In this document: piece after piece, positions 1 through 64,000 of the stretch
Layout of the letters: every line of letters starts with the position of its first letter
How positions within the stretch are numbered: the first letter of the stretch is position 1
Assembly (NCBI RefSeq): GCF_900114005.1
Contig: NZ_FORM01000002.1
Span: forward strand, 124,001-188,000
Direction: 5' to 3'
Source: Olleya namhaensis
Lineage (GTDB): Bacteria > Bacteroidota > Bacteroidia > Flavobacteriales > Flavobacteriaceae
Length of the DNA: 64,000 nucleotides
The notes under the pieces: generated by a model
Told to the model about the DNA's origin: nothing
Seen by the model: only the letters and a program-made list of their open reading frames with translations
Databases searched by the model: none
Made by a program: the position numbers and the translations under genes

Positions 1-807
1 AACCAATACACTTACACGTTGATCATTATCAAAGCGGTTAAACATTCCTGCAAACTCATATCTATCATCAGTCCCTACTCCCGCTGCAACACGTCCAAAA
101 ACACCTTTATTGTTTTCTTCCTTAATCGTTAAGTTTATAGTTTTGTTTTCTTTATCGCCTTCTTCTCCAGTAAATGCTTCACTTTTGGTTTTGGTATCTA
201 CTACTTGGATTTTATCAATAATCTCTTTAGTAAGATTTTTTATAGTAATAGACGGGTCGTTTCCAAAAAAAGGCTTCCCGTTAACTAAGATTTTATTAAC
301 CTCTTTACCGTTAACTTTAATTTTGCCTTCTTCATCAATTTCTACACCAGGTAGTTGCTTAAGTAAATCCTCAACTGTTGCGTCCTTTTTTGTTTTAAAG
401 GAATTAACATTAAACTCTAGAGTATCTTTTTTGATTGTAACAGGTGCAGAAGATTTAATAACAACCTCATCTAAGGCATTACTAATTTGTAAATTAATAG
501 CTCCTAAATTAATAGGCCCTGAAGTGATTGCTATTTTTTTCTTGTAAGATTTATAACCAACATAAGACACTAGAAGGTTTAAACTATCTAAAGATGTCTC
601 GTCCTCCATACTAAAGACGCCATCTTTTTCAGTAATGGTATAAGTTACCAAGCTATTATCCTTAATACGCTCTAGATAGACTGTTGCTGCTTCAAGGGGT
701 GCTTGATCTAAGTCGTCAAATACTTGACCGCTTATAATAAATTGTTTGGATTGACTAAATGAGGATACTGTGCACAAAAAAGTGCAAATTAAGATTAGAT
801 AACGCAT
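1..807 (-). CDS. TonB-dependent receptor-like outer membrane beta-barrel protein, N-terminal part
   Basis: Open frame running off the left edge of the window, so only about 269 N-terminal residues are visible. It starts with a signal peptide (MRYLILICTFLCTVSSFSQS), followed by a CarboxypepD_reg-like domain (ISGQVFDD near residue 29, then VSYVGYKSYKKK). A plug-type segment follows, with VEDLLKQLPGVEID and ILVNGKPFFGNDP. This order is typical of the Bacteroidota family of outer membrane beta-barrel proteins with a regulatory-like N-domain, related to SusC/TonB receptors. The barrel itself lies outside the window, so substrate and TonB dependence cannot be judged. Family assignment is fairly sure; function is unknown. 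Confidence 0.8.
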   Translation of the reverse strand, partial: MRYLILICTFLCTVSSFSQSKQFIISGQVFDDLDQAPLEAATVYLERIKDNSLVTYTITEKDGVFSMEDETSLDSLNLLVSYVGYKSYKKKIAITSGPINLGAINLQISNALDEVVIKSSAPVTIKKDTLEFNVNSFKTKKDATVEDLLKQLPGVEIDEEGKIKVNGKEVNKILVNGKPFFGNDPSITIKNLTKEIIDKIQVVDTKTKSEAFTGEEGDKENKTINLTIKEENNKGVFGRVAAGVGTDDRYEFAGMFNRFDNDQRVSVLV

Positions 808-827
808 TTTGGTTTTGGTTGATATTA

Positions 828-849
828 AAGGGCTTAATAAAAAGCCCTT
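828..849 (-). terminator. Possible terminator after der
   Basis: Inverted repeat AAGGGCTT / AAGCCCTT with a 6-nt A/T loop, lying between the end of der and the start of the TonB-receptor gene on the same strand. The stem is short and the downstream T-run is weak, so it may be an attenuator-like hairpin in the receptor leader instead. Confidence 0.35.
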
Positions 850-921
850 AGATTTTCAACGAAAATAAACTTGTAATCTTATTCTTAGTCTTAAGAAAAA
901 CTTAAAAGTAATTTAGAACGA

Positions 922-2232
922 TTATTTTTTACGCATGTAAACACTAATCGGAACACCTTTAAAATCATAAAGTTCACGTAATTTATTTTCTAAATAACGC
1001 TTATAACCTTCACGTACATATTGTGGTAAGTTACAGAAAAAAGCAAATTGAGGTTGCGGTGTTGGCAATTGCATAATATACTTAATCTTAACAAATTTAC
1101 CTTTATAAGCTGGTGGTGGGTAATTATCTATTATTGGTAATAGAGTTTCGTTAAGCTCACTAGTCTTAATACGTTTTGTTCTGTTGTTGTAAACTTCAAC
1201 AGCAGTTTCAATAGCTTTAAAAATACGTTGTTTTGTTAATGCAGAAATAAAGATAATTGGCACATCTGTAAAAGGCTCTAATTGCTTTTTGATATGCTTC
1301 TCATATTCGTTAGTAGACTTATGATCTTTTTCTACTAAATCCCATTTATTAATTAAAACTACAATACCTTTTCTGTTACGTTGTGCTAACCAAAAAATAT
1401 TTTGAATTTGCCCATCAAACGTCCTGGTAGCATCTACAACTAATAAACATACATCTGCATGCTCTATAGCACGTACACTACGCATTACAGAATAAAATTC
1501 TAAATCTTCTTTAACTTTTGATTTTTTTCTAATTCCGGCTGTATCAACTAAATTAAATTCGAAACCAAAACGGTTGTATTTAGTATCAATTGCATCTCTT
1601 GTAGTACCTGCAATATCTGTTACTATATATCTTTCTTCACCAATTAAAGCATTAATAAAAGAAGATTTTCCTGCATTTGGACGTCCTACTACAGCAAAAC
1701 GTGGTATTGCATCTTCTTCTACTTCTTCTTCCTCTTCTTCAGGTAAAGCCTTTACTAAATCGTCTAATAAATCTCCTGTACCACTACCGTTTATACTTGC
1801 AATAGTATGATACTCTCCTAATCCTAAATTATAAAACTCGACAGCATCTTCTTCACGCTTACCGTTATCTACTTTATTTACAACTAAAAAGACAGGCTTA
1901 GTTACTTTACGTAATAATCTAGCAACATCTTCATCCATTCCAGTAACACCGTCTTCCACATTAACCATAAAAATAATAGCATCAGCTTCTTCAATTGCTA
2001 AAACTACTTGTTTATCGATTTCTGCTTCAAAAACATCATCACTTCCCTTTACATAACCACCTGTATCAATTAGAGAAAACTCTCTACCATTCCAATCACT
2101 TTTTCCGTAATGCCTATCTCTTGTTACACCACTAACAGCGTCAACAATAGCCTCACGACGTTGGATTAAACGATTAAAAAATGTTGATTTACCTACATTT
2201 GGTCTTCCTACTATAGCTACTATACTACTCAT
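922..2232 (-). CDS. der: Ribosome biogenesis GTPase Der (EngA)
   Basis: 436 residues, the normal length for Der. It has two tandem G domains: the first P-loop is GRPNVGKS at residues 9-16 with DTGG near 57 and NKVD at 119; the second is GRPNAGKS at 183-190 with DTAGIR and NKWD further on. An acidic linker ([10 protein letters not shown], about 165-174) separates them, and the last 80 or so residues form the KH-like domain. Der acts in late 50S subunit assembly. A perfect TANNTTTG promoter (positions 2273-2280) gives a predicted leader of about 36 nt. It is transcribed separately from era, although both ribosome-assembly GTPases sit within 3 kb. Confidence 0.97.
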
Positions 2233-2272
2233 AATTTATATTTTTATGCATTACATATCCTGTAAGCGCGTG

Positions 2273-2280
2273 CAAAGGTA
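2273..2280 (-). promoter_or_regulatory. der promoter, -7 element
   Basis: TACCTTTG on the minus strand, a perfect match to the Bacteroidota -7 consensus TANNTTTG. No operator palindrome of the kind found in the stress block stands 29.5 bp upstream, so this serves as a housekeeping control. Confidence 0.6.
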
Positions 2281-2329
2281 GTGTTTAGTTCGAGAAAAAA
2301 TAGTATTTTACTTTCATTATGAGATAATT

Positions 2330-2827
2330 ATGAACGAAAATTTAAATGAAGTCGTGCTTCGTCCACGATTTAAAATAGAGCTAAACAAACAACATACCAG
2401 TGTTTTAGATGCTTTTGAAGCTAAAAGACATGACCAAAGTCAGTTTATTGTTTCTAGAATAGACGATCATGTTTTTATTAAATTACCCAAAGCACAGCAA
2501 CATTTTTGGTCGCCACAGCTACATTTAGAGATAAATGATCTAGAAAACAATAAAAGTCAACTCTACGGATTGTTTGGTCCCAACCCAACCGTTTGGACTT
2601 TATTTATGTTTTTACATTTTATAGTTGCAGGTTTTTTTATCGCCTTTTGTATTTGGGCTTATTCTAACTACGCCTTAAAAGTAGATTACCAACTTCAGGT
2701 TTGGGGTATTGTTGGGACGACACTATTATGGTTTATACTTTATTTTGCCGGACGCATGAGCAAAACATCAAACCAAACCGAAATGACAGCACTCTATACT
2801 TTTATGAGTGGTGTTTTAGACGCATAA
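2330..2827 (+). CDS. Membrane protein of unknown function, two transmembrane segments
   Basis: 165 residues with no motif I recognise. The N-terminal ~90 residues are soluble and polar (a cytoplasmic domain with HDQSQFIVSRIDDHVFIKLP). Two hydrophobic helices follow, at about residues 95-118 (TLFMFLHFIVAGFFIAFCIW) and 127-145. No signal peptide is seen. It lies divergent from der and convergent with era, and is closed by a shared bidirectional terminator. The N-terminal part may bind a small ligand, but that is speculation. Confidence 0.75.
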   Translation: MNENLNEVVLRPRFKIELNKQHTSVLDAFEAKRHDQSQFIVSRIDDHVFIKLPKAQQHFWSPQLHLEINDLENNKSQLYGLFGPNPTVWTLFMFLHFIVAGFFIAFCIWAYSNYALKVDYQLQVWGIVGTTLLWFILYFAGRMSKTSNQTEMTALYTFMSGVLDA

Positions 2828-2862
2828 AAAAAGGCTTTAGTAATTAACTAAAGCCTTTTAAA
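2828..2862. terminator. Bidirectional intrinsic terminator
   Basis: Stem AAAAGGCTTTAGT / ACTAAAGCCTTTT with a short AATTA loop, flanked by A-run and T-run. It sits between two convergent genes (membrane protein and era) and can serve both. Confidence 0.85.
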
Positions 2863-2878
2863 TATCTGTTTTATTTTT

Positions 2879-3760
2879 TTATTGATTGTAACCAAAACGT
2901 TTTAATTGACGTTGATTGCTTCTCCAATTTTTATTTACTTTAACGTAAAGTTCTAAGTGAATTTGTTTTCCAAAGAATTTCTCTAAATCTTTTCTAGCCT
3001 CTACACCTACGCGTTTTAATGCGCTTCCTTTGTGCCCAATAATAATTCCTTTTTGAGTCTCACGCTCTACCATTATTACAGAACGCACACGAATAATTTC
3101 ATCCTCTTCAAAAAACTCTTCAGTATCAATCTCAACCGCATAAGGGATTTCCTTTTTGTAATGCATTAAGATTTTTTCGCGAATAGTTTCGTTTATAAAA
3201 AAACGTTCTGGCTTATCTGTTAATTGATCCTTTGGATAAAAAGCTGGAGATTCTGGCAATAATTCAATAATTCTGTCAAAAATTTCTTTCACATTAAACC
3301 CTTCTAAAGCAGAAATTGCAATAATCTCTGCATTTGGAACTTTAGTAGCCCAAGATTGCACTTGTTCTTCTAACTGCTCTTGATTAGATTTATCAATTTT
3401 ATTAAGTAATAATAATACTGGAATTTTAGCGTTAGTGATTTTATTAAAAAACGCTTCGTCTTTTAATTCTCTTTCACCAATCTCTACCATATAAATTAAG
3501 ATATCAGCATCGTCAAAAGCGGACTTTACAAAATCCATCATAGAGGCTTGCAGCTCGTAAGCCGGTTTGATAATCCCTGGCGTATCACTTAATATAACCT
3601 GAAAATCCTCACCATTTACAATACCAAGAATTCTGTGTCTTGTTGTTTGTGCTTTAGACGTTATTATAGACAGTTTTTCGCCTACAAACGCATTCATAAG
3701 TGTTGACTTACCAACATTTGGATTACCAATAATATTTACAAAACCTGCTTTATGTGCCAT
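2879..3760 (-). CDS. era: GTPase Era
   Basis: 293 residues, typical for Era. The P-loop GNPNVGKS is at residues 12-19, followed by the switch region SKAQTTRHRILGI, DTPG near 59-62, NKID near 120, and a C-terminal KH domain with GIIIGHKGSALKRVG. Era binds 16S rRNA and helps mature the 30S subunit. A perfect -7 element at 3783-3790 overlaps the 3' end of the upstream methyltransferase gene and gives a leader of about 18 nt. Confidence 0.97.
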   Translation of the reverse strand: MAHKAGFVNIIGNPNVGKSTLMNAFVGEKLSIITSKAQTTRHRILGIVNGEDFQVILSDTPGIIKPAYELQASMMDFVKSAFDDADILIYMVEIGERELKDEAFFNKITNAKIPVLLLLNKIDKSNQEQLEEQVQSWATKVPNAEIIAISALEGFNVKEIFDRIIELLPESPAFYPKDQLTDKPERFFINETIREKILMHYKKEIPYAVEIDTEEFFEEDEIIRVRSVIMVERETQKGIIIGHKGSALKRVGVEARKDLEKFFGKQIHLELYVKVNKNWRSNQRQLKRFGYNQ

Positions 3761-3782
3761 CTTAATCTTATTTAATAGACCG

Positions 3783-3790
3783 CAAAGTTA
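3783..3790 (-). promoter_or_regulatory. era promoter, -7 element
   Basis: TAACTTTG on the minus strand, a perfect TANNTTTG match. It overlaps the stop region of the upstream RNA methyltransferase gene, so era has its own promoter despite the 27-bp gap. Confidence 0.55.
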
Positions 3791-4246
3791 CGACCTTGGT
3801 TTGTTTATTCCTCTATCGTACATCACAATACTTCCGGCAACGGATACATTTAAACTTAAAGGGGACTTAAATTTAACTAAAAAGTGACTTTTCTCTATGG
3901 CTTGCTTAGATAATCCATGATCCTCAGCACCTAATAAATAAACACAACGTCTAGGATGATGGAAGGTTTCTAGATCTACAGCAGTATCATCTAGCTCCAC
4001 ACCAACCAATCTAGCACCTTTTGGGATGTTGTTATAAAACTCCTCAAACGTGGCATAGTGAAAATAGGGCATTGCCTTTACCGCATTATGTGTGTCACAC
4101 GCCTGTTTAGCATATCTATTACCAATAGTAAAAATATAACTTGCGCCTAGATTTTGTGCTGTACGCCACAGTACACCTAAATTCTCAGGTGTTTTACCAT
4201 TTTGGATGCCGATTCCAAAATATTCGTTTTCAAAATTATCTACCAT
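3788..4246 (-). CDS. RNA methyltransferase, SpoU/TrmH family
   Basis: 152 residues, forming only the SPOUT knotted domain. It has the family motifs: NLGVLWRTAQNLGA (motif 1, about residues 22-35), LLGAEDHGLS (motif 2, about 108-117) and SLNVSVAGSIVMYD (motif 3, about 131-144). These proteins transfer methyl groups from S-adenosylmethionine to ribose 2'-OH in tRNA or rRNA; the exact target cannot be told. The predicted -7 element (4251-4258) puts the transcription start on the A of the ATG, so the mRNA may be leaderless. Confidence 0.9.
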   Translation of the reverse strand: MVDNFENEYFGIGIQNGKTPENLGVLWRTAQNLGASYIFTIGNRYAKQACDTHNAVKAMPYFHYATFEEFYNNIPKGARLVGVELDDTAVDLETFHHPRRCVYLLGAEDHGLSKQAIEKSHFLVKFKSPLSLNVSVAGSIVMYDRGINKPRS

Positions 4247-4250
4247 GCTA

Positions 4251-4258
4251 CAAAAGTA
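4251..4258 (-). promoter_or_regulatory. Promoter of the SpoU methyltransferase, leaderless
   Basis: TACTTTTG on the minus strand (perfect TANNTTTG). Taking the first T as -12, +1 is position 4246, which is the A of the start codon. Confidence 0.5.
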
Positions 4259-4391
4259 AAATTTTTATATAATATATAAACAATCACAAAGGTTATATCA
4301 ATTAATGACAATGTCTTAAAGTTTTATTAATTAACTGAAAGGTCTTGACATAAAAACGACAAAAATTGTAGTTTCATGCAAAATTTAATAA

Positions 4392-5195
4392 ATGACAACA
4401 CTTAAATCAGTTATACTATTTTTATCTCTAGTCTTGATCACCTCTTGCAATACAAAAGATAAAAACAAAACTGAAACTATTACCACTAAACCTACTACTA
4501 CAACTCCAGTTGTAACGTTAAGCAAGGCACAAAAACTTTTAAACCAAACTATTTTAGCGCATGGTGGTGACCTTTATAATACAGCACATTATGCTTTTAG
4601 TTTTAGAGGTATTGAGTATCAGTTTAAAAACAACGGAACGGATTATACATACATTAAAAGTTACAAAAAAAAATCAGACAGTATCAAAGATGTATTAAAA
4701 AATAACGTCTTTACACGCACCATAAACAATAAGTCAGTAGCACTATCTGATAAGGACATTGCAATTGGAACTGGTGCAATTAATTCTGTAATTTATTTTG
4801 CAACATTGCCTTACAAGTTAAATGACAAAGCTGTTAATAGCACTTACGTGGAAAGTCTTACCATCAAAGACCAAAATTACGATGCTATAAAAGTTACATT
4901 TAATGAAGCTGGTGGCGGGCAAGACCATGACGACCAATTTTACTATTGGATAAATATAGACACTAAAAAAATTGACTATTTGGCGTATAGCTATAATGTA
5001 AATGATGGTGGTGTAAGATTTAGAAGCGCTTACAGCCCAAGAGTTATTGACGGTATAACGTTTCAAGATTACATAAACTACGAAGCAAAAGTGGGCACAC
5101 CATTAAAAGACTTACCAGTCCTTTTTGAAGCTGGGCAACTAAAAGAACTTTCAAAAATAAAAACTGAGAACATAATTAATTTAAACAAAAACTAG
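4392..5195 (+). CDS. Lipoprotein, DUF6503-like
   Basis: 267 residues with a lipoprotein signal (lipobox SLVLITSC, Cys at about residue 19), then a Thr/Lys-rich linker and a globular domain. The domain begins HGGDLYNTAHYAFSFRG and includes HDDQFYYWIN, a pattern I associate with DUF6503, a periplasmic beta-rich family of Bacteroidota. No enzymatic motif is known to me. It is followed after 2 bp by a DUF2911 gene, so the two are almost certainly co-transcribed up to the terminator at about 5818. Confidence 0.75.
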   Translation: MTTLKSVILFLSLVLITSCNTKDKNKTETITTKPTTTTPVVTLSKAQKLLNQTILAHGGDLYNTAHYAFSFRGIEYQFKNNGTDYTYIKSYKKKSDSIKDVLKNNVFTRTINNKSVALSDKDIAIGTGAINSVIYFATLPYKLNDKAVNSTYVESLTIKDQNYDAIKVTFNEAGGGQDHDDQFYYWINIDTKKIDYLAYSYNVNDGGVRFRSAYSPRVIDGITFQDYINYEAKVGTPLKDLPVLFEAGQLKELSKIKTENIINLNKN

Positions 5196-5197
5196 AC

Positions 5198-5773
5198 ATG
5201 AAAAAATTACTATTTATTATCGCAATTGTATTAACAGGGTCAACTGTAAACGCACAAGAGTTTGCTAAAATGGACAAAAGCCCAATGGACCGTGCTTACT
5301 ACCCAAGTGATGCACCACACAGAACCTTTAAAAAAGACGATGCAGAGAAAAAAGCAGCAGAACCACAAATACGTGTAACATACTCGCGTCCTGCTAAAAA
5401 AGGAAGAGTTGTTTTTGGTGAATTACTAAAATTTGGTGAAGCTTGGAGAGTTGGAGCTAATGAGTCTACTGAAATTTTATTTAACAACGACGTTACTTTT
5501 GGTGGAAAAGAGATTAAAGCTGGACGTTACACAGTAATTATTATTCCTACTGCTACAGAATGGACTTTAAAATTAAATACTGAATTAGATGGTTGGGGTA
5601 ACTACGGATACGATTCTAGCAAAGATGTTGCTAGTGTAACTGTTCCTGTTACAAAAAGTGAGAAAGAGATCGAAAATTTATCTGTTTCACTTTATAAAGC
5701 TTCAGAAAACACAGTACATTTAAAAATTGGATGGGATACTACAGTTGCTGAGTTTCCTATTACTTTAAAATAA
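5198..5773 (+). CDS. Exported DUF2911 protein
   Basis: 191 residues with a signal peptide (MKKLLFIIAIVLTGSTVNAQ). The body matches DUF2911: RVTYSRPAKKGRVVFGELL, FGEAWRVGANESTEI, AGRYTVIIIPTATEWTL and LKIGWDTTVAEFP. Members are periplasmic or secreted, have no assigned function, and have at times been misnamed after asparagine synthetase. It is the second gene of a two-gene operon with the upstream lipoprotein (2-bp gap). Confidence 0.85.
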   Translation: MKKLLFIIAIVLTGSTVNAQEFAKMDKSPMDRAYYPSDAPHRTFKKDDAEKKAAEPQIRVTYSRPAKKGRVVFGELLKFGEAWRVGANESTEILFNNDVTFGGKEIKAGRYTVIIIPTATEWTLKLNTELDGWGNYGYDSSKDVASVTVPVTKSEKEIENLSVSLYKASENTVHLKIGWDTTVAEFPITLK

Positions 5774-5817
5774 GTTAAACAAAATCAGTCACCCAATACA
5801 AGGGGACACAATTTTAT

Positions 5818-5858
5818 ATTAAAAAACCGATGAAGTTAGCTTCATCGGTTTTTTTTAT
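5818..5858 (+). terminator. Intrinsic terminator
   Basis: Strong hairpin AACCGATGAAG / CTTCATCGGTT with a TTAG loop and a long T-run, closing the two-gene DUF6503-DUF2911 operon. Confidence 0.92.
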
Positions 5859-5901
5859 TTTATCGAAAATTAAAGTTATAGATCGTTTAAAATAGAACGT
5901 T

Positions 5902-6276
5902 CTATTCAAAATGTTTTTTCACAAAAGCACTTTTCTCGTGGTCTGTCATCTTATCAGCTGGTTCAACATCAATTTTAACATCCTTAAAATGCAAATCTTT
6001 TTTCAAGACATTATACAATTCTGTTTTTGCATTTGTTGGTCCAAATAACACCACATTATTATAGTTTAAAATAGCATTTGCAATTTGTTTATAATAAGCG
6101 TCATTCATTTGCTGTCGCTTATTATGCATCAAGTTTTCGCTTCTACTCAATGCTTCTTCTTTAGTGTTAAAATTAAATTTTGAATCTATAGTTTTATTTG
6201 CATTTTGGACTTCTAAATCAATCAGATTTGCGGTGGAATGATCCATCCATATTCCTAAGTTTTTTTCTGTTTTCAT
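5902..6276 (-). CDS. eRF1 domain 3-like (BaeRF/translational machinery type) protein
   Basis: 124 residues. The start GIWMDHSTANLIDL resembles the VWIDHREAHI start of small bacterial proteins annotated as translational machinery or eRF1-like. The C-terminal half has VVLFGPTNAKTELYNVL and EPADKMTDHE, like the GPGxAKxEL and ETxDxxTD motifs of that family. These proteins are thought to be single-domain relatives of release-factor/pelota domain 3. Their biological role is not established, though they often occur among stress genes. It lies 57 bp downstream of the YceI gene and is probably the second gene of the operon driven by the bidirectional operator at about 7069. Confidence 0.6.
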   Translation of the reverse strand: MKTEKNLGIWMDHSTANLIDLEVQNANKTIDSKFNFNTKEEALSRSENLMHNKRQQMNDAYYKQIANAILNYNNVVLFGPTNAKTELYNVLKKDLHFKDVKIDVEPADKMTDHEKSAFVKKHFE

Positions 6277-6333
6277 GTTTTTTCTATTAAAATTAGAGTT
6301 AACTATACCACTTACTTAAGATCAATTAAAACC

Positions 6334-6966
6334 TTATTTTGTATTAACAGGTAATTTGATTTGTACATCTACATCAGGCCACAATTTTGAAATCCCGTCT
6401 GTTCCGGTATGTAAATCATAACACACTTTATTTAAAGACTGCATAGCCTTTTCTCCTTGCCATATATTTAAATCAATTTTTGCAGACAATGTTATGGTGT
6501 CATTTTTAAATAAATAGGCACATTCTAACGGGCGCGTCCTATTATTCATCTTCAAATTAAAAACGCCTTTACCTTGATCTGCCTCAACTACAGCTCCTAA
6601 AATAGTATCTGTATTAAATACTTTAAAAAAAGAGTCGACTAATTTGGTATCTCTTATTTCTAAATTAGAATTAACAGAAGCCGTTTGTATTTCTATTTTA
6701 GCCTGTTTTAATAACGACTCAATAGCTGCTGCATTATTAGTTCCAGAAAACTTAAAATCATCAAACTGACCACTTACCCCTAGCTTATCGGTAAACTTAT
6801 ATGCAGTCCATGATACCAAAACACCTTCAGTATCTATTGTATATAATTTATCTTCTTTAACCGCCTCACTCTGATCAATAATTTTCTGTTCTTTTTTTGA
6901 AGTATTACAAGAAGATATTAATAGTATTAAAACCAAATAAGTTGTTTTTTTAAATAGTCGTTTCAT
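6334..6966 (-). CDS. YceI-like periplasmic lipoprotein
   Basis: 210 residues with a lipoprotein signal (lipobox LILLISSC, Cys about residue 20). The body matches the YceI lipocalin-like fold: VLVSWTAYKFTDKLGVSGQF, a ladder of strands with VNSNLEIRDTKLVDSFF, and LSAKIDLNIWQ. YceI proteins bind isoprenoid or lipid ligands in the periplasm and are often stress-induced. A perfect TACCTTTG -7 element at 7038-7045 lies 29.5 bp from the operator at 7069-7080 and gives a leader of about 67 nt. It is transcribed divergently from the lipid genes starting at 7151. Confidence 0.82.
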   Translation of the reverse strand: MKRLFKKTTYLVLILLISSCNTSKKEQKIIDQSEAVKEDKLYTIDTEGVLVSWTAYKFTDKLGVSGQFDDFKFSGTNNAAAIESLLKQAKIEIQTASVNSNLEIRDTKLVDSFFKVFNTDTILGAVVEADQGKGVFNLKMNNRTRPLECAYLFKNDTITLSAKIDLNIWQGEKAMQSLNKVCYDLHTGTDGISKLWPDVDVQIKLPVNTK

Positions 6967-7037
6967 AAAACAGATATAATATTATGTTTAGGAATTGTAT
7001 TTAACACGTTTACCCTATTATTAAGTGTTAACAATGA

Positions 7038-7110
7038 CAAAGGTAGACATAGTAAAAGCCTCCTGAAATGACGCAAGTCAGTTTTACTTGTTTTTAAAAT
7101 TGTTAATTTG
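7038..7110. promoter_or_regulatory. Bidirectional stress operator-promoter (site A)
   Basis: Palindrome TGACGCAAGTCA at 7069-7080. Minus side: TACCTTTG (7038-7045), exactly 29.5 bp from the palindrome centre, for YceI. Plus side: TTAATTTG (7103-7110), 28.5 bp from the centre, for the 7151 operon. One operator could therefore activate both directions. Confidence 0.75.
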
Positions 7111-7150
7111 CCACTTAAACCTTTAGTAATAAATTTAGAATCAACATTTT

Positions 7151-7750
7151 ATGATCAAGAACTTAGTGCTTATTGTCTGTTTTATAACCTTAGGAAGCGA
7201 TTTGTACACTTCTGAAGAAAAAATATTGTTTGATGTTATTCGTAACGAAAAAGTAATTGGCAGCCTAAAAGCAACTAAAATAATCAAGGACTCTAAAACT
7301 TATTATAAAAGCTCGACTAGTATTAATGCAAAAATCATAAAAGAAATTAGAGTTAATTATAAATACGACGTCATTTTTGATTCTGAATCGTTAGAGCAAT
7401 CCAATGTAAACATTACAGTAAATGAAAAATCACATGCTAAGACTATTACAGAATGGGATGACACTAACTACCAAGTCATTAAAAATGGGAAGAATGAAGC
7501 TACAATTACTAACGCCATCTCCTATGCTACTGTCCAGTTGTATTTTGAAGAACCCAAAAACATCACGACTTGCTATTCTGAACAAAATGGGGATTTTAAT
7601 ACCATAATAGCCATGGGAAACCATATATATAAGAAAGTAAATGCAAGCAATAATGAAAATTTATACTATTACAAAAACGGACTTTTAACCAAAGCCACTA
7701 TAGATGGAGGACTTATTCAGTTTGAAATAATAAGAAAAAGCAATCATTAG
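7151..7750 (+). CDS. Exported DUF6134-like protein
   Basis: 199 residues with a short hydrophobic N-terminus that may be a signal peptide (MIKNLVLIVCFITLGSDLY). The remainder is beta-rich: FDVIRNEKVIGSLKATK, SINAKIIKEIRVNYKYDV and a C-terminal YYYKNGLLTKATID. This resembles DUF6134, a periplasmic family without a known activity. It is followed after 3 bp by cardiolipin synthase, so the two form an operon behind the plus side of operator A (predicted leader about 35 nt). Confidence 0.65.
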   Translation: MIKNLVLIVCFITLGSDLYTSEEKILFDVIRNEKVIGSLKATKIIKDSKTYYKSSTSINAKIIKEIRVNYKYDVIFDSESLEQSNVNITVNEKSHAKTITEWDDTNYQVIKNGKNEATITNAISYATVQLYFEEPKNITTCYSEQNGDFNTIIAMGNHIYKKVNASNNENLYYYKNGLLTKATIDGGLIQFEIIRKSNH

Positions 7751-7753
7751 ACT

Positions 7754-9190
7754 ATGACAATAGCCATTATTCTATATTTTCTTTTAGCTTTTTTCTTAAT
7801 GGGGAAACTATTAATTTATGGCATCAGACCCACTAAAACACTAGCTTGGTTACTCGCTATTTTCACAGTCCCTATTGGTGGTATGCTGTTTTACTTTGTG
7901 TTAGGAAGAAACAGAAGGAAAAACAAATTTTATACACTTAAAAAAACTAAGGCGATAGCTGAATATTACGAAAAAGTTGAAGCTTATTATAGCACATTGG
8001 ATAACGATAAAAACACGACCATCCCAAAAGCTATTAAAACACACATTAAGTTAGCTAAACTAATAACTAAAGGCTCTAAATTTACACCTACATTAGGCAA
8101 CGCATTACTTCCATTAAAAAATGGGGCAGCGACTTTTAAAGCTATTTTCCAAGCTTTAGAGCATGCTGAAAAATTTATTCATCTTCAATATTACATTTTT
8201 GAAGATGGTGATTTAGCCGAAAAATTTAAATCCATTTTAATTCAAAAAGCGAGAACTGGTGTCGAGATTCGTTTTCTATATGATGCGCTAGGCAGCAGAT
8301 CACTAAGCAAAACTTACATTAATAGTCTTAAGAAAGAAGGTATAGAAGTCTATGTTTTTTTACCCATGACATTTGGGCATCTACTCTCTTCTGTTAATTA
8401 TAGAAACCATCGTAAAATTGTAATTGTAGACGGTCGTATAGGTTTTACTGGTGGCATTAATGTCTCTGACAAATATGTCATTGGAGATCCTGTTTTAGGA
8501 AACTGGTACGATATGCACTTGCAATTAAAAGGGACAATAGTTAATAGTTTACAAGCGGTATTTGCAATGGACTGGAGTTTTGCTAGTGGCACAGATAATT
8601 TACTAAGCACTAAATACATATTAAAACACACTGCACCAGGACAATCTATAGCACAAATTGTTGCTAGTGGCCCTGATTCTGATTTTTCTTCGGTACAACA
8701 ACTCTATTTTTCTATAATAAATAATGCTAAAGATTATGTGTATATAACCAATCCGTATATAATTCCCGGAGAAGCTATATTGGAGGCCATGCAAGTCGCT
8801 GCCATGAGCGGTGTAGATATTAGGCTTTTGCTATCCACTAATTCCGATAGCTTCTTAGTCAAATGGAATGTTCGTGCCTATTTTGAAGACCTATTAGAAG
8901 CGGGTGTTAAAATTTATTTATATCCTGATGGTTTTTTACACAGCAAAGTTATTATATCAGACGATGCCTTAACCTCCATAGGAACTGCTAATTTAGACAT
9001 TAGAAGCTTTGAGCAAAACTACGAAGTAAATACACTTATATACGATAGTAAAATAACGATAGACCTTAAACAAGATTTTTTAAAAGACTGTAATAAAAGT
9101 AGTCCAATGAACTATAAACAACATCTTAAAAGACCCAAAACAGACCGCTTGAAGGAAGGGTTAGCAAAAGTATTTAGTCCTGTACTATAA
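7754..9190 (+). CDS. cls: Cardiolipin synthase (phospholipase D family)
   Basis: 478 residues, the usual length of bacterial Cls. An N-terminal membrane region comprises two hydrophobic segments (about residues 1-22 and 32-50, PLDc_N type). Two HKD motifs follow: HRKIVIVDGRIGFTGG starting at His219, and HSKVIISDDALTSIGTANLD starting at His396. The enzyme joins two phosphatidylglycerols to make cardiolipin and glycerol at the inner membrane. It is in an operon with the preceding small exported gene and possibly with the patatin gene 71 bp downstream. Through operator A it would belong to the stress regulon, linking the regulon to phospholipid remodelling. Confidence 0.93.
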   Translation: MTIAIILYFLLAFFLMGKLLIYGIRPTKTLAWLLAIFTVPIGGMLFYFVLGRNRRKNKFYTLKKTKAIAEYYEKVEAYYSTLDNDKNTTIPKAIKTHIKLAKLITKGSKFTPTLGNALLPLKNGAATFKAIFQALEHAEKFIHLQYYIFEDGDLAEKFKSILIQKARTGVEIRFLYDALGSRSLSKTYINSLKKEGIEVYVFLPMTFGHLLSSVNYRNHRKIVIVDGRIGFTGGINVSDKYVIGDPVLGNWYDMHLQLKGTIVNSLQAVFAMDWSFASGTDNLLSTKYILKHTAPGQSIAQIVASGPDSDFSSVQQLYFSIINNAKDYVYITNPYIIPGEAILEAMQVAAMSGVDIRLLLSTNSDSFLVKWNVRAYFEDLLEAGVKIYLYPDGFLHSKVIISDDALTSIGTANLDIRSFEQNYEVNTLIYDSKITIDLKQDFLKDCNKSSPMNYKQHLKRPKTDRLKEGLAKVFSPVL

Positions 9191-9261
9191 GCAACTGATA
9201 ATAATCATTATTTATATGTAACCAACGCACTACCTTTACTTTAACTAACACAACTTATAAA

Positions 9262-10029
9262 ATGAATACAGGTTTAGTTCTTTCTGGAGGAGGCGCTCGT
9301 GGTGCTGCACATATAGGTGCAATAAAAGCATTAGAGGAGTATGGGATTACACCAACACATATTTCTGGAACAAGTGCAGGCGCAATTATTGGCGCTTTAT
9401 ATGCTGCAGAGGTCAGTTGGTCAGAAATGTTAGCCTTTTTTAAAAACATATCCATATTTCAAACGACAAGATATGCCCGAAATAAACCTGGTTTTATAAA
9501 CTCTGAAAAATTTTATGACGACCTTAAAACCTATTTTCCAATTGATAATTTTGAAGCTTTAAAAAAACCCCTATACATTACAGCTGCCAATGTAATCGAT
9601 GGTACATTAAAAATATTTGACAAAGGACAACTTATAAAACCTATTATTGCGTCAGCATCTTTCCCTGGTGTTTTTACCCCAACTGAGATTAATGGTAAAT
9701 TTTATATTGATGGAGGTACTTTAAACAATTTTCCGGTAGAACCTTTACAAAAAGACTGCAAGAAAATTATAGGCATCTATGTTAATCCGTTAAAAAAAAT
9801 AAGCATTAACGATTTAAAACATTCTTATAGTGTTGTAGAAAGAGCTTATAAAATTAAAGTTGCATCAGAGTCTATGCTAAAATTTCCTAGTTGTGCTTTA
9901 ATTATCTCCCCGCAAGAGTTAAATAATTACGGCACTTTTGACATGAATAGTATAGATGCTATTTTTAATTTAGGTTATACAGCAACAAAAAAAGCTCTAG
10001 AAGAAAATAAAAACATATTAGCACCGTAA
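9262..10029 (+). CDS. Patatin-like phospholipase
   Basis: 255 residues comprising a single patatin domain. Visible are the oxyanion loop GGGARGAAHIG (residues 9-19), the nucleophile elbow GTSAG with Ser38, and the catalytic Asp150 in DGG. It is a serine hydrolase predicted to release fatty acids from phospholipids, close to the RssA/YchK type. No signal peptide, so it is cytoplasmic or membrane-peripheral. It sits between cls and a sensor kinase on the same strand (71- and 79-bp gaps) and could be a third operon member. Released unsaturated fatty acids would be substrates for the oleate hydratases of the same region (inference). Confidence 0.9.
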   Translation: MNTGLVLSGGGARGAAHIGAIKALEEYGITPTHISGTSAGAIIGALYAAEVSWSEMLAFFKNISIFQTTRYARNKPGFINSEKFYDDLKTYFPIDNFEALKKPLYITAANVIDGTLKIFDKGQLIKPIIASASFPGVFTPTEINGKFYIDGGTLNNFPVEPLQKDCKKIIGIYVNPLKKISINDLKHSYSVVERAYKIKVASESMLKFPSCALIISPQELNNYGTFDMNSIDAIFNLGYTATKKALEENKNILAP

Positions 10030-10108
10030 TTACACCTATAATTTTTCAGATAAAGCATTAAAATTATTATATAACAATTAACTCAACATCTAATTTAGAG
10101 CCATAAAA

Positions 10109-12883
10109 ATGAGTAGTCAATTAAAAGACAACATTCTTTTTAAAAGCATTTTCCAATCTTCAGTCGAAGGTATTTTGGTTATTGATGATGCTGGAGTAAT
10201 TGTTAAAGCAAATCCTGCTAGTCAACTCATGTTTGGTTATAACAAAGACGAGTTAATTCAAAAAAGGTTAGAAATTCTTATTCCCAATAAATTTAAAAGC
10301 AATCATAAATCGCATCGCATTCAATTTTCTAAAACCCCTACATCACGGCGTATGGGACAAAATTTAGATTTATGGGGCCTAAAAAAAGATGGCTCGGAGT
10401 TTCCTTTAGAAATTAGTTTAAGCCCCGCCAATATTGAAAACCAACAAATTGTCATTGCTTTTATAATAGATATAACAGAGCGCATCGCTGCAAAACAAGC
10501 CCTACTAACTAGTGAAAGTCGAATGACGGAAGCGCAACGTCTTGCGCACGTTGGCAATTGGAGTTGGAATATCCAAACTAATGAGAGAAGTTGGTCAGAC
10601 GAGTTTTATAGAATCCTTGGTCTTATTCCTGGTGACAAAAAACTAAATTCAGAATCCGTAAGACATTTTATTCATCCAGAAGATAGATCATCGACAATTC
10701 AAGCAATAAATAATGCTATAAAAAATAAAACCCCATATAAACACAAACACAGAATTATAAGACCAAATGGCACAATAAGACATCTTTTAACAAAAGGAAA
10801 AGTATTATATGATACCATTGGAAAACCAAAAGAACTATATGGTACCATTCAAGATATTACCAGACATAAAGAAAATGAATTAAAACTAAAAAACAGTAAA
10901 GACAAAACGCAGGCCATACTTGAAGCATTACCTGATGTCATGATTCTTTATGACAAGCATGGCAATCACCTAGAAGTTCATTCACCAGAAAATTATCAAC
11001 TTGTAGCGCCTTATCACGATTACATAGGTCATAATATCGATAAGATTCTACCAAAAAAAGTCTGTAAAAAAATAAGACAAGGGTTTGCTGATTGCGAAAA
11101 AACTAAAAAAAATCAAATCGTAGAATACTCACTTAACATCATGGGGAAGTTGATACATTTTGAATCACGAATAGTTAAAACAGAAACCAATAATTTTTTA
11201 TGCATTATCCGCGATATTACCGAAAGTGATAATGCAGAAAAAAAAATTCTAGAAAACGAACAAAGACTACGATTAACATTAGAAGCCGGCGAGTTTGGCT
11301 CTTGGCATTGGGATTTATTATCTGACAAGATCGTAAGAGACACTTACCAAAATGCTTTATTTGGCATGAACACCGAAGAGTACACGACTACTTATCAAGA
11401 TTTTTTAAGTAATATATATCCTGAAGACAGGGATAAAGTGCAAGCAACAATAACTAAAGCTATAAAAAACACCAGTAATTACACTATACAGTACAGAATA
11501 ACGCATCCGGATTTATCTGTCCATTGGCTTCACGAAAAAGGAAAGGTTTTTAAAAACTCTAATGGCACACCAGAACGGGTCATAGGTGTAACCAACAGTA
11601 TTACAAAACAGAAATTAGCAGAAGAAAAATTAAAAGAAAGCGAAGAAAAACTAAGAAACTATACCATAGCGTTAGAAACTAAGGTAACAGAACGCACTAA
11701 AGAACTAACTTCTGTTGTGCAAAAACTAGTGGCAGCAAACCTTAGTCTTGAAGACCAAATATTAATCACCGAGGAAGCTGAAAACATAGCTCTTAATAGT
11801 AAACAGGTCCTTGCAAACATTACTAAAAACTTTCCAAAAGGATTTGTAGTGGTCGTTGACATTGATTTAAAAATTATTTTTATTGACGGTGAAGAAATAG
11901 AAGCATTAGGTTTTACCTCTCTAGCACATACAAATGCTACAATATATGATGGCATCGGAATTACGGAAGTTACTAGAGACATCTTAATAAAAGAAATAAA
12001 AAAAACTTTTAAAGGAGAGCATTGTTCTTTTGAAATAAATATTCAGGATAGATCTTACCTAGTTAACACGACTCCATTACTAAATAACGAGAATCAAATT
12101 GAACAGATATTATTAGTAAATAATAACATCACACAGCAAAAGCAAATAGAACTAGATATTTTAAAGACGTTAACTAAGGAACGAGAATTAAGTGAATTAA
12201 AATCGCGTTTTATATCTATGGCTTCACATGAATTTAGGACGCCTTTAAGTGCCATTTTGTCTTCAGCTATATTAATTGAAAAACAAAACGAGCCAGGAAA
12301 AGAGGACAAGAGAATTAAATATGTCTCTAAAATTAGATCTAATGTAAAAAACCTGGTCGTGATACTAAACGATTTCCTTTCTCTAGGCAAATTACAAGAA
12401 GGAAAAGTAATTGCACATCCAGAAGCGTTCAATTTAATTGCTTTTACAGAAACGTTAATTGAGGAATTTGAAGACCTAAAAAAAGTAGGTCAAACTATTA
12501 ATTTACAATGTAAACTCACCTCTATTAAGGTGTTTTTAGATGTTAAATTATTAAAGCACATCATTTACAATTTAGTCTCTAATGCTATAAAATATTCTGA
12601 AGAACATCAAGACATAAATATAAACATAACGATTAAAAACCAGTTGGTCTGCATAGAAATCAAGGATAAAGGTATCGGTATTCCAACCGAAGATCAAAAC
12701 AATATGTTTCAACGTTTTTATCGTGCTAATAATGCTTCAAACATACAAGGTACAGGGTTAGGCTTAAATATTGTAAAACAATATACCGAATTAATGGATG
12801 GTACTATTAACTTTAAAAGTAAAATAAATGAAGGCTCTATCTTTTACATTGAATTTCCTTTAAACCAAAAACAAAATGAATAA
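10109..12883 (+). CDS. Multi-PAS sensor histidine kinase
   Basis: 924 residues with no membrane segment, so a soluble sensor. PAS domains lie at about residues 8-125, 140-255 (PAS_3 type with YGTIQDITRHK), 265-375, 388-505 and 565-680. A coiled coil (about 505-560) precedes the kinase core: HisKA with phospho-acceptor His707 in FISMASHEFRTP, N-box NLVSNAIKYS around 821-830, G1 DKGIGIP around 853-859 and G2 GTGLGL at 881-886. The first PAS has the FixL-like stretch RMGQNLDL...KKDGSEFPLEISLSP, and His66 (KSNHKSH) may align with the FixL haem-binding His. That PAS subclass often lacks haem, so this is only a possibility. Its 3' end overlaps the response regulator gene by 8 bp, so the two are a pair. 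Confidence 0.93.
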   Translation: MSSQLKDNILFKSIFQSSVEGILVIDDAGVIVKANPASQLMFGYNKDELIQKRLEILIPNKFKSNHKSHRIQFSKTPTSRRMGQNLDLWGLKKDGSEFPLEISLSPANIENQQIVIAFIIDITERIAAKQALLTSESRMTEAQRLAHVGNWSWNIQTNERSWSDEFYRILGLIPGDKKLNSESVRHFIHPEDRSSTIQAINNAIKNKTPYKHKHRIIRPNGTIRHLLTKGKVLYDTIGKPKELYGTIQDITRHKENELKLKNSKDKTQAILEALPDVMILYDKHGNHLEVHSPENYQLVAPYHDYIGHNIDKILPKKVCKKIRQGFADCEKTKKNQIVEYSLNIMGKLIHFESRIVKTETNNFLCIIRDITESDNAEKKILENEQRLRLTLEAGEFGSWHWDLLSDKIVRDTYQNALFGMNTEEYTTTYQDFLSNIYPEDRDKVQATITKAIKNTSNYTIQYRITHPDLSVHWLHEKGKVFKNSNGTPERVIGVTNSITKQKLAEEKLKESEEKLRNYTIALETKVTERTKELTSVVQKLVAANLSLEDQILITEEAENIALNSKQVLANITKNFPKGFVVVVDIDLKIIFIDGEEIEALGFTSLAHTNATIYDGIGITEVTRDILIKEIKKTFKGEHCSFEINIQDRSYLVNTTPLLNNENQIEQILLVNNNITQQKQIELDILKTLTKERELSELKSRFISMASHEFRTPLSAILSSAILIEKQNEPGKEDKRIKYVSKIRSNVKNLVVILNDFLSLGKLQEGKVIAHPEAFNLIAFTETLIEEFEDLKKVGQTINLQCKLTSIKVFLDVKLLKHIIYNLVSNAIKYSEEHQDININITIKNQLVCIEIKDKGIGIPTEDQNNMFQRFYRANNASNIQGTGLGLNIVKQYTELMDGTINFKSKINEGSIFYIEFPLNQKQNE

Positions 12884-13946
12884 AATACTATTAATTGAAG
12901 ACAATCAAGACGTAAGAGAAAATACAGCAGATATTCTTGAAATAGAAAACTACACGGTCATTACAGCAGAAAACGGTAAAATAGGTGTTGATATGGCCAT
13001 AGAGCATAACCCTGACATCATTATTTGCGATATTATGATGCCTGTTTTAGACGGTTACGGTGTTTTTGAAAGCTTAAGAAAAAACCATAAAACAGCAAGT
13101 ATTCCTTTTATTTTTCTGTCTGCTAAATCTGAAAAAACAGACGTAAGAAAAGGGATGAATATTGGTGTAGATGATTATTTAACCAAACCTTTTGAAGAAG
13201 ACGAACTTTTAGATGCTATAACTTGTCGCATAAAAAAAAGCACCTTTTTAAAGAAAGAATTCGCCAAAAACATGGAAGGTCTTAGCGCTTTTATTAACGA
13301 TGCCTCAGAGTATTTAAAATTAGAAGAACTCTCTCAAGATCGCAAACTTAAAAAGTACAAGACTAAAGATTGCATCTTTACAGAAGGTAACGCTGCGCAT
13401 CAATTATATTTTATACAAACAGGAAACGTTAAAACCTACAGAACAACAGAGTCTGGAAAAGAATTTGTAACGGGGTTTTATGGGCCAGGAGATTTTATAG
13501 GTCAATTATCATTATTAGGGGATAAAGGCTTATACATAGAAACCGCAAGTGTATTGGAAGATGCTGAGATTTGTGGCATTCCAAAAGCAGACTTTACTAA
13601 ACTACTTTACAGTAATAAAGAGGTCTCTAATAAATTTATAGATCTTATCTCAAATAATTTAATAGACATGCAAGAGCATTTAGTAGACATGGCTTACTCC
13701 ACCGTTAGACAAAGAACAGCTAAAGCATTGTTAGAATTGGATCAAAAAGGATTAATTAAAGACAACAGTCATGAAGGTATTAGCATCCCTAGAGAAGATT
13801 TTGCAGGTTTAATTGGCACTGCTACAGAAACTGCTATACGCATGTTAACCGAATTTAAACACGAAGGCTTAATCGAGGTAGAGTCTAATAGAAAACTTAT
13901 TTTATTAAACAAAGTCAGTCTAAAACAAATTGCAGAATTTGGATAA
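12876..13946 (+). CDS. Response regulator with CRP/FNR-type output domain
   Basis: 356 residues. The receiver domain (1-122) has acidic E8/D9, phospho-acceptor D52 in CDIMMP and K104 in TKPF. It is followed by a cyclic-nucleotide-binding-like beta-barrel (about 150-250, YFIQTGNVKTYR, FIGQLSLLGD), a dimerisation helix, and a CRP-type winged HTH (about 278-345). The recognition helix region TATETAIRML keeps the Glu (E318) and Arg (R322) that in CRP/FNR contact the TGA core of each half-site. It overlaps the upstream kinase gene by 8 bp. It is the only CRP-family regulator in the window, and so the prime candidate to bind the TGAC-N4-GTCA operators seen at more than a dozen promoters nearby (inference). 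Confidence 0.93.
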   Translation: MNKILLIEDNQDVRENTADILEIENYTVITAENGKIGVDMAIEHNPDIIICDIMMPVLDGYGVFESLRKNHKTASIPFIFLSAKSEKTDVRKGMNIGVDDYLTKPFEEDELLDAITCRIKKSTFLKKEFAKNMEGLSAFINDASEYLKLEELSQDRKLKKYKTKDCIFTEGNAAHQLYFIQTGNVKTYRTTESGKEFVTGFYGPGDFIGQLSLLGDKGLYIETASVLEDAEICGIPKADFTKLLYSNKEVSNKFIDLISNNLIDMQEHLVDMAYSTVRQRTAKALLELDQKGLIKDNSHEGISIPREDFAGLIGTATETAIRMLTEFKHEGLIEVESNRKLILLNKVSLKQIAEFG

Positions 13947-13960
13947 CAGTTATTAAAGAC

Positions 13961-14004
13961 AAAGGAGTTTTACTATAATTATTTAGTAAAACTCCTTTTT
14001 TTAT
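13961..14004. terminator. Bidirectional intrinsic terminator
   Basis: Stem AAAGGAGTTTTACT / AGTAAAACTCCTTT with a 10-nt loop and T-run, between the end of the response regulator gene and the convergent 14001-14891 operon. Confidence 0.92.
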
Positions 14005-14216
14005 CTAAATTTTTTAATCAAATTAGTAGTAATATATTCTAGCAACTTGACTTGCAACGTGTTTTTAACCTCACTTTTAATACTGGTAGCACTAAAACTA
14101 GATTTGGTGCTTTTTAAATTAAGTTTTATCTGCTGTTTATAAATCTGTTTTTGAAGACTTATAATTTTTAACTGATTATCTATGTCTTCAAAGGAGTTGT
14201 AGCTATTTGGCATCAT
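14001..14216 (-). CDS. Small hypothetical protein, last gene of the ytxH operon
   Basis: 71 residues, Lys/Ser-rich, with no membrane segment. The middle (DNQLKIISLQKQIYKQQIKL) predicts a coiled-coil helix. It overlaps the 3' end of the upstream holin-like gene by 14 bp, which argues for translational coupling and for a real gene. This three-gene order (YtxH, holin-like, small helical protein) is common in flavobacteria. Function unknown; possibly a partner of the two membrane proteins. Confidence 0.65.
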   Translation of the reverse strand: MMPNSYNSFEDIDNQLKIISLQKQIYKQQIKLNLKSTKSSFSATSIKSEVKNTLQVKLLEYITTNLIKKFR

Positions 14217-14562
14217 CTTTTGTAAAATAATAGTTAGAAAATCTTCTTAATAATGGCCCATTAAATTTATCTCTTAATAAATAAACAACCATTATAACTA
14301 GTAAATAAAACAAGCCTACAATTAAAAAACCATAAAACGTATCATCCAAAATTTGTGCTAACCTAAATGCTACAGCAAAAGATAAGATTAGTAACATTAT
14401 ACACGCTAAAGCTCCAATAACAATTACTTTAGTTATATAAGTAACCCCTAACAGTAATACTTTAAAAATTTTAAGCTTAAAATAGTCTTCATTACTTTTT
14501 ATATAAGCATGAATATTAACTTCTGTGTCTAAAACGTTTTCTTTAAATTTTTCAAAAGCCAT
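14203..14562 (-). CDS. Phage holin superfamily III-like (DUF1469) membrane protein
   Basis: 119 residues. After a polar N-terminus (~30 residues) come two strong transmembrane helices, about residues 42-68 (TYITKVIVIGALACIMLLIL) and 76-96 (YGFLIVGLFYLLVIMVVYLL), then a basic tail. This is the layout of the Holin_3_6/DUF1469 family, which in Bacteroidota travels with YtxH proteins and is not phage-derived. It follows ytxH by 5 bp and overlaps the next gene. An envelope-stress role is likely but unproven. Confidence 0.78.
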   Translation of the reverse strand: MAFEKFKENVLDTEVNIHAYIKSNEDYFKLKIFKVLLLGVTYITKVIVIGALACIMLLILSFAVAFRLAQILDDTFYGFLIVGLFYLLVIMVVYLLRDKFNGPLLRRFSNYYFTKDDAK

Positions 14563-14567
14563 AATTA

Positions 14568-14891
14568 TTATTTTTGCGGCTCCATTTTTTTTAGCTCCTC
14601 TAACTTACGTTCTAAGCTAGAAATAATATCTTCTGCCTTACCATTCATATGAGAAATAGTTTCATCTAACTTCTCTTTCATTTCTTCTTTTTTCTCATTT
14701 ACAGATCTTGTCAAATCCGCTTTAGCGTGAGATACACGTTCAGAAATATCGTGTCTTGTATCTTCTGCTTTTTGCTTAATTTTTTTTCTAGTTTTCGTCC
14801 CTTTATCTGGAGCATATAACACCCCTATCCCTGCACCTAATGCAGCTCCAGCCAGTAAAGCTAATAATGTGTTTTCCTTAGTACTTGACAT
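14568..14891 (-). CDS. YtxH domain general stress protein
   Basis: 107 residues. It begins with a Gly/Ala-rich hydrophobic helix (LLALLAGAALGAGIGVLYAP), then the conserved DKGTKTRKKIKQKAEDTRHD, and a long Lys/Glu coiled coil to the end. This is the YtxH (general stress) family. The operator-promoter at 14933-14975 lies upstream with a leader of about 37 nt, and this gene heads a three-gene operon. Confidence 0.88.
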   Translation of the reverse strand: MSSTKENTLLALLAGAALGAGIGVLYAPDKGTKTRKKIKQKAEDTRHDISERVSHAKADLTRSVNEKKEEMKEKLDETISHMNGKAEDIISSLERKLEELKKMEPQK

Positions 14892-14932
14892 AATTTCGTG
14901 TTTAAAAGATTAATAAATTAATTTCTATACCA

Positions 14933-14975
14933 CTAAATTAAAGCAACTATCACTTATTTAAAATGACCTAAGTCA
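14933..14975 (-). promoter_or_regulatory. Stress operator-promoter (site B) for ytxH
   Basis: TGACCTAAGTCA at 14964-14975. On the minus strand TAATTTAG (14940 down to 14933) starts exactly 29.5 bp from its centre. Predicted +1 is 14928. Confidence 0.78.
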
Positions 14976-14995
14976 CTACACTAAAAATATCAGAA

Positions 14996-15038
14996 TGACA
15001 TAGGTCATTACTCTATTGTATAAAGCACATTACATTAG
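14996..15038 (+). promoter_or_regulatory. Stress operator-promoter (site C)
   Basis: TGACATAGGTCA at 14996-15007, with TACATTAG at 15031-15038 exactly 29.5 bp from its centre. Divergent from site B; the two palindromes are centred 32 bp apart, about three helical turns, so they lie on similar faces. Confidence 0.78.
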
Positions 15039-15058
15039 AACTATAATATGAAATTACT

Positions 15059-15544
15059 ATGAAATCGAAAATTAACAAAACAAAGCAAAAGCACGTTTTA
15101 TTAAAATCATACTCAAAATTTCAGCAAATAGAACAAGCAATAAAAGCCATTAAAACAACGGATAATAGCAACCTACAAATTTCTATTATTGGTAAGTTTG
15201 ACGAAGACCATTTGGATGATGCAAACCCCCTAATTGCTTTAGAAGAGGACATGGAAAAAAAATGTAAAGCTTTATTTAAAAACGCCATAGATTTTGGCAT
15301 TCTTTCTAACCCTGACATTGGAACAATTTTTATTACAGGGTTTCTTGTATCTCTTTTTTTACAAGAAATAGAACTTAAAAAAATTGGTACTATGCTAACA
15401 GGGCCTTATGGTATTTTAAGAGGTTTAGGTATTGATAAAAAGCCAGCGTTTACTTATTTAAAAGCATTACATCAAGGAGAATATTTAGTGATTTTTAGAG
15501 GATTTGAAAACGATTTAAAGCAATTAGAAGAAACAATTAATTAA
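15059..15544 (+). CDS. Hypothetical protein, stress regulon member
   Basis: 161 residues that I cannot place in a family. The N-terminus is very basic (MKSKINKTKQKHVLLKSYSK). The middle has an acidic stretch DEDHLDDANPLIALEEDMEKK and a hydrophobic segment (about 90-108, GTIFITGFLVSLFL). This is followed by a Gly-rich region MLTGPYGILRGLGI and a beta-like end GEYLVIFRGFEND. The arrangement recalls small stress proteins with a Gly-zipper between two alpha/beta halves, as in the DUF1269 or GSP17M style, but this is not certain. It is directly downstream of operator C (leader about 16 nt). Confidence 0.7.
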   Translation: MKSKINKTKQKHVLLKSYSKFQQIEQAIKAIKTTDNSNLQISIIGKFDEDHLDDANPLIALEEDMEKKCKALFKNAIDFGILSNPDIGTIFITGFLVSLFLQEIELKKIGTMLTGPYGILRGLGIDKKPAFTYLKALHQGEYLVIFRGFENDLKQLEETIN

Positions 15545-15588
15545 TAATAAAAAATGATACAAAAAAATTACTTTTTTTCCTAACTAAC

Positions 15589-15631
15589 TGACCCAAGTCA
15601 TTTTATACCAAACGTTAAGCATCCATCTTTA
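15589..15631 (+). promoter_or_regulatory. Stress operator-promoter of the sigma-factor gene
   Basis: TGACCCAAGTCA at 15589-15600 and CATCTTTA at 15624-15631, exactly 29.5 bp from its centre. The -7 element is weak (6 of 8 matches), as expected for an activator-dependent promoter. Predicted leader about 21 nt. Confidence 0.72.
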
Positions 15632-15656
15632 CAAATAAATTATTAAGACCTATATC

Positions 15657-16202
15657 ATGCAAACAAATGTTTCTTATTACCAAAATAAAAAAGCGTTCCG
15701 TGTATTAGTTACTAAATCGTTTACTGATTTAATTAAACTAAAAAAAGAAGGTAATCAAACCTCTTTTAATGCCTTAGTATTACAAATGATGCCACAAATT
15801 AGACAGTATGTCAATACACAATTAAACATCGCTATTAAAAAAGGCCATTTTTCAAAAAACAAGTACAAAGCAGACGATATTATAGATCAACTATTTATTG
15901 AAATTTATGACCATATAGAAGAGGTGAAAAAAGAAGAACACTTTTATCAATGGATATATAAAAAAACAAATGCTTTGTTAGAAGACCTTAGTATAACAGA
16001 AGAATTTGATGATTTTTTCTTTAAAAATATTGATGATTATTCTAAACCAGAATGGGATGCTATGCAAGAAAAATATAGTTCTGATGCAGATGGAGATGGT
16101 CATTTAAAGTTAATTGAAGAATTTGAAGACCGCTCTTACAACCATAATGACTATACTTTAAACCACGTATTTATTGAGAATAAAGAAAAAAAAATGGATT
16201 GA
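15657..16202 (+). CDS. RNA polymerase sigma-70 family factor, region 2 half (frame ends at A9 run)
   Basis: 181 residues ending in a frame that stops at 16202. Residues 25-115 look like sigma region 2: SFNALVLQMMPQIRQYV, DDIIDQLFIEIYDHIEEVKK and EHFYQWIYKKTNALLEDL. The linker is very acidic. The frame reads into nine A residues (16186-16194) and stops 8 nt later (ATG GAT TGA). The missing sigma region 4 is encoded immediately downstream in the +1 frame (to 16434). The gene is therefore either broken by an A insertion, mis-sequenced at a homopolymer, or read through by slippage. Joined, the product would be 258 residues. It lies behind a stress operator and ahead of a helical-protein gene. Confidence 0.75.
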   Translation: MQTNVSYYQNKKAFRVLVTKSFTDLIKLKKEGNQTSFNALVLQMMPQIRQYVNTQLNIAIKKGHFSKNKYKADDIIDQLFIEIYDHIEEVKKEEHFYQWIYKKTNALLEDLSITEEFDDFFFKNIDDYSKPEWDAMQEKYSSDADGDGHLKLIEEFEDRSYNHNDYTLNHVFIENKEKKMD

Positions 16203-16434
16203 AAAAATTGATAAAGATTTAAGTGAAGAAGATATAAAAAAACACATTTCCATGGTGTTACACAACCTACCTTCTGCAATGCGCAATGTTTTTGAATTAT
16301 TTACTACTCAAGAACTAAGTCTAGAAGAAATTGCACAAATTAGAAACAACACTATTAAAGATGTAGAACACCTTTTAAAAGATGCAAAAAAAGCGTTACA
16401 ACTTAGTTTATTAAACAGATATACTACTAAATAG
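16174..16434 (+). CDS. Sigma factor region 4 half (+1 frame continuation)
   Basis: The meaningful part starts at about 16188, just after the A9 run; the ATG at 16174 lies within the upstream frame and is probably not a natural start. It encodes WIEKIDKDLSEEDIKKH and then a sigma-70 region 4 helix-turn-helix: LPSAMRNVFELFTTQELSLEE, IAQIRNNTIKDVEHLLKDAK. That is the usual region 4 pattern (LP...R.vF.L....lS..EIA). Deleting one A from the run fuses it in frame with the region 2 half. Its conservation without further stops suggests that the joined protein is, or until recently was, functional. Confidence 0.7.
   Translation: MRIKKKKWIEKIDKDLSEEDIKKHISMVLHNLPSAMRNVFELFTTQELSLEEIAQIRNNTIKDVEHLLKDAKKALQLSLLNRYTTK
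16186..16194 (+). other. A9 slippage/frameshift site in the sigma factor gene
   Basis: Nine consecutive A residues at the exact junction of the two sigma-factor frames. One A fewer (or two more) restores a 258-residue sigma factor. Homopolymers of this length are known sites of polymerase slippage and of sequencing indels; the sequence alone cannot separate these. Confidence 0.7.
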
Positions 16435-16458
16435 AATACTAATTTAAAATATATTATT

Positions 16459-16866
16459 ATGAATACAGCAACTTCAAACCCAAAAACAGACTATTTACTT
16501 GGTGCAGGACTAGATGTTTTACACTTTGAAAGTAGAGAATGGCTAAATACTATTGCCTTTTGGAAAGACGAAATTAGATTTTTTAATGACTTATTAAAGC
16601 GTAAAGAAGCTTCTGAAAAAAGCAACTCAGACTATGAAAACATGTTAAAAAACTTAAATAAAGTGCATGATGATTTGTTTGATGATTTAGAAGAAAGCGT
16701 GAAAGTACATGAACAATTATTATCTAAAATAGAGCTAGCAGAAAAAGGAATATCTGATAATGATTACAGAGAAAAGCACGCCCATCTTTTATCGAGAATA
16801 ACCACTTTTAATAAAGATTTCAAAACCTTTAAAAAAGTAGTTTTTGACTACTCAAAAAGCTTATAA
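16459..16866 (+). CDS. Small helical protein, paralogue 1 of 3
   Basis: 135 residues, almost wholly alpha-helical and charged. It begins LHFESREWLNTIAFWKDEIRFF and continues with a long coiled coil; near the end it has DYREKHAHLLSRITTFNKDF and KKVVFDYS. The patterns W..(x)2-3.FWK.E(I/L).FF and REKHa.L...i..F..dfk...K..vF recur in the proteins at 28776-29162 and 29884-30342, so these are paralogues of one unnamed family. No cysteine or metal motif is visible. It follows the sigma factor gene by 24 bp, so it is probably in its operon, and is closed by a hairpin at 16874. Confidence 0.72.
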   Translation: MNTATSNPKTDYLLGAGLDVLHFESREWLNTIAFWKDEIRFFNDLLKRKEASEKSNSDYENMLKNLNKVHDDLFDDLEESVKVHEQLLSKIELAEKGISDNDYREKHAHLLSRITTFNKDFKTFKKVVFDYSKSL

Positions 16867-16873
16867 TTTTCAC

Positions 16874-16932
16874 AACTACTGAGGACATTAGTGTCGTCTT
16901 TTAAACACATTATCTTCAGTAGTTATTTTTAA
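16874..16932 (+). terminator. Long-stem hairpin, probable terminator
   Basis: Stem AACTACTGAGGA / TCTTCAGTAGTT (12 bp with one G-U pair) enclosing about 27 nt that include a smaller GACATTAGTGTC palindrome, followed by ATTTTTAAA. It ends the sigma factor operon; it might also have a regulatory role for the following gene. Confidence 0.55.
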
Positions 16933-16958
16933 ACATAAAACACTTAAACACCATAACT

Positions 16959-17318
16959 ATGGAATTATCACTATATACTACAACATACAATAACGCTGAT
17001 GTAATTAATAATTTTCTGGATTTATACCATAGTTTACATATGACGCATTTAGCCAGTGATCTTTTAAAAAAAGGATTATCTCCAGACCAAATCTCAGAAG
17101 CAGTAGCAGCAGCCATAAGAATTGCAAAAACGTCTAATATTGAGACAAACAAGCATTTTATGCCTGTATATAGTGGGTTAAATGAACAAATTGTTCAAGA
17201 TTGTAAATTATCGCATTTGGGGTATGGATTGGTAATAATGAATGCCGATAAAAGTTTACCGCTTGTTGGTAGCTTTCAAGTAGATATATTAAAAGAATTT
17301 CTTAATGATGTACAGTAA
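16959..17318 (+). CDS. Hypothetical protein
   Basis: 119 residues, no signal peptide, family not recognised. The first half is helical (FLDLYHSLHMTHLASDLLKK, then LSPDQISEAVAAAIRIAKTS). The second half carries HFMPVYSGLNEQIVQDCKLS and LGYGLVIMNADKSLPLVG, which looks like an alpha/beta segment. The gene stands alone between a hairpin upstream and a 329-bp gene-free stretch downstream. No TGAC-N4-GTCA site is present; a TATTTTTA at 16924-16931 could serve as a -7 element. Confidence 0.65.
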   Translation: MELSLYTTTYNNADVINNFLDLYHSLHMTHLASDLLKKGLSPDQISEAVAAAIRIAKTSNIETNKHFMPVYSGLNEQIVQDCKLSHLGYGLVIMNADKSLPLVGSFQVDILKEFLNDVQ

Positions 17319-17647
17319 TTAATTAAAAAGCTTTACAAAGTGATTTATAGATTAATTAGTCATTAATCAGAACCATCATAAATTGATAATATTTGTGTTA
17401 TTTTTATTTTACCGACAATAGATTATCCTGTTATATAATTAATCGCACACCGCCCACACCTCCCATTTTATATGGACAAAGCCCTTTCAAGAACCAAGAA
17501 ATATAACGTTAATTAAAATATTAACTTGCATAAAGGATCGCTCATGCAGACACCTATAACATTGATAAACTGGTATCGTTATTATTAATAGCGGTTACTT
17601 TTAATTCGTTTTGCACTGCACGTATTTTTTCTTAGCTAAATAAACTC
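17319..17647. other. Gene-free intergenic stretch
   Basis: About 330 bp between convergent genes. I see no convincing open frame, RNA gene or stress operator. There is a short C-rich run near 17447-17463, which is unusual for this AT-rich sequence, and several AT-rich partial repeats, but no clear terminator hairpin. It may be the remains of a deleted gene. Confidence 0.4.
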
Positions 17648-18544
17648 CTATTTTAAAAAATCAGGTTCCATAAACGCTGGGTTTGGATACTTATAAAATC
17701 CTTCTCCTGTGGCAACTCCTAATTTATTTTTATCTATAAAATGCTCTTTTAAGTATTTTACGGTTTTGATTTTTAAAGGATCATTTGTTTTTTCTACTGC
17801 TATTTTATTAATATTATAAGCAGTAGTAATCCCTACAACATCTAAGATACCAAAAGGTCCAACAGGTGCTCCCGTTGCTTTAATCCATGTTTTATCTATA
17901 GTCTGTACATCCGCCACCTCATTTACTAATAAGTTAGTGGCTGCTGTTAATAATGGTACAAGTAAAGAATTAAGGATATATCCTGGTTGTTCCTTATGCA
18001 ATGGTAAAGCCAACATCCCAATAGCTTTAGCAAACGCTACGACATCTTTAAAATTTTCAGGATCTGTAGTGGCATGACCCATAATTTCTGCAGTGTTATG
18101 AACCCAAATATTATTCGCGAAATGCAACGCTAAAAATTGTGTTGGACGTCCTGTTGCCTCAGCAAATTGACTGGGTAACAGTGTGGAAGAGTTTGTTACA
18201 AACACCGTTTTTTTTGGTGCAACCTTAGCTAACTTATGGTAAAACTCTATTTTAATTTTTGGGTTTTCTGGTACGGCTTCAATTAGTAAATCTGCAGCTT
18301 TCACCGCTTCTGCCAAATCGGACGTGTAACTTAAGTTTTGACGTGTTACATCTAGTTGCTCTTGTGTTGCATTTAAATCCCTTTTAAACACGTCACACAT
18401 GGTATCAAATTTTGCTTTTGCTTTTTCCAAAACAGCATCATTAATATCATAAACAGTGACATTAAACCCATGAAAGGCGGTTTGAAAAGCTATTTGATAC
18501 CCCAAAACACCACTTCCTGCTACAGTTACATTTTTATAATTCAT
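17648..18544 (-). CDS. 3-hydroxyacyl-CoA dehydrogenase family protein
   Basis: 298 residues. An N-terminal Rossmann domain has the NAD motif VAGSGVLGYQIAFQ (about 8-21), followed by YDINDAVLEKAKAKF, EAVPENPKIKIEFYHKL and TNSSTLLPSQFAEATGRP. The catalytic-His motif reads LALHFANNIWVH, where classical members have HFFNP. The C-terminal all-helical domain includes PGYILNSLLVPLL and GPFGILDVVGI. Predicted to oxidise a 3-hydroxyacyl-CoA (or related hydroxy acid) with NAD+. It is the second gene of an operon with a BON protein (21-bp gap), unlike the usual fad operons. The setting suggests a specialised stress or lipid role. Confidence 0.88.
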   Translation of the reverse strand: MNYKNVTVAGSGVLGYQIAFQTAFHGFNVTVYDINDAVLEKAKAKFDTMCDVFKRDLNATQEQLDVTRQNLSYTSDLAEAVKAADLLIEAVPENPKIKIEFYHKLAKVAPKKTVFVTNSSTLLPSQFAEATGRPTQFLALHFANNIWVHNTAEIMGHATTDPENFKDVVAFAKAIGMLALPLHKEQPGYILNSLLVPLLTAATNLLVNEVADVQTIDKTWIKATGAPVGPFGILDVVGITTAYNINKIAVEKTNDPLKIKTVKYLKEHFIDKNKLGVATGEGFYKYPNPAFMEPDFLK

Positions 18545-18565
18545 TTTAATAATTTTTATTTGTTT

Positions 18566-19234
18566 TTATAAATACATTGGGTAATAGTCTACTTTTAATA
18601 GATTGATCACATTATTTATACCTGGTGCATTATACGCTGCAATTTCTGCATCTTCTTTTTCCTTAATAGAATGCACTGTCCCGCTTAATGTTAACTCATG
18701 ATCATTGACCGCTACTTTAATATTTTTAGCATCAATATTTGCAGATCGTGTAAATGCTTTTTGAATTAGATGCTCGACATTACCCGGTGTTGGTTTTGGC
18801 TTTAGATGGATATTATTAACAACTTCTTTTACACCATATAAATGTTCGATAGTTCTTTTTGCAAAACTTTTTTGATAAGGCCATTCTAATTCTCCCGTTA
18901 AATAAATCCTCCCGTCTTCCACCTCAACAATAATATTTTCTGAAGGGACAGACGCATTCCACTCTAACGTATTTATGGCTGCTTTTGCTATCTCTATATC
19001 AGATTGCTTATCTGTACTGCCATACTTTACTGTAATTGCCTCTGCTAAAGCTTTGACACCACAGAGAGACTTAACTGCATCTTCTATTGCTATTTTTTTC
19101 GGCAACACATTAACCTCTCCAGTAAGTGTAACAACGCCATCATCTACAGTAACGCCTATTTGAGTATTATCTATATTTGGTAGCCATGCTAATTCCTCTA
19201 AAACGTCTTTTTTAATTTCAAAATCTGTTTTCAT
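18566..19234 (-). CDS. BON domain protein, three domains (copy 1)
   Basis: 222 residues composed of three BON domains (about 3-70, 78-145, 150-218). Each carries the pattern I.V.V.dG.v.LtGeV, for example VTVDDGVVTLTGEV and VEVEDGRIYLTGEL, with GVKA/GVKEVVNNI turns. There is no signal peptide, so this is a cytoplasmic BON protein like those in general-stress clusters. BON domains are thought to bind lipids or membranes. It is a tandem paralogue of the protein at 19409-20062. It has its own operator-promoter at 19273-19315 (leader about 34 nt) and heads an operon with the dehydrogenase. Confidence 0.9.
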   Translation of the reverse strand: MKTDFEIKKDVLEELAWLPNIDNTQIGVTVDDGVVTLTGEVNVLPKKIAIEDAVKSLCGVKALAEAITVKYGSTDKQSDIEIAKAAINTLEWNASVPSENIIVEVEDGRIYLTGELEWPYQKSFAKRTIEHLYGVKEVVNNIHLKPKPTPGNVEHLIQKAFTRSANIDAKNIKVAVNDHELTLSGTVHSIKEKEDAEIAAYNAPGINNVINLLKVDYYPMYL

Positions 19235-19272
19235 ATTTATCCCTATTAAATACTATAATGCCTAAGTCTGTA

Positions 19273-19315
19273 TAAATTTACGGCACTAAGTTATATTACA
19301 TAATGACCTAAGTCA
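19273..19315 (-). promoter_or_regulatory. Stress operator-promoter (site D) for BON copy 1
   Basis: TGACCTAAGTCA at 19304-19315; TAAATTTA (19280 down to 19273) begins exactly 29.5 bp from its centre. Predicted +1 is 19268. Confidence 0.78.
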
Positions 19316-19320
19316 GTCTT

Positions 19321-19368
19321 AAAAAAAAATCACCCTAGCACAATACAATGTGTTAGGGTGATTCTCTA
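19321..19368 (-). terminator. Intrinsic terminator of BON copy 2
   Basis: Read on the minus strand: AATCACCCTAACACA / TGTGCTAGGGTGATT followed by a run of about nine T. It separates the two BON transcription units. Confidence 0.9.
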
Positions 19369-19408
19369 TAAGGCAGCAAATTTATTCTGTCTTATAAACT
19401 TAAAAAAA

Positions 19409-20062
19409 TCAATACTCTACTACTAACTCATTATCGACACTCCAAACTCCCGGTGCGTAAAAAGCGGTTCGTCTAGCATCATCTTTTTCTTTTAATGAAT
19501 GTACTGTACCTGTCAATTTAATGTTGTGACCTTCCGCTTTTACTGTAATATCTTTAGCATCAATATCTGCAGAGCGCTCGAATGCTTTTTTAATTTTGTC
19601 TTTTATGTCTTCTGCTCTTACTGCGTTTTTTAATGCAATATTATTTACTACATATTTTACACTTTGCAAGTTTTCAACCGCTTTTTTAGCTGCGTTTTTT
19701 TCAAAATCCCACATGACATCACCTCCTAAATACACCCAGCCATCTTCAACTTTAACCTCAATTTTGTTAGAAGGGACAGAAATATTCCATTTTAATGCAT
19801 TTACTGCAGCAGCAGCAATTTCTGAATCTGATTTCTGAAACGTAGTATTATACTTTACTTCAATCTCTTCGGCTACAGCCTTAACACCTACAACGCTTTT
19901 AGCTGCCTTTTCTGCTTCACGCTTTTTAACATAGCTATCCACCGTTCCTGTTAGTGTCACAATACCATCTTTTACAACAACTCCAATTTGAGTTTCGTCA
20001 ATACTTGGTTGCCATTCTAATTCGTCTAAGATGTCTTCTTTAATACTTAAATCTGTTCTCAT
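19409..20062 (-). CDS. BON domain protein, three domains (copy 2)
   Basis: 217 residues, three BON domains, collinear with the neighbour at 18566-19234 from MRTDLSIKEDILDELEWQPS versus MKTDFEIKKDVLEELAWLPN onwards. Repeated elements include VVKDGIVTLTGTV, VKVEDGWVYLGGDV and VKAEGHNIKLTGTV. No export signal. The two genes arose by tandem duplication but diverged considerably, so both are probably maintained. Operator-promoter at 20099-20141 (leader about 32 nt), terminator at 19321; monocistronic. Confidence 0.9.
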   Translation of the reverse strand: MRTDLSIKEDILDELEWQPSIDETQIGVVVKDGIVTLTGTVDSYVKKREAEKAAKSVVGVKAVAEEIEVKYNTTFQKSDSEIAAAAVNALKWNISVPSNKIEVKVEDGWVYLGGDVMWDFEKNAAKKAVENLQSVKYVVNNIALKNAVRAEDIKDKIKKAFERSADIDAKDITVKAEGHNIKLTGTVHSLKEKDDARRTAFYAPGVWSVDNELVVEY

Positions 20063-20098
20063 AATTTCTATGATTTAAATTAAACAATTAATATACTT

Positions 20099-20141
20099 TA
20101 AAGATACCAAGACCATAACCCTTTGACACTGACCTGTATCA
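20099..20141 (-). promoter_or_regulatory. Stress operator-promoter (site E) for BON copy 2
   Basis: Imperfect palindrome TGACCTGTATCA at 20130-20141; TATCTTTA (20106 down to 20099) starts exactly 29.5 bp from the centre. Confidence 0.75.
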
Positions 20142-20208
20142 GTCTTGATTTTATTTTTAAAAATTTAACAATACAAATCATTTTATGCCTTAAAAACGTT
20201 TGCCCATA

Positions 20209-20245
20209 AAAAAACCCAAACAGCCGTGTAGCTATTTGGGTTTAA
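20209..20245 (-). terminator. Intrinsic terminator of dps
   Basis: On the minus strand AAACCCAAATAGC / GCTGTTTGGGTTT, loop of about 6 nt, followed by a T-rich tract. Confidence 0.85.
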
Positions 20246-20275
20246 ATTGGTCACTTTAACTAATAATTGACTAAC

Positions 20276-20752
20276 TTATTTTAAATGCGATCTTAACATC
20301 CAAGCTGTTTTTTCGTGCTGCTCCATAAGCCCTGTAATGTAATCACTAATCCCATCGGCTTGCCATTTGTCTGCAATAGGTTTTATTTCTTCTCTAATAA
20401 AAACAATAATACTTTCATGATCTTCTAACAATTCTGCGAAGATACTTTGGCTATCATTTTTACCTTTTACTTTTTCAGTAAGATGCGTTAATTGTGAGTA
20501 CTTTTCTAATGTTGCAGGTACATAATGACCAAGCATTCTTATTTTTTCTGCTACCGTATCGACAACCTCCTGTTGTGCCTCATATAATGTTTCAAGGTAC
20601 AGGTGTACAGAATGAAAATCTGGTCCTTCAACATTCCAATGAAAATTTAAAGTTTTAGAATACAATACAAATTCATCTGCTAATATTTTAGATAGTTGAT
20701 CTGCTATAACTTGTCTGTTTTCTGCTGAAATGCCTATGTTTGGTGTTTTCAT
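20276..20752 (-). CDS. dps: Dps ferritin-like DNA-protection protein
   Basis: 158 residues, standard Dps length. The inter-subunit ferroxidase ligands are all present with the canonical spacing: His38 (in HWN), His50, Asp65 and Glu69. Dps dodecamers oxidise and store iron using peroxide and protect DNA. It stands alone with its own operator-promoter (20780-20822, leader about 23 nt) and terminator. Its control by the same palindrome as the membrane-stress genes is good evidence that the regulon answers to oxidative or redox stress. Confidence 0.95.
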   Translation of the reverse strand: MKTPNIGISAENRQVIADQLSKILADEFVLYSKTLNFHWNVEGPDFHSVHLYLETLYEAQQEVVDTVAEKIRMLGHYVPATLEKYSQLTHLTEKVKGKNDSQSIFAELLEDHESIIVFIREEIKPIADKWQADGISDYITGLMEQHEKTAWMLRSHLK

Positions 20753-20779
20753 CTTTGTAGAATTTAATTGATTATTAAG

Positions 20780-20822
20780 TAAAGGTATTGGATGTCTTAA
20801 ACACTGGTAATGACTTAGGTCA
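20780..20822 (-). promoter_or_regulatory. Stress operator-promoter (site F) for dps
   Basis: TGACTTAGGTCA at 20811-20822; TACCTTTA (20787 down to 20780) begins exactly 29.5 bp from its centre. The palindrome overlaps the last codons of the upstream DUF2238 gene. Confidence 0.78.
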
Positions 20823-21458
20823 GTTTTGTCTTTTTTTTCTATTTTTCAATATTGAATATAAATAAAAACAGACCGCCACCAATACAACCCCTAAAAAGGC
20901 AAGTCCCATATCTTTTTGAGAATCCCAGATATCGCCTTGCGTTCCCAGATATGATAATCCTTGTTCCACAAAAAAAACATCTGCAACTAGCCATTCTAAA
21001 ATCTCATACAATGCACTTGCCGATAAAATAATTAAAATAGGTAAGCTTAAGGCTAAGTTTTTTGATGTTTTAAGTCTATTAGAAAGACATTCCTTCAAAG
21101 GATAATAGAGTAATGCTCCAAAACTAAAATGTACTATTCTGTCATAATTATTTCTTGAAGTATGAAATAGTTCTTGTAACCAATAACCAAACAAGTTTTG
21201 GGCATAAGTATATTTAGAACCATAGACGTGCAGGCATAGAAAAACACAAATTAAAACATAACTAGTATTACTAAAACGATACTTAGTGTATGTAAAGACT
21301 AAAAAAAGCAGCGCGAAAACTGTTAACGTATTTTCTATAAGCCAATTTTTAAGATCTGTAGTACCTATGAGTGCATTTGCCCAAACGATACCAAAGAATA
21401 AACTAATCCAAAAAAACTTATGTCCGATGACAGTTACAACACTGCTTTGTAATTTCAT
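20820..21458 (-). CDS. DUF2238 (YjdF-like) membrane protein
   Basis: 212 residues with about six hydrophobic segments. The family signature is clear: VYGSKYTYAQN, RNNYDRIVHFSFGALLYYPLKE, ALYEILEWL and the C-terminal LGTQGDIWDSQKDMGLAFLG. DUF2238/YjdF are inner-membrane proteins of unknown role; the conserved Asp, His and Glu in membrane segments suggest an enzyme or ion site. It follows the oleate hydratase gene by 59 bp and is probably the last gene of the long operon starting at 26821. Confidence 0.85.
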   Translation of the reverse strand: MKLQSSVVTVIGHKFFWISLFFGIVWANALIGTTDLKNWLIENTLTVFALLFLVFTYTKYRFSNTSYVLICVFLCLHVYGSKYTYAQNLFGYWLQELFHTSRNNYDRIVHFSFGALLYYPLKECLSNRLKTSKNLALSLPILIILSASALYEILEWLVADVFFVEQGLSYLGTQGDIWDSQKDMGLAFLGVVLVAVCFYLYSILKNRKKRQN

Positions 21459-21517
21459 TTAAAAAAAATATTTTAATAATCGCCAATAAAATTATCACCT
21501 CTTAGTGTTACTATCCG

Positions 21518-23110
21518 TTAACCGCTAATAGATTTTACAGCAGTTAATAATGCTTTTGGACTGTGTATAGAGTCATAAACTGGCAGTACTTTTTTATCGG
21601 TTTCAAACAAACCAAAAACAGCAGTTTGTGCTGTTCTCACAGAATATTCTACAGTAAACACAACATCTTTTGGCACCTCAGCAAATTGTCCTAAAAAAGC
21701 AAAGTTAGTAGCACCTTTTGGTAAGACTTTTGGTCTATCTCCAATTTTTCTTGGCATAAATAAACTATCAATATAAGGCATTGCTGTTGGGATACAATTT
21801 ACCTTTCCTGCTTTTACAATTGGACTCATTATATCTTGTACTTTTAAATGGTACCACAATTCTTCTAATATTTCTCTACCAGTACATTCTGCCATTGTCT
21901 TATTAACGTAGTTTCCTTTTCGGTCTGGATATAAGCCATACCCCCAAAAGATTTTAACATCTTCCGGTTGGTTTGGAAAATGAGGTTGACGCGCAATGAC
22001 AATAGACATTAACCAATTAGAATCTGTCATAGTTACCAAACCACCCGTACCATCAACATTTCCTGAAAAATTCTCCATATAATCATGGAACGTACTATCC
22101 TTTAATGTTGCTGTAAAAGAGTACCATTTTTGTAAATCGATGTTATCACAAAAGGGATCAGGATTACCAAAAGCCTTATCTTTTTTTGCTAGTGTTTTCC
22201 ATAATTTCCAAGACCCAGATGCTTCAATTCCTTTTAGTTTTGCAGGTCTTTCCCAGGCACCATTATCGGTACTTTCTGTTATAGAACCGTTGGTGATAAA
22301 GACGTAATCGTTTGCTTCCAAAACAATTTCATTTTTATCTTTTAAGTGAATAACGGTTGCTGTTTTTTTATCTGAAGACAAATTGAAATCAATATCAACA
22401 ACTTCGTGACCCACATCAAAATTTACACCATAATCTTTTAAATAATTTTTTAAAGGAATAACTACAGAATGGTATTGATTGTACTTGGTGCGCATGACTC
22501 CTCCTAACTTTTTTAAACCATCAATTAAATGAATAAAGCGTTTCATGTAACGTCTCATCTCTACAACACTACTCCATTTTTGAAAAGCAAACATCGTAGA
22601 CCAGATATACCAAAAATTAGTTTCAAAAAAGGCTTGTTCAAACCAATCTTCGATTCTTTTATTTCCTAACGATTTCTCTGAAGCGAATATCAACTTTAAA
22701 AATTCCGCTTGTTGTTTTATAGATAATCCATAAGAAGATACATCCATAATTTTACCTTCTTTTAAAAGTCTTGCTTGCCCATTAGATACAAACCGTTTAT
22801 TAAATTCAAACGATTCGTCTTTAATAGAAACATTGGGATCTTCATAAGACGGAATATTAGATAACAAATCCCAATAGCATGTATAATGCGCTTCGTGCAT
22901 TCTACCGCCTCTTACAACAAAACCTTCTTCTTTATCTCCTGCACCATCTAGAGCACCTCCTAAGATATTATCTTTTTCTAAAATATGAATATTCTTACCT
23001 TGTACACCCGCATCTTTTACTAGATAAACTGCACTTGCCAGAGATGCTATTCCGCTTCCAATAAGATAAACTTTAGCATCTTCTGGATTTTTATTTTTTG
23101 TTTTACTCAT
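21518..23110 (-). CDS. Oleate hydratase family protein (FAD-dependent), copy A
   Basis: 530 residues, the normal family length. N-terminal FAD-binding motif LIGSGIASLASAVYL (about 17-31) and the signature VVRGGRMHEAHYTCYW; the C-terminal part has PYIDSLFMPR and FAEVPKDVVFTVEYSVR, hallmarks of the oleate hydratase/67-kDa MCRA family. The enzyme adds water across cis double bonds of unsaturated fatty acids (oleate to 10-hydroxystearate). The catalytic RGGRE motif of the best-studied members reads RGGRM here (Met71). The most divergent of three paralogues in 11 kb. It lies 135 bp after the HdeD gene with no stress operator of its own, so it is probably read from the promoter at 26910. Confidence 0.92.
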   Translation of the reverse strand: MSKTKNKNPEDAKVYLIGSGIASLASAVYLVKDAGVQGKNIHILEKDNILGGALDGAGDKEEGFVVRGGRMHEAHYTCYWDLLSNIPSYEDPNVSIKDESFEFNKRFVSNGQARLLKEGKIMDVSSYGLSIKQQAEFLKLIFASEKSLGNKRIEDWFEQAFFETNFWYIWSTMFAFQKWSSVVEMRRYMKRFIHLIDGLKKLGGVMRTKYNQYHSVVIPLKNYLKDYGVNFDVGHEVVDIDFNLSSDKKTATVIHLKDKNEIVLEANDYVFITNGSITESTDNGAWERPAKLKGIEASGSWKLWKTLAKKDKAFGNPDPFCDNIDLQKWYSFTATLKDSTFHDYMENFSGNVDGTGGLVTMTDSNWLMSIVIARQPHFPNQPEDVKIFWGYGLYPDRKGNYVNKTMAECTGREILEELWYHLKVQDIMSPIVKAGKVNCIPTAMPYIDSLFMPRKIGDRPKVLPKGATNFAFLGQFAEVPKDVVFTVEYSVRTAQTAVFGLFETDKKVLPVYDSIHSPKALLTAVKSISG

Positions 23111-23245
23111 AACTTTATTTATAATAATTGAAAAGCAAAGCAGTAACTGTTAGTCGTCGTCTTCAAATTAGTTATACTATTCGGACCTATTAACAAATAC
23201 TAAAACTACCACGCATTTACAGTTACAGCAATGCTTTACAATGTT

Positions 23246-23809
23246 TTAATTGTGATTTTGATTTTTTAAATTGAATGCTAAAGCGATTCTAAAAATACCT
23301 GCAGAAATAAATGCCAGAGCGGTCATGTATACAATACTTAACCCTGCAATTATTGGATTAGCTAATAGCAGAAAAGAAAAGAGTATTATTAGACATCCCA
23401 AAAACAATAACCAACCCCAAGATAGGATTCCAAATGTTTTAATCTGAAATGATAATCCAATAGCCATAAACCCCTGAAACAATAACCAGAAACCAATATA
23501 AAAAGGCAGAATTGCCATAGTCATTAATGGATGCGTTATTAATAGTAGCCCTATAATAAGATCCAGAATACCACCTGCCAAATACCAACCCCAACTACTT
23601 ATCTCCTGTCTATTAGAAATAGAGAACACAATTTGTGAGCCTCCTGATATAAAAATGAATACACTAAAAATTATACTTAAAGAGACATAACTCGCTACTG
23701 GTGTTTGAAAAACCCAAACCCCGGCGATAATGTATAGAACACCTATTAAAAGCGTTATCCACCAATTTTTTACTGTGGATTGTGTAGAACTTAAAATTGT
23801 AGTTGCCAT
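23246..23809 (-). CDS. HdeD-family membrane protein (DUF308)
   Basis: 187 residues with six evenly spaced hydrophobic helices in three pairs, the DUF308 repeat arrangement (WWITLLIGVLYIIAGVWVF, then WYLAGGILDLIIGLLLI, WGWLLFLGCLIILFSFLLL). HdeD of E. coli is an acid-stress membrane protein; in Bacteroidota these are common in stress clusters, with unknown mechanism. It lies 20 bp after a lipoprotein gene in the same long operon. Confidence 0.88.
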   Translation of the reverse strand: MATTILSSTQSTVKNWWITLLIGVLYIIAGVWVFQTPVASYVSLSIIFSVFIFISGGSQIVFSISNRQEISSWGWYLAGGILDLIIGLLLITHPLMTMAILPFYIGFWLLFQGFMAIGLSFQIKTFGILSWGWLLFLGCLIILFSFLLLANPIIAGLSIVYMTALAFISAGIFRIALAFNLKNQNHN

Positions 23810-23829
23810 AATGTTATAATTTAAATTTA

Positions 23830-24330
23830 TTAATCAACATTATCTTTAAAAAGGTCTTTTAAAGCAGCCCCAATCTCGTCCATATCATGCGTAAATTCGC
23901 GTTCAAATTCCTGTTCATTAGCCATGGTCGTTTCATTAAAAGAAATGACACCATCTTTAAATTCTTTACCCCTTTCGGCTAATTTATTTTTAAGTGCTTC
24001 GTTTTTTTGTTCTAACTGATTTAAAGCTATCGTTAGCTTTTCTTTTTCTGCTTTACCTGCCGACTCCATTTTAGTTCTCAATGTTTTAATTTGAGCATCT
24101 GTTGCTGTAATAGCAGACTGAGATCTGTTTTCAAACTTTTTCCAATTCTCATTTACAGTCATTTTAATCTCCTTACTGGTATCTACTGCTCCTTTTTTAA
24201 GATCGTTACCAAGTACTTTTGCATCCTCTTTAACAGATTTAGCATCTTGTTTAGAGGCTTGCCCGCAACCAATTAATGTACTTCCTGCCATAAAAACGAT
24301 TACAGCTAAGGCTAAAATTTTTGCTTTCAT
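23830..24330 (-). CDS. Coiled-coil lipoprotein
   Basis: 166 residues with a lipoprotein signal (MAGSTLIGC, lipidated Cys about residue 22). The rest is highly charged helix: KSVKEDAKVLGNDLKKG, a central stretch with TALxQLEQKNEALKNKL-like heptads, and an acidic C-terminus (HDMDEIGAALKDLF). No named family recognised. It may tether or scaffold envelope-stress proteins at the membrane. It lies between a DUF1269 gene (42-bp gap) and an HdeD gene (20-bp gap) in one operon. Confidence 0.78.
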   Translation of the reverse strand: MKAKILALAVIVFMAGSTLIGCGQASKQDAKSVKEDAKVLGNDLKKGAVDTSKEIKMTVNENWKKFENRSQSAITATDAQIKTLRTKMESAGKAEKEKLTIALNQLEQKNEALKNKLAERGKEFKDGVISFNETTMANEQEFEREFTHDMDEIGAALKDLFKDNVD

Positions 24331-24372
24331 ATCTAAATTATTTAAGTTAATTACTAAGTTTTTTATTGGTTA

Positions 24373-25191
24373 TTAATCCACAATATCCTCACCTAATGCA
24401 CTATGCAATTGGTATAACTTTTCTTCTTCCTTTTTGATTTTTTTACTGAGTCTATTTTTTCTAGCCTGAGCGTATGCATCGCTCACAGATTGTTCAAAAC
24501 CATCCAAGCGTGTTTCTAGTTTGTGAATTCTAGATTTAGTGTCACTTTTAATCTTATTCAGTGTTGCTTTTCTTTTAGCTTCCAACGCTACGATATGCGC
24601 TTTTCGTTTTGCCTTTAAATCGGCAATCTTAGCTTTAATCGTGTCTTTTTCATGTGCTGTTGCTTTTCTAAGTTTTTGACGTTCGTCTTCAATACTATCT
24701 TCAAAATTTTCAACTTGCTCATCTACATAATCATCGAACTCTATACCAGCTTCGCTTCTAATAATTTCTGAGGATAGTCCATTGAGTGCTTGGTCTATAA
24801 ACACTGAGCTATCTTCTGCTACTTCTGCAACAATTGCAATAGTACCGACAGCCATTTTTTTACTTACCTTTTTAAGAAACTCCGCTTCAAAGTCATACCG
24901 ACTAGCATCCCAAACTGCACCTACTGCAGTTCCGGTATATAATCCAACGACAAATCCTAAAGGCCCTACTAAAGCACCTGCAAGCCCACCTAGAGCCATA
25001 CCGGTAAACAACCTCCAACCTTCTCCATCGGTTTGATTTTTTAAGATCTCGAATTGCTTGTTATCTTTTTTACGAATCATCATATGCTCATACAGCGTGA
25101 TATCTCCATAGGCATCCAATTCTTTAATTCTATGTAAAGCTTCAATAGCTTTACTTTCTTCCTTAAACGGAACAACAATAATATTTGCCAT
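24373..25191 (-). CDS. DUF1269-type protein with Gly-zipper and coiled-coil tail
   Basis: I place the start at MANIIVVPFKE (25191): a longer reading frame to 25296 would overlap the preceding oleate hydratase gene and has no family match, while this start matches DUF1269 relatives. Residues 1-70 form an alpha/beta domain with IEALHRIKEL; about 55-95 is a Gly-rich hydrophobic hairpin (LFTGMALGGLAGALVGPLG). Residues 95-150 include VSKKMAVGTIAIVAEVAEDS, and about 160-272 form a Lys/Glu coiled coil that is an addition to the usual DUF1269 core. Presumed membrane-associated stress protein. Second gene of the operon headed by oleate hydratase B (28-bp gap). Confidence 0.8.
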   Translation of the reverse strand: MANIIVVPFKEESKAIEALHRIKELDAYGDITLYEHMMIRKKDNKQFEILKNQTDGEGWRLFTGMALGGLAGALVGPLGFVVGLYTGTAVGAVWDASRYDFEAEFLKKVSKKMAVGTIAIVAEVAEDSSVFIDQALNGLSSEIIRSEAGIEFDDYVDEQVENFEDSIEDERQKLRKATAHEKDTIKAKIADLKAKRKAHIVALEAKRKATLNKIKSDTKSRIHKLETRLDGFEQSVSDAYAQARKNRLSKKIKKEEEKLYQLHSALGEDIVD

Positions 25192-25219
25192 TTTTATAGG
25201 TTTTAAAATTAATATTTGT

Positions 25220-26821
25220 TTAGTGGAATGCTTTAGCAACTGTTTGAAGTTCCACTTTAAGTGTTTTATCAAATTTTGTGATTGGCGGAATTTCAAGATC
25301 GATATCTAGCAATTGATATACTGCCATTTGTGCTGCTCTAACCGAATACTCTACCGTAAAAACAACATCATCAGGAATCTCTACAAACTGGCTGATAAAA
25401 GCTAAATTTTTAGAGTTTTTAGGTACAGGAAGTGGTCTATCTGTTTTTAAGCGTGGCATAAACATACTAGTGATGTATGGCATCCTGCATGGAATACAGA
25501 TTGCATTTGCAAATACAATATCGTAATCAAATTTTAAGTGTCCACAAAGCTCTCTCAGAATGTCTTCTCCAGAACATTCTGTCATGGGCTTACCTACAAA
25601 GTTACCCACGCGGTCTGGATGTAATCCATAGGTAAAAAAGACTTGCACATGATCTGGTTGGTCTTTATAATGAGGCTGTTCATTTAATGAAAAACTCATA
25701 AACCAATTAGAATCCTTAAGAGTTACTTGACTTCCTGTTCCAGCTTTGTTACCAGAAAATTGTTCCATTTGATCAAAAAACGCCGTGTCTTTTAAAGTGA
25801 CAGTAAACGATTCCCAAAATGATTCTGCGATATTGGTATTAAACACTTCTGGTCTACCAAATCCAGGATATCTACTTGCTAATTTCTCCCATAACACCCA
25901 ACCTTGACTGTCTTTTTTTGTGAAATGTTTTGGAGCTCTTGTCATCGACCCATAACTAGAAGCATCTGTCATTGATCCATTTTGATAGAAAACTAAATCG
26001 TCCTCATTAATTATTACAGTTTCAGAATGACCTGCCGTATCATACATTAGTTTTTTTACAACTACTTTTTCGGTTTCTGTTTTTGGATCCAAAGCATACG
26101 TTGTGTCTATATCTGTAACTGTACTTCCTGTTTTGAAATTAACACCATGAGATTTTAACCAAACTTTTAATGGTAAAATCATAGAGTCGTACTGATTATA
26201 AACGGTACGTTTAACACCTGTCATTGTTTCTACATTAGGAAACTCTTGCATAAAACGGTGTAAATATCGCTTAAACTCTACCGCACTATGCCAAGGTGAA
26301 AACGCAAAACTTGTGCGCCACATAAACCAGAAATTAGTTTCGAAAAACGAAGGCGAAAACCAATCGTAAATCGCACTATTACCTAATTTTTCTTCGCTTG
26401 CTTCACTTAATTTAAGAAGCTCTGTGCGGTCCGACATTGAAAACCCCAATTTAGATGAGTCTACAATTGCGCGGTTTTTATCTATTAGACGCGCTTTAGA
26501 ATGTGATTTTACTTTGTTATTAAAGGCTATGGTCTCTTCGGTTACAGATGTGTTAGGATCTGAAAGTGATGGAATGGATTTAAACAACTCCCACGTGCAC
26601 TCGTAAATATTTAATGTAAACATACGAGAGCCACGCAAGGTGTAGCCGTCTTCGGGATTACCTCCGGCATCTAAACTACCTCCTAATACTGGTAAACTTT
26701 CGTAGACCGTGATATTGTTACCTGCGAAGCCACCATCACGAATTAAAAATGCTGCTCCAGATAAAGATCCAATTCCGCCCCCTATAAAATATGCTTTTTT
26801 GTCTTTGTTATTTGTGTTCAT
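25220..26821 (-). CDS. Oleate hydratase family protein (FAD-dependent), copy B
   Basis: 533 residues. FAD motif FIGGGIGSLSGAAFLIRDGG (about 12-31), LRGSRMFTLNIYECTWELF at 62-80, NQYDSMILPLKVWL, PCRMPYITSMFMPR and FVEIPDDVVFTVEYSVRAAQ. In the signature the classical RGGRE is RGSRM (Met67 at the position of the proposed catalytic Glu, and Ser for the second Gly). It is closer to copy C than to copy A. It heads an operon of six genes in one direction (hydratase B, DUF1269, lipoprotein, HdeD, hydratase A, DUF2238) driven by a promoter with a perfect -7 element and two operators; leader about 84 nt. Confidence 0.92.
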   Translation of the reverse strand: MNTNNKDKKAYFIGGGIGSLSGAAFLIRDGGFAGNNITVYESLPVLGGSLDAGGNPEDGYTLRGSRMFTLNIYECTWELFKSIPSLSDPNTSVTEETIAFNNKVKSHSKARLIDKNRAIVDSSKLGFSMSDRTELLKLSEASEEKLGNSAIYDWFSPSFFETNFWFMWRTSFAFSPWHSAVEFKRYLHRFMQEFPNVETMTGVKRTVYNQYDSMILPLKVWLKSHGVNFKTGSTVTDIDTTYALDPKTETEKVVVKKLMYDTAGHSETVIINEDDLVFYQNGSMTDASSYGSMTRAPKHFTKKDSQGWVLWEKLASRYPGFGRPEVFNTNIAESFWESFTVTLKDTAFFDQMEQFSGNKAGTGSQVTLKDSNWFMSFSLNEQPHYKDQPDHVQVFFTYGLHPDRVGNFVGKPMTECSGEDILRELCGHLKFDYDIVFANAICIPCRMPYITSMFMPRLKTDRPLPVPKNSKNLAFISQFVEIPDDVVFTVEYSVRAAQMAVYQLLDIDLEIPPITKFDKTLKVELQTVAKAFH

Positions 26822-26909
26822 AATAAGTCTATATTGTCTTGTTAAATTAAGAAGCTTATTTGGTTAAGTGTCAAATAGAACCTCTTACTCATCCTATTTA
26901 TTAATACTT

Positions 26910-26952
26910 CAAAATTAGAATGTTATGTTGATTAACGCACTGACCTGAGTCA
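26910..26952 (-). promoter_or_regulatory. Stress operator-promoter (site G) of the six-gene hydratase operon
   Basis: TGACCTGAGTCA at 26941-26952; TAATTTTG (26917 down to 26910, perfect -7) starts exactly 29.5 bp from its centre. A second site lies 24 bp further upstream. Confidence 0.8.
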
Positions 26953-26964
26953 GTCTGAGTAAAC

Positions 26965-26976
26965 TGACTTAAATCA
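26965..26976 (-). promoter_or_regulatory. Second, upstream operator (site H)
   Basis: TGACTTAAATCA, centred 24 bp upstream of site G (about -65.5 relative to the predicted start). Tandem occupancy could give cooperative or class I plus class II activation. Confidence 0.6.
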
Positions 26977-26978
26977 GT

Positions 26979-27245
26979 TTATTCCTTTTTACTCCAATAT
27001 GCTTCTGCTTCATTTTCCATTTTTTCTAAACGGGTATAGTAATCAGGAAACTCTTTTAAATGCGCCCAAGCTATTTTTCCTGTTAAGGCTTTATCGTTAT
27101 TAGTAACATTGGTTTCTGGATATCTTGTTCCATGTTCAAACTCGACATTTATTCCTTTTGTAAATTCATCTAATTGAATATCCTTCCATTGGATACCTAG
27201 ACTATCTCCAATCTCTTTTGCTTGTTGTGTGTTTACTTTTTTCAT
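26979..27245 (-). CDS. DUF5661-like small protein
   Basis: 88 residues with the start at MKKVNTQQAKE. A longer frame reaches 27290, but the operator-based promoter predicts transcription from about 27297, which leaves only a few nucleotides there and 52 nt for the chosen start, and the family begins near this Met. The sequence LGIQWKDIQLDEFTKGINVEFEHG, NNDKALTGKIAWAHLKEFPDYY and TRLEKMENEAEAYW matches DUF5661, a small family rich in EHG and AHL.EfPDYY motifs. The conserved His/Glu suggest metal or ligand binding; no function is known. Monocistronic, between two operators. Confidence 0.8.
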   Translation of the reverse strand: MKKVNTQQAKEIGDSLGIQWKDIQLDEFTKGINVEFEHGTRYPETNVTNNDKALTGKIAWAHLKEFPDYYTRLEKMENEAEAYWSKKE

Positions 27246-27301
27246 TGTATTGTGCTTTATTTGACAGAATCCCAATAAAATGGCTATCAAAACTTATAGC
27301 A

Positions 27302-27344
27302 TAAAATTACTTTTCTAAAAGACCACTTGCACTGACCTAGGTCA
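27302..27344 (-). promoter_or_regulatory. Stress operator-promoter (site I)
   Basis: Perfect palindrome TGACCTAGGTCA at 27333-27344; TAATTTTA (27309 down to 27302) begins exactly 29.5 bp from its centre. Drives the DUF5661 gene. Confidence 0.8.
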
Positions 27345-27373
27345 ACTTGATGCAAAAAAAAAGCTATTAAAAA

Positions 27374-27472
27374 GGGTGAATTTGCGTGAAGGATTGCAGT
27401 GGAAATCCCACAGCCCGACGCAGGAGGTGCGAGGAATTGCAGCGAAAAGCCTGACCTTTATGGTCACGCCCA
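27374..27472. repeat. GC-rich structured intergenic element with internal direct repeats
   Basis: A block of clearly higher GC than its surroundings. It holds two imperfect direct copies, AGGATTGCAGTGGAAATCC (27390-27408) and AGGAATTGCAGCGAAAAGCC (27432-27451). A closing stem pairs GCGTGA (27384-27389) with TCACGC (27464-27469), and a terminal hairpin is GACC-TTTAT-GGTC (27453-27465). I have an impression that similar GGATTGCAGTGGAAA / GCGAAAAGCC elements recur between genes in flavobacterial genomes, but cannot verify this here. It lies 3' of the MgtC-like gene and may be a REP-like element, a 3'-UTR structure or a small RNA. Confidence 0.55.
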
Positions 27473-27494
27473 ACTTTTAATTATTAAAATATAA

Positions 27495-28769
27495 TTAACT
27501 TCTAATAATAAGAATGTAAATAATACCAACTAAAATGACGGTTCCAAACGCATAACCAACAAGTTTACCTGTAGTTTTGGAGCCTTTAAATAGGGTTATA
27601 CCTAATTTGACTAACATATTACTGATGGTTGCAGCAATGATTACGGAAGATGCTAGCGTTAGTTTGTCTTGATCTAAAGCAAATTTGGACATACTTATTG
27701 TAATGGCATCTGTATCTGCTAGTCCCGCAATTAAGGCCGAATAATATAGACCACTTTCTCCAAAAAATTGATTGCTATAATAAACAGCAAAAAGGATAAT
27801 GACATACACGGCACCAAATCCAATTGCATTTAACATGTTTAATGGATTACCTAATTTTATATTGGTATCTGGTTTAGGGTCGTCCTTGCGCATTAATAAT
27901 AAGGTTGCTACAATACAAACCAGTGTTAATAGTCCAAATGGGAGTATTAAATTAACCAGTATGGCGCTATTAAAAATATAGGCCAAAAAGGCTAATCTGG
28001 GAAACATAATCGCTGAAGCTACAATGATTCCTGCACTATATTTTTTGGAGAGTTCTGGAGAGGCCTTACTACTGGATGCGTAATTCCAAGCTACCGCTGT
28101 GCTAGAAATAAGTCCACCAAGTATGGCTGTTAGTATGATTCCTCTTTTTGAGCCAATAAACTTAACCAGAAAATAACCGATAAAATTTAAGAAAGACACA
28201 ATGACTATTATCGAACCAATCTCGTAAGGGTTTAATAAATTATCTGGTCCGTACGTTTTGTTTGGTAGAAAAGGAAGTATTAACAAAGCTATTATTGCGA
28301 ATTTTATAAATGCAAAAAGCTCTATTGAAGTAATGTTTTGAATGACTGTGCGAAACCTTGTTTTTAATGATAGTAATGTAACTATGATAACTGCTGTTGC
28401 GACTGCATCTCTATAATATTCCGCCGAAACCATTATCCCTAATACAAAGGTTGTTATTAAGGCTAAATTAGTTGTTAAATCTTGACTACGGAGTTCTTTA
28501 TTTTGAGCATATTGATTGAATGCTAAAAACAAAATAAAGGCTCCTAAACTTATAATTAAGAGCCATACGGTATAAATTGTAGTAAGATTACCTAGTGTAA
28601 ATCCAAGAATAGTCACTATAGGAAATGTTCTTATACCTGCTATACCATTGTCTTCTTTGAGTTTATCATACTCCCGTTCTAGACCAAGTATAAGACCAAT
28701 CCCTAAACTTATCAATACTCCTAGAATATAAGATCCTACGAGCTGATTTATCTCTTCCTGTATTTGCAT
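27495..28769 (-). CDS. MgtC/SapB-DUF4010 family membrane protein
   Basis: 424 residues with about twelve hydrophobic segments. The N-terminal part is MgtC-like (SLGIGLILGLEREYDK near residues 17-32, then GIAGIRTFPIVTILGF), and the remainder is DUF4010-like (GLISSTAVAWNYASSSK, SALIAGLADTDAITISMSK). MgtC proteins affect magnesium adaptation and ATP synthase in some bacteria; fused MgtC-DUF4010 proteins are uncharacterised. It is 6 bp after the small helical protein gene and so is controlled by operator J. Confidence 0.87.
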   Translation of the reverse strand: MQIQEEINQLVGSYILGVLISLGIGLILGLEREYDKLKEDNGIAGIRTFPIVTILGFTLGNLTTIYTVWLLIISLGAFILFLAFNQYAQNKELRSQDLTTNLALITTFVLGIMVSAEYYRDAVATAVIIVTLLSLKTRFRTVIQNITSIELFAFIKFAIIALLILPFLPNKTYGPDNLLNPYEIGSIIVIVSFLNFIGYFLVKFIGSKRGIILTAILGGLISSTAVAWNYASSSKASPELSKKYSAGIIVASAIMFPRLAFLAYIFNSAILVNLILPFGLLTLVCIVATLLLMRKDDPKPDTNIKLGNPLNMLNAIGFGAVYVIILFAVYYSNQFFGESGLYYSALIAGLADTDAITISMSKFALDQDKLTLASSVIIAATISNMLVKLGITLFKGSKTTGKLVGYAFGTVILVGIIYILIIRS

Positions 28770-28775
28770 TTAATA

Positions 28776-29162
28776 TTACATGTACTTTTCTAGAAACCTG
28801 AAAAATTCTTTTTTAAGATCTGCATAAATCTCACGTTGTGTTTCCATTTTATCTCTAAATGCAACATGCTGTTCTGCTAGACGAACATCTATTGCATCTT
28901 CGCCTTCTATGCTTTGTGCTGCGATACGTGTTTCGTGTTTTTCTATAGTTTCTTGTAGGTCTTCAATAACACCACCATGAAGTATAAATTGGTTTTGATA
29001 ATGCTCTAATTGTGCCAACACATCTTTATTAGTCCATCGCGTTACTAGTTCGCTTAATTTATTATTAAAAAACAATAACTCTTGCTTCCAAAATGCTAAT
29101 TCACCTTTCCATTGCTCGTGCTCAAAGTGCATGTTTGAGTTGTATATAATTTCTTTTTCCAT
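28776..29162 (-). CDS. Small helical protein, paralogue 2 of 3
   Basis: 128 residues, all-helical and charged. MHFEHEQWKGELAFWKQELLFF matches the start of the proteins at 16459-16866 and 29884-30342; the later stretch RLAEQHVAFRDKMETQREIYADLKKEFF corresponds to their REKHa...F..D...fKK..F part. No export signal. First gene of an operon with the MgtC-like membrane protein (6-bp gap), behind operator J with a leader of about 22 nt. Perhaps a cytosolic four-helix bundle; function unknown. Confidence 0.72.
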   Translation of the reverse strand: MEKEIIYNSNMHFEHEQWKGELAFWKQELLFFNNKLSELVTRWTNKDVLAQLEHYQNQFILHGGVIEDLQETIEKHETRIAAQSIEGEDAIDVRLAEQHVAFRDKMETQREIYADLKKEFFRFLEKYM

Positions 29163-29188
29163 GATAATTAATTATTTAAATTATATCA

Positions 29189-29231
29189 CAAAGATTGTGT
29201 TTTACTTACGTGCTTGAAATGACCTAGGTCA
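29189..29231 (-). promoter_or_regulatory. Stress operator-promoter (site J)
   Basis: Perfect palindrome TGACCTAGGTCA at 29220-29231; AATCTTTG (29196 down to 29189) starts exactly 29.5 bp from its centre. Confidence 0.78.
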
Positions 29232-29249
29232 GTAAGACTAATACATAAC

Positions 29250-29615
29250 TTATATTTTAATAATATCTGTTGGTGTCTCTACCAAAATTGTTTTATTACC
29301 ACGTAACGCTATTGGCTGTTTCATTATTTGTGGATTGTGTTGTATCATTTTTATCCAATCATCCGTTGATAAGTTATGGGGCTCAAAACTAGCTTGATAT
29401 GCTGGACTATCTTGATTAATAAGATCTGCTACTGTAATATGTAACCGCTTGGCTAGTTCTACAATTTGTGTGCCCGTCAATTTTGTTTTTAAGATATCAA
29501 TTTCTTCAACCTTAAACCCATCCGCTAAAGCATAAGCTAACGTTTGTTTTGCTCTTGCTGATTTAGAATTATAGTATAGTGTTATTTGTCTATTTGATGT
29601 CGCAATCTCTCCCAT
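29250..29615 (-). CDS. ArsC/Spx-like thioredoxin-fold protein without the active-site cysteine
   Basis: 121 residues. ITLYYNSKSARAKQTLAYAL aligns with the YHNPxCSKSR start of arsenate reductases and Spx-like proteins, and the C-terminus QPIALRGNKTILVETP matches the cis-Pro/RPI...KaviGRP end of that fold. The catalytic Cys is replaced by Ser19 and there is no other cysteine, so it cannot be a thiol-based reductase of the ArsC type. It may be a regulatory or adaptor protein in the manner of Spx (inference). Third gene of the operon behind operator K; 17 bp after the 72-residue gene. Confidence 0.75.
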   Translation of the reverse strand: MGEIATSNRQITLYYNSKSARAKQTLAYALADGFKVEEIDILKTKLTGTQIVELAKRLHITVADLINQDSPAYQASFEPHNLSTDDWIKMIQHNPQIMKQPIALRGNKTILVETPTDIIKI

Positions 29616-29632
29616 AATTTGATTATTAAAAC

Positions 29633-29851
29633 CTATTGTTTATTAATTTTTTCTTCTTGCACATAACGGTCTAAAAGTTGTTTTAAACTTGCTAAATAGT
29701 CCGTCAATACTTTTTTATCCATATGTGGATGTTTGCTTATTGGCAATGTCAAAGGGTTTTCATCTAAAGAACGATAAAGCTCAGGGTAATTGGTTTCAAT
29801 ATCAATAGTAAGCTGTGTTATGTCTGTTAATACTTTTTGTAGGTCTTTCAT
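29633..29851 (-). CDS. Small hypothetical protein
   Basis: 72 residues, acidic to neutral, two predicted helices separated by SLDENPLTLPISKHPHM. No named family. It is in line with its neighbours in a three-gene operon (32 bp after the helical protein gene, 17 bp before the ArsC-like gene), which supports it being real. The conserved-looking Pro/His loop could be a binding site, but nothing firm can be said. Confidence 0.65.
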   Translation of the reverse strand: MKDLQKVLTDITQLTIDIETNYPELYRSLDENPLTLPISKHPHMDKKVLTDYLASLKQLLDRYVQEEKINKQ

Positions 29852-29883
29852 AAAATTTTATTTATGGTTAAAAATTAAATACT

Positions 29884-30342
29884 TTATTTATGTAAAACAT
29901 TAAGCTGTTTTATTAATTCTTCTCCTCCCATCATATGTTCTGTTATTGAAAAAACTTCTTTTCGGTTTTTTCTAAAATCTTTTAAAAACTGAGATAAATC
30001 GTCTTCTAATTGCTCGTGCTCTTCTCTAAACTTATCTGAAACGTATGTAAAAGGATCTTCTACCAACGCACTTAAATGATGTAAGTGTTTATCTATTCTT
30101 TGCAATAATATGCTGCATTGCTTTTCCACCTCTAATAAGCTTACTTCAACTTCAAGTATGACATCAATATTTTCCTTTTTTGTGAGGTATAAGAAATATT
30201 TATCGATCAAATGATGTAAAAATTTTAAATCTTGTTTATAAAATTCAATATCAGATTTCCAATGCTCTGTAAGCACATACAACTGCTCCCACGTTGCTTC
30301 GTGAATAAAGTTATCTTTTGGTCTGTTTCTAAAATCGCTCAT
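29884..30342 (-). CDS. Small helical protein, paralogue 3 of 3
   Basis: 152 residues, all-helical. IHEATWEQLYVLTEHWKSDIEFYKQDL and KFREEHEQLEDDLSQFLKDFRKNRKEVF correspond to the two conserved blocks of the proteins at 16459-16866 and 28776-29162. This copy is the longest, with an extra C-terminal tail. Heads the three-gene operon (with the 72-residue and ArsC-like proteins) driven by operator K, leader about 15 nt. Three copies in three different operons of one regulon suggest a dose or specificity need. Confidence 0.72.
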   Translation of the reverse strand: MSDFRNRPKDNFIHEATWEQLYVLTEHWKSDIEFYKQDLKFLHHLIDKYFLYLTKKENIDVILEVEVSLLEVEKQCSILLQRIDKHLHHLSALVEDPFTYVSDKFREEHEQLEDDLSQFLKDFRKNRKEVFSITEHMMGGEELIKQLNVLHK

Positions 30343-30361
30343 GTCAATAAAGTTTTAAAAG

Positions 30362-30404
30362 TAAATGTAACCAAGAATAGATGCTTATAAAATGACCTTG
30401 GTCA
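30362..30404 (-). promoter_or_regulatory. Stress operator-promoter (site K)
   Basis: TGACCTTGGTCA at 30393-30404; TACATTTA (30369 down to 30362) begins exactly 29.5 bp from its centre. Confidence 0.78.
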
Positions 30405-30480
30405 GTTTAACCCCTTTTAATATCTGAAAAACAACTATTTATAAATAAAGCTTGTTAAATTTTTAAATTAAAATGCGGAC

Positions 30481-30523
30481 TGACCTACATCATTTACAAA
30501 CCCCAGAGCGCCCCTTAATTTTG
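30481..30523 (+). promoter_or_regulatory. Stress operator-promoter (site L) of hydratase copy C
   Basis: TGACCTACATCA at 30481-30492 and a perfect TAATTTTG at 30516-30523, exactly 29.5 bp from its centre. Predicted leader 32 nt. Confidence 0.8.
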
Positions 30524-30559
30524 TAAGACACAACAAGATTTAATTTAAAAACTAAAAAT

Positions 30560-32134
30560 ATGAAAACTAATAATTTTAAAGCGTACTGTTTAGGTGGTGG
30601 ACTTGGCTCATTATCTGCAGCTGTATTCATGATTCGTGATGGCGGTATTCCTGGACATCAAATTACTGTTTTTGAAAAACTACCAACATTAGGAGGTTGC
30701 CTAGATGGTGCACGACTTGATGACGGGAGTTATTCCCTTCGTGGTGGTAGAATGCTAACCACAGATGCTTATGAATGCTTTTGGGGCTTATTTAAAGACA
30801 TCCCGTCCATTAATAATAAAGGCATGTCTGTAAAAGACGAAACGATTGCTTTTAATAAAAAACATATCGCACACTCACAAGGTCGTTTAGTAGACAAAAA
30901 CTGTCATATTGTAGATACCTCTACTATGGGTTTTGATATGCATGATAGATTAGAATTTTTAAAACTTCTTGAAGCATCAGAAGAAAAATTAGGCACCTCA
31001 AAAATCACCGATTGGTTATCTCCCGGCTTTTTTAACACTAACTTTTGGTACATGTGGCAGACCACCTTTGCTTTTGAACCTTGGCATAGTGCAGTAGAAT
31101 TTAAACGTTATCTACATCGTTTTATGAATGAGTTTCCGAGAATTAATACACTTGGTGGGGTTAAAAGAACCATTTATAATCAGTATGACTCTTTAGTGCT
31201 TCCGTTAATCGCTTGGCTTAAAGACAAAGGTGTTAATTTTGAACTAGCAACTACCGTAGATGATATAATTGTGGAAGACATAAATGGAAAAGTTACCGTT
31301 ACTTCACTTACAGTTATTAACAAAGAAGGTCCCAAACAAGTTAGTGTTAACCCTGATGACATTGTTATTTTTCAAAATGGATCTATGGTTGATGCTTCAA
31401 GTATAGGCTCTATGACACAAGCCCCAGTTAAAAAAACAAAACTAGAAAGTAAAGGATGGACACTTTGGGAAAAATTAGCAAAAGGAAGACCTGATTTTGG
31501 AAATCCAGCTCCTTTTAATAGTAGTATTCCTGAATCTTTTTGGGAATCGTTTACAGTAACATTCAAATCATCTGAGTTTTTTGATAAAATAGAAAAAATG
31601 ACAGGAAACGAAGCAGGAACCGGAGGCTTAGTAACCTTTAAAGATTCAAATTGGCTAATGTCTGTTGTGCTTTACAACCAACCGCATTTTATAGATCAAC
31701 CGGAAGACATCTATATTCTTTGGGGATATGCGTTACACGGTAACCGTGTTGGTGATTTTATACCAAAAACAATGGTAGAAAGTAACGGACAAGACATCCT
31801 TAAAGAGTTGGCTGGTCATTTTAATTTTGATGACAATGTTTTTGAAGACGCTATTTGCGTACCCTGCAGAATGCCTTATATAACCTCTATGTTTATGCCA
31901 CGTGCTTACAACGACAGACCAAAACCTGTGCCTGAAAGCTCCAAAAACTTAGCCTTCGTGAGCCAGTTTGTAGAACTTGCTGATGATGTTGTATTTACTG
32001 TAGAATATTCTGTAAGAGCTGCTCAAACAGCGGTCTATCAATTATTAAATATTGATCTGGAAATACCTAAAATTACAAAACATGATAAATCACCCAAAGT
32101 CCTTATAGATTCCTTTTTTAAAGCCATTAAATAA
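30560..32134 (+). CDS. Oleate hydratase family protein (FAD-dependent), copy C
   Basis: 524 residues. FAD motif LGGGLGSLSAAVFMIRDGG (about 11-29), signature LRGGRMLTTDAYECFWGLF at 60-78, NQYDSLVLPLIAWL, PCRMPYITSMFMPR, FVELADDVVFTVEYSVRAAQ. As in copies A and B, Met65 stands where classical enzymes have the catalytic Glu of RGGRE. It is closely related to copy B over its whole length. Monocistronic, with its own operator-promoter and a strong terminator at 32175. Predicted to hydrate cis-unsaturated fatty acids in the cytoplasm or at the membrane face, possibly as detoxification of free fatty acids. Confidence 0.93.
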   Translation: MKTNNFKAYCLGGGLGSLSAAVFMIRDGGIPGHQITVFEKLPTLGGCLDGARLDDGSYSLRGGRMLTTDAYECFWGLFKDIPSINNKGMSVKDETIAFNKKHIAHSQGRLVDKNCHIVDTSTMGFDMHDRLEFLKLLEASEEKLGTSKITDWLSPGFFNTNFWYMWQTTFAFEPWHSAVEFKRYLHRFMNEFPRINTLGGVKRTIYNQYDSLVLPLIAWLKDKGVNFELATTVDDIIVEDINGKVTVTSLTVINKEGPKQVSVNPDDIVIFQNGSMVDASSIGSMTQAPVKKTKLESKGWTLWEKLAKGRPDFGNPAPFNSSIPESFWESFTVTFKSSEFFDKIEKMTGNEAGTGGLVTFKDSNWLMSVVLYNQPHFIDQPEDIYILWGYALHGNRVGDFIPKTMVESNGQDILKELAGHFNFDDNVFEDAICVPCRMPYITSMFMPRAYNDRPKPVPESSKNLAFVSQFVELADDVVFTVEYSVRAAQTAVYQLLNIDLEIPKITKHDKSPKVLIDSFFKAIK

Positions 32135-32174
32135 AGAGTTAAGAATTAATCATCATAGACTATTGAGGATTCAA

Positions 32175-32207
32175 GAACCGAAGCATTTGCTTCGGTTTTT
32201 TATTTTT
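32175..32207 (+). terminator. Intrinsic terminator of hydratase copy C
   Basis: Stem AACCGAAGC / GCTTCGGTT with an ATTT loop, followed by TTTTATTTTT. Confidence 0.9.
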
Positions 32208-32310
32208 AAGCTATTGTGTGTTATACAGAGACAGATAATCAATCCTGATGCGCCTGAGATTATTTAATTACACTGTCAGAATAATCTAAGTTAACACAAA
32301 ACTATATAAA

Positions 32311-32343
32311 ACAAAAAAGCTTCACATTTCTGTGAAGCTTTTC
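32311..32343 (-). terminator. Intrinsic terminator of the tRNA gene
   Basis: On the minus strand AAGCTTCACA / TGTGAAGCTT with a GAAA tetraloop followed by TTTTTGTTTT, just 3' of the tRNA. Confidence 0.88.
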
Positions 32344-32347
32344 TTAG

Positions 32348-32420
<73 letters not shown>

Positions 32421-32492
32421 ATTTTAAATTCGGAACAACTAACTTAGCTTTAAACTTTCGCTTCATAATGGCGACCTAATTGTTTCGGACTG

Positions 32493-32500
32493 CAAATATA
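32493..32500 (-). promoter_or_regulatory. Promoter of tRNA-fMet, -7 element
   Basis: TATATTTG on the minus strand, a perfect TANNTTTG match, about 70 nt before the mature tRNA 5' end. Confidence 0.5.
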
Positions 32501-32540
32501 CAATCTATTTTAGATATAACAAGTCTTTTTTTTTCTTTTT

Positions 32541-32723
32541 TTACTGTTCTATATTAATAGCTTCAAAACCAACAAGTTCTAACTCTAAAAAATTTGGAGT
32601 GACCTGTATTGGATTGCAACAAACCTCGCAATCTTCCACATAAGTCTGTTTTGTAACGCTTGGATCAAGTAGCATAGAAACCTCTTCCCAGCAATAAGGG
32701 CATTGAAAATAATGTTCGTACAT
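32541..32723 (-). CDS. CPXCG-motif cysteine-rich small protein
   Basis: 60 residues. Two Cys pairs, CPYC at about residues 8-11 and CEVCC at about 32-36, form a likely zinc ribbon; MYEHYFQCPYCWEEVSMLLD is typical of the CPXCG family. Function unknown; small zinc-ribbon proteins of this family are widespread. It stands alone between the tRNA and the LRR gene. Confidence 0.85.
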   Translation of the reverse strand: MYEHYFQCPYCWEEVSMLLDPSVTKQTYVEDCEVCCNPIQVTPNFLELELVGFEAINIEQ

Positions 32724-32745
32724 AATTTACTTTTTACCAAAAATA

Positions 32746-32774
32746 AAAATAGTCAACCAAAGGCTGACTATTTT
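32746..32774 (-). terminator. Terminator after the LRR gene
   Basis: AAAATAGTCA / TGACTATTTT with a 9-nt loop just past the LRR stop codon; T-tract on the minus strand. Confidence 0.8.
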
Positions 32775-32794
32775 AAATATATCTTTAACATATA

Positions 32795-33622
32795 TTATTC
32801 CTCGATACGCTGACTGCTAGCTAATACTTCTGTATCTTCTAAGTATAAGGACATTTTATTTGGAGCGTCACCTACAACGGTAACGTAATCGTTATTTAAT
32901 TCGTTATCACTAACCATAACTAATTTAAGGTTTGCTAATTGAGATAATTCAAATGGCAATGTCCCAGATAAGTTATTACTAGATAAAACTAACTCTTCAA
33001 GATTTACTAGATCTGCGATACTTTCTGGAATCTGACCTTCTAACTGGTTATCTAAAAGACTTAATTTTTTAAGGGATTTTAAACTGTTAATATTAAAAGG
33101 GATATTTCCTGTTAAATAATTACTACCTAATTCTAGGCTTTGTAATTTAATTAAGTTAGTTATTGACTCAGGAATTGTTCCTGTAAACTTGTTACTATAT
33201 AATGCTAAAAACTCTAAGTTAGATAAGTTACCTATCCAAGCTGGAATTTCACCTTCAAATTGGTTTAAAAACAATTGTAAAGACAATAAGTTTTGCATTG
33301 CAGAAATAGATTCTGGTAAATCTCCTTTAAGCTTATTAAAGCTAAGGTTTAAAACTTCAAGGTTACTTAATTGACCGATCTCTGTTGGCACTACCCCTTG
33401 TAAGTTATTAAATGATAAATTTAATCCTATTACTTTAGAATCTAAAACCGTTACACCATGCCAAGTATCTATTGACGCGTCAAGATCCCAAGTAGTATTC
33501 CACTCTGCTCCATTTGTGTTATTATATAAAGCGATCAAAGCTTCTTTTTCTGAATTAGATACACCTGCGAAAGATACACAAGCAAAAAGAAACATCAGTA
33601 AAGTTAGTTTTATCGTTTTCAT
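32795..33622 (-). CDS. Exported leucine-rich-repeat protein
   Basis: 275 residues from MKTIKLTLLMFLFACVSFAG, a clear signal peptide. A longer frame to 33712 starts upstream of the predicted promoter (perfect TATATTTG near 33649-33656, +1 about 33644) and is rejected. After an N-terminal cap (ALIALYNNTNGAEWNTTWD, the LRRNT-like motif of plant-type LRR proteins) come about seven LRRs of the L.NLE.L.L..N.L.G.IP type. Such repeats usually bind proteins or glycans. There is no T9SS sorting domain, so it is probably periplasmic or surface-attached by other means. Ligand unknown. Confidence 0.85.
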   Translation of the reverse strand: MKTIKLTLLMFLFACVSFAGVSNSEKEALIALYNNTNGAEWNTTWDLDASIDTWHGVTVLDSKVIGLNLSFNNLQGVVPTEIGQLSNLEVLNLSFNKLKGDLPESISAMQNLLSLQLFLNQFEGEIPAWIGNLSNLEFLALYSNKFTGTIPESITNLIKLQSLELGSNYLTGNIPFNINSLKSLKKLSLLDNQLEGQIPESIADLVNLEELVLSSNNLSGTLPFELSQLANLKLVMVSDNELNNDYVTVVGDAPNKMSLYLEDTEVLASSQRIEE

Positions 33623-33808
33623 AGTTACGTTTTTAAGATTAACTGCAACAAATATAGGACGAAAGGAGACTAAAAACAAAATAATTCGATTAAGTGCAAT
33701 AAAAATTAACATTTAACTTAATTAATGATGTATTTAAACGAAAAACACTAAAACAATATAAAATCATTCTAGTGTTGTCGATAAAATACTATGCTAATAT
33801 ACAGCAAT

Positions 33809-35125
33809 TTAGAACTCTACATTAAGTAATTCTCCACTTAATTGTAATAAACTAAGCTCTGCTAACTTGGCTTGATACTTGGCTTGATTTCTACTTAATT
33901 CTGCATTTAGTAAATTAAGTTGTGCCTGTCTAAATTCGATTGAATTGACTTGACCAATTTTAAATTTTTCTTGTGTACGTTCAAAATTACTTTGAGACGT
34001 TATTATATTCTGTTCTTGAATATTAAAGATATTTAACTTGTTTTCAAAGTCTTCCCATGCATTCTCAAAATCACGTGTAATGCCAATTAAAATATTTTCT
34101 TTCTCAAGTTTTTGAGTCTCTAAATTAACCTTAGCATTTTTAACGCTAGTTATTGTACTACCACCATCAAACAAATTCCAACTTAAACTCAAACCTCCAG
34201 ACAATCCTGTGTTTGTACTTACTGCGACAAAAGACGCTGCATTGTTATTGTTTTTATTCCAACCATAAGTCCCATTTAATCCTACTGTTGGCAAATAACC
34301 AGACTTACTAGATTTGATACTTAATTGACTTATAGCAATATTTTTCTCTGATTGTAGCAATGCCACATTTCGTGTTTTAGCTTTATCAAACAAGCTATCC
34401 TTTTTAAATTGAAGTGTAAAATCAACAGCTGTGCTTACTGAAAAGTCATAACTTAACGCATTACCTAATACCACATTTAAATCACGTTTAGCATTTTTTA
34501 AACTCTGATAAGATGAAATAATATTTATACTATCATTATTAATATCTACTTCTGCATTCAACACTCCAAGTTTTGTGTTTTGACCGTAATCAAATTGATA
34601 CTGTGCGCGTACCAATCTATCTTTAGACACTTCTAAAGTTTCTCTTAACGCCTCTAAATTCTCCGATAACTGTGCTACTGAATAATATACAGAAAACAGC
34701 TGAATTACTGTGTTTTCGATAGTTTCTCTAGCCTGCAATTCTGACAATTGGTATTGTTCTTTAAGACTTTTATAATTATAACGTCTACCCAATCCATCAA
34801 AAAGTGTATAATTTAAACTCAAAGATGCATTATAACGATCACTTTCTGCACCATTTAAAACAGTTGATGTTCCGTTAGAAAACTCAGCTTCCGTATTATC
34901 TAAATTATAAGTTGCACCCGCACTTCCTGTAAGTGTTGGTAAATATCCCGAATTTAAAATACTAGTATTATTATCGGCAACTTCTACTGCATTTGCAGCG
35001 ATCTTAATACCGTAGTTATTCTCTAAAGCTAATTTAACAGCTTCTGCCTGTGTTAAAACAGTTTGTGCCTTAACAATTGAAGCACAACAAAATATTGCTA
35101 TAACTACACTATATTTAATGTTCAT
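33809..35125 (-). CDS. TolC-family outer membrane efflux protein
   Basis: 438 residues from the start at MNIKYSVVIAIFCCASIVKAQ, which gives a proper signal peptide; a longer frame to 35158 adds 11 residues. OEP repeats are seen as long helices (LTQAEAVKLALENNYGIKIA near the N-terminus, KIGQVNSIEFRQAQLNLLNA near the C-terminus). It forms the outer-membrane channel of the RND pump encoded just upstream; the two genes overlap by about 11 bp. Third gene of the adaptor-pump-channel operon. Confidence 0.92.
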   Translation of the reverse strand: MNIKYSVVIAIFCCASIVKAQTVLTQAEAVKLALENNYGIKIAANAVEVADNNTSILNSGYLPTLTGSAGATYNLDNTEAEFSNGTSTVLNGAESDRYNASLSLNYTLFDGLGRRYNYKSLKEQYQLSELQARETIENTVIQLFSVYYSVAQLSENLEALRETLEVSKDRLVRAQYQFDYGQNTKLGVLNAEVDINNDSINIISSYQSLKNAKRDLNVVLGNALSYDFSVSTAVDFTLQFKKDSLFDKAKTRNVALLQSEKNIAISQLSIKSSKSGYLPTVGLNGTYGWNKNNNNAASFVAVSTNTGLSGGLSLSWNLFDGGSTITSVKNAKVNLETQKLEKENILIGITRDFENAWEDFENKLNIFNIQEQNIITSQSNFERTQEKFKIGQVNSIEFRQAQLNLLNAELSRNQAKYQAKLAELSLLQLSGELLNVEF

Positions 35126-38100
35126 TTTCTTCATTTTGTTCTTTAATAGCACGTTCAACTTCTTCTTTAGTTACTTCCTTACCTGTAAATAACCACTTTA
35201 CTTTCTGCTTTATAGTATTACTAAAAGACAAAAATAAAGGCAACACTAATAGCGTCAAAATAGTGGCATAAGCAATACCAAAAGAGATAGAAATAGCCAT
35301 TGGTTTTAAAAATTGTGCTTGTCTACTCTTTTCTAATAATAAAGGTGCTAAACCGGCAATAGTAGTTAAAGAAGTTAAAAATATAGCTCTAAATCTAGAT
35401 TTACCAGCTTCAGACAAAGCCAAATCAAAGGTCATACCTTCCTTTAAATTAGTATTAAACTTACCTATTAATACCAACCCGTCATTAACCATAATACCAA
35501 TTAATGCTATTATACCTAATAATGATAAAATGTTTACAGGAAATCCTAATAACCAATGTCCCCATGCAACTGCGGTTAAACTAAAAGGTACTAACAATAA
35601 TAATAAGATAGGTTGACTATAACTTCTAAAAGTAAAAGCTATCGTGATGTATATTAATAATAATATTGGTATTCCTGCTTTGCTTAAAGAATTTACTAAC
35701 TTCTCTTTTTCACGGTTTTGACCTTCAAATGATGCCGTGATAGTCGGGTATTTTGCTTGTAAATTAGGCAGAAATGTTGTTTTAATATCATCTAAAATAT
35801 CTGTATTACTTGTACTAGGATCTTTTAAATCTGCAGACACTCTAATTTCTCTTAGTCCTTCTAAGTGATTAATGGCAACATCTCCTCTAACAATAGAGTA
35901 ATTAGCAATATCCTTTAAATTAACACGCTCTCCGATGGGTGTTAAAATTCTCATATCATCTAAATCGTTGATTGAGTTACGGTTTGGTCTATCATATCGT
36001 ACCCAAACTCTAATCTCATCTTGTCCACGTTGAAAACGTTGTGCTTGCGAACCAAAAAACCCAGAACGCACCTGAGCCATAACAGTACGTAAGTCTAGCC
36101 CTAAAAGGTAAGCGCTTTCTTTAAGCTGTAATCGGATTTCTTTTATACCTGCAGGATCATTATCCTCGATATCTTTTAGCAACGGATTAGATTCTAAGTA
36201 TTGCTTTAATTCTAATTTGGACGCTTTAAGTTCGTCAATATTATTTCCTAATAATGACACTGATACAGGACTACCACCAAAGTTTCCTCCTGAACCAAAA
36301 ATTAAACGCTCCGTTCCAATCACAGGACCAACCAACTCTCTTAATCTATTGGCAACCATAGAAGACTTTATCGCATCAGGACGTTCTTCTCCTGGCAACA
36401 TATTTAATCTAAGTGATGCACTAGAACTACTATTAATTGTTAGGATTGTATTTTCGAATAATTTTTTTCCTGTTCCTTTTAAATATTTATCACTCAATTC
36501 TTCATTAACAATAAATGATTTTTCTTCAATTAAAGAAATAATAGAATCCGTTACTTTTACATTAGTTCCATTAGGCATTTCTAATGTAATAGACACACGG
36601 TCACTAGCTACACTTGGGAACAAAGTAACACCAATAACACCACCACCCATTGCTCCAAAGGTTAAAACCAAAAGCGCAACAAAAATCCCAACAGACAATA
36701 TCTTAAATTGTAGAACAAAATCTAATGTTGGAGAATAGATACGGTCTCTTAAAAAAGACATTAACCTATCTCCCGCTCTATTTATAAATCTCATCTTAGC
36801 AAAAAACTGCTTTATTTTAGAAGGATTTTCTTCTTCTACAGGAGGTCTTAATGCTTTAGAATGTGCTAAGTGAGCAGGTAATATAATTAATGCTTCTACA
36901 AGAGACACTACCAATGTTAATATAACAATGACGGAGACCTCACTAAAAAACTCTCCAATACGACTATCTAAAAATAAAAATAAAGAAAAGGCTAATAAGG
37001 TTGTTATAATAGCCGAAACCACAGGAGGAATAACTTCCATTGTTCCATCAATTGCTGCTTGCTTTGGCGACTTTCCTTTTTCGTAATGTTGGTAAATATT
37101 CTCGGCAATAACAATACCATCATCAACCAAAATACCAATAACAATAATCATCCCGAATAAAGACAACACATTAATGGTAACATCAAATTGTCCTGCAAAA
37201 ATAAACATCCCTAAAAATGATATTGGCAATCCAAAAGCTACCCAAAATGCTAAACGCATGTTAAGGAAAAGGGATAAAAACACCAACACTAAAATCATCC
37301 CAACAATAGCATTCTCCGTTAATAAATCGGTACGTTGGTTTAAGGTTATTGATAAATCACGTACAACATTTAACTGCGCATTATTATGTTTTTGATTATA
37401 CGTTTCTATGTAGGCTTTTACTTTTTCTGCTGAAGAAATTAAATCTTCATTATTTGTACTAGTAACAGAAATGTTAACTGCCAATTGCTGATTAAAGTAG
37501 GTCGCATTTGGTGTTTCAGAAAAACGGTCTCTAATAATAGTAACATCCTTCAAACGAATCACTTTTCCGTCTGCCGAAGCTTTTACAATAATATTAGACA
37601 TCTCGTCTCCGTAGTACTCCTTATTATTGGCTCTAATTAAATACTCTTCAGCATCTGTTTTAATAGTTCCTCCAGTCACTAATATATTTGAAGCACTAAC
37701 CGCATTTGCAACATCTGCAAAAGTCAAATTATAAGCTAGTAAATTACCTTCGTTAACTGCAATTTCAATTTCTTCTTGAGGATAACCAGAAACGTCTATC
37801 TGAGAGACACCATCAATAGCACGTAAATCGTTTTCAACTTGACGCCCTAATTGTTTTAATGTTGCTAACGGGATGTCTTTTCCGCTTAAAGCGAAAGAAA
37901 TAGTTTCCCTAACCGCTTCCTGCTTGGACACAACCAGAGGCTCCATTCCTGACGGAAACGTTGGGACTCTGTCTACTGCATTCTTTACTTCCAATAGCAT
38001 GAAATCTAGATTTTCATCTTTCTCAATCTCTACTGTAATGGTTCCACTATTTTCTCGTGATACTGAAGTCACACGGTCTACACCTTTTAATCCTTTTAAA

Positions 38101-38312
38101 TTTTCTTCTATTTGAAGTACAATACCTTCTTCAATTTCTTGAGGAGAAGCTCCAGGATAAGCAATACTAACATTGATTATCTTAGATTCTGTTAATGGAA
38201 AATACGAAGATTTTAAAGACAAATATCCAAGAATACCAAACACAGCAAATGCAAAAATAAATACATTAACTGCTACATGGTACTTGATAAAATAAGTTAT
38301 TACTTTTCTCAT
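35115..38312 (-). CDS. RND efflux pump inner-membrane subunit (AcrB/MMPL type)
   Basis: 1065 residues, two repeats of one TM helix plus a large periplasmic domain and five more TM helices. Signature pieces: YPGASPQEIEEGIVLQIEE near 50, VVIGILVDDGIVIAENIY-type motif around 397 with the paired Asp of the proton relay, and IGIMVNDGLVLIGKFN in the second half. HAE-1-like pump that exports hydrophobic compounds using the proton gradient. It overlaps the adaptor gene by one base and the TolC gene by about 11 bp, so the operon is translationally coupled. Substrate unknown. Confidence 0.95.
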   Translation of the reverse strand: MRKVITYFIKYHVAVNVFIFAFAVFGILGYLSLKSSYFPLTESKIINVSIAYPGASPQEIEEGIVLQIEENLKGLKGVDRVTSVSRENSGTITVEIEKDENLDFMLLEVKNAVDRVPTFPSGMEPLVVSKQEAVRETISFALSGKDIPLATLKQLGRQVENDLRAIDGVSQIDVSGYPQEEIEIAVNEGNLLAYNLTFADVANAVSASNILVTGGTIKTDAEEYLIRANNKEYYGDEMSNIIVKASADGKVIRLKDVTIIRDRFSETPNATYFNQQLAVNISVTSTNNEDLISSAEKVKAYIETYNQKHNNAQLNVVRDLSITLNQRTDLLTENAIVGMILVLVFLSLFLNMRLAFWVAFGLPISFLGMFIFAGQFDVTINVLSLFGMIIVIGILVDDGIVIAENIYQHYEKGKSPKQAAIDGTMEVIPPVVSAIITTLLAFSLFLFLDSRIGEFFSEVSVIVILTLVVSLVEALIILPAHLAHSKALRPPVEEENPSKIKQFFAKMRFINRAGDRLMSFLRDRIYSPTLDFVLQFKILSVGIFVALLVLTFGAMGGGVIGVTLFPSVASDRVSITLEMPNGTNVKVTDSIISLIEEKSFIVNEELSDKYLKGTGKKLFENTILTINSSSSASLRLNMLPGEERPDAIKSSMVANRLRELVGPVIGTERLIFGSGGNFGGSPVSVSLLGNNIDELKASKLELKQYLESNPLLKDIEDNDPAGIKEIRLQLKESAYLLGLDLRTVMAQVRSGFFGSQAQRFQRGQDEIRVWVRYDRPNRNSINDLDDMRILTPIGERVNLKDIANYSIVRGDVAINHLEGLREIRVSADLKDPSTSNTDILDDIKTTFLPNLQAKYPTITASFEGQNREKEKLVNSLSKAGIPILLLIYITIAFTFRSYSQPILLLLLVPFSLTAVAWGHWLLGFPVNILSLLGIIALIGIMVNDGLVLIGKFNTNLKEGMTFDLALSEAGKSRFRAIFLTSLTTIAGLAPLLLEKSRQAQFLKPMAISISFGIAYATILTLLVLPLFLSFSNTIKQKVKWLFTGKEVTKEEVERAIKEQNEENEH

Positions 38313-39448
38313 TATTCCGCGCTATTGTTAGATTTAGATTGCTCTACAAATGGCTGAACTAACATACCTGAATAAGCACCTGGCACTGGTCTTTTTAAAA
38401 TAACAGTTCCGTTTGGAATATCTTTTAAAACTACTTTAGTATCTGAGAAATGAATCGCCTTTGCCGGAATCATATCTAACAAGCTGTCTCTAACTACAAA
38501 TATTTCTTGATTATCCGTTAATAGGTTTCTGTCAATCTCAATTGCATTTTCAATACTTTTAGCATTTAAACTAGCTTCTAAATACATACCTTCTTTTAGG
38601 TTAGCATCCTTTACTTCAATAAAAGCAGTAATGGTTTGCGTAGTTGCATCAATACTTCCGTTTACACGTGAGACTTTACCCGTATAAGTTTCTGTTTTAT
38701 CTAAATTAGTTAAACTAACACTTTCGCCTGCTTTTAAAATATTAGCAAAACTTTTACTAATAGCAACCTCCATCTCATAGACAGAAGGATTAATAAACTC
38801 TCCTAATTTTTGTCCACTTCTAATTAAAGAGCCTTCCGTTACCAAAGCTTCTGTTAAGATCCCTGAAAAAGGAGCAGAAATAGTGTACTTAGATAAACGT
38901 TGTTCTAGATTTTTTACATTGTAATAATTGGTAACAATACCACGACCAGTAATAAAATAGTTTTCTTTATCAGAAGTCATTTCTGGTAACTTTGGTGTGG
39001 TTTTATTTAAGTCGAAACCACTTAAGTAAGATTGCCATTTTTGAAACACATCTGGAAAATCCAAACGTAAATCAGGCATTATAGCTGCTATAGAATTATA
39101 TAAATTACTTTTTGAAGATTGTACACTGGCATAATACTCTGATGCATCCACACGAATTAAAGTCTGTCCTTGACGATAATTTTGACCAGGTTTAAATAGG
39201 TAACTACCACTTCTAAATATCCCTTGTACTTCAGAATATAACTCTACACGTTGCTTTGCGGTAAGATTACCATTTGATGCTATAACAATAGGAACTGTTG
39301 TATTTTGAACAGTATCTGTAAACACTGTTTTTATAACTTTAGAAGCTACTGGTTTAGGTTTCTTTTTATTTGCTATTAAATTTTGAGCAATATAAAAGGA
39401 AGCAATAATAAATAAAACACCTAAAATAGATAGTATAATTTTGCGCAT
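38312..39448 (-). CDS. RND periplasmic adaptor (HlyD/MFP) subunit
   Basis: 378 residues. N-terminal membrane anchor (IILSILGVLFIIASFYIAQ, about 3-21), a lipoyl-like half (GNLTAKQRVELYSEVQG, LIRVDASEYYASVQSSKSNL), then YTISAPFSGILTEALVTEGS and a beta-barrel/membrane-proximal part. First gene of the adaptor-pump-channel operon. A perfect TAATTTTG at 39474-39481 predicts a 21-nt leader. Confidence 0.93.
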   Translation of the reverse strand: MRKIILSILGVLFIIASFYIAQNLIANKKKPKPVASKVIKTVFTDTVQNTTVPIVIASNGNLTAKQRVELYSEVQGIFRSGSYLFKPGQNYRQGQTLIRVDASEYYASVQSSKSNLYNSIAAIMPDLRLDFPDVFQKWQSYLSGFDLNKTTPKLPEMTSDKENYFITGRGIVTNYYNVKNLEQRLSKYTISAPFSGILTEALVTEGSLIRSGQKLGEFINPSVYEMEVAISKSFANILKAGESVSLTNLDKTETYTGKVSRVNGSIDATTQTITAFIEVKDANLKEGMYLEASLNAKSIENAIEIDRNLLTDNQEIFVVRDSLLDMIPAKAIHFSDTKVVLKDIPNGTVILKRPVPGAYSGMLVQPFVEQSKSNNSAE

Positions 39449-39473
39449 GAACTTGGTTTTGATAGTATGACCG

Positions 39474-39481
39474 CAAAATTA
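39474..39481 (-). promoter_or_regulatory. RND operon promoter, -7 element
   Basis: TAATTTTG on the minus strand, perfect TANNTTTG; predicted +1 about 39469. Confidence 0.55.
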
Positions 39482-39528
39482 GACTTTAGTTTAGAGGGTA
39501 AACGTTAAAAAAAACCTAAAAGAACCGA

Positions 39529-41433
39529 TTAAAACGCCTCTAACTGTGTCGTTATGTCTTCCCAATCTTCCATTAACTTAACTAATTGATCCTTTTTAGC
39601 TTGATAGTTTTCAAAAAAGTTGGGTTTGGCTACAACTTCATCATAGTTGGCTGCCATTTCTGCATCTATAGTTTTAATCTCTTTTTCAATTTGACCAATC
39701 TTAGATTCGCAATTACTTAATCTGTTATTTAAAGATTTTTGCTTTTTCTGGTCTTCGTATGATTGCTTAGGAGATTCTTTAGGTTGGCTTTTTATTATAG
39801 TACGTTTTTCTACCTCACGTAAATTCTCAACATTACGTTGCTCTAGGTAATAATCCACATCTCCTAAATACTTTTTAATGTTTCCATCTTTGAATTCAAA
39901 AACAGTATTAGTTAACCCTTTTAAAAAGTCTCTATCATGCGACACCAATATTAACGTCCCTTCAAAACGCTCTAAAGCATCTTTTAATACGTTTTTAGAT
40001 TTAATATCTAAGTGATTTGTCGGCTCATCCATTATTAGAACATTAAAAGGTTGTAACATTAATTTAGCAAGCGCTAAACGGTTACGTTCTCCTCCAGATA
40101 ATACTCTAACGTACTTCTCTGCTTCTTCACCTCTAAATAAAAACGACCCTAATATGTCTCTAACTTTACTTCTGTTAGTTTCATTTGCAGCATCAATCAT
40201 TGTATCTAACACGGTTTTACTACCGTCTAGATATTCGGCTTGATTCTGCGCGAAATAACCAATCTGTACATTATGCCCTAGCTTTAATTGGCCATCATGC
40301 TTTAAGTCTCCCACCAATATTTTAGCTAAAGTCGACTTACCTTGTCCGTTTTGTCCAACAAATGCTGTTTTAACATCACGCTCAATTAATAAATCAACAC
40401 CAGATAATACTTGATTCTCTCCATAGTTTTTAGAAACATCTTTAGCCTCTACTACTATTTTTCCTGGCGTAATTGAAACCGGAAAATTTAAAGTCATCAC
40501 GCTATTATCATCTTCATCAACCTCAATACGATCAATTTTGTCTAATTTTTTCATTAAAGACTGCGCCATTGTTGCTTTACTGGCTTTAGCTCTAAACTTT
40601 TCGATTAACTTTTCGGTCTGCTCAATTTGTTTTTGCTGATTTTTTTGAGACGCTAATTGTTGTGTTCTAATTTCTTCTCTTAACACTAAATATTGGGTAT
40701 AAGGTTTTGGATAGTCATAAATACGACCCAAACTAATCTCGATAGTACGATTTGTAACGTTATCCAAAAACATCTTATCATGCGATACAATTGCTACCGC
40801 TCCAGCATAATTTCTTAAAAAACCTTCTAACCAAATAATAGATTCTATATCCAAGTGATTGGTCGGCTCATCCAGAAGCAATACATCATTATTCTGTAAT
40901 AACAATTTTGCTAATTCAATACGCATACGCCATCCACCAGAAAAAGTATCAGTCAATTTCTCAAAATCTTCACGTTTAAAACCTAAACCTTGTAGTATTT
41001 TTTCAGTTTCACCTTGATAATTATAACCACCAAGGATCTCATATTGATGTTGGATATCACTAACCTCCACCATTAAATCATGATAGGCTTCACTTTCGTA
41101 ATCCGTACGTTCTGTTAACTGCGTATTGATATATTCAATTTTAGCTTCAATCTCCTTTATCTCCGTAAATGCTTGATATGACTCCTCAAGTACAGTTCTA
41201 CCTAATACAAAATCAATATCCTGCTTTAAAAATCCTATTTTAAGTGTTTTATCTGCAGCAATTTGACCCGAATCTGGCTCAAGCTCTTTAGATAAAATTT
41301 TAAGCATAGTAGATTTACCTGCACCATTTTTACCGATAAGCCCTACTCTATCTCCATTTCCTAATTTAAATGTGATATCTTCAAAAAGGTATTCTCCTTG
41401 AAATGAAATTGATAAATTATGAATATTTAGCAT
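39529..41433 (-). CDS. ABC-F family ATPase
   Basis: 634 residues with two ABC domains in one chain and no membrane segments: Walker A GKNGAGKST (about 34-42) and GQNGQGKST (about 353-361), signatures FSGGWRMRIELAK and LSGGERNRLALAK, Walker B VLLLDEPTNHLD and VLIMDEPTNHLD, an inter-domain linker and a C-terminal coiled coil (about 550-634). ABC-F proteins act on the ribosome E site. The C-terminal coiled coil resembles the Uup/YheS branch. Promoter TACTTTTG at 41525-41532. Confidence 0.94.
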   Translation of the reverse strand: MLNIHNLSISFQGEYLFEDITFKLGNGDRVGLIGKNGAGKSTMLKILSKELEPDSGQIAADKTLKIGFLKQDIDFVLGRTVLEESYQAFTEIKEIEAKIEYINTQLTERTDYESEAYHDLMVEVSDIQHQYEILGGYNYQGETEKILQGLGFKREDFEKLTDTFSGGWRMRIELAKLLLQNNDVLLLDEPTNHLDIESIIWLEGFLRNYAGAVAIVSHDKMFLDNVTNRTIEISLGRIYDYPKPYTQYLVLREEIRTQQLASQKNQQKQIEQTEKLIEKFRAKASKATMAQSLMKKLDKIDRIEVDEDDNSVMTLNFPVSITPGKIVVEAKDVSKNYGENQVLSGVDLLIERDVKTAFVGQNGQGKSTLAKILVGDLKHDGQLKLGHNVQIGYFAQNQAEYLDGSKTVLDTMIDAANETNRSKVRDILGSFLFRGEEAEKYVRVLSGGERNRLALAKLMLQPFNVLIMDEPTNHLDIKSKNVLKDALERFEGTLILVSHDRDFLKGLTNTVFEFKDGNIKKYLGDVDYYLEQRNVENLREVEKRTIIKSQPKESPKQSYEDQKKQKSLNNRLSNCESKIGQIEKEIKTIDAEMAANYDEVVAKPNFFENYQAKKDQLVKLMEDWEDITTQLEAF

Positions 41434-41474
41434 GAATTGTGACTTATGTTACTTAAAATTGAAAGAATAAAACT

Positions 41475-41532
41475 TAATTTTGTTATTGAAGTGACTTACT
41501 TCAACACTGATTTTTTTTGAATTGCAAAAGTA
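41475..41532. promoter_or_regulatory. Overlapping divergent promoters of the ABC-F and DUF983 genes
   Basis: Plus: TAATTTTG at 41475-41482 (perfect), +1 about 41487, for DUF983. Minus: TACTTTTG at 41532 down to 41525 (perfect), +1 about 41520, for ABC-F. The two transcripts would overlap by about 33 nt at their 5' ends. Confidence 0.5.
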
Positions 41533-41542
41533 CACATTTATT

Positions 41543-41947
41543 ATGTTTAAAAAAGGCTCTAGATTATACTCAATTTTTACAGGCGTTTGTCCGAAGTGTC
41601 ATGAGGAATCTATGTATACCGATACCAACCCATATCACGTTAGTCAACTTTTTAGTATGCACGAGCGTTGTAGCCATTGTAATACTAAATATAAGATTGA
41701 GCCCTCTTTCTTTTACGGCTCTATGTATGTTAGTTATGGCGTAGGTATTGCGTTTGCAGTTGCTGCTTTTATTATTAGTTATTTCTTTTTGGGAAGTACA
41801 CCTAATATTGCATTTATTGCCATTGTTGTCACATTAATTGTATTCTATCCGATAATAGTAAGACTTTCTAGAAATATTTGGATTAATATTTTTATGAGCT
41901 ATGACAAAGTATTGGCTGCAAAAGCGAAGAAGAAAACTACTAATTAG
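41543..41947 (+). CDS. DUF983 zinc-ribbon membrane protein
   Basis: 134 residues with the start at MFKKGSRLYSIFTG; a Met 7 codons upstream is less likely by family comparison. N-terminal zinc ribbon CPKC (about 18-21) with CSHC (about 43-46), then EPSFFYGSMYVSYGVGIA and two TM helices (about 60-82 and 88-110). DUF983 members are small membrane proteins, some encoded near cytochrome oxidase genes; no function established. Its stop codon overlaps the stop of the convergent FAD gene (TTAG). Confidence 0.85.
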   Translation: MFKKGSRLYSIFTGVCPKCHEESMYTDTNPYHVSQLFSMHERCSHCNTKYKIEPSFFYGSMYVSYGVGIAFAVAAFIISYFFLGSTPNIAFIAIVVTLIVFYPIIVRLSRNIWINIFMSYDKVLAAKAKKKTTN

Positions 41948-42984
41948 AAAAAACGGCTACAGTCAATTTCTTGATCAAGTGGTACATTTTTTTCTATAAA
42001 ATCAAATAACTGATTGGCCACAAACGGAGCAATCATAACGCCTCTTGATCCTAAACCATTAAACAAATACACATTTTGATTGGTTTGATGTCTTCCTACT
42101 AAAGGTTTTCTATCTTTTACTGTTGGTCTGACACCCGCTACTTGACTAACCACTTGGAAATCGCAATCTACAAATGTTTTTAGCTTGTCTAACAGCATAT
42201 CCCTAGCCTCCTGAGTAATTGTATTTGTTTTGTCTTTTTGCTCGTAAGTAGAACCTACACGATACATATCATCACCTAAAGGAATAACAAATACACTTGA
42301 TTTTAATACGTAGTCTAGTTTTAAATCTGGCGCATGGATAGTTAAGAGTTGCCCTTTAGTACCACCTAAAGGTAAATCTTTAAAAAAGGGGTTTTGTTTT
42401 ATACCAAATCCTTCTGCAAAAACAATATGTTTAGCAGTAATAGTTTTGTAAATAACACCGCTATCTTCGATAACTAAGTCTGCATGATTAAAGCTATCTG
42501 TTACTAATAAATTATGTTCTAAAAGGTAACCTTTATAGCTATCGCTTAATTGTTTTGTATCTAATCTTCCTGTTTGTAAAACTTCACCTAATTTAAAATC
42601 TGCATTAATTTTAGGATTAGCATTGTCAAATAAAGACGTGTTTAAAAATGGTTTTAACCCCACTTTATCTGAAGCTGCAAACCAATTATTCTGTTCTTCT
42701 AAAGAGGTAAATCTTCGTTTGACAGGTATTTTATAATCAAGACTAACACCTAACTTATCTTCCATTTTTTTATAAACTGGTAAAGCAACTTCTAATTGTG
42801 CTTCACTTTTCCAAACTGGCGTAAAACGTTTTAGCGTTACAGGGTTATATAATCCACCTGCAACAATTGACGACTGCTGCGAACTATCATCAAAAACAAC
42901 AAATGTTTTATCTTGTTCTTTAAGTTTTTCACAAAAAGAAATACCCGCTAAACCACAACCTACAATTATATAATCTACATTCAT
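41944..42984 (-). CDS. FAD-dependent oxidoreductase (DAO family)
   Basis: 346 residues. N-terminal Rossmann motif YIIVGCGLAGISFCEKL (about 5-21) and FDDSSQQSSIVAGGLYNPV. Later motifs are LPLGGTKGQLLTI, a DAO-type VAGVRPTVKDRKPLVG and the C-terminal NVYLFNGLGSRGVMIAPF. This last part resembles the C-terminal oxidase half of MnmC, which acts on a wobble-uridine modification, but other DAO enzymes (amine or amino-acid oxidases) look similar. The predicted promoter (42989-42996) places +1 on the ATG, so the mRNA may be leaderless. Confidence 0.85.
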   Translation of the reverse strand: MNVDYIIVGCGLAGISFCEKLKEQDKTFVVFDDSSQQSSIVAGGLYNPVTLKRFTPVWKSEAQLEVALPVYKKMEDKLGVSLDYKIPVKRRFTSLEEQNNWFAASDKVGLKPFLNTSLFDNANPKINADFKLGEVLQTGRLDTKQLSDSYKGYLLEHNLLVTDSFNHADLVIEDSGVIYKTITAKHIVFAEGFGIKQNPFFKDLPLGGTKGQLLTIHAPDLKLDYVLKSSVFVIPLGDDMYRVGSTYEQKDKTNTITQEARDMLLDKLKTFVDCDFQVVSQVAGVRPTVKDRKPLVGRHQTNQNVYLFNGLGSRGVMIAPFVANQLFDFIEKNVPLDQEIDCSRFF

Positions 42985-42988
42985 ATTA

Positions 42989-42996
42989 CAAAAATA
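42989..42996 (-). promoter_or_regulatory. Promoter of the FAD oxidoreductase, leaderless
   Basis: TATTTTTG on the minus strand (perfect TANNTTTG); with its first T at -12, +1 coincides with the A of the ATG at 42984. Confidence 0.45.
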
Positions 42997-43032
42997 TACT
43001 ATCTAAACGGATATTTCATTACTGTAATAAAA

Positions 43033-43070
43033 CAAAAAAAACGCTCACTATAATAGTGAGCGTTTTTTAA
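43033..43070 (-). terminator. Intrinsic terminator of the gld operon
   Basis: ACGCTCACTA / TAGTGAGCGT with a TAA loop, flanked by A-run and T-run, 20 bp past the gldN stop. Confidence 0.92.
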
Positions 43071-43090
43071 ATATTTTAAACTTGATTCTT

Positions 43091-43990
43091 TTAGTAAGAC
43101 CACATGTCCAACTCAAAGTTTCTAATTTTTTCTTTAATTCTTTCAGATTCCATTAACTGCATTAATGCATTTTCTGCCACATACTCTTCAACCTTACGAT
43201 CTCCAAATACATTTTCCTCTTTATAGATAACACTATTAAAACGTCTAGAGTTTAAAATGTGATCAAATGAGAATGGCATAGCACTATTCTTAGCGTTAAA
43301 CGCTTTTGCTTCATGCAATACATCTCTTGCGTCTGGAAAGAAAATCCAGAATAAAGGAATAGGCTCTTTATTTGCTTCATCATTAGAGTTAACATAGTTA
43401 ACATCTGGTGCAGCAGGAGCTAAACCTAATAACCTGTACTTTAATTCCCCTTGGCGCTTATCAAAATACCAAAGACCTTTAATTAAATAAGCAGAAACAT
43501 CGTAAGACGAAATAGTTGTAGTTGTAATATATTCTGGATCTACATATCCATCAGCATTTAACTGATCATATCCAATATCCATAGTATCTACAGCTGTTCT
43601 AATTTGAGCTAATTCACTTTTAGTACGTCTTCCAGTAAAATAAGAATCGTTATAAACGTTTTCAATCTTACCTTCATCAATAGCCTTAGTCAATACATCA
43701 AATAAAGAACGTCTTTCGCTTCCAATATTATTTGTATCCACAGGATAGTATAAAGGAAAGTTTACACGCTCGTCCAAAATAACTTTTTCCCAAGTCATTT
43801 TAGCAAACATAATATCTCTATCATCAACATAACCATATTCTAAAGGTTTGTCATTATCCAACGCTTTTTGTTCTGCTGTTCTAACACCTATCTCTGATGG
43901 AGATTTAGCATTAAGAATATTAGATTGCGCAACTGATTGAGAAGCAAAACACACTCCGAATACAACTGCTAATAAAGATTTATAATTCAT
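43091..43990 (-). CDS. gldN: Gliding motility/T9SS protein GldN
   Basis: 299 residues from MNYKSLLAVVFGVCF, a signal peptide ending in SVAQ; a longer frame to 44023 adds 11 residues upstream. GldN features: YVDDRDIMFAKMTWEKVILDE, INFPLYYP-type segment (VNFPLYYPVD), LIKGLWYFDKRQGELKYRLLG and IPLFWIFFPDARDVL. GldN is a periplasmic partner of GldK in the ring of the type IX secretion/gliding machine. Last gene of gldK-L-M-N, closed by a strong terminator. Confidence 0.95.
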   Translation of the reverse strand: MNYKSLLAVVFGVCFASQSVAQSNILNAKSPSEIGVRTAEQKALDNDKPLEYGYVDDRDIMFAKMTWEKVILDERVNFPLYYPVDTNNIGSERRSLFDVLTKAIDEGKIENVYNDSYFTGRRTKSELAQIRTAVDTMDIGYDQLNADGYVDPEYITTTTISSYDVSAYLIKGLWYFDKRQGELKYRLLGLAPAAPDVNYVNSNDEANKEPIPLFWIFFPDARDVLHEAKAFNAKNSAMPFSFDHILNSRRFNSVIYKEENVFGDRKVEEYVAENALMQLMESERIKEKIRNFELDMWSY

Positions 43991-44032
43991 CTGAAAATTG
44001 TTTTTTAATATTTTATTAATCAAATAATTTGA

Positions 44033-45571
44033 TTAGTTAGCTACTTCAATAGCTATTGGACTTGCTGGCTTAATTCTTGGTCCTCCTGAAGACTTCGATT
44101 TAATATCAAATATTTGAACAGCATCTCCACGTCTTGCTTTTCTTAAAGCAGCTTTAGCTTGACCATTTAATTTGTTTCCAGATACGTTAACAGTTGCCTG
44201 TCCAGGTATCTTGATTTTAAATGATGTTACTGTTAATGGTAAATCAAAATCAAAATCTTCTAATTCTGCTTTAATTGTTCCAATTTCAATGTTATTTCTA
44301 GGTAAAGATCCTTCAGACTTTCCAGCAATAGTACCAGAAGGCTTTGGAATATCTTTAATTCTAAACTTAGCATTGTCTGACACTTTAGAACCATCAGGTA
44401 ATGTTCCTGTAACGTTAATAGTTACTTCTTTACCTGTTCCAGGTGTCATTGTATACTTACCACCACCTCTAGATGTTAATCCAGAACCTGATGCATTTAC
44501 TTTATTATCCGGTACACCTGCAAAAGAAATAGTCATTGGGTTAGAAACCCCTCTGTATACTACATTCATTTTGTCTGCAGAGATAGTTGCTGCATTAGGC
44601 TTAGGAATTACTGCATAAGAACTTGAGAATGGTAATGTAATGATAGAATCTCCTTCTTTAAATTGAAACTCTCCAGAAATTTTTTGCTCACCAACTCTAC
44701 CTGCAGGAAACTTTAAAAGTGTTTCTCCAGCTTTCATTGCGTCAGCACCTAATTCCTTACCATTTACAATTACTTTATCAGCACGTAATGTTTCATCTTT
44801 TTTCCCTAAAACAATCTTACCCGTAAACTGCTCTCCGTTAAAGAAAGCTGTTTTATCAGCGACTACAATTGCTTCAAAGTTTGTTAAAGATGCTTCTACT
44901 TTAAGCTTTCCAGCTAACATAGAAGATAACATCTCTGCTTCTGTTGTTTTAATATCAGACTGTAATTGCGTCATTTTAGTCATAGAAGCTACTAAAGGAT
45001 AACCTTTATAGTGGTAATCTATCCATTCTAGATTTTTACCATCATTGTTAGTTACTTTATCTGTAGCAAATTTCTTTTCAACATCTGCTGCAATATCTTT
45101 AAGATCTGGATTATTTGCTAATACCGCTTTAACACCATTTCTATAATCTGCAATTTTTGCTACAAACTCATTTCCTGCTGGAGTAATTTTATCTCCATTA
45201 AAGAATTTTTGATCTAACCAAGCTGTACCATCCATAGTTTGATAGTTACTTGGATCTTTTACAGTAGACATCATTTCACCTTTTAAACCTTCTAAGTAAG
45301 TACTTAGATTAGATCCCAAAGTAGTAATTTGATCTGCTTGATCTTTTAAAGGTTTATACTTTGCTGGTTGTTCAGACACTTTATCTGCTAAACCTTGCAT
45401 AAATTGTGCATTACGCACATCTGCTGATTGGTTGTTGTCTATTAACTTTGCATTCATTAAACCGAATGCTGATAATACTTCTTTTGACATATTCATTGCA
45501 ATCATTGCAATAAATACTAAGTACATCAAGTTAATCATTTTTTGTCTTGCGGACTGTTTTCCTCCTGCCAT
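44033..45571 (-). CDS. gldM: Gliding motility/T9SS motor protein GldM
   Basis: 512 residues. N-terminal single transmembrane helix (INLMYLVFIAMIAMNMSKEVLSAF, about 13-36), preceded by AGGKQSARQKM as in all GldM, then a long periplasmic part with repeated beta domains (NIEIGTIKAELEDFDFDLP, VTSFKIKIPGQ). GldM with GldL forms the proton-driven motor of gliding and T9SS. It follows gldL by 46 bp. Confidence 0.97.
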   Translation of the reverse strand: MAGGKQSARQKMINLMYLVFIAMIAMNMSKEVLSAFGLMNAKLIDNNQSADVRNAQFMQGLADKVSEQPAKYKPLKDQADQITTLGSNLSTYLEGLKGEMMSTVKDPSNYQTMDGTAWLDQKFFNGDKITPAGNEFVAKIADYRNGVKAVLANNPDLKDIAADVEKKFATDKVTNNDGKNLEWIDYHYKGYPLVASMTKMTQLQSDIKTTEAEMLSSMLAGKLKVEASLTNFEAIVVADKTAFFNGEQFTGKIVLGKKDETLRADKVIVNGKELGADAMKAGETLLKFPAGRVGEQKISGEFQFKEGDSIITLPFSSSYAVIPKPNAATISADKMNVVYRGVSNPMTISFAGVPDNKVNASGSGLTSRGGGKYTMTPGTGKEVTINVTGTLPDGSKVSDNAKFRIKDIPKPSGTIAGKSEGSLPRNNIEIGTIKAELEDFDFDLPLTVTSFKIKIPGQATVNVSGNKLNGQAKAALRKARRGDAVQIFDIKSKSSGGPRIKPASPIAIEVAN

Positions 45572-45617
45572 TTCTAATTAGTTTTAGTTGTTAATATTAG
45601 TTGATATTAATCACTAA

Positions 45618-46250
45618 TTAGTTTTTGTTCATTGCAGATAACATTCCACCATATACTCCATTTAAAGAAGATAAGTTAGACGCTAAAGATTGCATTTGCT
45701 CTTTTAATTTACCTGCATTTTCAACAGCTTCTTCGTTAATTGATGCTTGACGACTAGCGCTTTCCATCTGTACTTTATAAAGACTATTTAAAGACTCCAT
45801 TTGAGCAGCAGCTAATGTCATTTCTTCACCATATTTTTTAGTTGCAGCCATAGAATCTACAGTTGGAGAAATTCCTTTTGCAGCTCCTTCGAAGTTTTTA
45901 ATGCTTTCGCCTAAGCTAGCCATTAATTCACCATCTATTTTTGCGTCTTTTAATAAGTTGTCTAATTTTTTAGATAATAAACCTTCAGCATCTTTTGGCT
46001 CTTCTTTAGATTTTTTAGCTCCTAAAGAAGCACCTCCTGCTAATTCAGGATACACTAATGACCAATCTAAATCGCCGCCTTGCTTTTCGAAAGCTGAAAT
46101 CATAAATACAATTGCTTCTACGATCATACCAAGAGTTAAAATTTCAGAACCATAAGGCCAGTGTTGAATTTTAAATAAAGCTCCAATAATTACAATTGCT
46201 GCTCCAATTCCATACACCATGTTCATTGTTGAAAATTTCTTTTGTGCCAT
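45618..46250 (-). CDS. gldL: Gliding motility/T9SS motor protein GldL
   Basis: 210 residues. Two N-terminal membrane helices (MNMVYGIGAAIVIIGALFKI, about 9-28, with the KIQHWPYGSEIL loop; second about 38-55) and a cytoplasmic helical tail with MAATKKYGEEM and QMESLNSLYKVQMESASRQA. The conserved Glu in the second TM helix region (LGMIVEAIVFMIS) fits the proton-coupling residue known for GldL. Forms the stator-rotor motor with GldM. Confidence 0.96.
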   Translation of the reverse strand: MAQKKFSTMNMVYGIGAAIVIIGALFKIQHWPYGSEILTLGMIVEAIVFMISAFEKQGGDLDWSLVYPELAGGASLGAKKSKEEPKDAEGLLSKKLDNLLKDAKIDGELMASLGESIKNFEGAAKGISPTVDSMAATKKYGEEMTLAAAQMESLNSLYKVQMESASRQASINEEAVENAGKLKEQMQSLASNLSSLNGVYGGMLSAMNKN

Positions 46251-46310
46251 AATTTCTAAGTTTTAGTTGTTAAGTTTTTTTTGTTAGTTAGGTTAATAGT
46301 ATTGTTAGGA

Positions 46311-47672
46311 TTATTGTCTTGCGTTAGCAGTAACATCTGTTCCCATATAATCTTGTACTGTTCTGAAACCAATATAGCTTCTTGCAGAATCTGAATATTC
46401 GTAATCTCTTGAACTTACTTGTAAGTAATAAGCAACATCTTTCCAAGAACCACCACGAACAACTTTACGTTTGTTACTAGGGTCGTTTACACTTGGGTTA
46501 ATTGTTGATGCATACTCATAAGATGCCGGATCGTAAGAAGAGTCTACCCATTCTGATACGTTTCCTGCCATGTTATATAAGTTAAAATCGTTTGGCTCGT
46601 AAGCATCAGCTTCTACAGTATATAAAGACTGATCTGCTGCATAATCTCCACGTAAAGGTTTGAAGTTAGCCATAAAACATCCTCTGTCGTTTTTAGCATA
46701 TGGTCCACCCCAAGGGAAAGTTGCAGCTTGCAAACCTCCTCTAGCAGCATACTCCCACTGTGCTTCAGATGGTAATCTATAACGACCTACGTTATGGATT
46801 TTTCTAGATCTTCTGTAATCATTATGATATTTTGTTCTCCACTCACAAAACGCTTTAGCTTGTTGCCAAGACACACCAACTACTGGATAGTCACTGTAAG
46901 CATCATGCCAGAAATAATCGTTATGCATTGGCTCGTTATAAGAATAAGCAAAATCTCTAATCCAAGCTGTAGTATCTGGATAAATCTCTACTTCTTCTCT
47001 AACTATAACATCTTTACGTCTTAAGTTTTTGTTTTTTGCTGCTTTAGAAATATCCATGTAAGTATACTGGAACTTGAATTTAGTTACATCCCAAGTACGT
47101 TGTCCATTATAAGATTCTTCTAAAGGTAAATACATCGTATCCATAACCTCAACATAGTATTCATCTGGGTATTCTGAGGTATCAAAAAGTAACTCAGCTT
47201 CGTAATTAAGCTTTCTACCTTCGTAACCTGTTTCACCTAAACCACTATAGTTATCAATCATATACTTTTCGTAAGCAGACATATTGGTAGTATCTGCATC
47301 TTTAAATGCAAACTCTCCAACACCACCATCAGCAGGTGTCATCCCTACCTCATCAGCTAAAATTGCTAACTTAGTACGAATTGTTGAATCTCTTACCCAT
47401 TCTACAAACTGACGGTACTCACTATTCGTGATTTCCGTTTCATCCATGTAAAAAGATGCGACAGTAACTGTTTTTGCTGGAGCGTCTTGGATTCCTGCTA
47501 AATCATCATCTGCTTTACCCATGATAAATGCACCACCAGGGACTAATGTCATCCCGTAAGGTTTTTCTGGGTGCCATTTTTTTCCTTTAGCACCTACTAG
47601 CTGACCTTTGTCTTTTGATCCACAACTTACTAATAGTGCGAAAACCGCTGTTAATAATACAAACTTCTTCAT
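46311..47672 (-). CDS. gldK: Gliding motility/T9SS lipoprotein GldK
   Basis: About 453 residues from MKKFVLLTAVFALLVSC, a lipoprotein signal with lipidated Cys at about residue 17; a Met two codons upstream (47678) is also possible, and a frame to 47777 is too long for the signal. The body is a sulfatase-modifying-factor (FGE/SUMF1)-like domain: LVPGGAFIMG, RYRLPSEAQWEYAARGG, NLYNMAGNVSEWV, VVRGGSWKD, and SARSYIGFRTV. GldK forms the outer-membrane-associated ring with GldN. First gene of the gld operon. Confidence 0.94.
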   Translation of the reverse strand: MKKFVLLTAVFALLVSCGSKDKGQLVGAKGKKWHPEKPYGMTLVPGGAFIMGKADDDLAGIQDAPAKTVTVASFYMDETEITNSEYRQFVEWVRDSTIRTKLAILADEVGMTPADGGVGEFAFKDADTTNMSAYEKYMIDNYSGLGETGYEGRKLNYEAELLFDTSEYPDEYYVEVMDTMYLPLEESYNGQRTWDVTKFKFQYTYMDISKAAKNKNLRRKDVIVREEVEIYPDTTAWIRDFAYSYNEPMHNDYFWHDAYSDYPVVGVSWQQAKAFCEWRTKYHNDYRRSRKIHNVGRYRLPSEAQWEYAARGGLQAATFPWGGPYAKNDRGCFMANFKPLRGDYAADQSLYTVEADAYEPNDFNLYNMAGNVSEWVDSSYDPASYEYASTINPSVNDPSNKRKVVRGGSWKDVAYYLQVSSRDYEYSDSARSYIGFRTVQDYMGTDVTANARQ

Positions 47673-47840
47673 ATTCATTGAAAACTCGAGGTTAATTTGA
47701 ACTCTTAAATTATTTAAGAGCGTAAACATATTTATATATTTTTTAAAAAACAACTTTTTAATCAAAAATAAACCCATTTAATCGTAAAAATTTAACATTT
47801 TAACGATTTAAAATGTACTTTATCTATTCGTCTATAACGA

Positions 47841-49007
47841 TTATACACTGTTTTTTTGATACGCCTTATACCATCTTTCTGGGATAATATCATTACAAGC
47901 ATCCAAATAATCTTGATGGGTGCATGGTAATAACGTATGTTTTTTTAATTTATTATTAACATTTGCTAAAAATGGTATTTCTATCCACCAACGTCCTGTT
48001 TTTGTACTCTTATAAAATATTAATTCATGCGACTCCGCTAATGTAATAAATTTTTGATGATTTTCTGACTTAGAAAAATCATCGTCATTAACTCTACAAT
48101 TAACACCTTCTATAAAATACCAAATCATTTGTGATACTAACATTGCTGTTATCTCATCATCTTGAGATGGTTTGTATTCATAGATACCGAATGAACTAAC
48201 CTTATTACTTATCCCTGCGTAACGCGCTACTGCACATATCTCTTTGCCATCCAATCCATTTGGAGACACCTTTTGTCTTAAACTAACTTCGGACGCCTTT
48301 AAAGCGCCCAAATCAACGGTAACAATATTAGCATCTCGCATTACTGGCTCTACCAATGTAATGTCATTAGACACCTCTCCCAATCTATAAGATTCGAAAT
48401 ATAGGCGTTCCATTAAATCTATTTCCTCTTGGCTATTAAAATAAGTCTGATATCCGACTATCGAATAATTAAATAGGTTGTACGGCTCGTCTAATACAAT
48501 TTTTCCTACAAAACTAGTATTATTTATCGGCTTAGACGTATCGCCTAAATCAAAGGATTTATCGACATTAACAATGTTTACCATTGGTATCAAACTATCA
48601 TAAGCACGATAGGCAGAGTATGTAAGATCTTGACTACCTCCGATAATAATTGGAATAATTTTATTCTCAACCAATAACGTCAATGTCTCTTTTAATGCAA
48701 AATAAGTATCTTCTGCTGTCTCTCCCTTTTCAATATCACCTAAATCTACAACATTTGTACCCCAATTACCAGGATACAATGTGTACAGCGATTTTCTAAT
48801 TTCGTTTAAATTAAAATCCTCACCGATGTAATTAATATCATTTCTGTTTTCTAAAACTCCTAGAATAACAATCTTAACGTTATTTAAATCTGGAATCCCC
48901 TGTTGCTCAGAATGAATTTTAATTTTTTGACCTAAACATAAAGGTGATAATAATTGATTATGCGCTAAAACAGTATCTGAAACTGGAGATAGAAAATTAA
49001 AATTCAT
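47841..49007 (-). CDS. Arginase/formimidoylglutamase-fold protein with degraded metal ligands
   Basis: 388 residues. The ureohydrolase fold is recognisable, but the manganese-binding motifs are altered: GGDH reads GGSQ (about 123-126), DAHxD reads DKSFD (149-153), and the DxD of the third motif reads VDLGA (231-235). At least three of the usual six ligands are lost, so arginase or formimidoylglutamase activity is improbable. Proteins like this next to topA and the gld operon are conserved in flavobacteria and usually labelled formimidoylglutamase (my recollection). Its position is 5 bp after topA, in an operon with it and upstream of gldK. Confidence 0.8.
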   Translation of the reverse strand: MNFNFLSPVSDTVLAHNQLLSPLCLGQKIKIHSEQQGIPDLNNVKIVILGVLENRNDINYIGEDFNLNEIRKSLYTLYPGNWGTNVVDLGDIEKGETAEDTYFALKETLTLLVENKIIPIIIGGSQDLTYSAYRAYDSLIPMVNIVNVDKSFDLGDTSKPINNTSFVGKIVLDEPYNLFNYSIVGYQTYFNSQEEIDLMERLYFESYRLGEVSNDITLVEPVMRDANIVTVDLGALKASEVSLRQKVSPNGLDGKEICAVARYAGISNKVSSFGIYEYKPSQDDEITAMLVSQMIWYFIEGVNCRVNDDDFSKSENHQKFITLAESHELIFYKSTKTGRWWIEIPFLANVNNKLKKHTLLPCTHQDYLDACNDIIPERWYKAYQKNSV

Positions 49008-49012
49008 TTATA

Positions 49013-51571
49013 TTACTTCTTTTTTGCTGTAGTTTTTTTCTTTGCTGCCGGCTTCTTGGTAGCCGTCTTTTTCGTTGCTGCCTTCTTTTTAGCTGGTGCT
49101 TTCTTCTTTGCAGCTGCTTTCTTTTTAGGTGCTTTCTTTTCTATAATATCTTGTACTTCTTCCAAAGTTAAAGCTGCTGCATCAACTGTCTTAGCCAATT
49201 CTATCTTAACTTTTCCTTTTAGGATATTATGTCTTCCCCAACGTGCTTTTTCAACACGGATTCCTTCTTCTTCCCAATTATGGACAACCTTATCTATTTC
49301 TTTTTGAATTTTAGCATCTACTAACTCTTCAATCTCTTCATTAGTTAAAGTATCCCAATCGTATTTTTTATTAACGTTGATAAACAAACCGTTCCATTTA
49401 ATAAATGGTCCAAAACGCCCTTTTCCTTTAGTTACACCATGATCTTTGTAATGGTATACTGGCGCGTCTGCAATTTCTTTTTCTTTAATCAACTCAATAG
49501 CATCTTTAAGCTCGATACTTATTGGATCTTGACCCGGAGCTAAAGACACAAACTTTTTACCATATTTTACATAAGGTCCAAAACGCCCATTATTCACCTC
49601 AATATCTTCATCTTCATACTGACCTAAAGTTCTAGGTAGTTTAAATAAATCCATTGCTTCTTCATAGGTAATACTACCTAATTGCTGATCAGGACTTAAA
49701 CTTGCAAATGTTGGTTTTTCTTCATCATCTACCGTTCCCATCTGTACCATAGGACCAAATTTACCAAGACGCACACTAACTTGCTTTCCTGTTTTTGGAT
49801 CTTTACCTAAAATACGCTCACCAGATTCTCTATCTGCATTTTCCTGAACATCTACAACTACTGGATGAAACTTCTTATAGAATGTTTTCATCATTTTTTT
49901 CCAGTCCTCTTTACCTTCGGCAATATCATCAAACTGACTTTCTACCTTTGCGGTAAAATTATAATCTAAAATACTTTCAAAATGGTTAACTAAAAAATCA
50001 GTAACAATCATACCAATATCTGTTGGCACTAACTTACCTTTATCTGAACCTACTTTTTCCGAAAGCATGTTATCCTTTACTGTTCCTTCTTCTAATACTA
50101 ATTGTGTATACTCGCGCTCCACACCATCTATAGCACCTTTTTCTACATAATTCCTATTTTGAATTGTCGAAATTGTTGGTGCATAAGTAGACGGACGTCC
50201 AATACCTAACTCTTCTAGTTTCTTTACTAAAGAAGCTTCCGTGTATCTGTAAGGCGCACGACTGTAACGCTCAGTTGCTGTAATATATTTATTTAGTAAG
50301 GTCTCATTAGTCTTCATTGCAGGAAGCATTCCTTCTTGCTCTAGATCTTCATCATCTGTCCCTTCTAAATAAACTTTTAAAAATCCATCAAATTTAATAA
50401 CCTCTCCATTTGCTGTAAACGTTTGGTTATGCGTGTTTGCTTCAATTTTCACGTTTGTACGCTCTAATTGTGCTTCACTCATTTGCGATGCGATGGCGCG
50501 TTTCCAAATTAAATCATATAAACGTGCTTGATCGTAATCTATATCAACACTGTGTGTTTTAAAGTCTGTTGGTCTAATCGCTTCGTGAGCCTCTTGCGCC
50601 CCTTTAGACTTTCCTTTAAAATTACGCTCCTTACTATATTCTTTACCGTAGGCTGCTACAATTTCTTTCTCTGCTCCTTTTCTAGCTTCATCAGATAAAT
50701 TAACACTATCTGTTCTCATATAAGTAATCAAACCGGCTTCGTATAAACGTTGTGCCATGGTCATGGTTTTACTAACAGAAAAATATAATTTACGTGATGC
50801 TTCTTGTTGTAATGTTGACGTAGTAAATGGTGCTGCAGGAGATTTTTTAGCTGGCTTTTTAGTTAAGTCTGCTACCTTAAAATCTGCGCTTGCGTTACTT
50901 TCTAAGAAATCTAATGCTTCTTTTTTAGTCGAAAATGTTTTTGGTAATTTAGCTTTAAAAGACTGCCCTGCTGCATTTGAAAATTCAGCATCCACTCTAT
51001 AAGATGCTTCTGGCGTAAAATTTTGAATGTCGCGTTCACGCTCTACAATTAATCTAACAGATACTGATTGTACACGACCTGCAGACAAACCTCCTTTTAC
51101 TTTACGCCATAATACCGGAGACAACTCATAACCTACAATTCTATCTAATACACGACGGGCTTGTTGTGCATCTACTAAATCGTAATCAATTTGTCTTGGG
51201 TTTTCAACTGCTTTCTGGATTGCAGCTTTAGTAATCTCATGAAAAACAATACGTTTTGTTTTATCTTTATCCAAGTCTAGAGATTCTGCTAAATGCCATG
51301 CAATAGCCTCTCCTTCCCTATCTTCATCACTTGCTAACCAAACCATTTCGGCTTTCTTAGCAAGTTGTTTTAATTTTTTTACTAGTGCTTTTTTATCTGA
51401 AGAGACTTCATATTTTGGATCAAAATCTCCTTCTACATCTACTCCTAATTCTTTAGATGGTAAGTCAGAAATATGCCCAAAACTGGATTCGACTTTAAAG
51501 TCTTTTCCTAAAAATTTTTCAATTGTTTTTGCTTTTGCAGGTGACTCAACTATTACTAAATTCTTCGCCAT
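49013..51571 (-). CDS. topA: DNA topoisomerase I
   Basis: 852 residues from MAKNLVIVESPAKAKTIEKF; a longer frame to 51604 begins upstream of the predicted +1 (about 51586) and is rejected. Toprim domain with VESPAKA and LASDEDREGEAIAWHL; active-site region GLITYMRTDSVNLS with the catalytic Tyr; C-terminal Topo_C_Rpt repeats (about 570-780) in place of zinc fingers; a final Lys/Ala-rich tail (about 800-852, AAKKKAPAKKK type) like a histone H1 tail that probably binds DNA. It relaxes negative supercoils. Perfect promoter at 51591-51598. Confidence 0.96.
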   Translation of the reverse strand: MAKNLVIVESPAKAKTIEKFLGKDFKVESSFGHISDLPSKELGVDVEGDFDPKYEVSSDKKALVKKLKQLAKKAEMVWLASDEDREGEAIAWHLAESLDLDKDKTKRIVFHEITKAAIQKAVENPRQIDYDLVDAQQARRVLDRIVGYELSPVLWRKVKGGLSAGRVQSVSVRLIVERERDIQNFTPEASYRVDAEFSNAAGQSFKAKLPKTFSTKKEALDFLESNASADFKVADLTKKPAKKSPAAPFTTSTLQQEASRKLYFSVSKTMTMAQRLYEAGLITYMRTDSVNLSDEARKGAEKEIVAAYGKEYSKERNFKGKSKGAQEAHEAIRPTDFKTHSVDIDYDQARLYDLIWKRAIASQMSEAQLERTNVKIEANTHNQTFTANGEVIKFDGFLKVYLEGTDDEDLEQEGMLPAMKTNETLLNKYITATERYSRAPYRYTEASLVKKLEELGIGRPSTYAPTISTIQNRNYVEKGAIDGVEREYTQLVLEEGTVKDNMLSEKVGSDKGKLVPTDIGMIVTDFLVNHFESILDYNFTAKVESQFDDIAEGKEDWKKMMKTFYKKFHPVVVDVQENADRESGERILGKDPKTGKQVSVRLGKFGPMVQMGTVDDEEKPTFASLSPDQQLGSITYEEAMDLFKLPRTLGQYEDEDIEVNNGRFGPYVKYGKKFVSLAPGQDPISIELKDAIELIKEKEIADAPVYHYKDHGVTKGKGRFGPFIKWNGLFINVNKKYDWDTLTNEEIEELVDAKIQKEIDKVVHNWEEEGIRVEKARWGRHNILKGKVKIELAKTVDAAALTLEEVQDIIEKKAPKKKAAAKKKAPAKKKAATKKTATKKPAAKKKTTAKKK

Positions 51572-51590
51572 TCTTCGATTTTTATGAGTG

Positions 51591-51598
51591 CAAAGGTA
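51591..51598 (-). promoter_or_regulatory. topA promoter, -7 element
   Basis: TACCTTTG on the minus strand, perfect TANNTTTG; +1 about 51586, which leaves a 15-nt leader. Confidence 0.6.
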
Positions 51599-51683
51599 TA
51601 TCAAAAAAAATTTATCATCCTAATTTAATAAGTATTAGCTAAAATTTTAGGTCTGTCAGATTGTCATAATTTTAAAATAATCC

Positions 51684-51691
51684 TATCTTTG
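51684..51691 (+). promoter_or_regulatory. miaB operon promoter, -7 element
   Basis: Perfect TATCTTTG; +1 about 51696. Drives the operon running from miaB to secG. Confidence 0.6.
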
Positions 51692-51726
51692 CGTGCTTAT
51701 TGGAGATGAGTGATTTCAATATATTT

Positions 51727-53175
51727 ATGGAAAAGACAATAGACGAAAACAAACAAGGCGAAACATTAGTAATAGCTAAAAACGAAGAAAACACAAAAAA
51801 GCTTTTTATTGAAAGTTATGGTTGTGCAATGAATTTTAGTGATAGCGAAATAGTAGCCTCTATACTGCAAAACGAAGGTTATAATACAACACAAAATCTA
51901 GAAGAAGCAGACTTAGTACTAGTTAATACTTGCTCTATTAGAGACAAGGCAGAAGTAACTGTACGTAAACGCTTAGAAAAATATAATGCTGTAAAAAGAG
52001 ATATCAACCCTAACATGAAGGTTGGTGTTTTAGGGTGTATGGCAGAACGTTTAAAAAGTAAATTTTTAGAAGAAGAAAAAATTGTAGACTTAGTTGTTGG
52101 ACCTGATGCATATAAGGACTTACCTAATTTAATTGCAGAAGTTGAAGACGGACACGATGCAATAAACGTGGTACTATCCAAAGAAGAAACTTATGGAGAC
52201 ATCAGCCCTGTCCGTTTAAACACCAATGGTGTTACTGCCTTGGTATCTATAACTAGAGGTTGTGATAATATGTGCACGTTTTGCGTAGTTCCTTTTACAA
52301 GAGGAAGAGAACGTAGTCGTGATCCACAAAGTATTATAGAAGAAATTAATGATCTTTGGAGTAAAGGCTATAAAGAAATAACACTTTTAGGTCAAAATGT
52401 AGACAGCTACCTTTGGTATGGTGGTGGCATGAAAAAAGATTTTGACAAAGCTTCTGATCTAGAAAAAGCTACAGCAACAGACTTCTCTAAACTTTTAGAG
52501 CTATGTGCTACTGCACAACCAAAGATGAGAATCCGTTTTAGCACATCTAATCCGCAAGACATGCATCTTGAGGTGATAAAAATGATGGCAAAATATGATA
52601 ATATTTGTAATCACATACATTTACCTGTACAAAGTGGAAGTGATCGTATTTTAAAAGCAATGAATCGTCTGCACACAAGACAAGAATATTTTACGTTAAT
52701 TGATAATATCAAAAAAATAATTCCGAATTGTGTTATAAGTCATGATATGATAACTGGTTTTCCAACAGAAACTGAAGAAGACCACCAAGATACATTAAGC
52801 CTAATGGAGTATGTAAAATATAATTTTGGCTATATGTTTACGTATTCTGAAAGACCAGGAACCTTAGCAGAACGTAAATTTGAAGATGATGTTCCTGAAA
52901 AAACTAAGAGTAGACGTCTTAGCGAAATTATAGCACTACAACTTAAGCATAGCGAGTTTAGAACTAAACAGTTTATAAATACAACCGTTGAAGTGTTAGT
53001 AGAAAAAGAATCTAAAAAATCTAACCAAGAATGGTCTGGACGCACACAACAGAACATTGTTGCTGTTTTTCCTAAAGGCGAGTATAAAATTGGAGATTTT
53101 GTAAACGTAACTGTAACAGATTGCACAAAAGCAACACTAATAGGTGAAGCTATTGGAAAATCAAATAATAATTAA
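51727..53175 (+). CDS. miaB: tRNA 2-methylthio-N6-isopentenyladenosine37 methylthiotransferase MiaB
   Basis: 482 residues from MEKTIDENKQGETLV; Met codons at 51700 and 51706 are also in frame but are 4-10 nt from the predicted transcription start. UPF0004 domain with FIESYGCAMNFSDSE and VNTCSIRDKAE and GCMAERL (three Cys for the second [4Fe-4S] cluster). The radical-SAM core has CxxxCxxC in GCDNMCTFCVV, and a TRAM domain closes the C-terminus. MiaB adds the 2-methylthio group to i6A37 in tRNAs. First gene of a six-gene operon. Confidence 0.95.
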   Translation: MEKTIDENKQGETLVIAKNEENTKKLFIESYGCAMNFSDSEIVASILQNEGYNTTQNLEEADLVLVNTCSIRDKAEVTVRKRLEKYNAVKRDINPNMKVGVLGCMAERLKSKFLEEEKIVDLVVGPDAYKDLPNLIAEVEDGHDAINVVLSKEETYGDISPVRLNTNGVTALVSITRGCDNMCTFCVVPFTRGRERSRDPQSIIEEINDLWSKGYKEITLLGQNVDSYLWYGGGMKKDFDKASDLEKATATDFSKLLELCATAQPKMRIRFSTSNPQDMHLEVIKMMAKYDNICNHIHLPVQSGSDRILKAMNRLHTRQEYFTLIDNIKKIIPNCVISHDMITGFPTETEEDHQDTLSLMEYVKYNFGYMFTYSERPGTLAERKFEDDVPEKTKSRRLSEIIALQLKHSEFRTKQFINTTVEVLVEKESKKSNQEWSGRTQQNIVAVFPKGEYKIGDFVNVTVTDCTKATLIGEAIGKSNNN

Positions 53176-53180
53176 GAATC

Positions 53181-54101
53181 ATGAAAAAAGTATTAGTTTT
53201 ATTATTATCGTTAAGCCTATTCACAGCTTGTAATGACGAGCCTGTTGAAGGCTACTTCGCTGCTCTTGATAGCGATGAAGGTACAATTCCTGGAAACACT
53301 TCGGACGAGCTAAAATTAGCAAGCTACACCTATGATGTTGAGACAGAAGCTCCGTTTATCGGGCCACTTATTCTTAACTCAGACTTTAATTTTAATGATG
53401 ACAATAAGGTAAACACTTTAAATGTCGAAACTATTGCATTTGGCTTTCCTTTTACTACTACTGGAACTGTAATAAGAGATACAGATGGTAAAATTACAGC
53501 AATACAGACTTTTGACGGTAGCGCATTAGTAAGTCAAACAGACATCTTTTACTCTGCAGGCAATACAATTTCTCAAATAACACATGACGATTTTGATGAT
53601 AACGCAGAGGATTACACCTTTAATTTTACAACATTAAATAATCAAATTACAAAAACAGAACCTGGCAACCCTGTCACTACTGTATATACTGCGGATGGAT
53701 CTGGTAAATTAATAGACAAATCTTCTTTTGAAGCTGGAGAACTTATTCAATCAGAAATATTAACTTATGATGCTAATGACAATTGTATTTCTGTAGTTTC
53801 AACTGGAGAATTCAACAATACAACAACATACGGATTTGATAGTTTTTCAAACCCATTAAAAGATGGATTCAGCGATCAGTACTGGTTATCAATTCTAGAC
53901 GATGATTACGAAGACGAAGCTGGGCCAGCAATAGTTCAATTTCATGGTAGTAACAACTGGAACTCTGTATCATCAGAAGGTACAACCGTAACTTTAATGA
54001 TTAATTACGATAGCACTAACAGAATTACATCTAGAAGTGGTGTATTTTCTTTAAGTGGTATTGAAATAGTACAAGAAGAAGCCTTTAATTACGTTAACTA
54101 A
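53181..54101 (+). CDS. Lipoprotein of unknown function
   Basis: 306 residues with a lipoprotein signal (LSLSLFTAC, Cys about residue 17). The mature part is acidic and beta-rich with repeated hairpin units (NKVNTLNVETIAFGF; GKITAIQTFDGSALVSQTD; NDNCISVVSTGEFNNTTTYG; NRITSRSGVFSL), reminiscent of YD/RHS-like beta repeats. No named family recognised. 5 bp after miaB and 17 bp before the sigma-54 activator gene, so it is in the same operon. Confidence 0.75.
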   Translation: MKKVLVLLLSLSLFTACNDEPVEGYFAALDSDEGTIPGNTSDELKLASYTYDVETEAPFIGPLILNSDFNFNDDNKVNTLNVETIAFGFPFTTTGTVIRDTDGKITAIQTFDGSALVSQTDIFYSAGNTISQITHDDFDDNAEDYTFNFTTLNNQITKTEPGNPVTTVYTADGSGKLIDKSSFEAGELIQSEILTYDANDNCISVVSTGEFNNTTTYGFDSFSNPLKDGFSDQYWLSILDDDYEDEAGPAIVQFHGSNNWNSVSSEGTTVTLMINYDSTNRITSRSGVFSLSGIEIVQEEAFNYVN

Positions 54102-54118
54102 ACACTTTCTGAGTTTAC

Positions 54119-55390
54119 ATGGAATCAATACAATCTATAAAACAACGTTTCGGAATTATAGGAAACAGTCCAACTTTAAATCGCTCTATTGAAAAAGCGA
54201 TGCAAGTTGCGCCAACAGACATCTCTGTTTTAGTAACCGGAGAAAGTGGTGTTGGAAAGGAGAGTATTCCAAAAATAATCCATCAACTCTCTCACAGAAA
54301 ACATGGTAAATATATTGCTGTAAACTGTGGTGCAATACCAGAAGGAACTATTGACAGTGAGCTTTTTGGCCATGAAAAAGGAGCCTTTACTGGTGCAACA
54401 GCAACTAGAAATGGTTATTTTGAAGTAGCCGATGGTGGAACTATTTTTTTAGATGAAGTTGGAGAACTGCCCTTAACTACGCAAGTACGTTTACTAAGAG
54501 TTTTAGAAAATGGCGAATTTATTAAGGTTGGATCTAGTAAAGTACAAAAAACAAATGTGCGTATTGTTGCAGCTACAAACGTGCACATGTTTGACGCTAT
54601 TAAAAAAGAAAAATTTAGAGAAGACCTATTTTACCGATTAAGCACGGTTGACATTAACCTACCGCCTTTAAGAGAGCGTCAAGAAGACATCCATATATTA
54701 TTCAGAAAATTTGCTAGTGACTTTGCATTAAAGTACAAAATGCCTACTATAAAATTAACTGATGACGCTGTACAATTATTAATAAAATATCGCTGGAGCG
54801 GAAATATTAGACAGCTTCGTAACGTTGCAGAACAGGTTTCGGTATTAGAACAAAACAGAACCATTAGCGCAAGCACACTTCATAGTTATTTGCCTGTTGG
54901 TAGTAATTTACCTGCTGTAATTAACACTACCAAATCAGAAAGCGATTTTGGAAGTGAACGTGAGATTTTATACAAAGTATTATTTGACATGAAAGCTGAT
55001 TTAAACGATCTAAAAAAGCTAACCATGGAATTAATGAAAACTGGTAACGCTAAAGAAGTACAGAAAGAAAACGAAGGTTTAATTCAGAAAATCTATGGTG
55101 AGAACGATAGCGATACTGAGTTTGATGAGCATGTAGAAGACATGGAAGTGTTGTCAATATCTCAAAATGCAATGCAACCACCTAGCACAATAGAAACTGA
55201 GAATACACAAGATAAGTACCATTTTGCTGAAGAAATTGAGGAAGAAGAAACGCTATCGTTACATGACAAAGAGTTAGAATTAATCAAAAAATCTTTAGAG
55301 CGTCATAAAGGCAAAAGGAAGCTAGCTGCCGAAGAATTAGGAATTAGCGAACGTACACTTTATAGAAAAATTAAGCAATTTGATTTATAA
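54119..55390 (+). CDS. Sigma-54 activator (bacterial enhancer-binding protein)
   Basis: 423 residues. No N-terminal receiver or sensor domain: the AAA+ domain begins almost at once. Walker A GESGVGKE at 41-48, the sigma-54 contact loop GAFTGA at 88-93, Walker B FLDEVGE at 110-116, RIVAATN at 148-154, FREDLFYRL at 166-174. A low-complexity acidic linker (about 260-385) precedes a C-terminal Fis-type HTH (385-423, KRKLAAEELGISERTLYRKI). The missing regulatory domain suggests constitutive or partner-controlled activity. The nearby groESL promoter has a sigma-54-type signature. Confidence 0.95.
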   Translation: MESIQSIKQRFGIIGNSPTLNRSIEKAMQVAPTDISVLVTGESGVGKESIPKIIHQLSHRKHGKYIAVNCGAIPEGTIDSELFGHEKGAFTGATATRNGYFEVADGGTIFLDEVGELPLTTQVRLLRVLENGEFIKVGSSKVQKTNVRIVAATNVHMFDAIKKEKFREDLFYRLSTVDINLPPLRERQEDIHILFRKFASDFALKYKMPTIKLTDDAVQLLIKYRWSGNIRQLRNVAEQVSVLEQNRTISASTLHSYLPVGSNLPAVINTTKSESDFGSEREILYKVLFDMKADLNDLKKLTMELMKTGNAKEVQKENEGLIQKIYGENDSDTEFDEHVEDMEVLSISQNAMQPPSTIETENTQDKYHFAEEIEEEETLSLHDKELELIKKSLERHKGKRKLAAEELGISERTLYRKIKQFDL

Positions 55391-55421
55391 TATCACGTTG
55401 TAATTCTAAACAAAAACTAAA

Positions 55422-55925
55422 ATGAAACAGTTTAAATATATATTATTACTATTAATATCATTTACCATATTTGGTTGTGGCGCGTATTCTTTTACTGGAG
55501 CAGATATTGGTACCGCAAAAACATTTCAAGTTAATTATTTTAAAAACACAGCCAATTTAATAGATCCAGGATTGGACCTAGACTTTACAAGAGCATTACA
55601 AGATTTAATACAAGATCAAACCAGTCTAAGTCTAGTTAATTCTAGTGCCGATTTAGTTTATGAAGGTGATATTACAAATTACAGAATCTCTCCTACTACT
55701 GCTACCGCTAATAGTACAGCTGCTCAAAACCGCTTAACCATAGGTGTAAAAGTAAGATTTTACAATAAAAAGGATAGTGAAAAGGATTTTGAAAAATCTT
55801 TTTCATTCTTTTATGATTATACAGGAAGCGAATTATTATCTGGTACAACAAAAACATTGGCTTACGAAGAGATCTTTGAACGTTTGACACAAGATATTTT
55901 TAACGCATCACTTGCAAACTGGTAA
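55422..55925 (+). CDS. lptE: LptE-family lipoprotein (LPS assembly)
   Basis: 167 residues with lipobox (SFTIFGC, Cys about residue 19). The body GAYSFTGADIGTAKTFQVNYF, QDLIQDQTSLSLVNSSADLVYEG, and a C-terminal EEIFERLTQDIFNASLANW match Bacteroidota LptE, the lipoprotein plug of the LptD outer-membrane LPS translocon. 5 bp before the next gene and 31 bp after the sigma-54 activator; this synteny is common in flavobacteria. Confidence 0.88.
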   Translation: MKQFKYILLLLISFTIFGCGAYSFTGADIGTAKTFQVNYFKNTANLIDPGLDLDFTRALQDLIQDQTSLSLVNSSADLVYEGDITNYRISPTTATANSTAAQNRLTIGVKVRFYNKKDSEKDFEKSFSFFYDYTGSELLSGTTKTLAYEEIFERLTQDIFNASLANW

Positions 55926-55930
55926 ACCTA

Positions 55931-56845
55931 ATGACTAGCCAAGAATTAACAAACGTATTACAACTACCACAAGTAGTAACTGCAGAGCAGACCGCTATGT
56001 TGGGTTCCATATTGGAAGAATTTCCTTATTTCCAATCAGCACGTGCCGTTTTTCTTAAAGGCTTAAAAAACAAAGAGAGTTTTAAATACAATCAAGCATT
56101 AAGAGTTACAGCTGCTTATACAGCAGACAGAAGTATATTGTTTGATTTTATTACAAGCGACACCTTTAATCAAAATGAAATTTCGGAGTATATTAAACAA
56201 AACGCTGACTATATTAATAGTTTAGATGTTTTTGTAGAAGATATTTCTGTAAATAACACAACATCTACAGACCCAACCTTAAAGCAGCAACTTGAGGAGA
56301 CTAGAAGTATACTTGATCCTGATTTATTTCAACCTAAAACAGAAACACAACCTGTCATTAGCTCAAATTTAATTAAAAATGAGACTACCAAAACAGAAAA
56401 TGATGCGTCCCTAAATTCAAGTAAAAAAGAAATTGAAGACTTTTTAAACATTGGAAAACCACTTCAATTTGAAAAAGACGAAACTCATAGTTTTAATGAA
56501 TGGTTGAATATTGCTAAATTCAAACCAATACAACGCGAACCAGAAGACCCTTTGAAGGAAGAAGCAAATTTAGAACGCGCTAAAAAGTTTGATTTAATAG
56601 ATCAGTTTATTATCAAAAACCCTAAGCTCGAAGCTAAAAAAGCAAAGGTGTCGACACACAACATTGCGCAAGCGCAGATGATACAGTCAGACGAATTAAT
56701 GACAGAAACATTGGCTCGTATTTATGTCGAACAAAAAAACTATAAAAAAGCGATTCAATCTTATAAAATTTTAAGTTTGAAATATCCAGAAAAAAGTGGT
56801 TTCTTTGCAGACCAAATTAAAGCAATAGAAAAATTACAAGAATAA
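55931..56845 (+). CDS. TPR-containing hypothetical protein
   Basis: 304 residues, hydrophilic, no signal peptide. The N-terminal half is helical (EEFPYFQSARAVFLKGLKN) with a disordered Thr/Glu/Asn-rich middle (about 120-190). The C-terminal half has a TPR-like pair (ETLARIYVEQKNYKKAIQSY, LSLKYPEKSGFF). It lies between lptE (5-bp gap) and secG (13-bp gap), so it may serve envelope assembly or protein export. No family name recognised. Confidence 0.78.
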   Translation: MTSQELTNVLQLPQVVTAEQTAMLGSILEEFPYFQSARAVFLKGLKNKESFKYNQALRVTAAYTADRSILFDFITSDTFNQNEISEYIKQNADYINSLDVFVEDISVNNTTSTDPTLKQQLEETRSILDPDLFQPKTETQPVISSNLIKNETTKTENDASLNSSKKEIEDFLNIGKPLQFEKDETHSFNEWLNIAKFKPIQREPEDPLKEEANLERAKKFDLIDQFIIKNPKLEAKKAKVSTHNIAQAQMIQSDELMTETLARIYVEQKNYKKAIQSYKILSLKYPEKSGFFADQIKAIEKLQE

Positions 56846-56858
56846 ATAACAAATTATA

Positions 56859-57209
56859 ATGAGCACATTTGCAATCTTTTTGATCTTAATAGTAATAGTA
56901 GCATTTCTACTAATAGTTGTAATTATGGTACAAAACCCAAAAGGTGGAGGTTTATCTTCTTCATTTGGTGGCGGTGGTACACAACAACTAGGTGGTGTTA
57001 AAAAAACAACAGACTTTTTAGATAAAAGTACTTGGACATTAGCTACTATCTTACTAGCATTAATATTAGCCTCTAGCTTAGGTATTGACAAAAATGGTCA
57101 ATCTGCAGAATCTAAAATTTTAGAAAGCGACAGTATTGATTTACCAACACCAACTGCTGCACCTGCAACAGATGATGCTGCTAAAGTAATAGATCCAGTT
57201 ACTGAGTAA
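56859..57209 (+). CDS. secG: Preprotein translocase subunit SecG
   Basis: 116 residues: first TM helix (FAIFLILIVIVAFLLIVVIM, about 3-22), the SecG motif VQNPKGGGLSSSFGG, then a second TM helix (about 50-70) and a short polar C-terminal tail rich in Pro/Ala that goes beyond the core. SecG aids SecYE translocation. Last gene of the miaB operon, followed by a strong terminator. Confidence 0.93.
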   Translation: MSTFAIFLILIVIVAFLLIVVIMVQNPKGGGLSSSFGGGGTQQLGGVKKTTDFLDKSTWTLATILLALILASSLGIDKNGQSAESKILESDSIDLPTPTAAPATDDAAKVIDPVTE

Positions 57210-57231
57210 TAAGCTATCACTAAAACATAAC

Positions 57232-57266
57232 AAAAAATGCCAACTTTATAAGTTGGCATTTTTTGT
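57232..57266 (+). terminator. Intrinsic terminator of the miaB-secG operon
   Basis: AAAATGCCAACTT / AAGTTGGCATTTT with a TATA loop and T-run. Confidence 0.92.
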
Positions 57267-57293
57267 TTCTGCAAGTTTGTCAGTTGTACTCTA

Positions 57294-57310
57294 TTGGCAC
57301 ATTTTTAGCT
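57294..57310 (+). promoter_or_regulatory. Sigma-54-like promoter of groESL
   Basis: TTGGCAC-ATTTT-TAGCT: GG at 57296-57297 and GC at 57308-57309 are separated by exactly 10 nt, as in the sigma-54 consensus TGGCAC-N5-TTGCW (one mismatch in the -12 box). +1 would be about 57321, 33 nt before the groES ATG. No CIRCE element was found. Confidence 0.55.
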
Positions 57311-57353
57311 TATTATTAAGCACTATAATTATAATTAATTAAACATATATATT

Positions 57354-57632
57354 ATGAGTAAATTAAACATTAAACCACTTGCAGATCGTGTGCTAGTAGA
57401 AGCACTACCTGCCGAAACACAAACAGCTTCTGGTTTATACATACCAGATACAGCACAAGAAAAGCAACATAAAGGAACAATCGTTGCAGTAGGTAACGGT
57501 AAAAAAGACGAACCTTTAACGGTAAAAGTTGGAGATACTGTACTTTACGGAAAGTATTCTGGGTCTGAAATCAAATTAGAAGGAAAAGAATACCTAATGA
57601 TGCGCGAAGAAGACATCTTGGCAATTATCTAG
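57354..57632 (+). CDS. groES: Co-chaperonin GroES
   Basis: 92 residues, standard length. [20 protein letters not shown] at the start, the mobile loop around 20-32 (ASGLYIPD), and [20 protein letters not shown]. Caps GroEL. 103 bp before groEL; the two form one operon with a terminator at about 59396. Confidence 0.97.
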
Positions 57633-57708
57633 TCTGAAATTTCAAAAACTAAAAACTAATTTAAATATTTTAATTGATCTTCAATGGGCAACCATAAGTT
57701 AGAAATAA

Positions 57709-59370
<1,662 letters not shown>

Positions 59371-59393
59371 TAAAAACATCATCTATAAATACA

Positions 59394-59429
59394 ATAAAAA
59401 GGCCTCAACATTAGTTGAGGCCTTTTTAT
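59394..59429 (+). terminator. Intrinsic terminator of groESL
   Basis: GGCCTCAAC / GTTGAGGCC with an ATTA loop, A-run before and T-run after. Confidence 0.93.
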
Positions 59430-59583
59430 TTGGATTCTGATTTATATGACTTAAAACTATTTTATAGTAACGAGATTCAAATTACCATGAATATGATATT
59501 AATTACTGATATCAATTAGAAAGTTACTATTATTACATACAACTCGAATAAACTAGTCTTCAAATTGTAATTAGCTTACTTTT

Positions 59584-59604
59584 AGATATTAGATATTAGA
59601 TATA
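59584..59604. repeat. Tandem heptamer repeat
   Basis: Three head-to-tail copies of an AGATATT-type heptamer in the gap between the two terminators (59430-59615). The rest of this gap shows no gene. Confidence 0.6.
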
Positions 59605-59612
59605 TTACCATA

Positions 59613-59650
59613 AAAAAAAGCCTCAACATAAAATATGTTGAGGCTTTTAT
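59613..59650 (-). terminator. Terminator of the T9SS-secreted protein gene
   Basis: On the minus strand AGCCTCAACATA / TATGTTGAGGCT with an AAA-type loop, followed by a T-run. Its stem core (GCCTCAAC) is the same as that of the groESL terminator. Confidence 0.88.
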
Positions 59651-59665
59651 AATCTTTTACTCTAT

Positions 59666-62600
59666 TTAATTAATGGTTACTTTTTTAGAAAGTACACGAC
59701 CATCTTTTAATGTTACATCTACGATATAAACACCTGTACTCAAATTATTCAATTTCACTCCTGAACTCGCCTGAGTAGCATTTACATTAGACAAACGCAT
59801 TACACTCTGACCTAACATATTAATTAAATTCAACCCTTTTATATCTTGATCTAATCCTTTAATGTGTAATTGATTTAGGTTGTTATTCACAAATATTGAA
59901 ACATTGTTTATTGCTTCAAAATCCTCATTAGATAATGACTGCTCCATTTGAAAAACAATTTTTAAACGATCCGCATCGTCACCAGCTTGAGCAGTAAAAT
60001 TATAATCTCCTGATCGTAAATCGTGATAAACACCTTCCAAACTATCATATATATAAATCTCTTGAGAAGCATCTATATTTTTAGTTTCTGTCATTTTTAT
60101 AGTATACATCGCTACTGCTTCACTTTTCAATCTTAAAGCAACTTCCTTGTCAGATTGAATAGTAGAATACCCTTGAATAATATAATCTTCTCCATCTAAA
60201 GTAGATAATAAATCATTTGCAAAAACTTCACTAGCTCTAGCATCATACCCATAATCAAAAGCATCATCATTAATATCCTCTCCAAAACCAAATAACAATT
60301 CTCTACTTAGGTCATTAGACGTTACAAACTCTAATCTTATTATCTGAAGTTCGGATGCTTCAGTCTCTTGGTCCGCAACAGCAGTCGTTCTTAAAAATTC
60401 TGATTCTCCCGAAGCTTCTGTCTTAAAAACTCTTTGACTATTATTAAATTCTACATTACCACTTCCAACAATCTCCGCCATAAAACCTTGTGCAACTGCA
60501 ATATATCTTTCAGGTGTTTTAAGACCCGCTGCACCACCAGTAGTTGCTCCATCTAAACCTACAAATTGATACGCCTTTGTACCTCCAATTTTATTTAAAG
60601 TAGCATATCCTGCTTGGTATTGACTTAACACATGACTTTCTCCAGCCCATTGCTCCCAGAAATAAACAGCTCCATTAATAATTCCTGCGTTATCATCTAT
60701 AAATGCATGAACATCTAATGCTGAAGGATAAGGATTACCTAATAAATATTCAGTTTTACTTGTACCTCCTACAGAACCGGGACCTCCTGTATCATTTACA
60801 CTTACTAAAATTTCTCCATTATTTGGCTTACCTTCAAATATGTATTGAAAATCACCACTTCCAACACCTGTTCCTTTTTGCGTATAGCCCACACCTGGTT
60901 CTATTGGAGACGATTCATTTAAGCCAGCCCAATCATAATAGGTTACTCCATTTTTAAAAGTATATAACCAATAGGTACTTAATGTCGCTGGCGTTGTTAC
61001 CGCAGGAGAATATCCATTAGTAAACTGAATAGGACCATTAGCATCCCTTAACATATCAATTGAAAAATCTGTATTATTTGAAGTTGTACTTTCCACACCT
61101 ACTGGCGAGCTCCAATAATTATATCTAAATAAATTACTAGTCCCTTCTTGACGTCTCACTATGTTACCAGAACTTGTTACTTTTAATTCACTTAGTTTAG
61201 TTTGCACTAATTGAGACTCTTCTTTTAAAATTAAAACCCCATTTAATTCTAAATACCAATAGTTATTGATTTCGTTACTTCCGTTAACAATAAGTCTTTT
61301 ATTTTCATCTATAATCAATCCTAAATGTGTGTGTGACGCATTTGTTGTAACTCTGTTTTTTATATGAACTATGGACCAATCTTTATTTGGTAAATTTTCA
61401 ATATCCCAAACATCTCCATGTAACCATGTACTCTCATCAATCCATGGTCCATTAGAAACACTCTCATAAGGCATTGGAGCGGTTTGTTCTTGAACAGTCG
61501 TAATATGATTTAATTTTAAAACGTGAGAATTATTAGACTCGTCATAAGTTACACCATTAACAATATTTGTCATTGGATAGTAAGCTTCTAAGGCTGACCA
61601 AGGTACTGAAGCTCCTGATGTAAAATCTATAATATCTTTCTCTATTACAGTTCCTCTAATAGTACCTGCATTATTTTTAATTTCTTGATACACCATACTC
61701 TGTAATTGATCTGATGTTAAAGCTTCTTTAAAAACTCTAACTTCGTCAATATTACCATCTAAATGCCCAAAACCTGCCTCACTTGTATTTGTAGGATATC
61801 TTCCTACAGTAAATTCTCTTCCAGAATATATATGATCTGAACCATTAAAATTTTTAGTCAATAAAACTGAATTTAATAATGGATCAGTTTCTGTACCAAC
61901 TAGTTCTCCATTAACATATAACTTAATTGAAGATGTTGCAGCGTCAAAAACACCTGCTATGTGATACCATACATCACTTTCAATTTTCAAATTAAGTAAA
62001 GGGTCAGGCGAAGCTGTAAAATTATTACTTGGATAATTGCTAGAGGATGTAACTTGATCCTGAGTAAGAACAATAAAGTTTGGCACTCTACCATTACTAA
62101 TATAAATACGCATATTTTCTTGACCCGCAATACTAAATAAGTTGGGCAAAGCGTTATTATCTCCTTCTATTTTAACCCAAGCCATAATTGTTGCTTTAGA
62201 CCAATCACTAATAAAATTAGGCGCATCTAAATAATCATCAACTCCGTCAAAATCAATTGTATTTGACCCTACAAAACCAGTATTATCATCTCTATAATCT
62301 AAATCTCCTCCGGTAGACGCATCCGCATCAAAATCTCCAAAAGAACTAACTAAATTCGGCACATCTCCAATTGTTACTTCATCATTAGAATCATAAACAG
62401 CAGAAATAACATCAAAGTTATCATCTAGTCCATCTCCATCAGAATCTGTATTAGCTACAATATTAGCATGTCCATTTTCATTAATATCTAAAATACCATC
62501 ATTATCAGTATCTGTATCTAAGTAGTCAGGTAAATCTGTACCATCCGTATTTACGGGCGTAAATCCTGAACCATAATTTGTATATAATCCATTAGAACCT

Positions 62601-63619
62601 ACAACACCACTTGGCGCTAAATAACCGGTAGTTGTTTGTGCTTCTACATTATCAGGTATTCCGTCCTCATCAACATCTATATCTAATTGTGGCTGACATA
62701 AAAAGCTGTAAGCAAATCCATCTAAACCATGAGGATCATGAGTCCCTCCTACTAACGCTCCTGCCGTCACGATATGTCTAATCTCAACATGACTAACTAA
62801 TTCACTAGTTACAAAACCAATTGTATTTTCAATATTTTGACCAGCCGAAACAACTCCCTTTGAAACTCCATTTGCATCAAACAACTCAATAACACCAACT
62901 AAGTCATCTCCAAAATAAGTATCACTATAATAGGCTATTAAATCCCCATCTGCATACACCTCGTAATTCATTACTCCCGCACCTGCATTGGTATCATAAG
63001 CATCAACAAAATCAAAACTAAATGAAGCCACAGGCTCCGTAAAATTTATGTGTACTGAATAAAAATCACCAGTTTCAGCAGCAACTTCTGGCTTAACATA
63101 AAGACCATGAGATGGACCATCTCCAGAAGTAAAACCAGCACTTGTAGTTGTTCTAAACAAATTAATTCTAGGAGAACTTGTTCTTCTATAATAATTATCT
63201 TCAAAAGACAAAGTACCATTAGCAAAAGTACCGACGCTAGTATTTGCAGAACCAGCAGTCCAAGAAGACGCCGGAAAAGAAAAATCAGAAGCACCATTAA
63301 GCACTGTTAAAGATTGCCCTCTACTAAACACTTCCTCTTGGTATCCAGATTCTTGATATCCTAATCCATTGGTGTTAGCACTGATTGTAAAAACTTTATA
63401 TTGATTAAGCTTCCAAGCTATTTGATCTGTTTGCGGACTAGCAGCTCCTGCAATAGCAGGACACTCAACAGTATCAAGTATACCATCATTATCATCGTCA
63501 ACATCTAGTCGATCAACAATACCGTCATTGTCAAAATCTGATTCTTGTGCTTGTGTTGTAAAAGAGACACAAAACATGGCGCATAAAAGCACACTGAAAA
63601 ACAAAGTAGTTTTCTTCAT
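59666..63619 (-). CDS. Large T9SS-secreted surface protein (TSP3 repeats, LamG, T9SS sorting domain)
   Basis: 1317 residues. Signal peptide (about 1-24, ending TTQAQ). Thrombospondin type-3 calcium-binding repeats at about 26-50 (DFDNDGIVDRLDVDDDNDG) and again at about 305-430 (DVDEDGIPDNVE, DTDNDGILDINENG, DTDSDGDGLDD). A lectin-like LamG/concanavalin-type domain lies at about 450-650 (WVKIEGDNNALPNLFSIAG, WYHIAGVFDAATSSIKLYVNG). The C-terminal 75 residues are a type A T9SS sorting domain (LHIKGLDQDIKGLNLINMLG ... LSTGVYIVDVTLKDGRVLSKK). Predicted to be exported through the machinery that includes GldKLMN and to act in adhesion or carbohydrate binding. Perfect promoter at 63682-63689. Confidence 0.93.
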   Translation of the reverse strand: MKKTTLFFSVLLCAMFCVSFTTQAQESDFDNDGIVDRLDVDDDNDGILDTVECPAIAGAASPQTDQIAWKLNQYKVFTISANTNGLGYQESGYQEEVFSRGQSLTVLNGASDFSFPASSWTAGSANTSVGTFANGTLSFEDNYYRRTSSPRINLFRTTTSAGFTSGDGPSHGLYVKPEVAAETGDFYSVHINFTEPVASFSFDFVDAYDTNAGAGVMNYEVYADGDLIAYYSDTYFGDDLVGVIELFDANGVSKGVVSAGQNIENTIGFVTSELVSHVEIRHIVTAGALVGGTHDPHGLDGFAYSFLCQPQLDIDVDEDGIPDNVEAQTTTGYLAPSGVVGSNGLYTNYGSGFTPVNTDGTDLPDYLDTDTDNDGILDINENGHANIVANTDSDGDGLDDNFDVISAVYDSNDEVTIGDVPNLVSSFGDFDADASTGGDLDYRDDNTGFVGSNTIDFDGVDDYLDAPNFISDWSKATIMAWVKIEGDNNALPNLFSIAGQENMRIYISNGRVPNFIVLTQDQVTSSSNYPSNNFTASPDPLLNLKIESDVWYHIAGVFDAATSSIKLYVNGELVGTETDPLLNSVLLTKNFNGSDHIYSGREFTVGRYPTNTSEAGFGHLDGNIDEVRVFKEALTSDQLQSMVYQEIKNNAGTIRGTVIEKDIIDFTSGASVPWSALEAYYPMTNIVNGVTYDESNNSHVLKLNHITTVQEQTAPMPYESVSNGPWIDESTWLHGDVWDIENLPNKDWSIVHIKNRVTTNASHTHLGLIIDENKRLIVNGSNEINNYWYLELNGVLILKEESQLVQTKLSELKVTSSGNIVRRQEGTSNLFRYNYWSSPVGVESTTSNNTDFSIDMLRDANGPIQFTNGYSPAVTTPATLSTYWLYTFKNGVTYYDWAGLNESSPIEPGVGYTQKGTGVGSGDFQYIFEGKPNNGEILVSVNDTGGPGSVGGTSKTEYLLGNPYPSALDVHAFIDDNAGIINGAVYFWEQWAGESHVLSQYQAGYATLNKIGGTKAYQFVGLDGATTGGAAGLKTPERYIAVAQGFMAEIVGSGNVEFNNSQRVFKTEASGESEFLRTTAVADQETEASELQIIRLEFVTSNDLSRELLFGFGEDINDDAFDYGYDARASEVFANDLLSTLDGEDYIIQGYSTIQSDKEVALRLKSEAVAMYTIKMTETKNIDASQEIYIYDSLEGVYHDLRSGDYNFTAQAGDDADRLKIVFQMEQSLSNEDFEAINNVSIFVNNNLNQLHIKGLDQDIKGLNLINMLGQSVMRLSNVNATQASSGVKLNNLSTGVYIVDVTLKDGRVLSKKVTIN

Positions 63620-63681
63620 AGGTTAAAATATTAGATTTGAGGGATAAATCATTCTCTCGGGCAAAGAAAACGATTATGATA

Positions 63682-63689
63682 CAAAAGTA
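63682..63689 (-). promoter_or_regulatory. Promoter of the T9SS-secreted protein gene, -7 element
   Basis: TACTTTTG on the minus strand, perfect TANNTTTG; +1 about 63677, leader about 58 nt. Confidence 0.5.
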
Positions 63690-63818
63690 ACTTTTACCAA
63701 TGCTTAAAAAAAACTAACCCGCTTAAACGCAATAATAACCGCTAAAAAACACAAATATGCGTATATAATCGCCAAACAACACCACTAAGTGGTTGTTAGT
63801 CAACCAAAAAACATTTAA

Positions 63819-64000
63819 CTACTGGTTAAGTCTATTGTAATAAAATGCAGGCAATAACAACAACAATAAGATGGGCTGAATCAAAAAGCGTCTGATATTA
63901 AAAAAGAGATAATAGTTTTCTTGTTTAGGATCTAGTACGTAAAAAAGAAACAACGGAATTAGAATACAAAAAGAAACACCATACACTAACGCAGAAAACT
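63819..64000 (-). CDS. Membrane protein, C-terminal fragment at the window edge
   Basis: About 60 codons enter from the right edge and stop at 63819-63821 (TAG on the minus strand). They encode two hydrophobic segments (SALVYGVSFCILIPLFLFYV and RRFLIQPILLLLLPAFYY) separated by a short polar loop, DPKQENYYLFFN. Nothing more can be said without the upstream part. Confidence 0.6.
   Translation of the reverse strand, partial: FSALVYGVSFCILIPLFLFYVLDPKQENYYLFFNIRRFLIQPILLLLLLPAFYYNRLNQ

Follow-up and report, generated by a model that had tools for sequence, protein, structure and literature searches.

A response regulator with a CRP-type DNA-binding domain, encoded at positions 12876-13946 (+) of the window (the whole 64,000-nucleotide stretch of Olleya namhaensis DNA that was analysed), very likely activates the stress genes around it under the control of a kinase, through ATGACCTAGGTCAT palindromes placed at the class II promoter position. 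In the proposed scheme, the PAS kinase encoded directly upstream would phosphorylate D52 of the receiver, and the active dimer, whose output half is predicted to be a CRP/FNR-type dimerisation and DNA-binding module, would bind the palindromes, for which comparative genomics suggests this consensus and a TGA-N6-TCA spacing. Sigma-A RNA polymerase would be activated from a site centred at -41.5, in place of a -33 element, with the -7 box TAnnTTTG held at a fixed distance from the site. The putative targets are genes for YtxH, BON and Dps proteins, oleate hydratases, a sigma-like protein and DUF5661, an operon with MgtC, others, and very probably the kinase-regulator operon itself.

The regulator gene begins with ATG and encodes 356 aa. 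Pfam matches to Response_reg (residues 4-115, 1.5e-28), cNMP_binding (159-244, 1.2e-21) and HTH_Crp_2 (279-351, 1.5e-12) agree with the initial annotation, which had described a response regulator with a CRP-type DNA-binding domain. Judged by its residues, the receiver is that of a complete two-component response regulator: the phospho-acceptor D52, the acidic pair E8/D9 and K104 were unchanged in 12/12 aligned orthologs, and residue 82, S82 in the regulator, was S or T in all 12. The order of cNMP fold and Crp-type helix-turn-helix, with Pfam scores over the cut-off, is that of the CRP/FNR superfamily. E318 and R322 of the recognition helix were invariant in the same 12 orthologs and align with E181 and R185 of CRP; the Glu and Arg of CRP/FNR are thus kept, as had been noted. 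The nearest named orthologs were found in a Winogradskyella sp. (78%) and Flavobacterium sp. 7A (73%).

The regulator matched none of three one-component types (cAMP-CRP, FNR, FixK). Residues of the cAMP pocket are replaced (E72 of CRP by Q210, R82 by Y220 and S83 by I221), and the score against the NCBIfam CRP equivalog was 78.9 bits compared to a cut-off of 266. The N-terminus is a receiver without the cysteine motif of the FNR Fe-S sensor (NCBIfam FNR, 70 bits vs 228), and the fused receiver likewise separates the protein from FixK (75.8 vs 300). A Foldseek comparison of the predicted model (pTM 0.47) with CRP/FNR chains gave a best E of 9.9e-16, with FixK2 (4i2o) among the matches; as the TM score was about 0.3 (query length) and the rmsd 15-18 Å, the agreement is local, not global. 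The regulator was correctly reported as the sole CRP/FNR-type protein of the window (a single HTH_Crp_2 and a single cNMP_binding match), which is weak evidence since the whole genome contains 4 and 10 such matches, respectively.

Allowing two mismatches, the palindrome was found 12 times in the window against 1.25 expected, and 0/100 shuffles reached that number. Genome-wide, TGAC-N4-GTCA occurred 29 times and the reversed control 28 times; an overall excess was consequently ruled out as proof, and weight was placed only on the local clustering and on its cross-genome association. Eleven of the 29 genomic sites fall in 28 kb of the window (about 0.23 expected by length), making the palindrome signal a local cluster. 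Outside the window, 18 full sites were present, and only two of the 12 that were readable had a -7 box. The term "master regulator" was therefore generous, the regulon of the source genome being mainly this cluster; the assignment of the protein as regulator of the TGACCTAGGTCA regulon was upheld by the motif tracking the ortholog and clustering beside its gene. The FixK-type box TTGAC-N4-GTCAA, to which the palindrome had been likened, had 0 matches in the window, the flanking base being A or C; the palindrome has its TGA-N6-TCA spacing in common with FNR/FixK.

Upstream of the kinase, TGACGCAAGTCA (7069..7080) lies between a YceI-like gene (minus) and the DUF6134 gene (plus), with -7 boxes of 6/6 and 4/6 on the minus and plus strands, respectively. 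Downstream of the regulator, putative operators precede the YtxH gene 14568-14891 (14964..14975, -; box 5/6; operator upstream in 9/9 homologs), the 161-aa gene 15059-15544 (14996..15007, +; box 5/6; 11/11 homologs) and the sigma-like gene at 15657 (15589..15600, +; box 4/6; 9/9 homologs). Two BON-domain genes follow, 18566-19234 with an operator at 19304..19315 (-; box 5/6) and 19409-20062 with the mixed operator TGATACAGGTCA at 20130..20141 (-; box 5/6), and a Dps/ferritin-like gene, 20276-20752, with one at 20811..20822 (-; box 5/6). The oleate hydratase gene 25220-26821 has its operator at 26941..26952 (-; box 6/6), beside which a half-type neighbour, TGACTTAAATCA, was seen at 26965. Perfect copies of TGACCTAGGTCA stand before the DUF5661 gene 26979-27290 (27333..27344, -; box 5/6) and before gene 28776-29162 (29220..29231, -; box 5/6; 4/5 homologs), after which comes the MgtC/DUF4010 gene 27495-28769. 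The last two are an operator for gene 29884-30342 (30393..30404, -; box 5/6; 3/4 homologs) and TGACCTACATCA (30481..30492, +), with the -7 box TAATTTTG (6/6), for the oleate hydratase gene 30560-32134. The site at 2431, one of the 11 in the 28-kb cluster, was rejected as an operator, being inside coding sequence and without a -7 box.

The association of palindrome and regulator was followed across genomes. When the surroundings of 11 orthologous genes, the window included, were searched without bias for inverted repeats, (A)TGAC-N4-GTCA(T) came out as top motif, and TGAC-N4-GTCA was present 59 times in those regions (0.55 expected; 11/11 regions) and eight times in the named ortholog regions (0.07 expected; 3/3). 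Fifty-two genomes were counted: 12 having the ortholog, and 40 taken, not at random, from the remaining 137. Of these 40, 23 had the paralog and 17 neither (E up to 1e-60). In the 12, TGACYTARGTCA occurred 42 times (control 8) and in the 40, 28 times (control 25; p=7e-6), the excess being confined to genomes with the ortholog. Of 40 sites, 27 were no more than 35 kb away from the gene of the regulator (0.67 expected; 9/11 genomes). All 30 copies of TGACYTARGTCA in 14 ortholog regions were intergenic, and 26 had, at +29, a -7 box matching in five or more of six positions, whereas the control palindrome TGAA-N4-TTCA had one in 0/25 cases. The proposal that a palindrome with TGA...TCA ends belongs to this regulator was supported by this tracking, clustering and class II geometry. 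G034, whose regulator gene is close to one end of its 42-kb contig, was left out of the region work. The region counts (170 sites), unlike the genome counts, take in Flavobacterium 7A, Winogradskyella sp. 713 and W. thalassocola. ORFs were called by a simple longest-ORF routine, so that starts and a few gene calls are approximate (the ATP synthase of G113 was called as 186 aa).

Two ortholog genomes, G050 and G010, had no TGACYTARGTCA near the regulator gene and looser sites only; the G010 region also houses a paralog gene. At 14 receiver-CRP loci outside the Flavobacteriaceae (L065-L077, L091; 3-21 kb, 40-52% identity) no comparable cluster was found, and the 0-2 promoter-linked sites at each gave no support to a phylum-wide rule. 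Site-linked genes for Hsp20, Usp, a P-type ATPase and a PEP-utilising enzyme were observed in single ortholog regions. No window target that was scanned could be identified as a Usp or Hsp20.

A site centred at -41.5 is the class II activator arrangement of CRP/FNR proteins. Among the 170 sites, TAnnTTTG started exactly 29 bases past the site centre in 41, with 0-1 at other offsets, and the looser TAnnnT was at +29 in 122. Based on a sigma-A box spanning -12 to -5, as given in PMC9723704, the site centre is at -41.5. By the location of the -7 box, then, the class II position of CRP/FNR-dependent promoters is occupied, and at sequence level the box fixed at 29 bases past the centre, with the centre at -41.5, is the new element here.

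It is quite improbable that the regulator acts on these sites chiefly as a repressor, or that its receiver is a passive relic and binding proceeds without phosphorylation. In the ortholog and the paralog family alike, the centre at -41.5 and the constant distance to the -7 box are those of class II activators of the CRP/FNR kind, and a repressor would presumably not need one fixed spacing. Against a relic stand the receiver residues, invariant in 12/12, and the kinase gene, adjoining in 14/14. Activation through a phosphorylated receiver is the reading we retain.

The cognate histidine kinase gene (10109..12883, +) encodes several PAS domains, HisKA and HATPase, and overlaps the regulator gene by 8 bases. 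It was directly 5' of the regulator in 14/14 ortholog regions, with a gap of <60 bp in 13 (G034 left out). Genes for DUF6134 (7151-7750), a PLD-type protein (7754-9190) and patatin (9262-10029), all on the plus strand (7151..10029), are probably co-transcribed into the kinase gene. The operator-like TGATAATAATCA, of TGAT type, is at 9196..9207 (+), 54 bp before the patatin gene, with the -7 box TACCTTTA at +29, and is a candidate autoregulatory or cross-regulatory site. The initial annotation had seen no operator before the kinase-regulator pair and supposed that the pair may not autoregulate. This does not hold, as 12/14 ortholog regions have, in front of the operon, a site whose -7 box is at the right distance, the window included, where the site is that at 9196 before the patatin gene leading into the kinase. 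Autoregulation of the operon is likely on account of this arrangement.

The first PAS domain of the kinase matched the heme PAS chains of FixL and DosP (3e-11 to 4e-11), with a His aligned in the column of their heme ligand. This His was kept in 7/13 aligned ortholog kinases (G054 and L169 not included) compared to 14/14 aligned paralog kinases; it was absent or diverged in the kinases of G050, G093, G103, G010, Winogradskyella sp. 713 and W. thalassocola. FixL-type heme sensing by the kinase is accordingly kept as no more than a possibility.

The source genome encodes a paralogous receiver-CRP protein (C14:146053; 40-46% identity), which has in common with the regulator its architecture, an adjoining kinase and the promoter geometry of its sites. 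Its predicted operator is a different one, TGATA-N2-TATCA. The paralog kinases are of 366-501 aa across 15 regions (three of them, G000, G142 and G093, from genomes also with the ortholog), 14/15 paralogs have Leu and 1/15 Phe at recognition-helix residue 320, in contrast to Ala in 12/12 orthologs, and the O. namhaensis copy adjoins a Usp gene. That this paralog controls the sites, or that both sister proteins share them, is quite improbable. It would be favoured by the common family, spacing and geometry, by the TGAT-type site before the patatin gene and by the composition of the intergenic sites in ortholog regions, where 73 full, 72 mixed TGAC/TGAT and 39 TGAT-type sites show that specificity is not clean. 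Full TGAC-N4-GTCA also occurred 21 times around paralogs, 15 of these being intergenic with a box. The half-sites, however, differ strongly: TGACCT made up 93/338 around orthologs vs 3/188 around paralogs (p=1e-16, half-sites treated as independent), two of the three being in a genome also carrying the ortholog, and TGATA[AT] 36/338 vs 74/188. In addition, the 23 paralog-only genomes, as part of the 40, had no excess of TGACYTARGTCA.

It is very improbable that the palindrome is bound by the organism's FNR-type one-component protein (C18:257294, with an N-terminal CxxC), the receiver-CRP gene being only a neighbour. The recognition helices are nearly the same (TATESAIR vs TATETAIR in the regulator), and two sites near the FNR gene share TGA-N6-TCA with boxes of 5/6 and 6/6 at +29. 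They are, however, centred AT-rich (TGACATTTATCA, TGATATTTGTCA) and not on CCTAGG, and the cluster adjoins the receiver-CRP gene. Four of the 12 ortholog genomes (G050, G056, G049, G093) are without a close FNR and yet keep 2, 6, 3 and 2 full sites, respectively. All 12 non-ortholog genomes read have an FNR, yet 13 of the 19 TGACYTARGTCA copies read there (of 28) were inside genes, and the 40 non-ortholog genomes showed no excess over the control. Of the six intergenic copies in these FNR-bearing genomes, four had a -7 box with five or more of six positions matching (G144, G017, G029, G148), which means that sites of this kind can also serve another CRP-type protein. FNR as the binder is thus disfavoured by sites persisting without a close FNR, though not for every site.

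That the palindrome is recognised by the sigma-like product of the gene at 15657 is hardly credible: its homologs carry the operator in all nine cases, it is a frequent neighbour and it has weak sigma-70/ECF similarity, below curated cut-offs, but a symmetric TGA-N6-TCA palindrome is no sigma element, the adjoining -7 box is the TAnnTTTG of sigma-A, and the gene in the window is split across two frames while the operators persist.

With the receiver-CRP protein as the most probable binder, the system can be set beside known ones. CRP/FNR proteins are textbook one-component activators sensing a ligand or a cluster. The regulator has in common with this superfamily (CRP, FNR, FixK, NtcA) the cNMP fold and HTH, the recognition-helix E/R, the site spacing and the class II position, and differs by its N-terminal receiver, its replaced cAMP contacts and the missing N-terminal cysteine motif. 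As in the FixL-FixJ-FixK cascade of rhizobia, a PAS kinase would govern an activator of CRP/FNR type whose site has the TGA-N6-TCA spacing, except that receiver and FixK-like module are here one protein, so that there is no FixJ step. DosR is not known to be a CRP-type protein; the likeness to the DosR regulon and the low-oxygen-activated (lxa) locus lies in a compact stress-gene cluster under common control, which here is predicted. The lxa locus is described in PMC6127331 as a cluster of 50 genes, among them those for six USPs, one heat shock protein and one BON protein.

No paper on receiver-CRP proteins in Bacteroidota was found among open-licence papers. A wider proposal is tentative and, in our estimate, somewhat doubtful: the Flavobacteriaceae may possess a phosphorylation-switched CRP/FNR family which fuses FixL-FixJ-FixK into a kinase and one protein, in which the regulons of the duplicates are insulated through operator positions 4-6 (TGACCT vs TGATAW), perhaps through residue 320, and whose members together would serve a survival programme like that of DosR/lxa, with oxygen or redox as a possible input by way of FixL-like PAS kinases. 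A CRP/FNR output module under a receiver, with predicted operator, geometry and targets, would make phosphorylation and cAMP control directly comparable. The two paralogous systems, which have operators that diverge at defined positions and a residue 320 that varies in step, would constitute a natural experiment on the separation of regulons, and the stress genes of this bacterial group would acquire a concrete regulator and operator, both predicted.

The regulator gene (12876-13946, + strand) encodes a protein of 356 amino acids with a receiver domain (residues 4-115), a cNMP-binding fold (159-244) and a CRP-type helix-turn-helix (279-351), all above Pfam cut-offs. In an alignment, receiver residues E8, D9, D52 and K104 and recognition-helix residues E318 and R322 were invariant in 12/12 orthologs, which bears out the receiver with D52 and the retained Glu and Arg described in the initial annotation. 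Based on this architecture, the protein belongs both to the CRP/FNR superfamily and to the response regulators, and is a member of none of cAMP-CRP, FNR and FixK proper. Among the 25 models listed of the 106 matched, no NCBIfam cut-off was reached; PhoB-type models gave the best scores for the receiver half, and CRP and FixK models those for the rest of the protein, far below cut-offs. Chains of CRP, FNR, GlxR and FixK2 were among the Foldseek matches listed (best E 9.9e-16) for an AlphaFold model built from the 12 orthologs (mean pLDDT 74.7, pTM 0.47), with TM values of about 0.3 by query length and rmsd of 15-18 Å, so the likeness is local. Residues Q210, Y220 and I221 align with the cAMP contacts E72, R82 and S83 of E. 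coli CRP; with these replaced, control by cAMP is unlikely.

The kinase gene (10109-12883) overlaps the regulator gene by 8 bases, and a kinase was found directly upstream in 14/14 ortholog regions, with a gap of <60 bp in 13. The regulator would presumably be phosphorylated by this adjoining kinase. In the window kinase, PAS 1 is similar to the heme PAS domains of FixL and DosP and retains the His column, which is kept in 7/13 aligned ortholog kinases vs 14/14 aligned paralog kinases.

The window lies on contig 19. The genome, of 3.52 Mb, has four HTH_Crp_2 and ten cNMP matches, including an FNR-type protein at C18:257294. A second receiver-CRP protein (the paralog, C14:146053), 42% identical to the regulator, is flanked by genes for a kinase and a universal stress protein. 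This sister system (G000:C14:146053-147099; L005, L176) has TGAT-type operators (TGAT-N4-ATCA) nearby. Receiver-CRP matches (E <=1e-60) were obtained in 74/149 genomes of the family, with a clear identity gap between the 12 ortholog genomes (56-100%) and the paralog-only genomes (40-46%).

The palindrome TGACYTARGTCA was counted in 52 genomes, the 12 with an ortholog and 40 of the 137 without. There were 42 sites vs 8 in the reversed control in the former and 28 vs 25 in the latter (Mann-Whitney p=7e-6). Of the 40 sites in the 11 ortholog genomes other than G034, 27 were located <=35 kb from the regulator gene, vs 0.67 expected. This clustering was seen in nine of the 11; none was found within that distance in G050 and G010. 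Stretches of 40-60 kb surrounding 10 orthologs, together with 40 kb of the window, were then searched for every inverted repeat with half-sites of 4 or 5 bases and a gap of 0-12. The top motif was TGAC-N4-GTCA (59 vs 0.55 expected, in 11/11 regions), with the extended forms ATGAC-N4-GTCAT (26 vs 0.13, in 10/11) and TGACC-N2-GGTCA (20 vs 0.09, in 8/11). The same motif ranked first among 4-base halves in three added regions, of Flavobacterium sp. 7A, Winogradskyella sp. and W. thalassocola (8 vs 0.07). The proposal that the regulator governs a palindrome regulon is therefore strengthened, and we infer that it binds the palindrome.

Across these 14 ortholog regions, 54/73 intergenic TGAC-N4-GTCA (full) sites lie 50-80 bp before a start codon, as do 38/72 mixed sites (one half of each type) and 23/39 TGAT-type sites, vs 0/9 for the control TGAA-N4-TTCA. 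The sequence TAnnTTTG started exactly 29 bases past the site centre in 41/170 ortholog-region and 26/87 paralog-region sites, and at any other offset in 0 or 1 site; TAnnnT occurred at +29 in 122/170 and 68/87, respectively. In Flavobacterium psychrophilum, TAnnTTTG at -12 to -5 is the -7 box of sigma-A promoters (PMC9723704). A box so placed and the offset of +29 put the site centre at -41.5. At this position CRP/FNR proteins act as class II activators, and activation by the regulator is suggested. All 30 TGACYTARGTCA sites in the 14 regions are intergenic, and the -7 box matches at 5/6 letters or better in 26/30, vs 0/25 for the control palindrome. In the window, 9/10 intergenic full sites carry a 5/6 or 6/6 box on the gene-leading strand, that at 15589 scoring 4/6.

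An FNR-type protein might bind the palindrome instead, its recognition helix being almost identical to the regulator's. Yet G050, G056 and G049 gave no FNR match at E <=1e-30 and G093 only matches of 33-35%, and the ortholog regions of these genomes have 2, 6, 3 and 2 full intergenic sites, respectively. Nineteen of the 28 non-ortholog TGACYTARGTCA sites, all from 12 genomes with FNR, were examined; 13 lie inside genes, and four of the six intergenic ones (in G144, G017, G029 and G148) have a box of at least 5/6. Such a site may thus occasionally serve FNR or the paralog.

Around the paralogs the leading 5-base motif was TGATA-N2-TATCA (16 vs 0.2 expected, in 9/15 regions), with TGAC-N4-GTCA present more weakly (12 vs 0.23, in 7/15). 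Among intergenic sites with at least 4/6 letters of the -7 box, TGACCT made up 93/338 half-sites around orthologs vs 3/188 around paralogs (p=1e-16, half-sites taken as independent), two of these three coming from G093, a genome with an ortholog as well. TGATAA/TGATAT made up 36/338 vs 74/188. Recognition-helix residue 320, Ala in 12/12 orthologs and Leu in 14/15 or Phe in 1/15 paralogs, is a possible cause of this difference. Separation of the operators is incomplete, since ortholog regions also hold the 72 mixed intergenic sites and the 39 of TGAT type, and paralog regions 18 full TGAC sites and 38 mixed ones.

Walking upstream from the kinase through same-strand genes with gaps <=260 bp, co-transcription being assumed, a site with a box of at least 5/6 at +29 was found in 12/14 ortholog regions, the window included, and none in Flavobacterium 7A and W. 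thalassocola. The earlier view that no operator precedes the kinase-regulator pair is thus overturned, and the operon is probably autoregulated. The candidate site, TGATAATAATCA (9196-9207), is of TGAT type and lies 54 bp before the patatin gene; TGACGCAAGTCA (7069), before DUF6134, has a 4/6 box on that strand and 6/6 towards a YceI-like gene. In G000 (this genome), G142, G054 and G050, the kinase-proximal site is of TGAT type and could be controlled by the sister regulator or FNR. Such a sister-type site before patatin-kinase-regulator, also present in G142, makes cross-regulation of the two systems possible.

Targets were assessed as homologs (>=30% identity) of window genes, window included, with an operator <=250 bp upstream. 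Operators preceded YtxH (9/9), the 161-aa gene 15059 (11/11), sigma-like 15657 (9/9), DUF6134 (4/4), patatin (9/11), two BON families jointly (9/11), Dps (2/2), 28776 (4/5) and 29884 (3/4). Genes inside operons scored low (PLD 0/5, holin-like 14203 0/7, 14001 0/8, 16459 0/8, MgtC 0/4). None was found within that distance of Era and TrmH (one copy each), and the single site at Der, 198 bp off, is the coding-sequence site 2431. The ECF-like sigma factor gene (15657-16434) occupies two overlapping frames, 15657-16202 and 16174-16434, joined at an A run, with operator 15589 retained; it is a single frame of 255-258 aa in eight other ortholog regions, and the split may be a real break, slippage or an assembly error. 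A G+C-rich intergenic stretch (about 27360-27470), unlike its surroundings and resembling a dispersed repeat element, adjoins operator 27333.

Twelve of the 18 full sites elsewhere in the genome were examined. A perfect palindrome with a 6/6 box precedes a 418-aa secreted-type protein (C13:115792), and TGAC-N4-GTCA with a 6/6 box lies 63 bp before a 205-aa gene (C14:180283, L014), a candidate distant target whose start looks OmpW-like by eye; the other ten have boxes of <=3/6. Sites C18:350698 and C18:360586 (L017, L018), about 10 kb apart and both lacking a -7 box, share an identical TGACCAAGGTCA, their near flanks and the start of a 430-aa reading frame, and represent a repeated gene segment.

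No study of a receiver-CRP protein in Bacteroidota was found among the open-licence papers searched. The arrangement may be likened to FixL-FixJ-FixK, except that a single protein covers the last two steps; the FixK/FnrN consensus is given as TTGANCNNGATCAANG (PMC4999443). Window targets were named by Pfam as Dps/ferritin-like, BON, MCRA oleate hydratase and DUF5661, with MgtC/DUF4010 and ArsC-like genes within operons. Ten targets from the other genomes, scanned likewise, added, among others, Hsp20, Usp, PEP-utilising dikinase, an ATP synthase subunit, P-type ATPase, PCMT/erythromycin-esterase-like, MlaE and MscS-type genes. The target list is similar in style to the lxa low-oxygen locus and the DosR regulon (PMC6127331, PMC9104464). 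Three oleate hydratase (MCRA) genes lie in 11 kb of the window (21518-23110, 25220-26821 and 30560-32134), two with an operator directly upstream, and the response may extend to fatty-acid detoxification or membrane stress.
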